Shown one piece after another: positions 1-64,000 of a stretch of 64,000 nucleotides of DNA. Numbering within the stretch: position 1 is the stretch's first letter; every line of letters begins with the position of its first letter. Source of the stretch: Anadara kagoshimensis (Eukaryota; Mollusca; Bivalvia; Arcoida; Arcidae); the NCBI GenBank assembly GCA_021292105.1, contig CM037873.1, positions 15,598,051 to 15,662,050 on the forward strand, given 5' to 3'. The position numbers and the translations under genes are program-made. Below the pieces are notes generated by a model. The model had not been told where the DNA came from. It saw nothing but the letters and a program-made list of their open reading frames with translations, and ran no database searches.

Positions 1-1190
1 AGTTTATGTTTGAGATATAAAAAGTGAATAAAAAAAATTATCATCTATGGGCAATGTTTCCAAATAATTTTAGGAGTTCGTGTTTAAAATATGAAAATTT
101 AAAATGTTATAAAATTATCATATAGGGGCAATGTTTCCAAATAATTATGTTGAAGATATAATGGATAATTTTCTTCATTAATTTGTTTAATACAGTTTCT
201 TAGAAGTGGACATTTTTACATCTTTCCTTATTTCTGTCTTTACTATTTTGTTTTCAACTTGTTCACATTTCACTGCTGTACTAAGATTTATTAAAATATT
301 TAATTTTGTGTTGATGAAATTCCTGCATTTTCAAACAATTTTGCTAGATTTTAAGAAATAGAAATTAATAATTAAAATTTTTAATGCAAGAAATTAAAAA
401 GTTGAAAAGAAACTTTATGCATTTATTTACATTTCTAACTGCTAGGCTCACAAAAAATAACAAAAGGTATATATTTTGCAATAATTATATTTCCAAAAGA
501 TTTATTAAAAAGATTGCAGATCATCTTATCATTTTCATATTTTTGAAAAGCCAGTGGTTGTTACGGTATTATTGGTCAAAGTTTTGTTAGATTTTTACAA
601 AAACTGTTAAAGAAATTCATTATACATGTAGTATCTTACCATGGAATTCATTTTACGGTCTAATCCAAAAGGCTTGTCCCCTATTCATATTGTTGAGTTT
701 TTAGCAAACAATCGGGTTTTAAAACAATATTTAAGACTGAGCCTTGGACTGAGCCTATGACCTAGAAATAACTGAAGGAGGTCGTGATGACTGCATGATC
801 TAAAATGTGTGCTTCCAGATCACAGTGCTTCACATCCCCTAAGTTGGAAACCAATTTTTGACACATCTTACTTTTAGAAAGTTTAGTGTGCTGTTAACTG
901 AAGGTCAGTGGTTTTCTCTGGGCTCCCCAGTTTTCTCTACCATTCCCAAACTGACTGCCTCAGTATAAAAGAAAAAATCTTGACTTGGGGGAATAAAACT
1001 TGATTAAAAGGCTTTTTACATAATTTGATTATGATAAGTGATACTGGAGAAGTCTATAGATGTTACATGTTTGTCAACTTTATGTTGCCATGGTAATTTA
1101 TAAATTGCATGAAAGACAAAAAGAAAAACACACAAGAATTTAAGAAATTATATTGATGTGAAGAGCTTTTGTTGTTTTATCAAACATTTT

Positions 1191-1193
<3 letters not shown>

Positions 1194-1230
<37 letters not shown>
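1194..1230. repeat. (CA)n microsatellite
   Basis: About 18 CA units with one CG interruption near the end. Confidence 0.95.
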
Positions 1231-1234
<4 letters not shown>

Positions 1235-3289
1235 TCAGCATGTACTTTACCCTAGTTCATTTGAATAAGTGAATTGGAACTTGCTAACAAAACTTCAGGC
1301 ATTGACATCATTAATATTATGTGAACTTTGCTTCATCAGTAAATTTTATCTGCCAGCTTTAACCTTCTCAAAACTGTGTATTGTCCAGTGCATAAAATAG
1401 AAGCTGCCTTCTTTTGACCTGCTTCTTAATTGCACTTTTTTGCATGCATAATGCACTTTAATTATTACAATTATGCATTTTATTCATCTCTACTGTTAAT
1501 GATGCTACCAGCATTGAACAATATCTATGCATTTATTATCTGCTTTTGTTGTCTGAAATAAATTAAAATATGCACTTTTCAATATCTTTAGATGTTTTAC
1601 TAATTTTTACATGTATTTTTGAAATTTTGATGTTTTCAAATTCTACAGGCTAATCTTAGTTCCTGACATACAACTTACCAGTATTCTGTTATACATAACT
1701 GGTGATAAAATTTAGTAACAGATAATATACACATTTTATTTTTACTTTTGATAGCTTTATCAATTTGATTTTAGATGTAACATTAATTTTGTTGATCTGT
1801 TACCTTTACAAAAGGGAGATAACTACTATGTCATCTTTATTAAAGGGAGATAACTACTGTTATCTCTCCTATTATTGTAATAAATTAAGTATTACAGTTT
1901 GATGATTCTTTTAAGAACTAAGAATAATTAAGATATGAATTCATTCTATAGTACTGACGCATGCTCATATAGGTATGTTTATTTTTCATATATTTCTTTT
2001 TTATGGTGGCGAAATAAGTTCACATTTCACAGTAGAAAACTCACATTCAAACTAATATCAGTATATACATGTTGTATTTTAAGAGAAATTTAAAAATTGA
2101 TATGGAAAAATAGATTGCATAATGACTGACACAAACTGAAAACATAAAATAGGCTTTATATCTTGTTATGTGTCAAGGAAGAAAATTCATCATGGGGGTT
2201 TGTATACAAGAATTACTGGCATGGTTGATCTTTTTTTATTTAATTTTCTGGGAAAATAAGTTTGTTATTCAAATTGGTTTTTCATCTTTAGTCAAACTGA
2301 TACCAAAGGAATAAAATAAATTTGAGTAAGAACTTTTTTTATGTCACAGTGATTCATATTTTTACATATATCAAGTACTGGGTTTTTTTTTTATTTATTA
2401 ATTTTTTAGGACTTTTTATATTATAAACTATATGAACATATGAAGTAATGAGTTTATTTATTTTTATATTTTTTAGACATTTTATATTATAAATCAAAAT
2501 ATTAACATTTACATCATAATTGTATTTTTCAAGAGATTTGTAAGATACACTTCACTGCTTTATTAAAATTTATTCACGGAGTTCACTCCCTTATCAGAAT
2601 TTAGTAACACCTTTTCAAACTTTCTCTCTTTGCTAGTTGCCCTAAGTATGCTATATTGAAATATAATTGTGAAATGCTCAAAATATTTACCATAACATTT
2701 TCTTGCTTTTAAATCAAATTGTGAAAAATATGTTTCAATTTATTTGCCTTTGATGGAATTAACTCCCTTGAACTGAACATAAAATTTTCTGTGACTGAAT
2801 TAACTCCCCTGAACTGAGCATTAAATTTTCTTTGTCTGAATTAACTCCCAGATAAGCCAAAAGGAGATAAGCAAATTTATTTTTAAAAAAATACAAAATA
2901 CCAACTAATAACTGTCTGCTAGTTAGTGTAATATTTTTTAACTACTAGATAGATGTAAATTCCACCTTGTGTAAGCTAACACTCCCTTTATGGTGTGTTT
3001 TATTTGTATCATAAACAAAAGTCCATTAATACTAAAAGTGTGTAACTCTATATACCCCTTTACATCACATTGCTTCTTATTTCCGTTGTATCATGTCACA
3101 TTTTAAATTCATGCTTATACACTTCTAGTATAATGGACTTCTGATGTAAATGATATACACAGACATCCAGATTCCCCATATATTGTGTGTACCAGTAACT
3201 CATAGTTTTCCAATAGTGGATTTTAATTAACAATACTACATGTGTACAAGTATTAATTTTTCATGTACTTGTATATAAATGAAAAATAT

Positions 3290-3471
3290 ACAGTCAAACC
3301 TGTCTATGAAGGCCACCCAAGGGAACCAGTAAAAGTGAGCTTTATAGGCAGGTAGTCCTTATATACAGGTTCAAAAAATGTTAATACAAAGCAATTGGGA
3401 TAAAATATTGCTGACATTAATAAGAAGGTGGCCCTTATATAGAGGTGGCCTTAAAACACAAGTTTGACTGT
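3290..3471. mobile_element. Short TIR mini-element, copy 1 (CAGTMAAACCTG type)
   Basis: Begins ACAGTCAAACCTGTC and TATGAAGGCCACC, and ends GGTGGCCTT and AGTTTGACTGT in inverted orientation. The 182-bp body has no coding capacity. Related copies lie at 10929-11319 and 24605-24771, with AT-rich bodies speaking of 'tata-gaggtggcc' near the right end. Looks like a non-autonomous TIR element. Confidence 0.55.
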
Positions 3472-3482
3472 ACTGTGAAATC

Positions 3483-3485
<3 letters not shown>

Positions 3486-3533
<48 letters not shown>

Positions 3534-3538
3534 TTTTT
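3486..3538. repeat. (AT)n followed by poly-T
   Basis: About 15 AT units running straight into 20+ T. It lies just before a SINE-bearing stretch. Confidence 0.95.
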
Positions 3539-3720
3539 GGTGTTCAATGTTTTTGGTTCTTAGGAAAAATACCATTTCCTTGACATGTAAATTTGTGGGT
3601 CGGGGTGTCCATGGAAGTGATGAAACTTGGGACACTACGGAAATGAACGATTTCACAATATTTCTCTTTGTGTGAATAATTTGAATACTAGTATCAATTT
3701 GGTATACCATTCAGTTAACC

Positions 3721-4058
3721 ACTGTGTTAGCTCAGTTGATAGAGTGCTTGCTTCATAAGTGGGAGGTAGTGGGTTTGAACCCTGTCCGGGTCTGACCCAA
3801 GACTTGAAAGTGAGTAGTGACTGTTCTTTCGCCAAACACTTGGCATTACGAAATGAAAGTTATGGTTCTTTCCGATGAAAACTTTAAAATAAATGAGGTC
3901 CGTATCACAAAAGGCTTGGCACGATAAAGAACTCTGCTGCATAATGCCATCAGTGCAACGCACAGGCAAAATTTCTGCACCTATGCCTATAGCTGGCAAT
4001 GTCTTGATATCAATGAAAAATTGACTGGGACATAAAACATCATTACTCAACTCAACTC
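3721..4058 (+). mobile_element. tRNA-derived SINE, full-length copy
   Basis: Head resembles a tRNA with internal Pol III promoter: A box TAGCTCAGTTGATAGAGTG and B box GGGTTTGAACCCTG. It continues through a common body (TCTGACCCAAGACTTGAAAG, then CCTATAGCTGGCAATGTC) to an ACTCAACTCAACTC tail. The head is too degenerate in the acceptor stem for a functional tRNA gene. Sister copies are at 11353 and 25661. Confidence 0.85.
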
Positions 4059-5164
4059 TTTTGATAGTACCTCTTGTGTTTAGGATTTATTTCTCTTAGT
4101 ATATTTGATACCAATATGCAGCAAAGTGATCTTAAACTAGTGGTATTAAAAGACAGGTAGTCTTCTTATGTAGGTGTCACTCTAGCAGGTTTTACTGTTG
4201 TTAGCTCTCATTATTACTTCACTAGTATGGTTGTCATGTGTTTCTGATATAGATAAAATTGACATGAATAACCTGGCAAATAATTTACTAATTTTAGTTT
4301 GAATTTGGAAAGTGTTTTAGGTGTTAGTCATGTAGAGAATTTTAAATTGCTACATTCCAGTGATTATATAGTTACTGTAATATGAATATACATCATAGAT
4401 ATATACTGATACTGTAAATGTGATAATTTTAGTGGTATACTAATTTAGCGATTTTCAGTTATACGGTAGTGCTTATTTAAATCCACCATCAAATTAAAAA
4501 TGATCATATTACACAAGGTAATCAATAAGATTTACGATAATTCCCTTTTGCATTAAATTTCTCCATTTTATAAAATTAGTGCTAATTTGTACTAAAATCT
4601 GTACACATGCACTAAAATGACTACATTTTGAGTATATATGTACATATATTGATAAAAGCTTTGTTATCAGTTTTCTGGTTGATTCATTAAAGCATAACAC
4701 AGTGTATGCAGGGTGATGCCTTGCTAAAATTGGGAAATTTGAACTCATATATATAAGCTTTATTTTCAGTTTTCCAGTTGATTCATTAAGCATAGTACCT
4801 TTGTTTACATTGTATGCAGGGATGCCTTGATAATTTTTATCATCTGTATTTAAGTTTTATCTGAAATTATATCAATATTTACCTGTAGTATAATGAATTA
4901 AAATGCTATAAAATTTGTATATTTTTGAAATGTTCATTCCATATTTTTAGTTCACGAAAATCTGTAGCCATTAAGTCACCCTGTTTAGAATTACATAAAT
5001 TTAGATTGATAGACATAAATATATAATAGAAACTTTTAGTTATCTAGTGTCTAATTTTTTTATTTTGATTTTAATTTTGATGTATTTTATACATATTTTA
5101 TGTATTTATTACAACACCATTAACATATTAACCATACATTATCACATTTTGTTTTTACCACTAG

Positions 5165-5268
5165 AAACCAGTGAATTTGAAGACCGATGTAGATTATCTG
5201 TAAAAACAAAGTCTAAAGGGGAGGAAGCAACAGAATTTGCAAAACTTAGTCGCCCACCAAATAATAAG
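5165..5268 (+). CDS. PHKA: PHKA exon: serine-rich regulatory linker (first exon in window)
   Basis: Preceded by a pyrimidine-rich tract and CTAG, followed by AAG|GTTTGG. It begins with two bases completing a codon and ends in phase 0, which fits the next exon. The peptide contains [19 protein letters not shown], resembling the basic 'EFRRLSIS'-type phosphorylation linker placed before the RRRRLDG block in the alpha subunit. The sequence is short and variable, so the assignment rests on position, phase and this motif. Confidence 0.6.
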
Positions 5269-8200
5269 GTTTGGTTTTAGAAAAATAGTATACAACAATT
5301 AATTTTAAAATCGTTTTCACCTGTCTTTGAGAAATGGATATGGATTCCAGATTTTTTCATTTAAAAAATTGATCGTCTTAATAGATTGTTGTGTTTCAAT
5401 AAATACTGGTGCCACTTTAACATAGGATGGAAAAGATAACTCTTGAATATAGGTATGGATGTCATGGTTTAGGGCAATACCTTCTGTCAAAATATATTAC
5501 TTGCAGAAAAGTAAGTTTTTTCATTTCATAACCATGTACATAATATCAACCACACATGTTTTCAGGACTTTAGCATGGAACTGTTTTTATAGAGTTTTTT
5601 TTTTAAATTTGTTTAGATATCATGAATTTAGAGTGTGAATTATATGCATTTAATCGTTTTTACCCAATATTTGGTAAGGTGGCTCATTCCTTTAATCTGC
5701 AAACATTTCTCAGATAAACCTTATTATCTATTTGTTTAAAAATATTTATTGAAAATATTTTTAAAACCACTATAATACTATCATATTTCTTTCTTTGTGC
5801 TCTGTCCCTCTATTTTTTTGGACACCCAGATTTTAATCATGTCCTCTTATTCTTGACAGGATTTTGTGTATTTTATTTTAAAACATTACCATGATATTAT
5901 TTATGTATTGGTTTCTAAACATTTAAATGATCTCTTGGTTATTTTAAGAAAATGATAACTCTAAATTTAAAGGTTAAGCCACCTAAATATACTTTTTACA
6001 TCATTTTTATGCCAATAACAAAATAACTGCTTAAACATTCCCTCATTTTCGAAAATTGTTTTTGCCTTTTCAGCTTTTTTTAGCTTCTTTGTTATAGATT
6101 TTAAGGCTGTTTTTACCCTGCTTATACTGGTTATCAACAGGAAAAAAGAGTTCTTGTTTTGTTTCGCATGGTTTGACATTGAGTTCGGTTCTATTTCCAT
6201 GTTTGGAGATACACAAACACACACTCACTCATATTATACAACACTTCCCAATATTATAGTGAAACATGGTGGTAAAATGATTTATTTCCACAAATGTTTA
6301 GTATTCTGTCCAATGAAAAATAACCCATATTATATTGGCATATGTTTATCATTCTTTACTGAGAATAATTTTCACAATGTTGGCCATTCTTTATATATAA
6401 TTACTGAGCATGATTCTCATAATGTTAGTCATTAATTAAAAGCTCTTTATTGAGAATGATTTTTACCATGTTGGTCATTCTTAACTGAGAATGATTTTTA
6501 CAATGTTGGGTCATTCTTTACTGAGAATGATTTTACAGTGTTGGGTTATTCTTTACTGAGAATGATTTTTACAGTGTTGGGTCATTCTTAACTTTCAAGA
6601 TTTTTACAATGTTTGGTCATTCTTAACTGAGAATGATTTTTACAATGTTGGGTCATTCTTTACTGAGAGTGATTTGATTGTTTTTGTATAAAGACCTCCG
6701 TTTTCTAAGTGTTGGTGAACAAGTCCTGAGACAAGAAACAGTTACAGGCAGGAGGAGGGTAAGTATTAAGTTGTGTAGTTTTTGCTGAACAAACTGTCAT
6801 AAGTTGTCTAGCATCTTCATGTAGCTAGCTGGCTGAGCAAACTGTCATTAAGTTGTAAGGAGTCTTTCGTAGTCTGCTAAGGCTGCACAAACTGTCATTA
6901 GGTTGTAAGGAGTCTTTCGTAGTCTGCTAAGGCTGCACAAACTGTCATTAGGTTGTAAGGAGTCTTTCGTAGTCTGCTAAGGCTGCACAAACTGTCATTA
7001 GGTTGTAAGGAGTCTTTCGTAGTCTGCTAAGGCTGCACAAACTGTCATTAGGTTGTAAGGAGTCTTTCGTAGTCTGCTAAGGCTGCACAAACTGTCATTA
7101 GGTTGTAAGGAGTCTTTCGTAGTCTGCTAAGGCTGCACAAACTGTCATTAGGTTGCATAGTGTCTTTATGTAGCCTGTTAAGTAAGGCTTAGTCAACTGT
7201 CAAAGTTGCTTGGCTCTGTTGAATGTCATGATACTTTGAGGGTGTTTTGGAAGTGGTATGATGTCTATGTCATACTTCGGTGTAGTTGATATGTTTTTGG
7301 GATAGTACATAAATAGGACTTCATGATTTCAACATAATGACAAGATCTGTACCTTTTGAAGGACTATTATCAGTGTTCAATTCAGAGCGCTCCATTGCAG
7401 CATTCCCGCGATTTTCGTCAGTTTAATGTGCTGGGAAATGTCCCCTAGGCCGAAATAGGCGCATTGCATTTTTACCTTCAGAGATTGTCCCATTATTGTA
7501 TACAAGAAATGTTTACCAAGTTATGTACAGAAATACAATTGTAATCACACAAAAATATATGACGTCATAGTTTTCTTTGTTTGTCTTTGTCAGTAGTGGG
7601 CTTTATGTAAGAAAAGTCATAGAAAGTCGTTTTTCAAGCACCAAAGTAATGTTGATTAATTTAGGTATCAAAGTGATTGGAAGCATGACAGTCATGAAGC
7701 ATATATTTTGCCCCATGATGGGGAAAAAACGAGCAAGTCACCACTGAAAATCAAAATGAGACAAGAACCAGCGACACTTAATCTGCTAGTACTTATTAAA
7801 ATAACATTCCACAAAATGACAATGACTCAGAATGATCAGCAATCATCGGCATCGTCATGCAGGTGTTACTGTTGCACGTAAGTTTCAACAGGGTTGGCTA
7901 GCGGCCCCAAAGTACAAGGAGTGGCTAAATTATGATGAAAGTAAACAACACATGACTACTGCTTTGCATTTTTCATCATCATTACAATACTTAGACTGTC
8001 ATCTTATTTACTATCTTAAAAGTGTGAAATTTTTGTCTTCTGGTTAACATCACTTGGTGTCCATCATCTGTAGGCATTGACCCCTTACCTTAAGAATTGG
8101 CCCTCTGTCAAAAGTTGTCTGGGCCTGCATGGCCCCCTGTGTTCAATTTCTAGATTGAACACTGTATTATTGAAACATGTCAGACTTGGATATATTTATG

Positions 8201-11200
8201 TAATCTTTTTAAAGTGGACTGGACATAGATCAGTTGGAAGAATATGTTGCTTCTTTCGGTTTTTACAGGGCTATACAATTCAGATGGATTGTACTGCCTA
8301 ATTAAGCTTCATGCTCATGTCCTTGTTAAAGGAAGATTGTCTTTGATAAATTTTTAGATCCTTATCCATGTTGATGTATTATTGTCTTCAGTCATCTCGG
8401 TTGATGATCACTGTTTTACTGTCTTAATGTTTTACAATTCTTTGTCCTTGTGAATATTGTATACATGTAAGACTGTTTTGTATATGTCATTGATTTCATT
8501 GACTTTGGTTGATAGTTACTGACCACTGTCCTAATGTAAAATAGTTTGGATACTCTCTTCTTCCTGTGTCCTTGTGGGTATTATGAATTTGAGTGGCCGT
8601 GGTTGATGGTTAGTGATGCTTGCTTAATCTAAATTCAAAGCATTGTCTCTATTGTAGATATTAGTGTCACTGGGTGATATAATTCTAACCAAGGATTCAT
8701 TGGTTGCTAGTTCAATGATAACCCTATATATATCACTGTCTTAGGTGAACAAGTTGCAACCATGGATTAGTAAAGTTTTGATTCAGTCTTACGGTTGAGA
8801 GCCCTCTAATAGTAGCATAACCACACCACTTGGCATTTACTCCAGTTAAAACTTATTCTTTCCAAAGTTGGTAATTTTACAATCAGTGGTCCTACTTTAT
8901 GTTTTTCTTTCCTTGTCTTCGCTCGTTTGACTGTTTTATCATTAACCTGTATGTCATGTTCTTGGTTGTGTTGGCTGTTGCCAAGTACATGTTTTTCAGT
9001 TGGGGTATATCACATGGTCCATTGACAGATCCCATTTGGTTGTTATTTAAAAAAAACAAAAATGAAATGTGAACATACAACAGGCTTGTGATGTTTGAAT
9101 AAATCAAAACATTGTTTGATTATTTAAACCAACTTAGCAATTAAATCAATAACAAACTGCTATGAAAAAATATTTGATCACCCAAAGGCATTGTGTTTAA
9201 CCTAAGGTTACTGTGTCTATTTTAACTCTCTGGTATAGACTTAAAAACAATTCACCACCTCAATTATTGCCATAATGAGTTTCCCTAAATTAATTGACAA
9301 ACTTCCTTTATAATTCCAAAATCCGACTGAACTAATGGTGTGAATTTGATGATTTACTGAATTTGATTAATAAAATATCACTAACCAATTAACTTAAGGA
9401 TTGGTTAGTTATTTTGACCCAATCACAAATTGGGATTGATCTGTTACACTGAACCAATCATTAACTGAATATCGATTGGTTACACTGGACCAATTGCAAC
9501 TGAGGATTAATCAATTAAACTGAACTAATCACAACTGAGGATTAGTCAATAATACTGAACCAATCACAACTGAGGATTAATCAATTAATGGTATACTGGA
9601 CCAATCACAACTGAGGGTTAATCAATTATACTGAACCAATCACAACTGAGGATTAATCAATTATACTGAATCAATCACAACTGATGATTAATCAATTACA
9701 TTGAACCAATCGTCGGTGTCACTAACCAGTTACCAGCTACACTGAATTAATTACAAACTACAAAATTGCAATCAAATTCTAACACTACTACTACAGGCTT
9801 AGATTCCCAGAACTTCACTCTTATACAACATTCTGATGATTTGTTATTGGCATAAATTTGATATGAGAAGTAAGTTCAGATAACAAGTACCTTCTTGAAG
9901 AACTTTTAAAATATTTCATTCTTAACTCACCTGATGATTTCTGATTCCTCTTTTTTGTCTCTATATGTTATAACCATCATATATGTGTAAATATTTTGGT
10001 AATGTATTGTTTTTTTATTTCTTGATAAGATGAGTGATTTTACACACAGTACCTTGGATCAGTCGGCTCTTGAGAACGATGATGATATCTCCTCAGATAG
10101 GCAAGGACAATGGCTTAGACGTCGTAGGCTTGACGGGTCCCTAAACAGAGTACCAGTAGATTTTTATCCTGGAGTTTGGAAAATTCTTTCCAAGGTAATA
10201 TTATTTCATAAACTTCATTACTTATCGTAAATAAAGAAATGTTCTGGATTGTTTTAATTTAAGTTTGAATGTGAGAGTAACAACAGGTGAAATCAAAAGT
10301 AAAAAATATTCAAATTTAATTTCATTTACTAACATTTATACTGAATTATTACAGATGATGCAGAAATAAAAGAACATGAATATAGTGTAATGTAGCTACT
10401 TATGAAGATATAAATGGCACTTAAAATTTCTTGATTTACAGTAATACAAATGTCAAGCTAACCAATTCGACAGATTTATCCGTTTTTGACAGATTTGTAC
10501 CATAAAAATGGATAAATGGATGAATAAAATGAAAAGGTCAAATAAGACAGATTTTTCCTATTTTGATGGTTTTTTAATTACTAAAAATTCAGACTTTTTG
10601 TATGGAAATTGTACAAAAATCGAACACTTAAAGATGAAAATGTACCTAAATGCCAACCTTGTACACTAAAAATGTACCAATGCAAACAAATAAATATATT
10701 TGATTTGTGAGCCTGAATATTTTTCAGAGTAATTTCCCAGTTCAGTTGTGTTTAATACAACAAGAAATATTCCAAGGAAAAGACAGACATTTTTAACATT
10801 ACATTCTTTATATATTTTCAGATTCAAGGCTTGTCATTTGAAGGTCATTTTCTTCCACAGAGCTTGACAAAGGAGGTAACAATTATACAAAAATGTTGCA
10901 TCATATGTGTCAATAATAATTGTCTTGTACAGTAAAACCCATATAAAGACCACCAATTGTCGTATTGCCGGCCATGCCCACAATGTTCCGACAAATGCAT
11001 GGCATGCTTGAATTACACACAAAAAGAATGAAAACTCTGCCTAAACTGTGCCAATTAATGATGTCACTGAGACTATTGTGTCATTTGTTGCTGTGACGTT
11101 ACTTTGGTATCATGATGACGGCAAGTGTCGGAACATAAAAGGCATGGCCAGCGATATGTCAATTTTGCCCAAGCCCAAGAAATATGGACTTTTATAGAAA

Positions 11201-13001
11201 AGTGGTCTTACTATAAGGGATTTTTTTGGTTAAAATGTTAAACAAAGGGACATTAAAACAATGGTTTAATAGACATATGATCTGCATATAGAGGTGGCCA
11301 CTATAACAGGCTCTACTGTCCTTTAATGTGTAATTTCAGTTCAAACCCTTGACGACTGTGGTAGCTCGGTTGGTAGAAAGCTGGCTACATAAGTCGGAGG
11401 TTGTGGGCTCTAACCCCGACCAGGTCTGACCCAAGACTTGAAAGTGGGTAGTGTTCTTTCAGATGGGAACTTAAAATAAACAAGGTCCTGTGTCATGTTA
11501 GGTTGGCAGGATAAAGAACCCTGCTGTATAATGCCATAACGCACAGGCAAATTTCTGTACCTTTGCCTATAGCTGACAATGTCTCGATATAAGTAAAATA
11601 TTCTTGATTGGGATGTTAATCACCATTACTCGACTCAACTCAACTCGGTTCAAACACTTCATTTGTGGTACATGTATTACCAGGTACTGTGGAATCATAA
11701 AAAATGATGAAATCCAATAACAGCTTATATTTTGCACTGTTTTATTCATTGCAATTTTTGCTTCATACATTTTTCTATGAAAATGGATTTGGAAAATCCC
11801 AACTTACATTTTTCTCTTTTATATAACTTGTGTCTTCCTTTATATTTCATTCTTTAAGTTAGCTAAAACTGTTTTATTCTTTTAAAGATGACAGCTGGTG
11901 AATTTAAGTTTGCTTTGAGAGTTGAGATGGTACTTAATAGTATACCCCAGCCAGAATATCGACAACTGATGGTTGAAGCCTTGATGGTCCTGACAATGTT
12001 AACAGAGGGGGACTGGAAATTTAACATGAACCAAGTTATACATGTAGATAAAATGGTACAGGAGGCTAATAAACTCTTTATAAATGATCAGGTAATTATA
12101 GATAATCTGGTAATTATAAATGATCTGATAAATATAAATGATCAGGTAATCATCAAAGCTAAACAGAAGACTGAGTTCTTCAAGACTATGTTAGCTTATC
12201 AGTTGGTAAGCAAAAATATATATCTTGTCTGTTGGACAATATATTTGAAATTTCAGTTCAAAAGCTACTTCATATTTGCTAACAACAAAAGAAATGATTT
12301 AAATTAATATTTTATGTCCATAACTGGTTGTGATGAATTTATGAGGATAAAGGGAGATAATTCCTAGATCTTTTACGTCTCTAATTTAAACTGTTTACAA
12401 TATGGTATTAATTGACCAAGTTGTGTTATAGTAATCCTGCTTCCCTTTTGTATAGCAAACATGTTCTTTTATAATCTCAGTCTATCTTTTTAACAGTTTT
12501 TTAAAGTGGATTATTTTTAATTATTTTTAACTTCACTCTCATTTTCTAATTTCACTAGCAATTTTATTTACCTAAAATAGACATAAAGTGTGTAACAACT
12601 GTACTGTTTTACCATTGAAGTAGATTTTACAAGTGATGGCTGTAGCTAGCTAGTCAGAAGGGTTTACTCTCACAGAGCACCCAGTCTCGCTTCCCTGGTG
12701 GAAGTTTATGTGTTTAACTTAATTTCTCAGTCTTCATATTTTTACTTTGTTTTTGGGATTTTGATTTGGACATGGACCAGTATGTTTGTGTTTGTTTCAT
12801 TAATTATTTATTCTTTCTTATTTTTTGCAGAAAATACCACAAAATATTGTGTTAAGAAGTCAAGGTGCTGCTGGTATATGTCTTCATTTGTATGATAGTG
12901 CCCCTAGTGGCAGATATGGAACTATGGCTTACCTATGTCGAGCATTAGCATCGACGTTAAATCTGCCGTGTGGTCCCAATGATGAGTGTGTTGTTAGTTG
13001 A
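5165..13001 (+). CDS. PHKA: Phosphorylase b kinase regulatory subunit alpha, 3' part of gene (five coding exons)
   Basis: Encodes the C-terminal ~230 residues of the large regulatory subunit of phosphorylase kinase, the calcium- and phosphorylation-controlled cytosolic enzyme that activates glycogen phosphorylase. Exons: 5165-5268, 10030-10194, 10822-10875, 11888-12091 (or longer) and 12831-13001; all junctions are GT-AG and the phases agree. Family landmarks visible in order are [64 protein letters not shown] and [16 protein letters not shown]. These match the alpha-type subunit more closely than beta. The protein ends in CVVS, a CaaX box; the vertebrate alpha subunit is known to be farnesylated at its C-terminus. 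The 5' part, with the glucoamylase-like domain, lies left of the window. The first exon is the least certain. Confidence 0.9.
6350..6675. repeat. ~45-bp minisatellite
   Basis: Six or seven imperfect units built on CATTCTTTACTGAGAATGA and TTTTTACAATGTTGGGT, inside the intron between the first two PHKA exons seen here. Each unit contains a small inverted repeat (CATTCT...AGAATG). Confidence 0.85.
6837..7160. repeat. 50-bp minisatellite, highly homogeneous
   Basis: Unit begins GGCTGCACAAACTGTCATTA and ends AGTCTGCTAA; GGTTGTAAGG recurs at 6901, 6951, 7001, 7051 and 7101, exactly 50 bp apart. The central copies look identical, while the flanking copies are degenerate. It lies in a PHKA intron. 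Confidence 0.95.
7832..7960 (+). pseudogene. Possible fragment of a transposase-related zinc-finger protein
   Basis: An open stretch encodes [20 protein letters not shown] followed by DESKQHM. The 'F-xx-WL-xx-P-x-YK-x-WL' spacing resembles the segment before the zinc finger in hAT-derived and ZMYM-like proteins. No finger cysteines follow and there is no extended frame, so this would be a relic inside a PHKA intron. Similarity is judged by eye only. Confidence 0.22.
9400..9712. repeat. ~35-bp tandem repeat
   Basis: About eight units containing GAACCAATCACAACTGAGG and ATTAATCAATT, most divergent at the left end. It is in the PHKA intron just upstream of the RRRRLDG exon. Confidence 0.88.
10030..10194 (+). 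CDS. PHKA: PHKA exon with [13 protein letters not shown] block
   Basis: 165 nt, phase 0 at both ends (TAAG|ATGAGT and AAG|GTAATA). It encodes an acidic stretch (ENDDDISSD) and then [19 protein letters not shown] and [12 protein letters not shown], one of the most conserved parts of phosphorylase kinase alpha. The ATG at the exon start is an internal methionine, not the translation start. Confidence 0.92.
10822..10875 (+). CDS. PHKA: PHKA micro-exon (18 codons)
   Basis: 54 nt between TTTTCAG and GTAAC, phase 0. It encodes [18 protein letters not shown], matching the 'GLS-EG-LPxSxTRE' segment that joins the LDG block to the MTPGE block in the family. It is too short to stand out as an ORF but fits exactly between its neighbours. 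Confidence 0.9.
10929..11319. mobile_element. Short TIR mini-element, copy 2
   Basis: Starts ACAGTAAAACCCATATAAAG and ends GGTGGCCACTATAACAGG, CTCTACTGT, which are the inverted ends seen at 3290-3471. 391 bp long, non-coding, in a PHKA intron. Confidence 0.5.
11353..11648 (+). mobile_element. tRNA-derived SINE, second copy
   Basis: A box GTAGCTCGGTTGGTAGAAAG, B-box region GGGCTCTAACCCCG, body TCTGACCCAAGACTTGAAAG, tail ACTCGACTCAACTCAACTC. Slightly shorter than the copy at 3721; in the PHKA intron before exon 11888. Confidence 0.82.
11888..12091 (+). CDS. PHKA: PHKA exon with [13 protein letters not shown] / PQPEYRQL block
   Basis: 204 nt, phase 0, between TTTTAAAG and GTAATT. It encodes [16 protein letters not shown], then [17 protein letters not shown] and a helix ending in ANKLFINDQ; the family usually shows 'AN-LF-xxQ' here. 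The frame stays open past this donor to 12307, with further in-frame donors at 12110, 12146 and 12206. The exon end chosen is the one giving the family-like spacing. Confidence 0.88.
12092..12207 (+). promoter_or_regulatory. Cluster of four in-frame candidate splice donors
   Basis: Imperfect copies of a short AT-rich unit create donors CAG|GTAATT (12092), CTG|GTAATT (12110), CAG|GTAATC (12146) and TTG|GTAAGC (12206). The distances from the first are 18, 54 and 114 nt, all multiples of three, and the reading frame has no stop across them. Any choice therefore keeps the downstream exon in frame, adding 0, 6, 18 or 38 residues. Which are used cannot be told from sequence. Confidence 0.5.
12600..12800 (-). 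repeat. Interspersed repeat family A, partial copy
   Basis: On the minus strand it carries the family landmarks: AGTAAAAATATGAAGACTG, ACTTCCACCAGGGAAG, GGGTGCTCTG and GCTAGCTACAG. It sits directly before the last PHKA coding exon. Confidence 0.6.
12831..13001 (+). CDS. PHKA: PHKA last coding exon, CaaX end
   Basis: 171 nt from TTTTTTGCAG to the TGA stop. It encodes [20 protein letters not shown], then [14 protein letters not shown] and the C-terminus NDECVVS. The [13 protein letters not shown] signature is diagnostic of phosphorylase kinase alpha/beta. The final four residues C-V-V-S form a prenylation (CaaX) motif, predicting membrane association as in the vertebrate alpha subunit. Confidence 0.92.
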   Translation, partial: KIPQNIVLRSQGAAGICLHLYDSAPSGRYGTMAYLCRALASTLNLPCGPNDECVVS

Positions 13002-13110
13002 AGACCGTGACTCATGTGGTCTCAATGACGAGTGTGTTGTCAGTTGAAGTCAGTTGTCTTGGTGATTAGTGTGTTGTCATGCGAAGACCTTGAGCACCCC
13101 GGTGTTAGAA
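13002..13110 (+). repeat. Local tandem copies of the PHKA coding end in the 3'UTR
   Basis: The stretch ending the coding sequence (GTGGTCCCAATGATGAGTG, then TTGTTAGTTGA) recurs 46 bp later as GTGGTCTCAATGACGAGTG and TTGTCAGTTGA. A third, more decayed copy (AGTGTGTTGTCATGCGAAG) follows. The second copy would again encode NDECVVS and a stop, but it is out of frame with the first (46 mod 3 = 1). Confidence 0.75.
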
Positions 13111-13258
13111 ATAGTCATATGCCTTAACTCTGCCATGCTTCAGTTGTGACATTTAACCCACCATATAGTTCAGACAGTGATCGTTTTAATATTAAATATC
13201 TGCATAGCAGGCAAGGATACTCTAGGTTACTTAACATGAAATAAGTGTGGTGTACACC

Positions 13259-13264
13259 AATAAA
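13259..13264 (+). terminator. Candidate polyadenylation signal for PHKA
   Basis: AATAAA 258 bp after the stop codon. Further AATAAA hexamers occur near 14,709 and 15,525, so the true 3' end cannot be fixed. Confidence 0.4.
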
Positions 13265-14137
13265 ACTGTAATGTGTTAGTGACTAGTGAGAAGAATTTAC
13301 TATTTGTTTCAAATTATTGTTGCTGAACTTGAAACATTTTTATCTGTTTATCGAGTATATACCATAGCGGTATTGCAATTTGATATATATATCTCGAAAT
13401 GCTGTACTTTTTTCAACATTTCTGTACATGTGTATAAAGAAAATTTTTAAAATAATGTATAACAGTATAAATGGGAAGGTGTTATTTTCTTTTCTTTCAA
13501 GTCAACACTATAGGATGTAATTTTTGCTATTGTTCAAGAGTTTTATATTTTCTAATATGAATCCAGCTGTACACCATTTACCATGTAACCACACGTACAC
13601 GTAGTACTTTGAGATTATATGAAATCCACCTTAACTCCTTAAAAATGCTACTACCTGTATATGTGTGTTTGTTTTTTGGGTGGCATAGTGCAATATTTTG
13701 TATTCTTTGCTTTTTTGTTCCCAGATATCTTGACTACTTATATTTAAAAAGTCCTTAGGATCCATTCACAGCTTATTTGTAACAACCATTACTTCAGGTT
13801 TTAAAATAGCAGTTAGCATAGTTCAGTGAGTCACTACAACTCTTACAATTTCTTGATCCATTCCGTATACATATTTTTGTGTGTAATTTATGTGCATCAT
13901 TTTGTCTGTATGAAATACAGTGAAGTATATTTCAAATCCTTGATGTTGGCATCAGTCAGTCTTGTGATTGATAGGTGTGAAGGCAAGACACATGAACATA
14001 CATACAGTACATACCTGCCAAGAGTTTGACAATGAACTAACAGTAAGAATTTATGTAGCCAAGTAACCGGGATTATAAATTGCTAGGGGTGGAAGTGCTA
14101 CAGAGAGATAGATAGCAGCTGTGGAAAGCTGATAAGA

Positions 14138-14349
14138 TACTGTAAACATATTTATTTTCGTGGTGTACTAATTTTTGCTTATTTCGTGGTCATTTTTTTG
14201 CAGGAAAATTAAAACCAAGCGAAAACTGTATTATTCTAAATGTGTTATAGTGCATATTCAACAGACGTGAAAAATTAACTACGCGGATATGTCTAAATTT
14301 TTTATACCTCGAAAATAAATACACGCGAAATTAAATATGTTTACAGTAT
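14138..14349. mobile_element. TIR mini-element (TACTGTAAAC type), copy 1
   Basis: Left end TACTGTAAACATATTTATTT, right end AAATATGTTTACAGTATA in inverted orientation. Internal CG-containing stretches near both ends (TTTCGTGG and CACGCGAAATT) also pair. 212 bp, non-coding. A related copy is at 23617-23833. Confidence 0.7.
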
Positions 14350-15596
14350 ACATGTAGGGATGACACAAGCTGCTGATTCGACACCAATTTGTTAGGTTAG
14401 TGTTAAAATAGAAATGTATTGTACATGCATATTTCATTGTGCCAGATTTTTTAAATGTTCTTGAATTATTTGGTTATCAAGTTGAAATCTCGATTAAATA
14501 TTTGTTATTTGTGTGTAAGAATGTCAATATGACATGTTTGTGCTGGAATGAATGAATCTACTAATAGATAGAAATGGCTTTAAAGCTTTATTTATACCTG
14601 TACATATTATGTCTTGTTTGTCTGAAAAGTCAGAGACAATTTGGCAGTCTTACTGTCATCCATGTTGATAGTGTTTTTGTTGATTCTAGTTAAATGTTTT
14701 TATCACGTATTAATAAAATAGCACTTTTTGCCTGTGCGAGACTTGTATTCTGCAGATATCTTGTATATACAGTGATCAAAGATTTCCAAATTACTAAGTT
14801 AGTATTGTGATTTACAACAAATGTTATAGTAATTTTTTGCCAATAAGTTGTTATAATGTGGTATTGTTTTCATGATATAAATAAACTTGAATGTTTTGAA
14901 GTACAGTGCAACTTTGTAATAATGACCCTCAATAAGTGAAGTAACTTTGTTATAATGCCCCTTGATAAGCAAGGTGACAAAGTAAGTGAGGGGCATTATA
15001 AGTGTATCAGTGTATCTGTAAATAAAATCTAATAAGTTTTAACTGCCATTTTTTCAAAACTTGTTAATATCTTATTCCAACTGTTTTCTATGTCTAAACT
15101 TCAAGTTAAGTTTCATAACTTGATTGAAGTTAAATTTGATAACTTGAACACCTAGAAAACTTGAAAATCATAGTTTCAATTGCACTTTGAAAATCAGTTC
15201 CCTTGGGCTTCGAGTTATTGGAATTTTACATTATAGTTGGAGATATTTAAACTTCAAGTTCCAGGCCATGTTCTGTATAATACAATGTACTGTATTTGAT
15301 TTTAAAATTTTTATGCCTTAAAAATTATGTACTTTAAATATTGATCTGCCAATTACTCAGTACATCTTATTTCTTTATATATTTGTGTACATGCGTTAGT
15401 ATCAAACCAAAGTTTGTTTATTTTATGTTGATTTTGTTGTTTCCAAAATTTTTATAAAAATAAGAATATATTATTATTTGCTTTTTGTTACTGGTATGTT
15501 TATCATGTGATAAAAAAAGAAAAAAGAAATAAAGAAAAATAATACAGATAAATATGTTTTGATTGATTTTGTAATAGAATTATCCATGTCCATCAA

Positions 15597-15750
15597 GTCC
15601 ACTATTGTTACTCAGTTGGTAGAGTGCTCTCTTCGTATGTGGGAAGTCGAGGGTTTGAAGCCCATTACATGTAAACCTGATCATATGTCCATGTAAGTAA
15701 AAACAAATTTGACAGAGATGAGTGGAATGGAATAATGGTGTTTTACACCT
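15597..15750 (+). mobile_element. tRNA-derived SINE head, truncated
   Basis: A box TTACTCAGTTGGTAGAGTG, B box GAGGGTTTGAAGCCC. The body differs from or is lost relative to the full-length SINEs. Ends near a GATAAAACAACC stretch. Confidence 0.55.
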
Positions 15751-15985
15751 TGATAAAACAACCTTCAGTTAGCGAACTGACTAGAATCTACCAGAATGGG
15801 ATCTAATCCTAGCCAGTGATACACTTATCCAGATGCCTGCTCTATAAACTATTCAGTCACCAAGCTTCATCTTGAACATATTGAGAGATGTAAAAGCAAA
15901 GTAGTTTTCCTTTGTGAAAATTCTTAAAGACTTTTGCATCCAAGGGCAATAACTTGCTCTTCATATTCGTTCAGTGAAGCTAAGT

Positions 15986-16137
15986 AATTATCTAGAAAAC
16001 TATCTAGTGACAGATGGACTTGTAGATGGAGACATGGTTATAATTAAGTTTTTATATAAATAACTAATTATCTAGAAAATAATCTATTTAGAGACAGATG
16101 GACTTGTAGATGGAGACGTGGTTATAATTCTTATATA
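15986..16137. repeat. Tandem duplication of ~75 bp
   Basis: TTATCTAGAAAA and GACAGATGGACTTGTAGATG, GAGACATGGTTATAATT recur once with few changes (GAGACGTGG in the second copy). A recent local duplication. Confidence 0.85.
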
Positions 16138-19100
16138 ATAATACTTGTACATACACCTAGCACTGTAACTTGACTTGCAAGTGAATAAATCATTGTAATG
16201 GTTAAATTTCGGATCCACAAAAGTATTGAACTATTTCTATTTGCTCTGTTACTGCAAAGTCATAGGCTGGATACTAAACAAACAAGCAAATTCAGTGAAT
16301 TAGGATCCTCTGCCAACAGTTTTTTTTTTGTGATTTGCACTTATTTTTAAAGGGCAAACCAATTCAGGTTAACAATATGCATATCTCCTATCAATGTTGA
16401 TGCTTTGTACCAAGTTTCGTGAAATAGTGGTTCATAGTTTTAGAGAATTTGCGCAGACAAGAATTTCTGACAAATGGACAGAAACTCAAATTAAATATCC
16501 CCCTCCTTCTTTGAGGAGGGAGGGGAGAGATAACAAATTAATGAATGGCCGAATAACAAATTAATGAATGGCTAAAACAAAGGGACAGGCAGAGTGGAAC
16601 AGCTACTAGAGCTTTTATCAACATTGGTGACACGGGTAAAAACAACAGAAAATCACTCAAATTTAAAATTGATCTTTATGCAATCATTTTAATTTACAGT
16701 TTTGAGAGTAAATAACAACTGTAGTTGACCAACTGCACTCAATAATGGAATGAACAAATATATATATATGTACCGGTATATGATCAAAATGAAATGATGA
16801 GCAAATACACAAATAATTCAGAATATCATGATGACAATGATGTGATACTTGTATATATCAGAACAGAAACACATGTAATCAGACCAATAAGAACTTTAAC
16901 GTAAAACAAAAACTGTAACATAATAATAATAAAATACATGAAAGAATTTAAACTCATGGTTATCAGACACAAAAACAAAACATGAAGAGACTTCAGACAC
17001 ATACACAGAATGTTCTTATAACAATTTTGTTACATATACACAAATCTTCAGTTTTTATGATGATGCACAATTCAAAAATGCACCAAATAAGACTATTGTC
17101 AAACACTCTTGTTACACATAAAGTAATTTACAAATATTTTGTACAGTTGGTATATATGCCCAAACTAATTTTATTTCATTTTTGGAGGTAAATATATAAA
17201 TATAGGTATGTGGATATATATTTACACCTTGTAAAAAGAATTTTTTTGTATATTTTGCATATCGGGTATTCTGGTTCATGGCAGTTCAAATGCAAAACTG
17301 CTTCCATTATTTAGAAATACTACATGGAAGACAAAAGTGTTAGAAAACTTTATGAATATATTGTTTACTATATTATATCAATTTTTAAATAAAAAAATGT
17401 AAAACTTTTTTTAAACTGAATAATTAAATGCCTTATTGTATGGTAAGCACAATTTTGTTTTAAGAAATATTTTCCTGAGTATGATGCACCAAAGAATAAT
17501 GTTTTAATACAATAAACCAACAAGACCAGTACAAGAGATAAATACAGATCAGATTCTCTATTCTTTTCAGTCAAAAGTCTTATAAGTCCTAAGTAATAAG
17601 TTTAATAACTCATCATTACTTTGCCAATGCTGTGACAGCATCAAACCTCATTTGTATCATGTAAGTTGCTTTTAAGCTAGCTCTCCAAAGACAATACACT
17701 CAGCTGATTCTGTGGAAATCAACCATTCTGCTGGGGCTTGCTGAATATCAGGCTAATGTATCACCAAATGCAATAAATATATTTGAAACTAAACAATTGA
17801 GGAAAATTTATTCAAGACTCTGGCATTTATCTTATTATTAAATATTCATTTTAAACAACATACAAGCACATGTAAAAATCAAATATTCATTTATTTGCCT
17901 TGCAAATGACATTGATCCAAAGATGAAACAACACTTGCAGCAATATACACTGATACACCAATAGTTTTAAAACACATCAAATTTCCAAACTGCAAAAACA
18001 AAAAGTAGAAACATCTTAATTCCCTGTTTAACATAAACTGAAAGAGCATATGTGATAAGGACCTTATCTGGCTCACTAAAAAACCTAATTGATATTGAAA
18101 ATCTTAATTCAGAAATTTTTGAATTTATGTCCATTTATTTCAAGACCATTCACTTTTGAGTGCCAAAAAGAGCCCTAATCATATATACCCCTTTTTGATA
18201 GTACATTACATACAAATATGAGCTGTGTATATGCATGTAAAATAGAAAGTACTTTGTGTATAAGAAAAATTTAAACAAACACTTAACAAATAGAAGTAAA
18301 CAAAATGTTTTTCTAAAAATTTAAATCCAAGAACGAGTGAAAAATAAAATAATTTGATTTATATCTATATACTAGTATTTGGTTTGTTATAAAGAACTGC
18401 CTATTACAAGTAAATACTAATTACACAATAAATTCATATTCCATACATAATTTACCAGTATGTAAGTGTGACATGTTCCATGTGTTGAAGATTAGCCTTG
18501 CTTCTAATATCAATTTTGTTAATTAATGAGATCAAAATATTTAAATCTGATTAATATATTCATTACATGTAATTATATTCATTACTTTTCATTTTATTTA
18601 TAGATGTTAAACAAATATTCAGATAAAACAAAACCGTAAAATCGCAAAATTTTATATGAATAATATCAATTTTTAATGGCACTAAGAGTTTTAAACTAAA
18701 CTAGAATTGTCTGAAAGGGAAAAATACCTCAACCCTAATTGATCAAGGGGCCTTAACTCTTTAGCTACCAGGCGGATGTTGTTTTCTGTATTATATATGA
18801 ATGTCATGTATGATTTATCAGATGGATTGATGGTGTTTTATGCCCCATTCAAAATTCTTTCACTTATATCCAGACAGTCAGTTATTATATGGTGGAGGAA
18901 ACTGGAGTGTTTGGGGAAGACCATTGACCTTCCTCAAGCAAAATATGCCAAGTATGAAGGTTTATTTTAAATACATCAAACAACTCAGATATAACCCCCA
19001 AGCAGTGACCAGAAGGACAATCTAGTCAAACTGATTCATATATTAGCTTCCAAAAAAAATTGTTTGGGGTTGGTTGTAAAAATCAAGTCAATTTTCACAA

Positions 19101-20086
19101 AAAAATCTAATCCCAAGTTAACAATTCTTTTGTTTCTATATGAATAAAATCAACTTGTGTGACATACAAATAAATTATATGTCAATCAATATAATTATTT
19201 TTATTACATTTCTGTCTATTAATAACTTTGATCTGTCAATCCATATTTGTGTTTTTCTGACTTTGGCAAATATTAAGAAAATATAACTTACAAATAAATA
19301 AATAAAAATATACATATTTAACAATGATATATGATTTTGTGCAAATTTAAAGATACAATGTGCAGTAATAATAATTCTAATACAAAAACTTAATATTTAT
19401 AATGATACAAAATAAATATTTACAATAATGCTAGCAAAAACATGAATAAAATCTTACATGAAATGAAAGTAAGACATAAAAAATTCTATTTAAATCAACT
19501 TGTTGGTTACGGACACTCAGAGGACTTGAACAATAATGCTAGCAAAGAATGAATAATATCTTAATGAAATAAATAATAATATGAAAGTTAGAAATTATCA
19601 CTTCCTTTTAAACCATGTGTTTGTTAAGGACACTCAATACATTTGATTTTTTAACAATATATGGCCGATAGATTTGACTAAATAGAGAATATTTCGGCTC
19701 TGGTAAAATGTAACTAATATTATGCAAATTAAAGGTTTTAAGTTATTAAAGATTGTGAAGCTCTTTTTATGTAAGGGTGTAGCTTTCAAATGCCAAGTTG
19801 TCACCTGGGTGGACTGAAGCAATTTAAAACCAATTGTCTTGTCCTCCCATCCCCTATTATTGTTATAAATCTCATTCCTTTATATAAAGGTATTTATGAA
19901 TTAAGCAGATTACTTAAAACAGTAAAATAATTTTGATTTAGTATTGGCATTTAGACAATGAAGATAGAAAAAAAACATAAAAAGTGCAATTAAGTTTAAC
20001 AAGTAAAGATATGCGTGTACACAGATACAAAACAAAATTAAAAGATTTGGCAGTGATGTAGCATACTTTTAAAGACACACTCACAG

Positions 20087-20345
20087 TCAGTATGGCATGT
20101 ATAATTTATCTCCCTTGAAACGAAGTGATGTATAACTTATCTCCCTTGAAAACACATTCACACAGTATGGCATGTATAATTTATCTTCCTTGAAACGAAG
20201 TGATGTATAACTTATCTCCCTTGAAAACACATTCACACAGTATGGCATGTATAATTTATCTTCCTTGAAACAAAGTGATGTAAAACTTATCTTCCTTGAA
20301 AACACATTCACACAGTATGGCATGTATAACTTATCTCCCTTGAAA
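20087..20345. repeat. ~74-bp tandem repeat
   Basis: Three and a half copies; CAGTATGGCATGTATAA recurs at about 20088, 20164, 20238 and 20314. Each unit contains two TTATCTCCCTTGAAA half-units, so it is itself an old dimer. The open frame across it on the minus strand is a by-product. Confidence 0.9.
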
Positions 20346-20654
20346 AAGACATTGTTACCTATATCGACATACAGTTTGTAAATTTGTTCTTTTTAATACT
20401 TATTTTAACAAACAGGTCTTTGATTTAATAAACATGTATTACTTTATACTGATTGAATATAAATTGTTTACAAATAATGTTTTATTCACTAATAAATAGA
20501 AGGATTTCTTCTATTCTGTAAACACTGTTTAAATTTGGATATATAAATGAAGCTAAAATTAAGACAATGATTTTTGGTTAGGTCTCTTAAGTTTTAAAAA
20601 ATTTGATCAATATCATATTCAAATTTCAATACAATAATAGAAATGAGGAGACCA

Positions 20655-20790
20655 TCTTTTGAAACACACATACATACACAAAAACACATGCTCAAATGCT
20701 TATATACACACACATACACAAACATATGCTCAAATGCATGTACACACACACATGCTTAAACGCATGTACACACATATACTTCATATCCAA
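20655..20790. repeat. CA-rich degenerate minisatellite
   Basis: Alternating ACACAC blocks and ATGCTCAAATGC / ATGCTTAAACGC blocks about 40 bp apart, three copies. Confidence 0.75.
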
Positions 20791-21023
20791 AATCTGATGA
20801 AAGAGTAGATTTGACCAAAGATATTGAGCAATGGCAAATATCAGAAAACATTCTGATGGGTCATACATACACATTTAGACACACATATGCTTGCAAACAG
20901 CATTTCACGACACCAGAACTAGGAAAAATATACATGTATGTACCCGATATTAACTTACGAGACCATTAACTGAGTATTTCAGCTTGTATATTATCCCTAC
21001 CTGCTTATTAAGGCCATTTTAAG

Positions 21024-21064
<41 letters not shown>
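21024..21064. repeat. (AC)n microsatellite
   Basis: About 20 uninterrupted AC units. Confidence 0.95.
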
Positions 21065-21066
<2 letters not shown>

Positions 21067-21621
21067 TTCAGTTTTACAAATTGAAAATCATAACAAGAAA
21101 CAAACTTAGTAAAGTATTGCATAAATATTTAAACAAGGCTTACTTGTTTAAACAGAAAATAAACAAAATAAATAAATTTTAAAAAGCTAGATTGAAATGC
21201 AATGTGCTGACAAATTGCTTTGATAATCAATTTATGCTGCTTTGATACACTGGTTCACATAGTTCAGACACTGTCGTCTCTATAACACTTACATGTACCG
21301 GTACTTTTCTATTCTAGAATTAAGACCAAGTGATAATGAACACAGTAAACTCTGTTTTAATGCCCCTCTATAGCTTATCCACTTCAATTGTTGCCATACT
21401 ATTTTGAATTCCTAAAATCCATTTTTTCCCCTCAATTTATTGCCAAACCTCATTCTAATACCAAAATTTGATTGAGCAAATGATAGCGATAAATTAAGGT
21501 TTTATTGTTCTAAGAATCTTATGTGGCTAATTTTGGCACAACAAGCAGTACAATAAGTTGAGTAAAATAACAGTTTAATTTGTTGAATTAAACTTCAAAT
21601 CAAATATCAAAATCAAACTCA

Positions 21622-21840
21622 AATAGATTTACTAATATCATGATATAAACCAACCATTCACCTAGGTTTCCATAAATTGAAAATAATTAGTGGCCAAATT
21701 TCCAAAATTTGTGAAAATATAGTCCTTTTTAAAGTATTTTTCCACAAATTTGCTAAAATAGGTTACTTTTTGAAAGAATTCCACAGAAATTAGTAGCCAA
21801 TGGCGATTTTGGCTACCAGGAATATGGAAACATAGATTCA
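21622..21840 (+). repeat. Interspersed repeat family B, copy
   Basis: Carries CCAAATTTCCAAAATTTGTG, AAAATATAGTCC, TTTTCCACAAATTTGCTAAA, TAGTAGCCAATGGCGATTTT and ACCAGGAATATGGAAACATA. The same string of motifs recurs at 22475, 27715, 29740, 30205 and 47612 (plus) and at 24805 and 34290 (minus). Confidence 0.7.
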
Positions 21841-22109
21841 TTATTACTAAAAGTACTCGGTAGTCACTTGCTTATTTTAATTAAAACACAAAAATGACTG
21901 TATTTTGTTTGTTTACTGTAACAGTAAAAATAAAAATTACCAGCATACTTTATGAATTGATAGAGATTTTGTTCTTGATTCGTTTTCCCCTGTATATCAA
22001 TTTATTTTGCCATATTTTCAAACCACTGTCTCTTAGACAGAAGGTAAAGAAATATCTTAATAAAAGATTAAATAATAAAGAAACAAAATCTGCAACAAAC
22101 TGCAAAAAA

Positions 22110-22310
22110 AGATAAAAGATGTGATATCTCAAACTGCAAAAAATGATAAAAGATGTGATATCCTCAGGTGCTAAACAGAAATATGATAGAAAAATATATA
22201 GCAGCACTCTTTATTTTATGGTATTACACATGATCTAAATGATGAGGACTCACACAGGCAACACTCTTTATCTTATGATACTATATCTAAATGATGAGGA
22301 CTCACACAAT
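22110..22310. repeat. Two small adjacent tandem duplications
   Basis: AAGATGTGATATCTCAAACT / AAGATGTGATATCCTC is a ~37-bp duplication. Just after it, CACTCTTTAT...AAATGATGAGGACTCACAC is duplicated once with a ~50-bp period. Confidence 0.75.
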
Positions 22311-22474
22311 CATAAATAGAAGTACTTTGTACACTGATCATATGATAGACACCTTAACAATAACCATGTGATGCCTCATAAAACATTTGTAAGGAAGTAC
22401 TGTCTATACTGTTTATGGAGAATTGTCCTAGATTTTCACAATCTCAAAATTATTATTATTATTATCATTATTAT

Positions 22475-22595
22475 TGGCAAAATTTCCAAAATTTGTAAAA
22501 GTATAGTCTTTTTAAAAGTATTTTTTCACAAATTTGCAAAAATATATTACTTTTTTAAAGAATTCTCAGAAATGAGTAGCCAATGGCAATACAAG
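22475..22595 (+). repeat. Interspersed repeat family B, copy preceded by (TTA)n
   Basis: Follows a TTATTATTATTATCATTATT tract and carries the motifs CAAAATTTCCAAAATTTGT, AGTATTTTTTCACAAATTTG and GAGTAGCCAATGGCAAT. Confidence 0.65.
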
Positions 22596-23034
22596 CTACA
22601 AAGATTTTGGGACATTCTTGTATTCTGGTGCAATTATTCAGAAATAAAAGCCTCAAAATACCATGTATGTGAAAGAACCTTTGACTAATACATAACACAC
22701 CATTTAAGAAATGAAATTTTACTTTTTTTAATCATGAGGTTATGTAGAGCATAAGAATTGCAAAAAATTAAGTGCAAAGCCATTTATACTAAATTTGCAC
22801 ACAACTGGGCCTATCTGTTATGCAAAACTCTGTTGTTTATGTATATTCTACTGTTATAATAATGTGTTTCATATAATGAAAAAGATTGTAAAATATTACT
22901 TCATAATAAAGAACATAAAAACATTTAAATATGCAATTCCTTTATCAAATTTAAAGTAAATCGAGTTCTGTTGTCTTGCCGAGAGCATGTCCTTGATTTC
23001 CACAGGTTTGAGGATCCAATAGTCCTTGGTATTA

Positions 23035-23040
23035 TTTATT
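23035..23040 (-). terminator. Candidate polyadenylation signal after exon C2
   Basis: AATAAA on the minus strand, about 240 bp beyond the C2 stop codon, next to a poly-T run on the plus strand. It is the nearest match and is unproven. Confidence 0.35.
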
Positions 23041-23280
23041 TTTTTTTGTGATGCAAGGTAATCTGAGTAGACCAACTTAGTTGGAAGTACACCTCCTAAT
23101 GAAGAAAATAATTATGTGCAAATGTTATGGACATCATAAGTTATATAGAAGGAATCCATCACAGCATTGCTGATATATCATTAGTCACTTATACACTCAG
23201 ATAATACTTGATATAACACATGCACATACAATAATATATGCATTTCAATATCTGTCAATATCACCGTCTTTCAGCTGACA

Positions 23281-23466
23281 TCACACATGTAAAATCTCAA
23301 CGTCTTTCTCTGTAAGTGATGGAATTAATAAGAAAAATTCTTGGAGATTTTTAAGAGTTCCTCGATTAAATGGATTATAGTAATCCCCTTTACCATCTAA
23401 TAAATAATTATAACGTTTCCAGTTAATCCTTTCGTTAGCCGTTACGTTATAAGCAGCATGTAGAGT
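23281..23466 (-). CDS. S-acyltransferase alternative terminal exon C2
   Basis: 186 nt including TGA, phase 0 acceptor after TATTTTCAG. It encodes [19 protein letters not shown], then [19 protein letters not shown] and a tail ending EILHV. It aligns with C1 over NVT-NER, K-Y, G-NPF-G and FF. The TTxE motif is TANE here. Confidence 0.82.
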   Translation of the reverse strand, partial: TLHAAYNVTANERINWKRYNYLLDGKGDYYNPFNRGTLKNLQEFFLLIPSLTEKDVEILHV

Positions 23467-26240
23467 CTGAAAATACAAAGATAAAATCATAAGTATGGTA
23501 GGGCATGATACAGTGAAACCTGTCTAAAACTAAATACCTTCTGGACTGATGATTCAGTTACAGTGAGACAGGTATTCATTTTACACAGGTTAAGTTGACA
23601 AACAATATTATAATAGTATATTGTAAACGTATTTAATTTCGCATGTATCTTTTTTTCACAGAATAAGATATCGAGACATATCCACGTAGTTGAACTTTTG
23701 CCGTTTTTAAATATGCAATGTAACACATTATGTATAATATAATTTTCATTTGGTATTTATTTTCACGCAAAACAAACAACCCTAAAATAAGTGAAAATAT
23801 GTACATCGCAAAAATAAATACGTTTATAGTATGTATGTCTTAATAAAGTACCGTAATCCTTTCATGTTTTCAAAATGTATAATTTTCAATTTTCCTCTAA
23901 GTTTCCAGACACTTGAAAATGAAATTGTTAAAATTTGTCGGAAAATATAGAAGGATTACGGTAGTTCAGTTCAGACAGTTCTTTCATAATATCTGGCACC
24001 AATCTATCAATAAATTTTCTTCCAACATGAAAGAATTTTTCTATTCAAGTAAAACAGTGATTCAAAAGACATGCTTCCAAACAAATTTACAAGCATTCAC
24101 AATCTGATGGCAGAGTGTTTATAGAGGCAATAGTAAATCGCATAAACAAGTACCACTAGTGTTTACATAATCATACCATCTCACACAGACATAGAGTGTC
24201 AAAACCACTCCGATACTGTAATATATTGGCAGGGTCAAAATTTTGTGAGTTCTGAAATCTGGCATTTGGAATGGGTGTAATTTTCATGTAACCAATATAA
24301 GTGGGTGTATGTTCATGTTCTATATATATAATGATATATTATCTGGTATAGCAGACATTTCCGCGTGGGTAACATTTTGTGGTAATTTCTGTAGCACAAA
24401 ATAAGTGAAAATTTTGACCACATGGACATTTGCCCCTTTACAGTATTAGAATACATTTGCTGTATACTTTGCCATTAAATTGTGATGGACCTACACCTTT
24501 TCAGTTCCAAATGCCCATTTACATTTCATTTTGTACAACACATTCTATAATATTACACTTTTTTGTCATAAGTTGTATGAATGAAACTCAATAAACACAA
24601 ATGAACAGTAAAACCTGCATATAAATGACCTTCCATAGGGACTAACCAATATGGACATTTATAAAACTTTTTCTTGTTGAAAAACAAAGCAAAAAGACAG
24701 ACCCTAAAATAATAATCTTAGTGGTCTGGTGGTCTCTATTTAAAGATGGTCATTATGACAGGTTTTACTCTATTTGATATCAACACCAAGTGAGAAGGGG
24801 GCTTCTAGATATTGGTGAAATTTGTGAAAAAATACTTTAAAAAGGACAATATTTTGACAGATTTCAGAAATTTGGCTGCTAATAATTTTGAAATTCTAGA
24901 CACTAGAATAATTATTTCAAAATTTCAAAAAAGTAAAAACAAATATTTTTTACATCCTGATAAACATTTGAAAAATCATTAATAAATAATAATAATAATA
25001 TTTATGCCACCTTCTTACTGTCAACCAGACATAACAACTGATTGTCAAACAGATTTAACATCAACAGGATTGACATCGTCTAATTTATATTCTGGTAAAT
25101 GTTTTATATGGAAAAAGTCAAATGCATTCAATTTCCATCCGTGATCAAATGGATTGACCAACTTTCCTTCACTGTCATGCATGTGGTCATATTTTTTGTA
25201 TCGTAATCTTTCATTTGTTGTCACATTTGTAAATGCATTATACAGCTGAAAAAAAAGAAATAAGTAAAAATTAAAATGTGTACATATCAAATTCAAAATG
25301 AATGAATTTCATAAATACAAGTTATATGCCAGTTTAGAATCATTTCCCCTAGTCTACCATTTGATAATATAGGATATTGGTGCCTCTATATCATGTGCTT
25401 TGGTTGGGGAATACGAAGATTGAAAGTATACCATATTTTGTGACCTTCTGCATCAAGCACTCAACATTTAGGAAGTAACATGTCCTTTGGACAAGACCTT
25501 AAAACTGTGTCAATACAGACTTAAAATGATTAATGCCAAGTACATGACATTTGGTTTTTCATATAAATTTCTACCAAAGTATAGCTGGTGATACCTCAAT
25601 ATAAGTGAAATATGTAAAATCCCATTCACATTAGAGAAAACAGATTTATGTTCGGATTTCCACTACAGTAGCTCAGGTGGTAGACTGCTTGCTCCATATG
25701 CAGGTTAGGTTTGGAACCCCGGCTGGGTATGACTAAGACCTGAAAAATTGGTATCGATTGTTCTTTCTCCAAGCACTTGGCATTTAGAAAAGAAAATCAT
25801 AGGGTCCTTTAGAAGTTAGCCTAAAAAAACTGATGCCCCTTTACATGGTAACCATTGCATGCTACAGAGCCCTCCCTTCACAATCCCTAGGCACAATGCA
25901 AAGGTAAAAGGTTTTACCACTTCACCTATAGCTGGCAACATCTTGATATAAATGAAATATTCTTAACTGGAACATAAAACCCTATTCAATCAAGTAATTT
26001 TCAAATACAACAGGATGACATTATATCAAACCAAGTAAAATACAAACAATGGGCAATTAATTTAAATTTTATTTTTGTTTTCCTGACAACTCCTAATGTG
26101 TGTGTAACATGGCAAGGGATATTTATGAGCTGAAAAATGTTAGCCATGTCAGGTTCCCTGTACAACAAGACATCTCACATTCTTTACATTTTTGGACATA
26201 CAAAGTACAGCCACTTCCACATTCTTTAGCTAACTAAAGT

Positions 26241-26298
<58 letters not shown>

Positions 26299-29200
26299 CA
26301 AATATCTCTACACTTTAAATAGTTTTCAATAAAATGTTAAGGAAATAAATTTTTTAAGACTTTATAGAGAATAGTAAAATATTTGTGTTTTAAGAAGCAA
26401 GTGTTAACGATGTCAACAAAGTACTTGACTTACCACGCCCACATGTATATACTTGTTTTATAAGCATGTCAAGTGCCTATCTAACATTTAAACATTTTAA
26501 ATGTGCGTATTTATTACTTTTGTATTTCTCTTGTGGAAACTCAGTGATTTTCTCCAGGCACTGGTTTCTTTCATCATACCTAAACTAACCACCTCAATTT
26601 GAGTGAAAAAAAATCTTAAGTAGGGCAAAAAATCTTCATAACTCCATTTCATTTGGTCTTGATCAAAGCTCTAGATCTTAACAGCTTCATCTGCTGTGAC
26701 TTTCAATTTATTACTTCCTGTTTCGAGCTTAAAACAAGAGTATTGCCATTTAAAGGCACACCCACAAACTTTAAACTTTTGTTGTTACAGTGAACTGATA
26801 ACCCTGCTGCATCCCTGTGTAACTAACTGACTAATTGCTTTGAGAAAATCAACAAATGGGAAAACCTTAAAACTATAGAGTGTCTATGAAGCAAATAATA
26901 ATCTTTACCCAGACAGGGGGATCTAAACTGCAAGCTTACAGAGTGGAGAGGGGTAATGGAGTTTTACTTTCTAGTCAAGATTTTTCATAATTCAGGTGCT
27001 CAATTTGGTGATAGTGGAGATTCAAACCTAGGCATACAGAGATGCTGTGATCTGTAAGTGCATGCTTTAAACCACTTGATCACAGACACTCCTACTAGCT
27101 TATGGGTCAAAGTGCTTTTAGAATGACACCACATTAAAAGTGAGGGCGGTCAATATGATCCCCAAGTGTCCTTGGAGTAATTGGCAGCACTATAACATAT
27201 AACATCTAAAATTTGACTATGGAAGGAAATAACTGGAACAAAGTTAAACATGTACATAGCATTATACTTACTGTAAAGCCAAACACCCAGGTAGCAACAG
27301 CTTCAAAGAACAGCATCAGTAATACATATATCCTATATATCATATTCCACTCTTCTCCGCTATACTGCATGTAGTAATACGTGAAATACATAGATATAAC
27401 TCCTAAACACATCACACAGCAGGCAAAACCTATAAATGTCACTCTGTAAACAGCAGCACAAAAAACAGAAGAAAACATCTACATATTAACAGTCTGTAAT
27501 TAAAAAATCTCTAATTAATTTGTTGTTATTGTAAACAAGGTGATATTCCATTGAAGTTGGTTTTGGGTTTAAGTTAGCCATTGTTTGTACCGATAGATCA
27601 AAATTTACAGATACCTGTAGAAAATCATCATATTTTTATCGGTTTATTTTCAGCTCCATATCATCATATAAATAATTATATGTGCATGAGTTTCATTGAC
27701 ATCTCAAAGTTTTCACATTTTCAAAATGATCAGTAGCCAAATTTCCAAAATTTGTGAAAATATAGTCCCTTTTAAAGTAATTTTTTTGCATAAACAGGTC
27801 AATGTTTTAAGGAATTTCTCAAAAACTGGTAGATAACCGGTGGTGATTTTGGTAACCAGGAATGGAAACTTAGCATGTAAACTGAAATCTATATATCACA
27901 AAAATGACAGATATCAATGGAAAATTGTGCTTGTTTGCAACTGACAACACAAAAATATTCAACAATTAAATAAGAGATAAAAACCAATTTTTTCAAAACT
28001 GTGACCTTCATTTGACCTTGACTATTGAGAAACTTCACTGTGGTGGATTGTAGGAAAAGATTAGAAATTTAAATATGCATGTGTTGTACATATGGAAATT
28101 GGTGTATCTTTTTATGACCAAGTTGATTTTATCAAAAATTTTTGGTTTTTGATTTTTTTTACAAACAAAAAAGGCGGCTGCAGTTTTTACTATGTTTGAT
28201 TTTTATCCCTTCTAGTATTCATATAAAACAATGACAGCCTTACCATGAGACAGGTGACAGCTGTGACAGCCACACTGGCCACACCCGCTTCTACAGCCCC
28301 AATAACAACGGCCCAGTCAAATCCAAACTCACTCAGTAACCAGTAACAAAAGAAGTCCGTCAACAATACCAGAATAAACATACAGAACACAAACGAGAAA
28401 AACCATGGCCTACAACAGAAGAACAAAAAATATCTCATGTCAGTAGGCAATACAGATATCGGCAATATTGAAAATTTGAGCAGTAACACCCGATATGGCC
28501 ATCGCCAATTTTTTAGCGATGATGATTATGATGCTGATATAAAATAACAATGCTAACAGGTATTCGTCATCAACAGCATGACATAGACGTTCAGACAAAG
28601 CAAAAAAGTTAAAGCACATGCAGGACAGCAAACAAGACAAAAATTACTTGATGATTTGCGAAAAGTTTCACTAGTACCATTACACCAGAGGTAACTATAA
28701 GCTAAGATAGTAGGTATAACTACATGTACATGTATATTGAGCTTGAGGGTCAGATAGGAGAAAAAAATTTAATCACAGCAAGTAATACATCAAACTTTTT
28801 TTTAAATCTTCACCGTCTACTGTGAAGTGAAGATTAAGTGTTTTATAACATATGACCAAATCTATTTTTTTCACTGAAACTTGGGCATAGTTAAGATTAG
28901 TTAAGAAAGTGGGCTAGTGAGTAAAACAGCTTTAGTTTAGTTGTTACTGTGGCTAAATGCAGTTTGATAAGGGAGCAGTGTGCAAAAATGTTATTGTTAC
29001 CTGGCAACTAGTCTATAATTGTGAGAGAAAAACTACTACAAGAATGTGAGGTATTGTAATTAAGAATTGAATTCTAGTGGTTAAAACAAATATGACACCC
29101 ACAATTACATGAACATCAATGATACCAGAAGTGAATGGGGTACAAAATTAAAAACAAATGACACCACAACAGTCCCTTTTAGAAAGAAGTTTTAGAAAGG

Positions 29201-32200
29201 TAATTATTAAGAAAGAAAACTGAAAAAGTATGTGTTACAAAAAATGGTGATGTTAGAATCATAGATATGAAATAAATAAACATAAGTTATAAGTGATATA
29301 AATTTGTGTACAGACAAACAACACTGACCTGTCAACTTGACCTTTCATTAGGAATATTCATATAGGAGAATCCATCTAATACATGGGTAGCGTTAGGATT
29401 CACAGTTAATACATACACAGGAAACAAACTTATACCTTTTAACTTTAGGTTAATATTTTCCTGCCTTGACTACCTGATCATTAATTCCAAACAATGATGG
29501 ATGAAATAAACATCTGTGTTCTCTATACATAAATGTATGATACTTGTCCATAATAAAATTTTAAATTGAGGTCAAGTAGACAGGTCAATGTTGTTTGACT
29601 ATACTGGTATATCTCGGTAGACATGCATGTTAAATAAAATGTAACAACAGGCTATACAGCAAAGCATAACCATGACATATGCAAAGGTGTTTAAAGCATT
29701 CTAAATTCACATGAAATTCAAAAGATATATCTAGGTTTTCACAAATTTCACATTATTAGCATCCAAATTTCCAAAATTTGTGAAAATATAGTCCTTTTAA
29801 AAGTATTTTTTCCTATAATGCAGACAAATTAATTTTTGCAAGAATGTCTTGGGAAAAAAGAAGGCAGTAATTAGTAAATAATATTACTTTAGTTTTCATT
29901 TACTGGAGTTGATAACATAATAATATATTGCAAAGAGCTTAAGTTTAAATGTGACACATTTGAGACACCCCTTCTATATTACTGTTATGTAGACTTTAAA
30001 CATTGACTTCCAGCTTCTGTTTCATTGATATAACATATAGACATGGTTATACTATTTTTTACAGATTCTAAAACTAAAAACTAAGTTATTCTAATATATA
30101 AAGGTGCAATAAAAGAAATAGGGAATGATTCACACAACCCATCAAAATATACATGTAGTAGCTTCCCTCATGCTTATCAAACATTCATATAACAGGTTTC
30201 TAGAATTAACTATAATTAGCCAAATTTCTGAAATTTGTGAAATTTAGTCCTTTTTAAAGTGCAAATGTACTGGCATTTCTTCACAAATATGCTAAAATAA
30301 GTTACTCCTCAAAATAATTTCTCAATAATTTGAAGCCATTTACCATTTTGACTACCAGGAACAAGAAACATAGTATATATGTCAAAAGTTTTAGAATTTA
30401 TTTTAATCAATAATGTAAATATTCAGTTGATGGAAGAAAGTCCCTATTCCAAGGCAACAAATATCAAAGAATGTACATGTCTGTCCATAGAAAGTCACAC
30501 GTGGCTAAGAAAGAAAATATGAATTTCAGCATTTAAAACCAACAGACAAATCCAACAGTAAAAGGTAGATTATAGAGGGAAAATAACCAACTACTCCCAA
30601 TGCTAAGAATTCTAAAGAGGTCCTCTTAAGTTGGAACAAAAATATAATAATGAATAAAGTGGCAAAAAAATATAATTTTGCATATGACACACTAGAAGGG
30701 TAAACTTTTAAAACATATTTTATTTTGGGTTCAATTTGATGACAAGAATTAAATTTTATAATCCAAATATAGTTCAAACTGTGGACAAAACCTATTTTAT
30801 TGTAACTTACATTATTGTTTTAACTTAAAAACATAGCACTGTCGTGCTGCTGTACAGCGTAGTTGGGAAAATTGTGTTGTGGCAAGACAGAATATAACCG
30901 AAAATTCGGGGGGAGGGGGGGGGGGTGTCGTTAATCTATGCATATAGTCCGACGGATGGGGTTTTTTTGGAAAAAGAAACAAATTTTTATGTACCAAACC
31001 ATGTATTGCTGAATTAAATGGTAGAAAAAACTAATTTCATAAATATTTGAAAAAGACAATCGGTAATTAAAATTTAAAAAAGTTGTACCCGATCGTTTTT
31101 GTCATTTCGGATAGAGAGAAAGTAGAGTTTTGCAGATCCTACCGTCGCTATGAGGGGGTACATTCTAGCGGTTGTATGCATAACTGAATCATTTAGTTGT
31201 TTTACCAGTTCCGAATTTTTACTATCGAATAATCTAAAATTTCAATCCCGTTCAATTAAAGGAATCGCAAAAAAACTTTCTCAATTTGCTGTTTCTTCAA
31301 CCGCTTCCTAAATGTACGAGATTGTTGGTGACCTAGTTTAACGATGTAAACAAATCGTGATCACGGAAATGCTTTTTTCAAGAAAACATACTACCACGTG
31401 TTTTTGAGGACAGGGTGTCGATATTTTGGAATCAGTAAACATTTGTATTATTACACCACATAAATTTTATTTCCTCTGCTTGTGGATGACGTCTGCAGCA
31501 GCGCTTATATAAAAACCCTGTTCGGAACTGGTAAAACGACTGTATATAAAATTTGCATACAACACTGTACGAATTATCTCCCTTTCACGAAAGTAAAATC
31601 TAATCGATAAACATTTTAAAATAAGACACAATTGCCTCAACATTAAAATACGTTATCATAACCTTCAAAATAAATTTAAATTTCCGTAGATTTCACGAAG
31701 AATTAATTAAACAACCTGCCGTTGCTGTTCATTTCTTAAAAAGTTATGATTTTACATCGTAGGACGCAAACTTCTCGAACTACTTTTTATTGTAAACATG
31801 AGATCAGTTCGCCAAATTGCAGAAATTATTAGATGCATCCCGTCGCAATATTTTACTAGATTCTGAAATGTATTCCGAAAATTTATTCCAAATGTGCATA
31901 TGTAACCAAATGCATTACCCGTCTCAGAATACATATCTCACGATAAAACAGATATACTTCTTTCACGCTCATTTATCAGGCGCACTATTTCCAGGTGTAC
32001 TCATATCTTATAATTTCATAGCAAAGAAGCTCGAAATCTTGGAAGAAAGCGATGACAAAGTACAGGTTCACTTTGTTCACGCTGTACAAAAATTTTGTAA
32101 CTTTTCCTCAACCAAGAAAAATGCTAAAAAGTATAGTATGATAACTAAAATTTCATGAAGCAATTTACTATTCAGTTTTTGAAAAATATGTCATTGTTCT

Positions 32201-35200
32201 AGAATTTAACAAGACAACATCACCAGGATAAGAGAGAGATTTTAACTGAATTATTACCAGTAAAATTATCTATGGATTGACCAAGCCAAAATGATAATTA
32301 CAGATAATTCTACATATGGTCTAACCCAGGCAAATTTATAATTTCTGGTAATGCTACATATGGATTCACCAAGTCAAAATATTACAACTATTTCAAAAGC
32401 GGGTATACATATAACATTGTACAGTGAGATCTGATTAGAAATTGATGAGTAATACATACATATAGATATAATTATAAAATAAAATAGCATAAATAAAAAC
32501 CCAGTCCAATCAAAATAGATCTGAGGCAACATGCAATAAAAACATGCATTATTATTCATACTGGCTACATTTTTCAAAACTTTATGGGAATAATACAGAT
32601 GGTCTTGTGACAAATATCACATATGAGAATATTCAATTCAAGCTATAAATAATGCACAAGTAAAATTCTTTCATGCCATTTCTACCACCACTTCATAATA
32701 ATTCTACAAAGGTATATAACCCCTATTTTACCAGATAAAATGGCAAGCAATAATCAAACGCAATGAGCAATGAGCCTTTTTTAATTTTGCTCAGCATGCT
32801 TAGTGACTGATTTATTTTCTTTTAATTTGGGGGGGGGGGGTCACCTTTGTACCATGTGTTGCCTTCTAATGTTTATGCAGAACAATTATTGTCATTGCAT
32901 ATGGAATCATATTAGTTCATGTTTTCCAGTAATAATGACTGACATTATTCCAGCAATTGACTATGTAAACCTTTTCCAAAAACGCCCCGCACAAATGTTA
33001 AGGTGTATTGGTCATGTGGTACAGTGGTGAACCCTATTCTTCCATCTTATTATTAATAAAACATTGACATTAAGTTGTATTATACCAATTTTTATAACAG
33101 TGAGAAATTTTAAAGTGATATTTATATCAGAAAACTTACCTATTTCTATATCCTACACAATTATATATATATGGACAGTGATGATCAAACATTTTAACAC
33201 ATCTATTACACACACGACAATGTTTTGATCGTAACGGTTTTACTGTTCTACACGTGTGACATAGTCTACTTAATGGATTATCTCCCTGTTTCCACTCATC
33301 AAAATGAGCAACCTGAAAATACATAATACAGTTATTAGTCAAATTCATTTTATCTGCATGTACATGTTGAAACACATGGTTTAGCAGTTAAGGTTACAGG
33401 TCAAGGGGTTAAGGTCACAGGTCAAGGAAAGGTCAAAGGAAAAGTAGACGCATGTAGCAGGTTTCATACTTATTATTTGGAGAATAGGATCTGTGAGTCT
33501 TATCATGTGACCAGCATGAATCTGTTATTTCCAAGTACAAAAAAGTAGAACCACTTAAAATTACTTGATAAAACAATTGGTCATTTGGTTTTACAGCCGA
33601 TATCATCTGTTCTCTTTAATCAAATTACAACAAATTATTCATAACCAGGTACTTATAACATCAAAAAAGTTAAAACAAGACCTATAGACCATTTTACTTT
33701 TTTGAAACATATATCAAGACAACAAAATCAATATTTTTTTTTTAATTTTGAACCCAGATGGAGTGAACTGGAGTAATGATATTTTATGCAGAAGTCAAAA
33801 TTCTTTCACTTATATCAAGGCAGCCAGCTCAGAGATGGCACAGGGAACAGCAATGCAAAGAGAAAATCACCAATATTTCACAAGCAAACTGACAAACTTT
33901 CTTAAACTATGAGGTGTCCTGAGCTGGATTCAAAACTAGGAGGTGAAAGTCACTATTATCTGTAAGTGAACACTTCACCTCGACCACCAAGGTCCCTTAA
34001 ACCCAGATTCTAACATTATAAATCTGTAGTTGAATCATTTCTTACCTGTTTAATGGCTTGATCATATTCTGGTATATTTCTAGGTAGAAAGCCCGGATCA
34101 GTAGTACTAGCATGATATAAACAAAACCACATAAACACATTCATGATGAAAAATATAATATGAGCAACTTGTAGATCATACCATGTATAAGGCAAACACT
34201 GAAATATAAAGATAAAAATTATGATATAAATTATACATACATTATTACAAGACGTTATTTAAGAAAAAACATTTAAATGCTCAATGCATAATCACCTATT
34301 TTTGAGTAATTCTTTCAAAAAGCAACCTATTTTAGCAAATTTGTGAAAAATACCTAAAAATGGACATTTTCACAATTTTTTTAAATTTGGCTGATAATGA
34401 ATTCTTAAATTTGTAGACCAGTGTCTCTTGATCTATTTATTTCTTGCAAATCACAAATGGGTACAGAAACCTGCTGAAGTTTCAATTTAACAAGACTTTT
34501 CTTAAACAAGAGGCCCAAGGGCCTTAACGCTCACCTGTGATCTTTGAACCAATGAGCTTCATTCAAATATCAAAATGATAATTTGGCCAATATTCTAATA
34601 TACATCCCTATACAAAAAGTTTATAGTTTTTGAGATAAATAATCATTTCAGACCTTGTTCACATCTGTGACCTTGACCTTTGAACCCATAACCTTCATTC
34701 ATATATCAAAATGGTTGTTAGGCTAATACCTACAATATTCTAATATACATGCATATACAAAAAGTTAACAGTTTTCAAGATAATTAACCATTCAGGTATT
34801 CATTCACATCTGTGACCTTGACCTTTGAACTCATGACCTTTATTCATATATCAAAATGACCATTGGGCCATTACCTACAATATTCTAATATACATGCCTA
34901 TACAAAAAGTTCATAGTTTTGCAGATAATTAACTATTTTGGTAAACTTGTACATCTGTGACCTTGACCTTTGAACCCATGAACTTAATCGATATATCAAA
35001 ATGATCGTCATGTCAATACCTACAATTAACCAAAAATCCTACATCATTATCACCAGAAATGTTTAAAAAATAGCATTTTTTATCAAAGGTAAAAAACTGG
35101 GACATGACCTTGACCTTTGACCTTGACATCAATCGGAAGAAAATCGCAAGACAAGATCAACAGTGAAAACTCCATACAATTATCTTCAGCCATTATGAAG

Positions 35201-38200
35201 TTATAACAATAAATGTCTCATTTTAAAAATTACATAATTTTACGCAAAAAATGCGTAACCTATTTTTCGTTCAATTTTCATGAAAAACACAATTATAGTG
35301 TATCTAGGTATCCTGAATCCAAATATCTAATCAAAATTTGCCTGCACCTTTTGGTTTCAGAGAAGAAGATTTTTTTGTCTTTTGGCTATTTATAGTAACG
35401 GCAGCCATATTGTTGGGCGTGGTCAAACCCCGAACACAATTTTGAAAGCCTGTTACCAAGGCATAATAATCACCAAGTTCCATCAAATTTGGCTCAGTAG
35501 TTTTGGAGGAGAAGATTAAAATGTAAAGTTTACGCACGACGCACGACGAACGACGGACGACGGACGGTGATAGATAGCAATAGCTCATCTGAGCCTTTCG
35601 GCTCAGGTGAGCTAAAAATCTTGTATAGATTTATACTAAAATTCTTGTATGGATTAAAATTTAAATTCTAATATGCATTTATACTAAAAATATTTTATAC
35701 TGTAATTTTATACTTTTTATATGTATATTAATGAGAAATCTGGAGATTTAAAAATGTTATTGTTTGTTAAGTTGGGCAGCAAATAGCAGAATTTTGCTAA
35801 TCAATTAAAATGGATATGGCCCCGGTTTCACAATCATTCCTTAACTAAGATTTTCCTTAACTTAAATTTCGCAAATTTTGATATTCTCTTTTTGGAACTA
35901 TTGATGAATATTATTGTCAAAACTAAATGCAAATGTTTTAATCTTGAGGTCATCTTAAAAATAACACCTTAAATTCCTGAATATCTTGAAAATTAACAAA
36001 ATTATGAAGATTTGAAATTTTGCAAGATTTATGTTAAGGAAAATCTTAGCTAAGGAATGATTGTGAAACCGGGGCATGGAATGAATAATGACTAACCTTA
36101 AACACATACATAGGATATCCCCAACACACAACATTTATAAGGAAAAATAATATTGCCGCTTTACTATTACCTGGAGGACCAAATGCAATTGTTCTGAAAA
36201 TAAACAAATAGTAATAATGTAATTACTCGCTCTGTACTGTATGGAAGGACACAAATGTATCATCTTGTATTCTTAAACTTCTGGTCACATCAATAAGACT
36301 CTAACAAAAAGATTGATTGTATAAAGAGAATTTTTAATAGTTTGTTTGAAATAAATAGAAATTCTTTCAAGTCCGGAAGAATATTTGTTTGGTTGATAAA
36401 CATTTTGCCTAGAGGAACAGCAAGCCTAAAAATATTGTATTCCTCTTTTTAAGTGAATTACTTTAAAGTTCCCTTATAATATATATGGGGCTGAGGTGTC
36501 AGGTAGTTAGGGTATTAGCCTTCTAAACCAAATAAACTTGTGTTTGAATTAATCCTTGAGATAACTAAGACAAATTGTCTCATTGTGATTTACAAAAAAT
36601 GCTGGGCAACATTCAACCAACCAATGTTACTTAGGATACTTACAATAAATCTATTTTTGGTAGTAAACTGCTTTTCATTTTAACCTGTCTTTTAAGATAG
36701 TCGGTTACATCTTCATGTTTTCTACCTGTAGCTAACATCATAGGTGTTTTACCATTCTTGTCAGGTAGGTCAATCTCTACACCATCCTGAAACAAACAAA
36801 ACAAAGATGAGCATTAGTGGTCGTGGTTTTAAATCTAAACATGGTCATACATACGACTTTAAAATCTGAGATACTGCTTCCCTGCCTGTTACTTGGTATT
36901 AAGAGGTCGGAGTATCAGCTATCAGTATAATGTGACTGGGGGAGTGGTATGCTTGTCTGTGGTATACTGACTCGGTGAACTAGTACCATAAAGTTGTCAT
37001 GAATGTATGTTATTACAAGGCAAACCATAAATAAAACACACTGGCACATCTCATACATACAAGAACCTGTTGTTAGATTAATCTGTAGAGAATAATAAAC
37101 ATGACCTCATTAGGGATAGCTGAAAAATTGCTGATGCATTCCATCCATCCAACCAACCAAAGATGAACATACCAGCAAAATAAAAACATTTTCATCAACA
37201 TAAAAATTATCTCGAACTCCACAGGGAAATGAAAATAGTTGGACTTTTCCCAATTTCAAGATACAGAAAATTGCGGATGGCAGTCAAAGGGAGGGGGGTC
37301 GTACTTTTGCCAACCGTAAGTTACTCTCCACCAAACTTCCAGTTTGACTCATCCAGAAATTTGAGATATCTGAGTTCGAGATAACGAGATTCAACTGTAT
37401 TTCTCAAATTTTGGAAATTTTCAATTTGTGAGAAACTTGTTAGACTTAGATATAAAATTATTGTTATAAATTAAAGACTTACTTGTTCACAGAGTTCCAT
37501 AACAGCTGTTAAATTACCATTAATACAAGCCAGGTGTAAAGGTGTCTGACCATAATTATCTCGCTGTCTGGGATTAAAGCCGGAATAAATTAATAATCTC
37601 ATTAATTCTGAAAAACCTGAAAAATAAGCGGAAAATCTATTTTGACCACATATCTTACTCTCTAAGGTTATGCTAAACAGTAAAGCTTCTATTCGTTGAC
37701 ATCAGTTATTTTAGTCATATCTTGGCGTTATTAAGGGGTATGGGGATAAATCAAGGAGGAATAGTACTTTCAAAGAAATATAGAATAGATTTTGGGACTT
37801 TAAAATAGTGTGGCGGTAAGTATTGTAGAAAAGTCACCGAGAGGCATAATAACAAGGTTTTACTGTACATATATATATATAAGCATATCAGTATATTATG
37901 AGGAGTTTCACCCAGGTAAAACATTATTAAATTTTGTTCTGACAAACAACATAAACATGCAACCTAGGATACAAAATTAATAAATAATTTGTCAGCTTGC
38001 ACAAAAGGAGCCAACAAGAGGCCCAATAGGGCCTGTACCGCTCACCTGGGCCGTTAACAGCACAAAAACACAATAAATACTACATTTAAGGAGCAATAAC
38101 TCTGATGTGGATATTTAGATATTTATGAAACTTGCTACTTGCATCTGTGACCTTGATCTTCGAACCAATGACCATAATCTATATATCAAAATGATGATTG

Positions 38201-41200
38201 CATCAATACCAACAACATTCCAATATACATGCCTATACAAAAAGTTCATAGTTTTCGAGATAATGAATCTTTTTGGTATTGTTTTGCAACCGTGACCTTG
38301 ACCTTTGGACCCATGACCTTTTTCTATACATCAAAAATATTGTTGTATTAATACCTACAATATTCTAATATAAATGTCTATATAAAAAGTTTATAGTTTT
38401 CAAGATAATTAACGATTTTGGTATTGTTTTGCTACTGTGACCTTGACCTTTGGACCCATGACCTTTTTCTATACATCAAAATGATCGTTGTATCAATACC
38501 TACAACATCCTAATATACATGCCTATACAAAATGTTAATAGTTTTCAAGATAATGAACCATTTCAGTATTCTTTCACATCAATGACCTTGACCTTTAAAC
38601 CAATGACCTAAATCTATATATCAAAATGATTGTTACATTAAAACCAACAACATTCCAATATACATGCCTACACAAAAAGTTTATAGTTTTCAAGATAATT
38701 AACAATTTTGGTATTGTTTTGCTACTGTGACCTTGACCTTTGGACCCATGACCTTTTTCTATACATCAAAATGATCGTTGTATCAATACCTACAACATTC
38801 TAATATACATGCCTATACAAAAAGTTAATAGTTTTCAAGATAATGAACCATTTCAGTATTCTTTCGCATCTGTGGCCTTGACGTTTGAACCAATGACCTT
38901 AATCTATATATCAAAATGATCGTTACATCAAAACAAACAACATTCTAATATACATGCCTATACAAAAAGTTTATAGTTTTCAAGATAATTAACGATTTTG
39001 GTATTGTTTTGCTACTGTGACCTTGACCTTTGGACCCATGACCTTTTTCTATACATCAAAATGATCGTTGTATCAATACCTACAACATTCTAATATACAT
39101 GCCTATACAAAAAGTTTATAGTTTTCAAGATAATGAACCATTTCAGTTTTCTTTGCATCAGTGACCTTGACCTTTGCACCAATGACCTGAATCTATATAT
39201 CAAAATAATCATAACATCAATACCAACAATATTCTTATATACATGCCTATATAAAAAGTTTATAGTTTTCGAGATAATAAATAATATTAGAAAGGTAAAA
39301 AATTAGGTCATGACCTTCATAATTGACCTTGACACCATTTTGAAGGTAATTACAAGAATATGTCAAAACTGAAAACCCCATGTCATTATCTGGTCATATA
39401 GTCAAGTTATAACAATTTAAAAATATTTTACGATTTTTGCAAATTTAAACGCAAAAACGCATAACCTATTTTTAAACCAAATTTCATGAAATGAACAAAA
39501 CTTAAAGGTTAAGACTATGTAGAATCCAAATATCACATCAGTTTTTGCCTCCAATGAGTGGTTCAAGAGAAGAAGATTTTTTTTAGGTTTTGTCTATTTT
39601 TAGTAACAGCGGCCATCTTGGATATTTGATCGCCATGATTTGAACAAACTATAGTTAGACTCTGTCAAGGACCTTCCATGGCAAATTTGGTTTCAGTTTG
39701 CCAAGTAGTTTCGGAGGAGAAGATTAAAGTTTACTGATGCACGCACGCACGCACGCCTCGCCATGCCATAAGCTCACATGGCCTTTGGCCAGGTGAGCTA
39801 AAAATGAGGAACTGACCTTTACATAAAATGTCATTTGATGTTTAAGTGTCATTTACTTACATAAAGTATCATGTGACCGTCACATGATGTGTTTTTTGAA
39901 TATTACATAATGTGCATCTAAATTGTAAACTAAACTGAAAATGTTTATTGTCAACAATTCATTCCAATTTGCACTTCAGACAACAAAAGTAAGTGAGGGA
40001 AATAAAAGTTGATTTTTAATTTTACCTTTAAAAGCTGCCCAATGTAAAGCATTATCACCATCTTTGTCCACCATTTGTAGCCTGGATCCCTTACCCATCA
40101 GGTACCCTGCTAACATTGTATGACCATATTGAGCAGCAACAATAAGTGGAGTACATCCTTTATTATCGGCCACATCAAACGACACCCCAGACTGAAGTAG
40201 AATGTCTACTATTGCTATATGTCCATTTACACAGGCCCAATGAATTGGTCTGGCACCCAGATCATTATTACTAACTTCATTTACTGGGCCTTTGTTCTCG
40301 ATAATAAATCGTAAAATTGTGGTATGACCCCCAAGACATGCCCAGTGAGCTGGAGTGTGACCTTTGTCATCTCGCATAGAAAATACTTCAGGTCCTTCTT
40401 CAGCTATGGTCTGTACAGGTATCAACATACTGAAATATAATAAAACAGTTAAAAACTTTTTTTATTAAAACTATTGTTTAAAAGATAAGGTCATGAAGCA
40501 GTGAAAAAGTGTTGCCTTTGTGATATATACTAATATAAAAAAAAAACGAATCACAATCCAGAAGCAAAGTAAAAACTTTGGAACTCACAAATTAAGTTAA
40601 ACATGGAAGTGAAGCCGGAGCAGGGTAAACACTTCTTGTTTAGCTAGCTACACCTGCCATGTGTGTAATCAAAAAATTAGTGAAAGGAACTGAAAGTATA
40701 TTATATGTGCAAAGTTGTTTAAAAAGAAAAGATGTATGACAAAGGTGTTTGTTATAGAAAGCAGTAAAAAAGAATGCTTTGCAAAGTTCAACTATTAACA
40801 GACACAACAATTAAAATCAATGATTCTCTAACATAATTACCGTAATATCTATTATTAAATAGGATTTATTATAAAATTTGTGCTATCAATTACACTATAA
40901 ACACTCTGCTGTTCAGCTTACCACCAAAAAGAACGGGAAATAACTGTGACATCCACGTTAATATCAATATTTATATAAACATTATTAAACTAGAAAACAT
41001 CTCCAATCAAACTTTAGATGATGTACTATTTGTATTTCAGTATTTGGTTTACATATTAGCCACAACCATTAAACATCTTTTGGTACCTTCTTATAACAGT
41101 ATTTTATAAGCTATGATTTTTACATATGTATACACAATATTATAGCATTTTTAGTAAACTTTTCTTAGTAAGGTAATAGTGAATATTTCAACTTGGTTCC

Positions 41201-42013
41201 CATTATTTGCAGTTGTTGAGATAAAAAAAACTATTTTATATTTGCACAAATATTTAAGCTTAAGGGTTCGTGTATGGACATTGGAATTAACATGAAAAGA
41301 TGTGAGAACTGATGCAAGTAAATAAAATTTCATTAATAGGGTTGAAATACAGATAGGATGAAACGTATCATAGAGACCTACAGAAAAGTTCAGAAATTCA
41401 CACTTTTCTAGTAAATTCTCAAAACTTGAGAAAAAGTTTCCAGCTTTTATTAATTCATTATTTTTTAAGTGGTTTAAGAGCTTTAATGAATAAATATGCA
41501 ATAAAACAGCATCCACACATTATGGTAAGAAACGTATTTAATCCTGGTCAATGTATTAAACATTCTAAACCTCTAATCCAAACTGTAAGCAAATTTGAGG
41601 AAATCACCATGGTCACTTGACAACTATTTACAAATAAACAAACGTGTTTAATTAAGTACCGATCAAATGTATAAACGTATAAATTTCACACAATAAATTG
41701 ATTCAAGTACAAATTTTGTTCTGATTTTCCTGATTTCCAAATTTTGTATTGCATTAAAGAAACTGACGGGTTTAAATTGTAGTTTGTTGGACACCGGCAT
41801 GCTAAACTTCTGAATCATGAATGACGCCATGTGTGCATTATAAACAAACAAAAAACTATGTTAAGGATCATACCCAGTCTTGATCGCAGTAAATATTGGG
41901 TGGTCTTTCGCTGCATTTTCGTCTGGTTTGCAGCATCCACCGTCTGGTTCATGACAATGACTTGGTTTTCTCTCAGAACTTGAGGGCCCAAACATACTTG
42001 AAAACCCTGACAT
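23281..42013 (-). CDS. Ankyrin-repeat DHHC protein S-acyltransferase, complete gene with alternative 3' exons
   Basis: Membrane-bound palmitoyltransferase that thioesterifies palmitate onto cysteines of other proteins. Constant exons (minus strand): 41874-42013, 40026-40429, 37483-37616, 36644-36786, 36097-36193, 34046-34198, 33140-33312; then 28244-28409 or 27272-27443; then 25045-25245 or 23281-23466. All junctions are GT-AG and all phases fit, giving 531-538 residues. Domains: six ankyrin repeats (~66-265), TM1-2 (~285-340), DPG ([10 protein letters not shown]), cysteine-rich zinc domain with C-x2-C-x9-HC-x2-C-x2-C-x4-DHHC-x5-C (catalytic Cys ~403), TM3-4 on the alternative exon, and TTxE plus NPF at the C-terminus. 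Only about four membrane segments are seen rather than the six of ZDHHC13/17, so a Patsas/TIP1-like orthologue is more likely. It is divergent from RBX1 and convergent with PHKA. Confidence 0.9.
23617..23833. mobile_element. TIR mini-element (TACTGTAAAC type), copy 2
   Basis: Ends TATTGTAAACGTATTTAATT and AATAAATACGTTTATAGTAT are inverted relative to each other, as in the copy at 14138. It lies in the intron between terminal exons C1 and C2 of the S-acyltransferase gene. Confidence 0.6.
24605..24771. mobile_element. Short TIR mini-element, copy 3
   Basis: ACAGTAAAACCTGCATATAA at the left and ATGACAGGTTTTACTCT at the right form inverted ends. 167 bp, between exons C1 and C2. Confidence 0.55.
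24805..24905 (-). repeat. Interspersed repeat family B, inverted copy
   Basis: Contains TTTGTGAAAAAATACTTT and ATTTCAGAAATTTGGCTGCT in the reverse sense to the copy at 21622. Confidence 0.5.
25045..25245 (-). CDS. S-acyltransferase alternative terminal exon C1
   Basis: 201 nt including TGA, phase 0 acceptor after a long T tract. It encodes [19 protein letters not shown], then [19 protein letters not shown] and a tail ending VDVKSV. TTNE matches the TTxE motif and NPF the C-terminal motif of DHHC enzymes. No AATAAA is evident close downstream. Confidence 0.82.
   Translation of the reverse strand: MYNAFTNVTTNERLRYKKYDHMHDSEGKLVNPFDHGWKLNAFDFFHIKHLPEYKLDDVNPVDVKSV
25661..25994 (+). mobile_element. 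tRNA-derived SINE, third full-length copy
   Basis: A box GTAGCTCAGGTGGTAGACTG, B-box region GGTTTGGAACCCCG, body GCACTTGGCATTTAG and CACCTATAGCTGGCAAC, tail near CCTATTCAATCAAG. In the S-acyltransferase intron between exons B and C1. Confidence 0.8.
26242..26294. repeat. (AT)n microsatellite
   Basis: About 26 uninterrupted AT units. Confidence 0.95.
26530..27095. repeat. SINE-tail-like fragments
   Basis: AACTAACCACCTCAATTTGA at 26583 and CAAACCTAGGCATACAGAG, ATGCTGTGATCTGTAAGTG at 27025 match fragments at 900-1010, 33757-34010, 45230-45320, 47360-47450 and 49440-49690. This indicates a second tRNA-type SINE family whose tail includes 'AACTGACCACCTCAATATAA'. Confidence 0.5.
27272..27443 (-). 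CDS. S-acyltransferase alternative exon B (TM3-TM4)
   Basis: 172 nt between TTTACAG and GTAAGT; one base completes Arg, and it ends in phase 0 like exon A. It encodes [18 protein letters not shown] (TM3), a loop [11 protein letters not shown] and a second hydrophobic stretch [19 protein letters not shown] (TM4). It has the same layout as exon A but little residue identity. Splicing A to B would shift the frame and give a stop within about 27 codons. Confidence 0.75.
27715..27870 (+). repeat. Interspersed repeat family B, copy
   Basis: AGTAGCCAAATTTCCAAAAT, TTTGTGAAAATATAGTCC and GGTAACCAGGAATGGAAAC are present; the middle is degenerate. Lies between exons A and B. Confidence 0.65.
28244..28409 (-). 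CDS. S-acyltransferase alternative exon A (TM3-TM4)
   Basis: 166 nt between TTGTAG and GTAAGG; one base completes Arg, and the exon ends in phase 0. It encodes [17 protein letters not shown] (TM3), a short loop with FGFDW, and [15 protein letters not shown] (TM4). The position directly after NCVGYRN is typical for TM3 of DHHC enzymes. Phase and layout are the same as exon B. Confidence 0.8.
29740..29825 (+). repeat. Interspersed repeat family B, truncated copy
   Basis: Carries CATCCAAATTTCCAAAATTT and GTGAAAATATAGTCCTTTT, then diverges. Confidence 0.6.
30205..30372 (+). repeat. Interspersed repeat family B, diverged copy
   Basis: GCCAAATTTCTGAAATTTGTG, a shortened middle and TTTTGACTACCAGGAACAAG match the family order. 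In the intron after the DHHC exon. Confidence 0.55.
30900..32160. other. CpG-richer intronic block with an unassigned 113-codon open frame
   Basis: Within the 4.7-kb intron after the DHHC exon, this block has visibly more CG dinucleotides than its surroundings and starts with a G-rich run. A plus-strand frame (about 31805-32158) is open for over 110 codons and encodes [18 protein letters not shown] and later [15 protein letters not shown]. No family is recognised and the first ATG lies inside. It could be an unidentified nested exon, a foreign insertion or chance. Confidence 0.25.
33140..33312 (-). CDS. S-acyltransferase exon 7, DHHC cysteine-rich catalytic domain
   Basis: 173 nt, phase 0 to phase 2. 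All zinc ligands are present: [13 protein letters not shown], and the catalytic DHHC followed by [11 protein letters not shown]. The residue after DHHCP is Tyr, where Trp is usual. This is the last constant exon; its two-base overhang must be completed by exon A or exon B. Confidence 0.96.
33398..33435 (-). promoter_or_regulatory. Cluster of four AGGTCA half-sites beside the DHHC exon
   Basis: AGGTCA occurs on the plus strand at 33398, 33412, 33419 and 33430. The middle pair is separated by a single C, a perfect DR1 of the type bound by RXR/HNF4-class nuclear receptors. It lies ~90 bp upstream of exon 7 in the intron. Function is inference only. Confidence 0.3.
33757..34010 (-). mobile_element. 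tRNA-type SINE of a second family, inverted copy
   Basis: Read on the minus strand it starts GGGACCTTGGTGGTCGAGG, TGAAGTGTTCACTTACAG, and runs through a body with GTTTGTCAGTTTGC to a tail ending GTTCACTCCATC. It lies between exons 6 and 7 of the S-acyltransferase gene. Confidence 0.55.
34046..34198 (-). CDS. S-acyltransferase exon 6, TM2 and DPG motif
   Basis: 153 nt, phase 0. Encodes [20 protein letters not shown] (TM2), then [11 protein letters not shown]. The DPG tripeptide just after TM2 is a standard DHHC-family motif. Confidence 0.92.
34290..34405 (-). repeat. Interspersed repeat family B, inverted copy
   Basis: TTCTTTCAAAAAGCAACCTA, TTTTAGCAAATTTGTGAAA and TAAATTTGGCTGATAATGA are the reverse of the family motifs. 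Confidence 0.55.
34507..35617 (-). mobile_element. Helitron-like / pearl-like element with satellite core, copy 1
   Basis: On the minus strand the 5' end is TTTTTAGCTCACCTGAGCC, a fold-back (AGCTCACCTGAGCCgaaaGGCTCAGATGAGCT), followed by a CGTCCGTCGTTCGTCGTGCG stretch. The core holds about four ~143-bp units carrying CAAAGGTCAAGGTCAC. The 3' end is a hairpin AGGCCCTTGGGCCT followed by CTTG. The last feature is like Helitron 3' ends (hairpin then CTRR/CTTG). No coding capacity. Inserted in the S-acyltransferase gene between exons 5 and 6. Confidence 0.65.
36097..36193 (-). CDS. S-acyltransferase exon 5, TM1
   Basis: 97 nt. Encodes [11 protein letters not shown] followed by [20 protein letters not shown], a hydrophobic segment taken as the first transmembrane helix. 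Donor AAG|GTTAGT. Confidence 0.88.
36644..36786 (-). CDS. S-acyltransferase exon 4, last ankyrin repeat and linker
   Basis: 143 nt, phase 0 to phase 2. Encodes [19 protein letters not shown] and a basic linker (KRQVKMKSS) that leads to the first membrane segment. Confidence 0.9.
37483..37616 (-). CDS. S-acyltransferase exon 3, ankyrin repeats 4-5
   Basis: 134 nt. It completes repeat 4 ([16 protein letters not shown]) and encodes [20 protein letters not shown]. There are two adjacent AGs at the acceptor; only the upstream one, which retains GTTTTTCAG, keeps phase and the repeat length. Confidence 0.92.
38015..39804 (-). mobile_element. Helitron-like / pearl-like element with satellite core, copy 2
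   Basis: Same architecture as the element at 34507: minus-strand 5' fold-back AGCTCACCTGGCC / GGCCATGTGAGCT, a GCGTGCGTGCGTGCGTGCA stretch, a core of at least eight ~145-bp units, and 3' hairpin AGGCCCTATTGGGCCT followed by CTTG. The units alternate between two types. Located between exons 2 and 3 of the S-acyltransferase gene. Confidence 0.7.
38140..39300 (-). repeat. ~145-bp satellite array, 290-bp dimeric higher-order repeat
   Basis: GTGACCTTGACCTTT recurs about every 145 bp (38147, 38292, 38437, 38582, 38727, 38872, 39017, 39161). Units at 38437, 38727 and 39017 share GCTACTGTGACCTTGACC and TGGACCCATGACCTTTTTC almost perfectly, while those between carry a different flank (CAATGACC). Spacing between like units is 290 bp. 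Confidence 0.85.
40026..40429 (-). CDS. S-acyltransferase exon 2, ankyrin repeats 1-4
   Basis: 404 nt, starting with one base completing a Gly codon. Ankyrin cores are visible as [58 protein letters not shown] and [12 protein letters not shown]; the fourth repeat continues in exon 3. Ankyrin repeats in this family bind substrates and regulators. Confidence 0.93.
40547..40697 (+). repeat. Interspersed repeat family A, partial copy
   Basis: AATCACAATCCAGAAGCAAA, GTAAAAACTTTGGAACTCAC, TTCTTGTTTAGCTAGCTACA and CATGTGTGTAATCAAAA, in intron 1 of the S-acyltransferase gene. Confidence 0.8.
41874..42013 (-). CDS. S-acyltransferase exon 1, start codon
   Basis: Starts at the ATG on 42013 and ends ACTGG|GTATGA in phase 2. 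It encodes a cysteine-containing hydrophilic N-terminus ([18 protein letters not shown]) ending [10 protein letters not shown], which reads directly into the ankyrin region of exon 2. An earlier ATG at 42021 opens a different frame that cannot join exon 2 in phase, so it is rejected as the start. Confidence 0.8.
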
Positions 42014-42787
42014 CTTGGCATGTCTTCACTGGATATGTCAATAACAATATTACAGATTCAAAACTTTAAAATTAACCGAAACGAAACACGTTTTCATTTT
42101 GATGTGTGAAGCAATCCGATGATAGCCGAAACGAAGCATGTACTTGTAAGTGTTTTACTTTTTATATGTGCTGAACCATATTTATATATACAAGTACAAT
42201 CACCAGCACATGAAATGGTAACAACTAATGCATGCATAACATGGTAACTTTATATGTGATTGTATCAAGTAGAAATTGGTTGAAATCTCAAATTGTCACA
42301 AAAACATTTTTTGTCTTTATAATATATAAAAATTCATTTTCTATCTTCTTGCAAAATTGTATTTAAAAATTCTAACAAATATCAAAGATATGATGTAATT
42401 TATGAAGTAGCTATTTATGTATAACCCGATTGTAAATGCGCGCAAATCTACTTGAATTTGCAAAAAATATTAGAAATTCTAACAATATAGGGCCTTTAGT
42501 CTAGTACAATTTTTCAGTCACATGCAGTATAAATGTAGTATTCATTTGCTTTTTGTATGAAAAAATATCTGTCTCCATGGTATTGTGTAGTGGATAAATG
42601 CGCACATGTACCTGCTTTCATGGTAATGATCGCGGTATAATGACGTCATTCTTCAAACTTTTACGTCACAATGCTGAAAATGTTGATGTGGAGATTTTGA
42701 CCGATTTCTACTTGATACAATCACATATAATGGCAGCAGAAGTTTGTGGACTTTTGACTGTGGTTAATATGGATTATATATATATCA

Positions 42788-43116
42788 AAAACAAACATAC
42801 AAATGTACAAATCCATGTCCGAATCACAATCCAGAAACAAAGTAAAATCATTGGAACTGAAAAATAAGGTTAGACACATGAACTTCCACCAGGGAAGTGA
42901 GGCTGTGTGCTCCGGAAGGGTAAGCACTTCCTGTTTAGCTAGCTACACCCTCCACGTGTGTAATCAACATTTTGTGAAAGGAACATGGAACTATGGGATG
43001 TCAACTATATCCAGGGCAATCCTGGACACAGAGACATTAAACTTATTAATAATATTGTGATGACGACCATAAAACTTGATAAGCCTTGATGGGCCTTGAT
43101 AAGCCTAGGCTTGCAA
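42788..43116 (+). repeat. Interspersed repeat family A, near full-length copy
   Basis: Runs from AAAACAAACATACAAATG and CAAATCCATGTCCGAATCAC, through ACTTCCACCAGGGAAGTGAG, GTTTAGCTAGCTACACCC and CAGGGCAATCCTGGACACAG, to GATAAGCCTAGGCTTGCAAT. The simple repeat begins immediately at its 3' end. About 80% like the copy at 60424 by eye. Confidence 0.85.
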
Positions 43117-43522
<406 letters not shown>

Positions 43523-43717
43523 TAACATGACCCTAATTTTGACATTTGTTTAAAAAAAGAAGCAATGCGTGTTGTGTGTTAGAAAGACAGCATTTTGAGT
43601 ACTTTCGTTTCTGTTATAAATTTATCGCTTATTCCTGAATTTTACTTTCGAAATGCCTTTTGATTCACTGTTAAAAATAAAATACTTCCGAAACCTTCCG
43701 AATTGACTATAACCAAT

Positions 43718-49919
<6,202 letters not shown>

Positions 49920-50306
49920 GGATAACAGCAAGATTTGGACAATATTATACATTTTGTTTTAATTATTTTTTGTATTTAATGATGTTTAGTGATATTGTCT
50001 AGATGAACATTTCATCATGCTTACATATGACAAGACATATAGTGACAGACCAGATCTGAGCAGAGAACTGAACAGTGTCTACATGATGATCCAGTCATAC
50101 ACAAAAAATATTTTTTGAAGTTTTTTAACTGGTACAGTGTTGATAAAATTGAATCTAGAAAAACAAAACAAACACAGTGAACTACTAGCAAAAACTTTCA
50201 TTCCAAATTACAATACTTTCAAATACAAAGTTTCATGTGTGAAAAAAATATTACCAGGTAATTGTTAAAAATTGTAGTAATAAGAAGAATCTGTATTGTC
50301 AGAGTC

Positions 50307-50312
50307 AATAAA
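50307..50312 (+). terminator. Polyadenylation signal for RBX1
   Basis: AATAAA about 390 bp after the RBX1 stop codon; the intervening AT-rich sequence reads as 3'UTR and precedes the next mobile element. Confidence 0.55.
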
Positions 50313-50522
50313 ATTTTTCAAAAGATGACGTATACAACTGTCACCTATTTAGTGCTTAAATTAAGATCAATTTGTTAGTTAGGTTCATTGACAGATGTAC
50401 AAATACAACAATCTGAGTAATACGTTGATAACCACATAATATTCTAATGGTTCCAATTATACGAGACATTGTATATCTTGTCTTTTGAATCATTTATCAA
50501 TTTCAATCAAGTTTTTTTTTGC

Positions 50523-52429
50523 TTTTTAGCTCACCTGGCCTAAAGGCCATGTGAGCTTTTGCCATCACTCGGTGTCCGTCGTCCGTCAGTCAGTCCGTCC
50601 GTCCGTCAGTCCGTCCGTCAGTCTGTCAGTCTGTCAGTCTGTCAGTCCGTCTGTAAACTTTTCACATTTTGGCTATCTCCTCTGAAACCCCTGAACCAAT
50701 TTTAACCAAACTTTACAGGAATGATGTATGGAAGGTCCTTTACTTAAATTGCCGAAATTTTTTTGATCCGCCAAAAAACATGGCTGCCAGCGCAGAAGAT
50801 AGTTTAACATTGGACCCTATGGGAAAAATGCATTTTTGACTATTTCCTCAGAAATGACTGAAGCAAATTTAACCAAACTTCACAGGAATGATGTATGGAA
50901 GGTCCTTTACTTAGATTGTTAAAATTTTTCTGATCTGTCAAAAAACATGGCCGCCAACACAGAAGATAGTTTAACATTAGACCCTATGGGAAAAGCATAT
51001 ATTTGCTATCTTCTTTGAAACCGCTGAGCCAATTTGAACCAAACTTTACAGGAATAATGTATGCAAGATCATTTACTAAGATTGCCCAAATTTTTCTGAT
51101 CCGCCTAAAAATATGGCTGACAGCGGGGAACATAGTTTAACATTGGACCCTATGGGAAAAACACATTTTGGCTATCTCCTCTGAAACTATTGAAGCAAAC
51201 TTAACCAAACTTTAGAGGAATGATGTATTGGAGGTCCTTTACATAGATTGCCAAAATTTTTCTGATTGGCCAAAAAACATGGCTGCCAGAGCAAAAGGTA
51301 GTTTAACATGGGACCCTATGGGAAAAACGTATTTTGGCTATCTCCTCAGAAATGACTGAAGCAAATTTAACCAAACTTTACAGAAATGATGTATAGAAGG
51401 TCCTTTACATAGATTGCCAAAATTTTTCTGACCCACCAAAAAATATGGCCGCCAGCGCAGAAGATAGTTTAACATTGGACCCAATGGGAAAAGCATATAT
51501 ATGCTATTTTCTCTGAAGCTTTAGAAGCAAATTGAACCAAACTTTACAGGAATGATGTATAGAAGGTCCTTTTCATAGATTGCCAAAATTTTCCTGATTG
51601 GCCAAAAAACATGGCTGCCAGCGCAAAAGGTAGTTTAACATTGGACCCTATGGGAAAAACGCATTTTTGACTATGTCCTCAGAAATGACTGAAGCAAATT
51701 GAACCAAACTTTACAGGAATGATGTATAGAAGGTCCTTTACATAGATTGTCAAAATGTTTCTGATCCGCCAAAAAACATGGCTGCCAACGGAGAACATAG
51801 TTTCACATTGGACCCTATGGGAAAAGCATATATATGCTATCTCCTCTGAAGCTAGTGAAGCAAATTGAACCAAACTTTACAGGAATGATGTATAAAAGGT
51901 CCTTTACATAGATTGCCAAAATTTTTCTGATCTGCCAAAAAAGATGGCTGCCAGCACAGAACATAGTTTAACCCTATGGGAATAGCATATATTTGCTATC
52001 TCCTCTAAAGCTACTGAAGCAAATTGAACCAAACTTTATGGGAATGATGTATGGAAGGTCCTTTATTAGATTGACAAATTCAAATTGCCCGTTTCATTTA
52101 CAATTAAGGCAAAACACTTTTAAAATCTCGGAAGCTGAAATTTCATTGGACAATAAATGTTACAACAGTGGCTCATTCACATATGCCCCTAAACGGTGTT
52201 TCCTCAGATCTCCCACTCCGCGCTTATATCAAAAATGGGGGAGCAAGTGAGAGATGTGATTTTAATCAGATTGAAAAAAACTGTGAATGGTACATATAGT
52301 TCTACAGTGATTTCCTTAGCCATTCTGTCTGATATAAACAGTGCATTTTTTCATCACTGGAATACAAATTTGCTTAAAAAGCATTTAAGTCAGGTGAGCG
52401 ATACAGGCTCAGCCACACTGAGCCTCTGG
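50523..52429 (+). mobile_element. Helitron-like / pearl-like element with satellite core, copy 3
   Basis: 5' end TTTTTAGCTCACCTGGCC with fold-back AGCTCACCTGGCC / GGCCATGTGAGCT, then a GTCCGTCAGTC-rich stretch (50,576-50,655), then a tandem core. The 3' end is hairpin AGGCTCAG/CTGAGCCT followed by CTGG, fitting the Helitron CTRR rule. The outer parts match the elements at 34507 and 38015 although the core monomer is different. Elements of this build are known from bivalves. Confidence 0.72.
50691..52080 (+). repeat. ~166-bp satellite array, nine copies
   Basis: AGGAATGATGTAT recurs at 50717, 50884, 51050, 51216, 51382, 51547, 51715, 51881 and ~52040. Units include CATGGCTGCCAGCGCAGAAG, TTTAACATTGGACCCTATGG and GGTCCTTTACATAGATTGCC. 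The last unit is short and diverged. Confidence 0.92.
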
Positions 52430-52700
52430 TTTTTAGCTCACATTATCCTAAAGCTCGGGTGAGCAATTGCCATCTATCTGTCTGTTGTGCGTTATTCATT
52501 TTCCATCATCAATTATGCGTAAACTTTTTACATTAATCGGTTTCCTCCAAAACTACTGGGCCAGATTTGATGATATTTAGAAAGTGATCATGTCTGTGTA
52601 AAGGGCTTTCAGATTTGCAGAAATAAAGAAGTTATGTCCCCAATAAATGGCCCAATTGCTGAAAAAAGCTTAACATGCCAAAATTCATAGAAAGGTTTAC
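52430..52700 (+). mobile_element. 5' end of another AGCTCAC element abutting copy 3
   Basis: Immediately after the CTGG end of copy 3 come TTTTTAGCTCAC and a fold-back partner CTCGGGTGAGC, then GCAATTGCCATC and a CTATCTGTCTGTTGTGCG stretch. This repeats the 5' architecture. The 3' end is not recognised; GAAAAAAGCTTAACATGCC and CCAAAATTCATAGAAA recur at 52,965. Confidence 0.5.
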
Positions 52701-54127
52701 TACATAGTACTTGCAGATTATGTAAAATATGTTTGAGGCATGCACATTCTCATGGCAGAGTGGTTTTTTTTTGGCCAGTTTATATACAAAACTGACAATT
52801 GACTGACAACTATCAACAACAGTTGACATATCAATAACGGTAAATCATTATGCATGTTTGTATACCTGTCGCACCTATAAAACAGTGCCATCAGATTGTG
52901 TATGACCTATGCATGATCCTGCCATAGCATATTTGCATATAGTGCCGAAAAAAGCTGAGTTCAATGTGCCAAAATTCATAGAAAAAAAATTAACAGAACT
53001 TGTCCAATGTAGCTAGTGTACTTCTTTGTTGTACATATCAACAGATACTAATGATTATAACTACATAAAGTATGTGCTTTAGCTGTGGCGAAGGAACAAG
53101 TGGACTTGTGCAATTACGTTGGTAACATAAGTAATAAATTCCAGTTGAAACAGAAACTTAAAACTAATGAAAAGATCTGTAGGGACAGGTCTATGTATAT
53201 GTACATCTTATGCCTTGAATTAAATGTCAAATAGGGATTGCTATCATCAGTGCCCTGTTGCTATCAGAAAATTAAATAATCTACACTGAAAAAAAGAAAT
53301 AATTATAACCCACACTGCAGAAAGTTTTACATGTGTAAATACTAGGAAAGATTGACAACCGATTAGTATGTTTTGTTTGGTATACTCAAGTTGCCCATTT
53401 TGCTTGGAAGGAATGAAAATTGCATATATCATATCGCGGTTAGTACTGTAGGCAGTTTTACAGTGGGGCCGAGTGATGTAAGACATTAACTTTCAAATTG
53501 AAACATCTTGCCACTGTAGGTTCGAGGTTAGTAAGACAGTTGCATTTATCATTGAGTAAACTAATCAAGCTTTGTGCAACTTTTTTGAAAAAAGCTTAAC
53601 ACTTCTGTTATATTGGAGATGATCACGTAGTTAGTTGCTATGAGTAGGAAAGCTGCAATGTTAATAAGGACATTTTATAGCAAGCACGTAGACGGCCCTA
53701 ACCTTATTAGGTTAGGCAGACCGTGTGGATATTGACAGTCTAATGGACTGAGTAGTCCTTGGTGTTTATCTGTGGCAAGTGTGTTAATGCCACGACAGAA
53801 TTGTTATATGTTTTAAAAATCCAAACGTCCTATTGATAGATTTGTTTGCAGTCCTTATGGCGCTTGACAAAAGAACCAGTTTACCTGTTCAGCACTAGAT
53901 GTTTGTACTGTAAAAGGATGACAAATGAGTGATTTGTTTTAGAAGTTTTTATTTCAATTCAAAATAAGGAATAGTGGTATAAAGTGTAGAGCATCCATGC
54001 TTTTAACATGAGATAACTTGTGTTCAAGTTATTCTTTTAAACGTTTTAAAACTCATATTTGGTTGATGCAAGATATAGAATAGTCTTTTTCTTGTCAATG
54101 ACATACCGGTCCATATTAAAAAAAACG

Positions 54128-54345
54128 CGAAAATTAAAGTCAAATTTAGTTTAACACGTGAGCTTCCACCAGGGAAGTGCTCTGGAAGGGCAAGTACCTC
54201 CTGTTTATCTAGCTACATCAGCTATGCGTAATCAGAATGAAAGGAACGTGGAATATAAACAGGGTACACCGTACCTAACAATATCATTATGAATACCATA
54301 AAACTTTGAGGGCCTTGATAAATCTTAGGCTTACGATACCCATGC
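54128..54345 (+). repeat. Interspersed repeat family A, copy
   Basis: GAGCTTCCACCAGGGAAGTG, CTGGAAGGGCAAGTACC, TTTATCTAGCTACATCAGC and GGGCCTTGATAAATCTTAGG; the middle is shortened. Confidence 0.75.
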
Positions 54346-54974
54346 TTCAGCTTGTAAGCAGTTCGTTCCTTTGTATAAAGTTCCTGTAGTAGAAACAAGT
54401 CGTACCATAGCGTAATAACTGAAACTAAAACCTAGAAAGCTGGAGAAGCATAGAAAAGAAAGTTGACAATAGAAAAATTGAAGTCATCTCGTTTGTCATA
54501 TAGCTCCAAATGAAGCCTTTCGTGGGTGTTACAATTTAGGTAAAAGGCAAAATATCAAACACAACTTGAAAAATCAGTCGTATCTTTTATTTCAAGACCG
54601 CTAGGATAGATGCAAATCACATAGTCTCCAAATGTATTATTACTTGGAGATAGAACGTCGTTATTATGTTGAGTTGGATGATTTGGCGACAGTCTTCTCC
54701 AGATTTAACAAGGCTCTGCATAAATTCTGTTTTATATGAATAAAGAAACAAATCAGCAAGCAAATCTACACAGTGTGTCCATCGGTATACTGATTATTTA
54801 TGGTAAAATTATATTACCAAACAACAAATGTGATTAATTCTGTTGGAAGCTGTACTTGTGATGTATGTCTGTGAAGATTGCAAAAATCCCAGGGTCATTG
54901 GGTGCTGAAGAAGGTTAAATACTCATAGAACCTTTATTTCGGAAATTCTTGTAATTAGAACGTTTGAAAGTAGA

Positions 54975-55150
54975 CATCCAAAGCACCCGGTCTCATAAAC
55001 CTGGTGGAAGCTCACATGTTTAACTTAATTTACCAGTTTTCAAAATTTTTACTTTGCTTTGGGATTGCGATTTGATTTAGGATTGTGATTTGATTTAGAT
55101 ATGAATTGCTTTGTTTATATTGTGATTTAGTGTTCTCGATTATATTGAGA
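54975..55150 (-). repeat. Interspersed repeat family A, inverted copy
   Basis: Plus-strand GCACCCGGTCTCATAAACC, TGGTGGAAGCTCACATG and TTTTTACTTTGCTTTGGGAT are the reverse of the family. GATTTGATTTAG is locally duplicated at its end. Confidence 0.7.
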
Positions 55151-56073
55151 TCATCAGTTGTTACATCTCCAGCAGCTGTTCCTTACATGTGGTGGGGATT
55201 GCAATATACGGTGATGGTTTGTCATTAACAGATATATCTTAACACTCAGTCATGTGAGATTGTGTATTGATGTGTTCAGGAAGAAGTCAAACGGACAAAA
55301 ACAAAAAAAAATATTATATCAAAGTGACTTTATTTTAGCAATATGAAAAAACTGTAAAAACAAAAGGAAATGAAAGTGTTTCAAAAATAAATGCTTTTTA
55401 ATAATATTAATAAAATATCATACCTAATTGTGACAACAAATAGATTATACATGTACATAAGTATTTTTGAATCAATTCTTCACCAGTGTATCACTAAACT
55501 AAATGTGGAGATTCATGCATAACTAAACTATCAGAAGAAACATTTGATTAGTATATAATTTTGATATTTGTATATAGTTCTTTAAAAAATATTATTTTTC
55601 ACAAAATATTAGTAATGCATTTAGTAATTAACACTCACAAGACAATAATACTAGTAGATAGATCATGTAATTCAGCACAATACTCCTCTATATCATTCAT
55701 ACGGTCAGTGAACAATTTCATCACTAATAATTTTTAAAGGTTACAGCATGATGTAAATTGAGAACTGGCAAAAAAGTTAAACACGTGGACTTATTAGACA
55801 ATAATCATGTTAATTATGATAGAAGAGAGAAAATTGTAACTGGAATACAAAACATGAATTTAACAACAGTTAACCCAGTCAAGAACTCGGCAGAAATATT
55901 AATTACAAAGTGATGTAGACGATCAACTAAACAAGACAATCGGGAAAAAGAGAAAACATATAACAAGAAGTCGTATTCATATGTTATATTGTTGTGTCAA
56001 TAGGTCTGTATGTTTGCTTTCAGCCAATAAAGATTATTATTATTCTTGTAAATTAGGACCGCTGATTCTCCTA

Positions 56074-56812
56074 CATAGGCGTAGGAGCAGGGGGGCAGCG
56101 GGGGCCGCCCCCCCCCCCCCAATGTCAGAGAAGGGGGGGCCAGGCCCCCGCAATATATTGTGTGAAATTTTGTATCATGCTAAAAAAGAGAAAAAAACTA
56201 AGAACTTTAACAGGAAATGTCCATCTGATATCCAATCAATTATCAATTTCATCATTATACTTGTAAAAGGGCATCAAAATTTTCCGGGGTACCCCCATAT
56301 CCAGTGGCGGGTTCAGAGGGGGGCTTACACCCCCCTTTATGTCGCTAATACTAGTAATACATATTGTTCAGTGCAGATTGCACCAGAATGCAGGATTTTT
56401 GCGCCACTTTTTCAAAATTTTCCTGGGGAGCATGCCCCCGAACCCCCCTAGAAAGTTCGAGCCTTCGGCTCTCACATTATACACCCCCCTTTCTAAAATT
56501 CTGCATCAGCCTCTGATATCCATCTCCAATGAGAGGGGTGATTATGGAACTTGTGTCATACGGTTATTTTATATAATCTTGTCTTGATATCACAGTATTT
56601 TTACCTATCAAAACGATGCGCAATACATTAAAAAATGCGTCTAGACAGGACTTAGTTTGGAAAATTTTCCGGACCCCCACCTATGTGAGGGTTTAGCACC
56701 TTCTCTCATGCTCTCCCCGCCTCGTGCCATATGCACGAGGTCGTTCCTGCGGCACGACATAGACATAGCTTCGGTTTGGCCCCCCAATATTAAAAACCCT
56801 CCTACGCCTATG
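56074..56812. mobile_element. TIR element with nested insertion
   Basis: Outer ends CATAGGCGTAGGAG and CTCCTACGCCTATG are perfect 14-bp inverted repeats. Long C and G runs lie just inside. A second element starting CAGTGGCGG (56,301) and ending CCTCTG (~56,516) is nested within and flanked on both sides by ATATC. No transposase is present, so both are non-autonomous; hAT-like ends are suspected. Confidence 0.7.
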
Positions 56813-58831
56813 TCCTAACATTGGAAAGCACATTGCGGAAATGTCATGTAGTGTGTTTATAGCACTATTGGTTCCCACTTATTCTACAACCATGGGTTAT
56901 ATAACGAAATAAAACAGGAAATTGCCATTTTTATAAAACACCGAACGTCATCTTGTCTAAATAAATATTGTTTCAGTTGCTCTGGTATTCGGTTGCTGTG
57001 GTTATTATCAAGAGCGTGTTCAGCTGCATGTCAGTTTTTTTAAAATTATTACGAATAGACGTCGAGGAATGAGTATTTTTGTGCATTTTCTTTCAAATGA
57101 CCATTGTCAAAAATTAAACAGCAAATTGCTGCACGAATTTTACATTTATTTATTTATGAATACGATGTCATTAGAAATTTTATGAATATATGACGTAGAT
57201 CAAAACTTTATAAAACTATAGAGTATGTTTTGTTTAATTCTGTAACACAAGTTCATACATAAATAGCAAATTTTCCACTTATTCAACATTCAACATTCTT
57301 TCCACACTCTGAAATGTATCGATTCTACCATAAAAAGGTGATATTAAACATTTAAATAACACATAATTATGATACTTATATATATTTATATGTACATTTT
57401 AAAAATATAGTTAATTTCAATACTTACAAAAGCTTTCTCGTCAATATATGAAAATAATAATGTTCATTTAAAATCTTAGAGGGCATATATTTGGAAAATT
57501 CACAGGATAAAAACTTTTAATGCAATGACAAACACTATGTGTGTTCATTGGTGAAATTGATCATTAAGACAGAAGGTTTTTTAAAATGGTTGATGAACCA
57601 GAAACGAAACTTATAAGTAACAAAATAACCCTCTATCTCGAGTTTGATTGGAAATGTTTCATTATGGAATAGTTAATTTACCAAAACCGAACATTTATAT
57701 AATACCTCACTATCTCCAGTTTGCTGAATGATGTTTAATATACCTAAAATATTTTATTTTATCTTGTACAAATGATTTTGGCGATGTTATATAGTATGTT
57801 TTTAATTTCCACTTCCAGATAAAATAAAATTAAACTTCAACTGTTTTTTGAGAGCCAAATATCCCCGCCCCAACATTTAATATTTTCCCGCGACCTTGAC
57901 CTTTACGATATGACCTTGATTCATTTAACATAGTAAGTATAGTAAATGTAGGATTACACAATCATGTGTAAGGATAAAATGTTTAGACAATCGGTATCAT
58001 AGATATTTATATATAATACTTTTGTAATCAATCTCAGTTTGTATTTGACTGGCAAGTGATTATAGCCTGGCAAGGTTTTATAAAACAGGTTCTTCCTGTC
58101 TTGTTATATCTTTGTAATTGCCTAATACCTCTATCAATTATTGTGAACAGTGAGACTAAAAGCTGGTTTAATGCTAATACATTTAATATTATAGAATGCC
58201 TTGACCAAATTAATTAAAAGGCTTGGCTGTCGTTTGAGCAATACATGCTAAAATTAAAACAAAAACACAGGACAATGCTGCCATTGGTTTTAATTGTTTA
58301 CCCTTTGTTCGAAATCAAATTTCAACCTACAGTTGATAATATTAATATTTGGCTTCTCAGATTGGAATTAATTTATATATTTATTTTTCAATCACTTGTG
58401 TATATTGATATAAGTTATGTAAAAATCTATTTACAAAATAAATTCACAAGATACACAATACAATACTGAAAATATAAAGATAAATATCATTGTAATATAA
58501 AACCTTTCGATACTATGTATGAATAGAAATAAAAAAACAACTTAGATGTCTTCGACACCTTAGCAACAATATTTAAATACGATATATACACTCATTATTC
58601 GATATTAAAAATACAATTGTTATACAAAAAGATCGCAAACCATAGACATTGAAATGACAGTAACACTGAAACATTTATACATGTATATGAAATGATAAAA
58701 ACAAGAGCTATTAAATTGAAACATGCTTCTTCATTTAAATGCAATATTGATAGATATCTTTTATATCTTTACTTCAATTGGATAGAACTGACCAAAAGTT
58801 AAAACATGGCAAAATATGTATCAAATTTAAA

Positions 58832-59180
58832 TGCAAGTGCTTAAAAATTATATCATGAAAAAAATTAACGCAAATTCCAGATTTGTAATAAGATATATCA
58901 TTAGATTTGAACTTCCTAATAATTCAACTGATGAAAAGTGTTGAAGTTTTAAACTGTCATATAAATTTTGGAAATTTGTGAATGGAATATTAAAAAAATG
59001 TCATATTATAATTTATATTGAATGTTGTTTTAAGAATGTTAAACATATATATATATATGTTCGTCCAGAAAGTTTTGCGACCCCCCCCCCTTATATAACC
59101 TTTGTAAAACAGCAGTTTTGACGGTTATATATATATATATATGCAAGTGCTTAAAAATTATATCATGAAAAAAATTAAAA
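58832..59180. repeat. 38-bp perfect direct repeat about 310 bp apart
   Basis: TGCAAGTGCTTAAAAATTAT followed by ATCATGAAAAAAATTAA occurs at ~58,832 and again at ~59,142, the second right after an AT tract and followed by three AAAAAAATT-like units. Confidence 0.85.
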
Positions 59181-59405
59181 AAATTAAAAAAATTAATATA
59201 TATGACAGAACAATTCAAACAAAAAAAATACGAAACTATTCCATATCCCTTTTTACCAATATTCATTTTCTCTTCTACTCTCAACAGATCCTTCAAGTTT
59301 CCCACAATCCTATTTAAAACAAACTATTATTTCAATAACATGTGCACGTTCAACTCTCATGTTGAAATTTTGATTGACAGATTTCATATCGTTGTTAATC
59401 TAAAT

Positions 59406-59755
59406 CTACTCTTGATTCTTTAGTTTGGAATATTTTCCACTTTTGGATTTGGTTCTACTTGGAATTGGTGGCAGTTTCAAGTTCTTTGTATTATATAATA
59501 GATCGGCGTCTATTGGTGGCAGCTTGATAGAAGTATCAGGCAATGGTGGAAGATTTAGAGCAGTAGTGCCGGTACTTGATCCTGGCTTAGGTTCCCCAGA
59601 CAATTTGCTATCTGCTATCTTGGCGATTTTCTGCTTCCTCTTGTATGTTCTATAAGCTTTTACTACAAAGCATATTACTGCGATCAAAATTATAATGGCA
59701 AGTATTGGGCCTACTATCAACCCAATAATCAATACCCAAGGTAGACTTGTTGGCG
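59406..59755 (-). CDS. CUB protein last exon, TM helix and proline-motif tail
   Basis: 350 nt including the stop. It begins APTSLPW, followed by ~23 hydrophobic residues, a Lys/Arg-rich juxtamembrane segment and a tail rich in Lys, Ser and Pro. Three similar LPP motifs are spaced 13-16 residues apart, which could serve as SH3/WW-type docking sites (inference). The C-terminus is basic (KSGKYSKLKNQE). Confidence 0.82.
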
Positions 59756-62620
59756 CTGAAAATAAAAAATAAATCGTTTATCACTGAACGTTGGTATAAA
59801 ATTTATTAAATTATGGATAGCTAAAAAACTTCGAATTCTAAAACCTTTCTTAAAAATACATGTCTTCTAATGCATTTACTTTTTGTTTTCTTGACGCTTT
59901 TATAAATATAAACCGACTATAACTAGCCAAATATATGTCACTGCAGAACGTAGTTTGACGGGGAGAGTTTTTTTTTCTAAAAATTTGTCTGTACGATGGA
60001 AAGAATTAAAAAAGTTATTTAAGGATTGATTTTTCAGCTATTAAAAAAAATTCATTTTATAAATTTGTAATTTTTTATGAAATAAAGAGTATTCAAAAAT
60101 TAACACATGACGTCATTGCCATACTCTCACTGTCGCCCTGTTCACTACTTGTAATTTCTGCTTATTTATGTTATGTATTTTGCCACGTTTTGTTCTATAA
60201 CAACTTAATTATTTTTGAATAGTACCAAATATAAATCTTACCATCTCCAAGAACGTAGCTGATGTTGAATCCCTTGAACTGAACATTAATATCAGTAGTA
60301 AACACGATTAATACGTATTTACCGGCATCTTGATAATATGTTGGTTTTTTTACACCACAGAATCTACCCAAAAGTGGATACGACAAACATGGACCTGAAA
60401 ATATTGAATTCATAATTTAATTATCAAAAACAAACATACTAATCCATGTCCGAATCACAATCCAGAAGCAAAGTAAAAACTTTGGAAATGACAAGTTAGG
60501 TTAGACACGTAAACTTCCACCAGGGAAGTGAGGCCAGGTGCTCCGGAAGGGTAAGCAACTCATGTTTAGCTAGCTACACCCGCCACGTGTGTAATCAAAA
60601 TTGTGTGAAAGGAACATGGAACTATGAGACGTCAAATATATCCAAGACAATCCTGGACACAGAGACATCAAAGTTATCAACAATACTGTGATGACGGCCA
60701 TAAAATGTTTTGAGGGCCTTGATAAGCCTAGGCTTGCAATATCCCTGAGTAAACAATACATAGTAAATTATGAATACATTGACGCAAACTGGTCACGAAT
60801 AAAAATGTTGACTCGGGCATATTTATTATAAACATTGACTTATTAAGTCCCTTAAAGCATTTTACGACCGTCATTACAACATTGATGGTAAATAAAATGT
60901 TACATCTCTTTATCTAAAATTTCTTGGATAATAAATTTGGCGTCCAACAGTTCCACTTTTATTCTCAATTTTGATTAACACACTGAGTGGGTGCGGTTTC
61001 ATTAAAGTAGATGCTTTCACTGTCGAAGTTTTTACTTTACTTTTGAGATTATGGACTGGTATGTTTTATTTTTGATATTTTTATTTAAAAAACAAGCTGC
61101 TTGTAAACACATTGTTGACTCAGGAAAATTGCAAGTCTAGGCATACCATGCCACCTAAAAGTGTTTTTGATCATCATGGCAATATTTCTGACAAGTGTGA
61201 TGTCTGTATCCCAAATGACCCTGGGTTTATTTGACGTCGTCCTATATTTCAAGTTTACACGTGGTGGACGAAGCTATTTAAACAGGTGGTGCTTACCCTT
61301 CCGGAGCACTTGGTCTTACTAACTTGGCAGAAATCACGTTTTAAATAATTTGCCAGTTTTTGTTTGTTGCTTTCGGATTATATATGATTTGAACATAGAT
61401 CGATATTTTTAAAAACTGACAAATTAAGTTAAATATGCGAATTTACACCACAAAGTAAGGAAGGCATCTTTGAATGGTAATTATCTTACGTGACATCTGA
61501 CATCTGACAACTCAACAATCAAAATTAAGAATGAGAAAGAAACATTGAAGAAGCCTTGATAAACATAAACTTGCAAAATACTCGAGTCAACTTAGAAAAT
61601 AAACTATTTTCTTTTTTCAGATTATTCTATTTCTGTATTATTCTGACTTGTCTTAACATTTTTATATTTATTGGTTACTGACTTTATATGGTTAAACAAC
61701 ATACTGCTGACTGGATTTTATTTTATACTGAGCAGATACGGACAAAAAGCAATATGGAAAAAAACTAGTAGATATTGAGGAGCGAGCTTTTTGTGATACT
61801 CGGGGCAAAGATGTGGATACAGGGCAATGTGAAAAATTAAACATAACAATATTGTTGATAAGTATTACGTCTCTGTATGAAAAATTACCCTGGATATATT
61901 TCACGCCCCCTAGTTCCATGTTCCTCTCACTCTAAATTTTATTACACGCATTGCTTTTGCACCTTGCTAAACGGGAAGTGCTTGCACTTCCGGGGCACTA
62001 AGCCCAACTTTCCTAGTAGAAATTCACGTGTTCAACCTAATTTCCAAGCTTCAAAGTTTTTACTTTGCATTTGGAGTTGGATTTGAAAATGTATTGGTGT
62101 GTGTGTTTTTGAATTAATTGATCTGAATCACTTCAAAGAAATAGAAAGATAAAAAATTCAAATATAATAAATATTAGATTTGAGTGATACTTGTATTTTG
62201 TCCTACTTTGAACCCGGTTTACGACAGATGTGGGTAGAAGGCAATGTAGAATATTGACTGGAATAAAAAAAAATAGAAGGCTCCAAACTTCATCATAAAT
62301 AATAGATATTATTAGCCGAGATTTAGATGCTTTTTCGATTCAGATAACGACAAATGCGGACAGAGGACAAAATAGAATATTGATTGAATTTTACAAAGAC
62401 CTAGAGAAGGCTCAAATTTATATTATTTAATAAATTGTATACCTTTGTAAACCTCTACTTTATCATATATACAGTCTTTAACTGCTTCAATCCTAGAATC
62501 TTCTACCTTTATTATGATATCATTGGCTTCTGTAGGGTTATATATCAACCATTGAGCTTTAAATAAACTGTAATAAAATAACATGTCTCTAAAGAAACCA
62601 AACCATGTTGTCAAATGTTC
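59406..62620 (-). CDS. CUB-domain single-pass membrane protein, 3' end of gene (three exons)
   Basis: Exons 62443-62620, 60242-60394 and 59406-59755; phases agree and junctions are GT-AG. The first two exons form one CUB domain, an extracellular ligand-binding beta-sandwich: EDSRIEAVKDCIYDKVEVYK, GPCLSYPLLGRFCGVKKP, then a strand VLIVFTTDINVQFKGFNISY. The last exon holds a transmembrane helix (VLIIGLIVGPILAIIILIAV), a basic stop-transfer stretch (KAYRTYKRKQK) and a ~75-residue cytoplasmic tail with NLPPLP, KLPPID and KLPPIP. The signal peptide and any further ectodomain lie right of the window. No specific orthologue is recognised; expected to be a type I cell-surface protein. Confidence 0.8.
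60242..60394 (-). CDS. CUB protein exon, second half of CUB domain
   Basis: 153 nt, phase 1 to phase 1. Encodes GPCLSYPLLGRFCGVKKP, then YVLIVFTTDINVQFKGFNI and SYVLGD. The LLGRFCG and F-TD-x-GF-I-Y elements close a canonical CUB fold. Confidence 0.85.
60424..60750 (+). repeat. Interspersed repeat family A, best full-length copy
   Basis: Begins AAAAACAAACATACTAATCC, ATGTCCGAATCACAATCCAG and ends GATAAGCCTAGGCTTGCAAT. It contains GGAAGTGAGGCCAGGTGCTC, GTTTAGCTAGCTACACCCGC and GATGACGGCCATAAAATG. Lies in the CUB gene intron, directly upstream of the second CUB exon. No TIRs or coding capacity; SINE-like size. Confidence 0.85.
60990..61590. repeat. Cluster of family A fragments in opposite orientations
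   Basis: Minus-oriented pieces at ~61,010-61,070 (CGAAGTTTTTACTTTACTTT) and ~61,255-61,400 (GGTGCTTACCCTTCCGGAGC). A plus-oriented piece follows at 61,405-61,590 (ACTGACAAATTAAGTTAAAT to AAGCCTTGATAAACATAAAC). Confidence 0.6.
61950..62110 (-). repeat. Interspersed repeat family A, inverted copy
   Basis: GCACTTCCGGGGCACTAAGC, CTAGTAGAAATTCACGTG and CAAAGTTTTTACTTTGCATT read as the reverse of the family. In the CUB gene intron. Confidence 0.7.
62200..62415. repeat. Imperfect direct duplication in CUB intron
   Basis: ACGACAGATGTGGGTAGAAG, GCAATGTAGAATATTGACTG and AGAAGGCTC recur as ACGACAAATGCGGACAGAGG, ACAAAATAGAATATTGATTG and AGAAGGCTC. A third relative is near 61,735-61,850 (GGATACAGGGCAATGTG). 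Confidence 0.6.
62443..62620 (-). CDS. CUB protein exon, first half of CUB domain
   Basis: 178 nt between TTTCCTAG and GTATAC. Encodes a Trp/Phe-rich stretch (TTWFGFFRDMLFYYSLF), then PTEANDIIIKVEDSRIE and CIYDKVEVYK. The pattern 'C-YDxVEVY-G' is the centre of CUB domains. It starts in phase 0 and ends in phase 1. Confidence 0.75.
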
Positions 62621-62899
62621 CTAGGAAATCAAAATAACATATTTAGCGATTTGCTTTCTTTGTAATTAAATAACATGTTTTTAATAAATGTAACACAAAC
62701 ACAAAGTTCTGATTCACTTTCTCAAATGTTCTAACATGTACAGAAATCGAGGTCCGACCGTAAACCATTGATGCGTTAAGACGATGGTCTCATCACCTGT
62801 ATTAAGTCACCTGTGCGATCGCCAGCCCGTTAAGTTACAATGGGAACTAGATATACCCGATTTTCAAATTTAAATTTCACCAATAACAATATTATTTTC

Positions 62900-63220
62900 T
62901 GAAAATGTCTGGTTCTCAGTGAAAAATACATACTGTCACGAATATTCAAATATAAAAATGATTAAAAAATCTTGAAAAAAATCCATTCCACTTTTTGATT
63001 TAAAATATGGTGACATTTTACTTAATTTTCCTATGAAACTCATTAGAAAGTGCACAGCACTGTTTTTATAAACATCTTTTTTCTTATTAAAGATATAGAA
63101 ATGTGAAAATGTCTGGTTTTCATGATAAAGTTCACATCGTGATGAAAATTCAGTTATAAAAATCTTTGTGGTATCTTTAAAAAAATCCATTCCACTTTTA
63201 ATTTGAAATTTAGGTGGTAC
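62900..63220. repeat. ~200-bp imperfect tandem duplication
   Basis: GAAAATGTCTGGTT, ATTCA-ATATAAAAAT and AAAAAAATCCATTCCACTTTT occur in the same order twice (from ~62,901 and ~63,104). Confidence 0.7.
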
Positions 63221-63850
63221 AATATTTGTATCAATATTTCAGTCAGTGGATAAGGGCCAATATGATAGACTACTGGTATGTATATACTATGGATATGTAT
63301 AGACTATCATGGTCAAATACTAGCCTACTGGATCTAATACAACATTGTGCCCTTTTCTATTTAAATTATTATTAAAGAATTAAATCAAGTTAGAAAAAAT
63401 AGGAAGTAATGAAACGTGCACATTTTTATTTTCCATTCTATTATAATTCTTATTTATTTAACTAATAGAGTATGAGACGTTAAAATAACAAAAGTTCAGA
63501 AAAAATATGCACATTTTTATTTATTATATTTTATTTAACTAATAATAATAATAAAAATAATAATATCTATTTTATTCAAGTTTCAAAAGTAATCAATGCC
63601 ATAAAACATTTAACCCTAAATGAAATACAACATGATTATTCCCAGCCATGTTATTATTATTAGGAAACAACATTGAAGATGACTCAGTTAAAATTAGCAT
63701 TTACATTTAAATAATTGTCTATTGAACGGATTTAAAATTGTTTTAATTATACTTAAACAAAACAGAGTGACGAAAAATAAATTTATAACTAATATTTATT
63801 AGATTTTCAAACGGTTCGTGATAAAATTATCATTCAAATACATCACATTG

Positions 63851-63886
63851 AATAATAATAATTATAATAATAATAATAATAATAAA
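63851..63886. repeat. (AAT)n microsatellite
   Basis: AATAATAATAATTATAATAATAATAATAATAATAA type tract of about 12 units near the right edge; similar short tracts lie near 63,541. Confidence 0.9.
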
Positions 63887-64000
63887 CTAGAGATTGTAAC
63901 TGGGATACCAGTTACGTATGATTCCCCACCATCCATAAATTATCTGGTGAAAAGACCCTAGCAGGGTTAGCGCTGGGTTGTAAAAGTCTGTCGTCAAGGA

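Follow-up and report, generated by a model that had tools for sequence, protein, structure and literature searches.

Can a single gene exchange the membrane half of an acyltransferase by splicing alone? A first-pass annotation of the 64,000-nucleotide stretch of DNA analysed here (the window) raised this question by proposing two phase-matched, mutually exclusive exons for the TM3-TM4 half of a DHHC enzyme, a choice that could switch the membrane cavity and with it the preferred acyl chain. From the sequence we conclude, with a probability of about 0.86, that the locus is one gene for a four-TM ankyrin DHHC S-acyltransferase in which two duplicated, diverged and phase-compatible 3' exon pairs (MX1/MX2 and T1/T2) would allow up to four enzymes. 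The gene lies on the minus strand and has seven shared exons (42013-33140), two TM3-TM4 exons and two last exons, ordered MX1-MX2-T1-T2 along its 3' end:

41874..42013, minus strand: E1, first coding exon, beginning MSGFSSMFG; start codon picked by eye; 100% amino acid match with the second copy of the locus described below
40026..40429, minus strand: E2, ankyrin repeats (gene model and Pfam)
37483..37616, minus strand: E3, ankyrin repeat (gene model and Pfam)
36644..36786, minus strand: E4, final ankyrin repeat (gene model and Pfam)
36097..36193, minus strand: E5, TM1 (gene model and hydropathy)
34046..34198, minus strand: E6, TM2 and DPG motif (gene model and hydropathy)
33140..33312, minus strand: E7, cysteine-rich domain with the catalytic DHHC (Pfam DHHC); its 3' end is the AG of a split Arg codon
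28244..28409, minus strand: MX1 (exon A of the first-pass annotation), 166 nt, version 1 of the predicted TM3-TM4 hairpin, with a small-residue TM4
27272..27443, minus strand: MX2 (exon B), 172 nt, version 2 of the predicted TM3-TM4 hairpin, with a bulky TM4
25045..25245, minus strand: T1, putative alternative last coding exon with TTNE, NPFDHG and stop
23281..23466, minus strand: T2, putative alternative last coding exon with TANE, NPFNRG and stop; AATAAA at 23040

The protein is a DHHC family member by sequence and a predicted S-acyltransferase. A cysteine-rich domain with the DHHC motif is present in E7, and the Pfam DHHC profile (PF01529) matches all four spliced partial products, each made of the E7 part, one MX and one T exon, at 84-95 bits over nearly its full length (89.7, 95, 84.4 and 89.2 bits). 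Several Pfam Ank families match N-terminal to the DHHC part, the best at E ~3e-39 in the two of four full-length isoforms scanned. Hydropathy of two of the four isoforms peaks at 287, 315, 416-418 and 448-453 with DHHC at 400, which places two TM helices before the motif and two after; TM4 of MX1 appears as two overlapping peaks. The DPG motif follows TM2 (TTDPGF in E6, position 340). TTxE follows TM4, as TTNE in T1 and as TANE, its second Thr gone, in T2, and NPFxxG is found in both tails, the T1 copy aligning with NPYSHG of ZDHHC9. Nine NCBIfam families matched, all far under their cut-offs, and were taken as ankyrin-repeat matches; Rfam gave no match at gathering scores.

Both hairpin exons belong to this one DHHC gene, as had been proposed. 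GT-AG bounds every intron, and all four MX x T combinations of the nine-exon model read as intact proteins of 531-538 aa. No second DHHC exon was found in a six-frame motif scan of the 64-kb window, so MX2 and T2 are not parts of another gene copy there. The proposal that each exon encodes a hydrophobic hairpin of two helices directly after the catalytic domain likewise agrees with the hydropathy of the two isoforms and with AlphaFold2, which folded each exon peptide, alone and without an alignment, into a two-helix hairpin (mean pLDDT 84 for MX1 and 88 for MX2).

Reading frame sets MX1 and MX2 against each other. Each supplies the last base of the Arg codon that is interrupted after NCVGYRN (AG|G or AG|A), ends in phase 0 and has a length of 1 mod 3; together with the splice sites (acceptors tgttgtag for MX1 and tgtttacag for MX2, donors gtaagg and gtaagt), these features uphold the phase matching that the first-pass annotation described. 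Its statement that taking both or neither breaks the frame also stood: once MX1 is joined to MX2, 27 codons of MX2 are read before a stop that lies 88 nt short of the next exon junction, and skipping both shifts the frame into a stop 8 codons into either tail, leaving a 422-aa product. To place the pair against its background, we counted cassettes of the form AG-[160-180 nt, 1 mod 3, open in the relevant phase]-GT on both strands of the window. Of 69 frame-compatible open cassettes (39 minus, 30 plus), only two combine a pyrimidine-rich acceptor with a GTRAG donor, MX1 and MX2, by criteria set after viewing their sites and hence not blind. Chance open frames of 165 nt and 171 nt occupy 2.4% and 2.0%, respectively, of the (overlapping) positions in sampled intron segments.

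The use of other splice sites to include both hairpins in one mRNA, an outcome raised in the first-pass annotation, would give a six-TM enzyme and is scarcely credible. Moved sites do restore the frame in 21 of the 98 donor-acceptor choices tried (with T1), but every such combination has at least one site that is poor by eye, none pairs two strong sites, and joining at the strong sites loses the frame. The extra hairpin would moreover fall between the catalytic domain and TTxE.

In the mechanism we favor, the pre-mRNA would take MX1 or MX2 for the hairpin, followed by either T1 or T2, which encode the cytoplasmic tail with TTxE and the stop. Ankyrin repeats, TM1-TM2 and catalytic domain would be common to all four isoforms. 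The spliceosome most likely selects one hairpin and one tail, presumably to the exclusion of the other. After double skipping, the stop would fall within the last exon, where it is not a classical decay target, and a truncated 422-aa protein would result. Double inclusion, with its premature stop 88 nt before a junction, would likely lead to nonsense-mediated decay, which may be how exclusivity is enforced. Such decay of double inclusion is described for many human exon pairs with incompatible frames in the available text of PMC5740500.

The last exons form a second pair. The first-pass annotation had named 25245 and 23466 as onward junctions; the exons there are themselves homologous, putative alternative last exons, T1 and T2, whose peptides are 42% identical across 43 aa (E 5e-9). 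With this duplication the choice would be 2 x 2, and TTxE too would be altered by the last exon. Alternative exons could still come in two fixed packages, for example each MX with its own tail, making two enzymes and not four. We consider this a serious prospect, though one that falls short of probable. Two hairpins and two tails may be what remains of a duplicated 3' end, and poly(A) choice after T1 could couple with MX choice. Poly(A) signals after T1 are weak (AGTAAA at 24769, TATAAA at 24663, AATAAA only at 23761), a point against the favored reading. Against such packages, the order MX1-MX2-T1-T2 is unlike a simple tandem duplication, all four joins are in frame, and profile scores are near additive, so the sequence favors no particular pairing.

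All four alternative exons are apparently kept by selection on protein sequence, none being a relic, as judged from a single second copy of the locus. The assembly searched, AT-rich and probably from a bivalve (1.115 Gb, 36 contigs), contains this copy ~1.21 Mb away on the same contig in the same orientation (C17:16816001-16856000), with part of the neighboring, presumably RBX1-like gene. It has 11 of 11 exons in order, with 100% amino acid identity and splice dinucleotides kept. Of 11440 aligned intron sites, 401 differ (3.5%, and locally 3.3-5.2% around the alternative exons), a count that leaves out stretches without a syntenic match. MX1, MX2, T1 and T2 carry 1, 3, 1 and 1 changes, all synonymous, and no indels. 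Pooled, the four exons have 6 changes in 146.7 synonymous sites, matching intron divergence, and none across 582.3 nonsynonymous sites, an outcome with P ~1e-9 if these sites diverged as the introns do; for each exon alone, the absence of nonsynonymous change has a P of 0.003 to 0.009. Shared exons show 5 synonymous and 0 nonsynonymous differences.

Zero protein change beside diverged introns is the strongest evidence against relic status for any of the four exons. Splice sites are also intact in both locus copies, and the idea that each pair contains a decaying, unused relic is accordingly very unlikely. Several other DHHC matches in the assembly likewise come in pairs, 0.2 to 1.3 Mb apart on a single contig (C7, C8, C10, C18), so the second copy may be an uncollapsed haplotype and not a duplicate; the paired loci suggest uncollapsed haplotypes or widespread recent duplications in the assembly. 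The selection test holds for haplotype and duplicate alike, but the time it samples is short.

One candidate for a splicing switch did not survive comparison with the second copy. An element in the MX1-MX2 intron could pair with an element in the T1 3' UTR at -63.0 kcal/mol, but we dropped this as a conserved mechanism because the pairing is made of a repeat with eight copies in the window and reaches only -22.2 in the second copy. In that copy the intron element has lost match or register at 40 of its 76 positions, the UTR element at 0 of 77. Elements of the E7-MX1 intron could likewise pair with the UTR copy, at -67.7 and -50.8 in the window and at -51.6 and -32.6 in the second copy. As a side observation, the dispersed element could give rise to extended RNA duplexes that span MX1, MX2 and T1. 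Its copies are:

24780-24930, 27719-27785, 29744-29812, 30196-30260, 21666-21751, 22467-22545, 34337-34411 and 47631-47705: dispersed element, 8 copies, both orientations

MX1 and MX2 appear to be an old and unevenly diverged pair. Between the two members of each exon pair (MX1/MX2, T1/T2), no match in the flanking introns exceeds 20 nt; the duplications therefore seem old, in line with the earlier suggestion, and dN/dS between paired exons is saturated. The earlier description of little identity fits the whole hairpin, for which 29 of 2000 shuffles score equally well, but not TM3 and the loop, where 8 of 32 ungapped positions are identical (shuffle P 0.0004). A structure search with the isolated MX1 and MX2 hairpins returned no match at E <0.001. 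Against the Pfam DHHC profile, the core alone scores 64.9 bits, rising to 85.2 with MX1 and 82.1 with MX2, and to 74.2 and 78.1 with the respective hairpins reversed; about half of the MX1 gain and three quarters of the MX2 gain are thus composition. Hairpin and tail without the core match the profile weakly (MX1-T1 13.8, MX2-T1 18.9 and MX2-T2 13.8 bits; E 0.0017 to 0.064), and MX1-T2 without the cysteine-rich domain gave no DHHC profile match. MX2 pieces without the core also weakly match an unrelated receptor family.

A clear size difference between the hairpins appears only in TM4, whose register is uncertain. In an ungapped alignment to human DHHC20, both TM3 segments have F171, F174, C177, L181 and F188, with T or S at 185; we take F171 and F174 of DHHC20 to be cavity positions. 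HMMER's alignment has a two-residue gap in MX2 TM3, which would shift positions 181 and 185. These two positions, with S29, L213 and S217, lie at the tip of the DHHC20 acyl cavity according to the available text of PMC9105814 and PMC9006032. At the gating/cavity Trp158 of DHHC20, the shared exon has a Tyr, a point against the favored reading. Testing whether TM3 identities lie on one helical face gave a weak result: P is 0.036 if the published cavity direction is assumed and 0.20 if it is not.

TM4 differs in bulk. Over 24 residues its mean residue volume is 121.8 in MX1 and 155.6 in MX2 (permutation P 0.005); the references ZDHHC5 (129.0), ZDHHC9 (138.4), DHHC20 (153.8) and chain 6bms (158.9) span a range that MX1 lies just under and MX2 inside. 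Counted back from TTxE, in an uncertain register, tip positions 213/217 are G and A in MX1 and Y and M in MX2. MX1 isoforms would then be expected to accept longer acyl chains, provided the register holds. In human DHHC20, the mutants S29F and Y181A indicate that cavity-tip residue size sets chain preference (available text of PMC9105814 and PMC9006032), and the aligned TM3/TM4 tip positions fall in the exchanged exon here. Those cavity changes are engineered mutants, whereas the exchange here would be natural and made by splicing.

The acyl-chain switch that was first proposed emerges somewhat weakened, because the two TM3 helices agree at the cavity positions compared in the ungapped alignment; the TM4 size difference speaks for it, within the limits of the TM4 register. 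Stated in full, splicing would pick the hairpin, and the pocket through its small or bulky TM4, and independently the tail (TTNE or TANE), letting the same ankyrin recruiter attach different fatty acids, or attach them at different rates, by tissue. We regard this full version as rather unlikely. That the hairpins are near-equivalent for catalysis, and that the choice alters targeting, stability or membrane partners and not acyl-chain length, has only slightly less than an even chance. TM3 positions 171, 174, 177 and 181 are identical and 185 is conservative in the ungapped alignment, although most other positions differ, and zDHHC substrate choice is thought to be driven by N- and C-terminal variable regions (available text of PMC9006032). 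The TM4 volume difference counts against near-equivalence. Within the favored reading of two exon pairs, hairpin and tail choice may tune the membrane cavity, mainly through TM4, the contact of TTxE with the active site, or localization.

The gene resembles known ankyrin acyltransferases and departs from them in topology. In ZDHHC17/HIP14, ZDHHC13 and yeast Akr1, as here, ankyrin repeats at the N terminus precede membrane helices and a DHHC cysteine-rich domain. ZDHHC17 has six helices, whereas hydropathy gives the MX1/MX2 gene two before DHHC and two after. A separate gene on contig C8, which we take to be ZDHHC17-like by comparison with the human ZDHHC17 sequence, has a single TM3 segment and a single TM4 segment, which seem to lie on different exons (one of two copies, by eye). 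No second TM3/TM4 version was seen among its open frames of at least 28 aa, read by eye in one copy. As far as this comparison reaches, the MX1/MX2 gene appears not to be the ZDHHC17 orthologue. Across 12 DHHC regions and eight further loci of the assembly, the best match to MX1 had E 0.70 and the best to MX2 E 0.044. No relative was found among viral contigs, and the only locus returned by the genome-contig search, a 27-residue match in a Poribacteria contig, was taken as chance.

Mutually exclusive exons in membrane proteins are already known, and none was found described for DHHC enzymes in the parts of the literature searched. Pairs such as those of human SLC25A3 and CACNA1C likewise consist of adjacent exons that match in phase, are similar in length and lie within a folded domain, and many are frame-incompatible if joined; some annotated pairs lack sequence similarity (available text of PMC5740500). 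Unlike in SLC25A3 and CACNA1C, a whole two-helix acyltransferase hairpin would be swapped here, and there is a second version of the last exon that follows. PMC5740500 does not mention ZDHHC in its main text. Literature on mutually exclusive exons or on ankyrin-DHHC genes of molluscs, covered by title and start of abstract and with most subscription papers and bioRxiv outside its scope, contained no such case. The determinants of DHHC fatty-acid preference, and its possible regulation by cells, have so far been studied through mutants and comparison of different enzymes, according to the available text of PMC9105814 and PMC9006032. If the favored reading is true, a natural gene holds the recruitment and catalytic domains constant and swaps the TM3-TM4 hairpin and the TTxE tail. 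Its four isoforms, differing in those parts alone, would be a ready-made test of fatty-acid preference, and splicing would diversify an enzyme within its membrane core.

Several features around this and other DHHC loci stand apart from the exon pairs. On contig C9 (C9:30776001-30786000, ~3100-4210), a short piece of a DHHC exon, RPPRASHCSLCDNCV, is matched many times at multiples of ~61 bp, next to ZDHHC9-like exon pieces. This is an unusual local amplification of part of an exon. Within the window, a gene at 43718-49091 on the plus strand, with exons reading MAAAMDVDE and CAICRN, lies head-to-head with the DHHC gene, with ~1.7 kb between start codons; we take it to be RBX1/ROC1-like. An open frame at 59777-59406 on the minus strand has one hydrophobic segment and a Pro-rich tail and is perhaps the 3' end of another gene. 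At 43083-43530 on the plus strand, a long simple repeat reads (QSIN)n in three frames and is shorter in the second locus copy.
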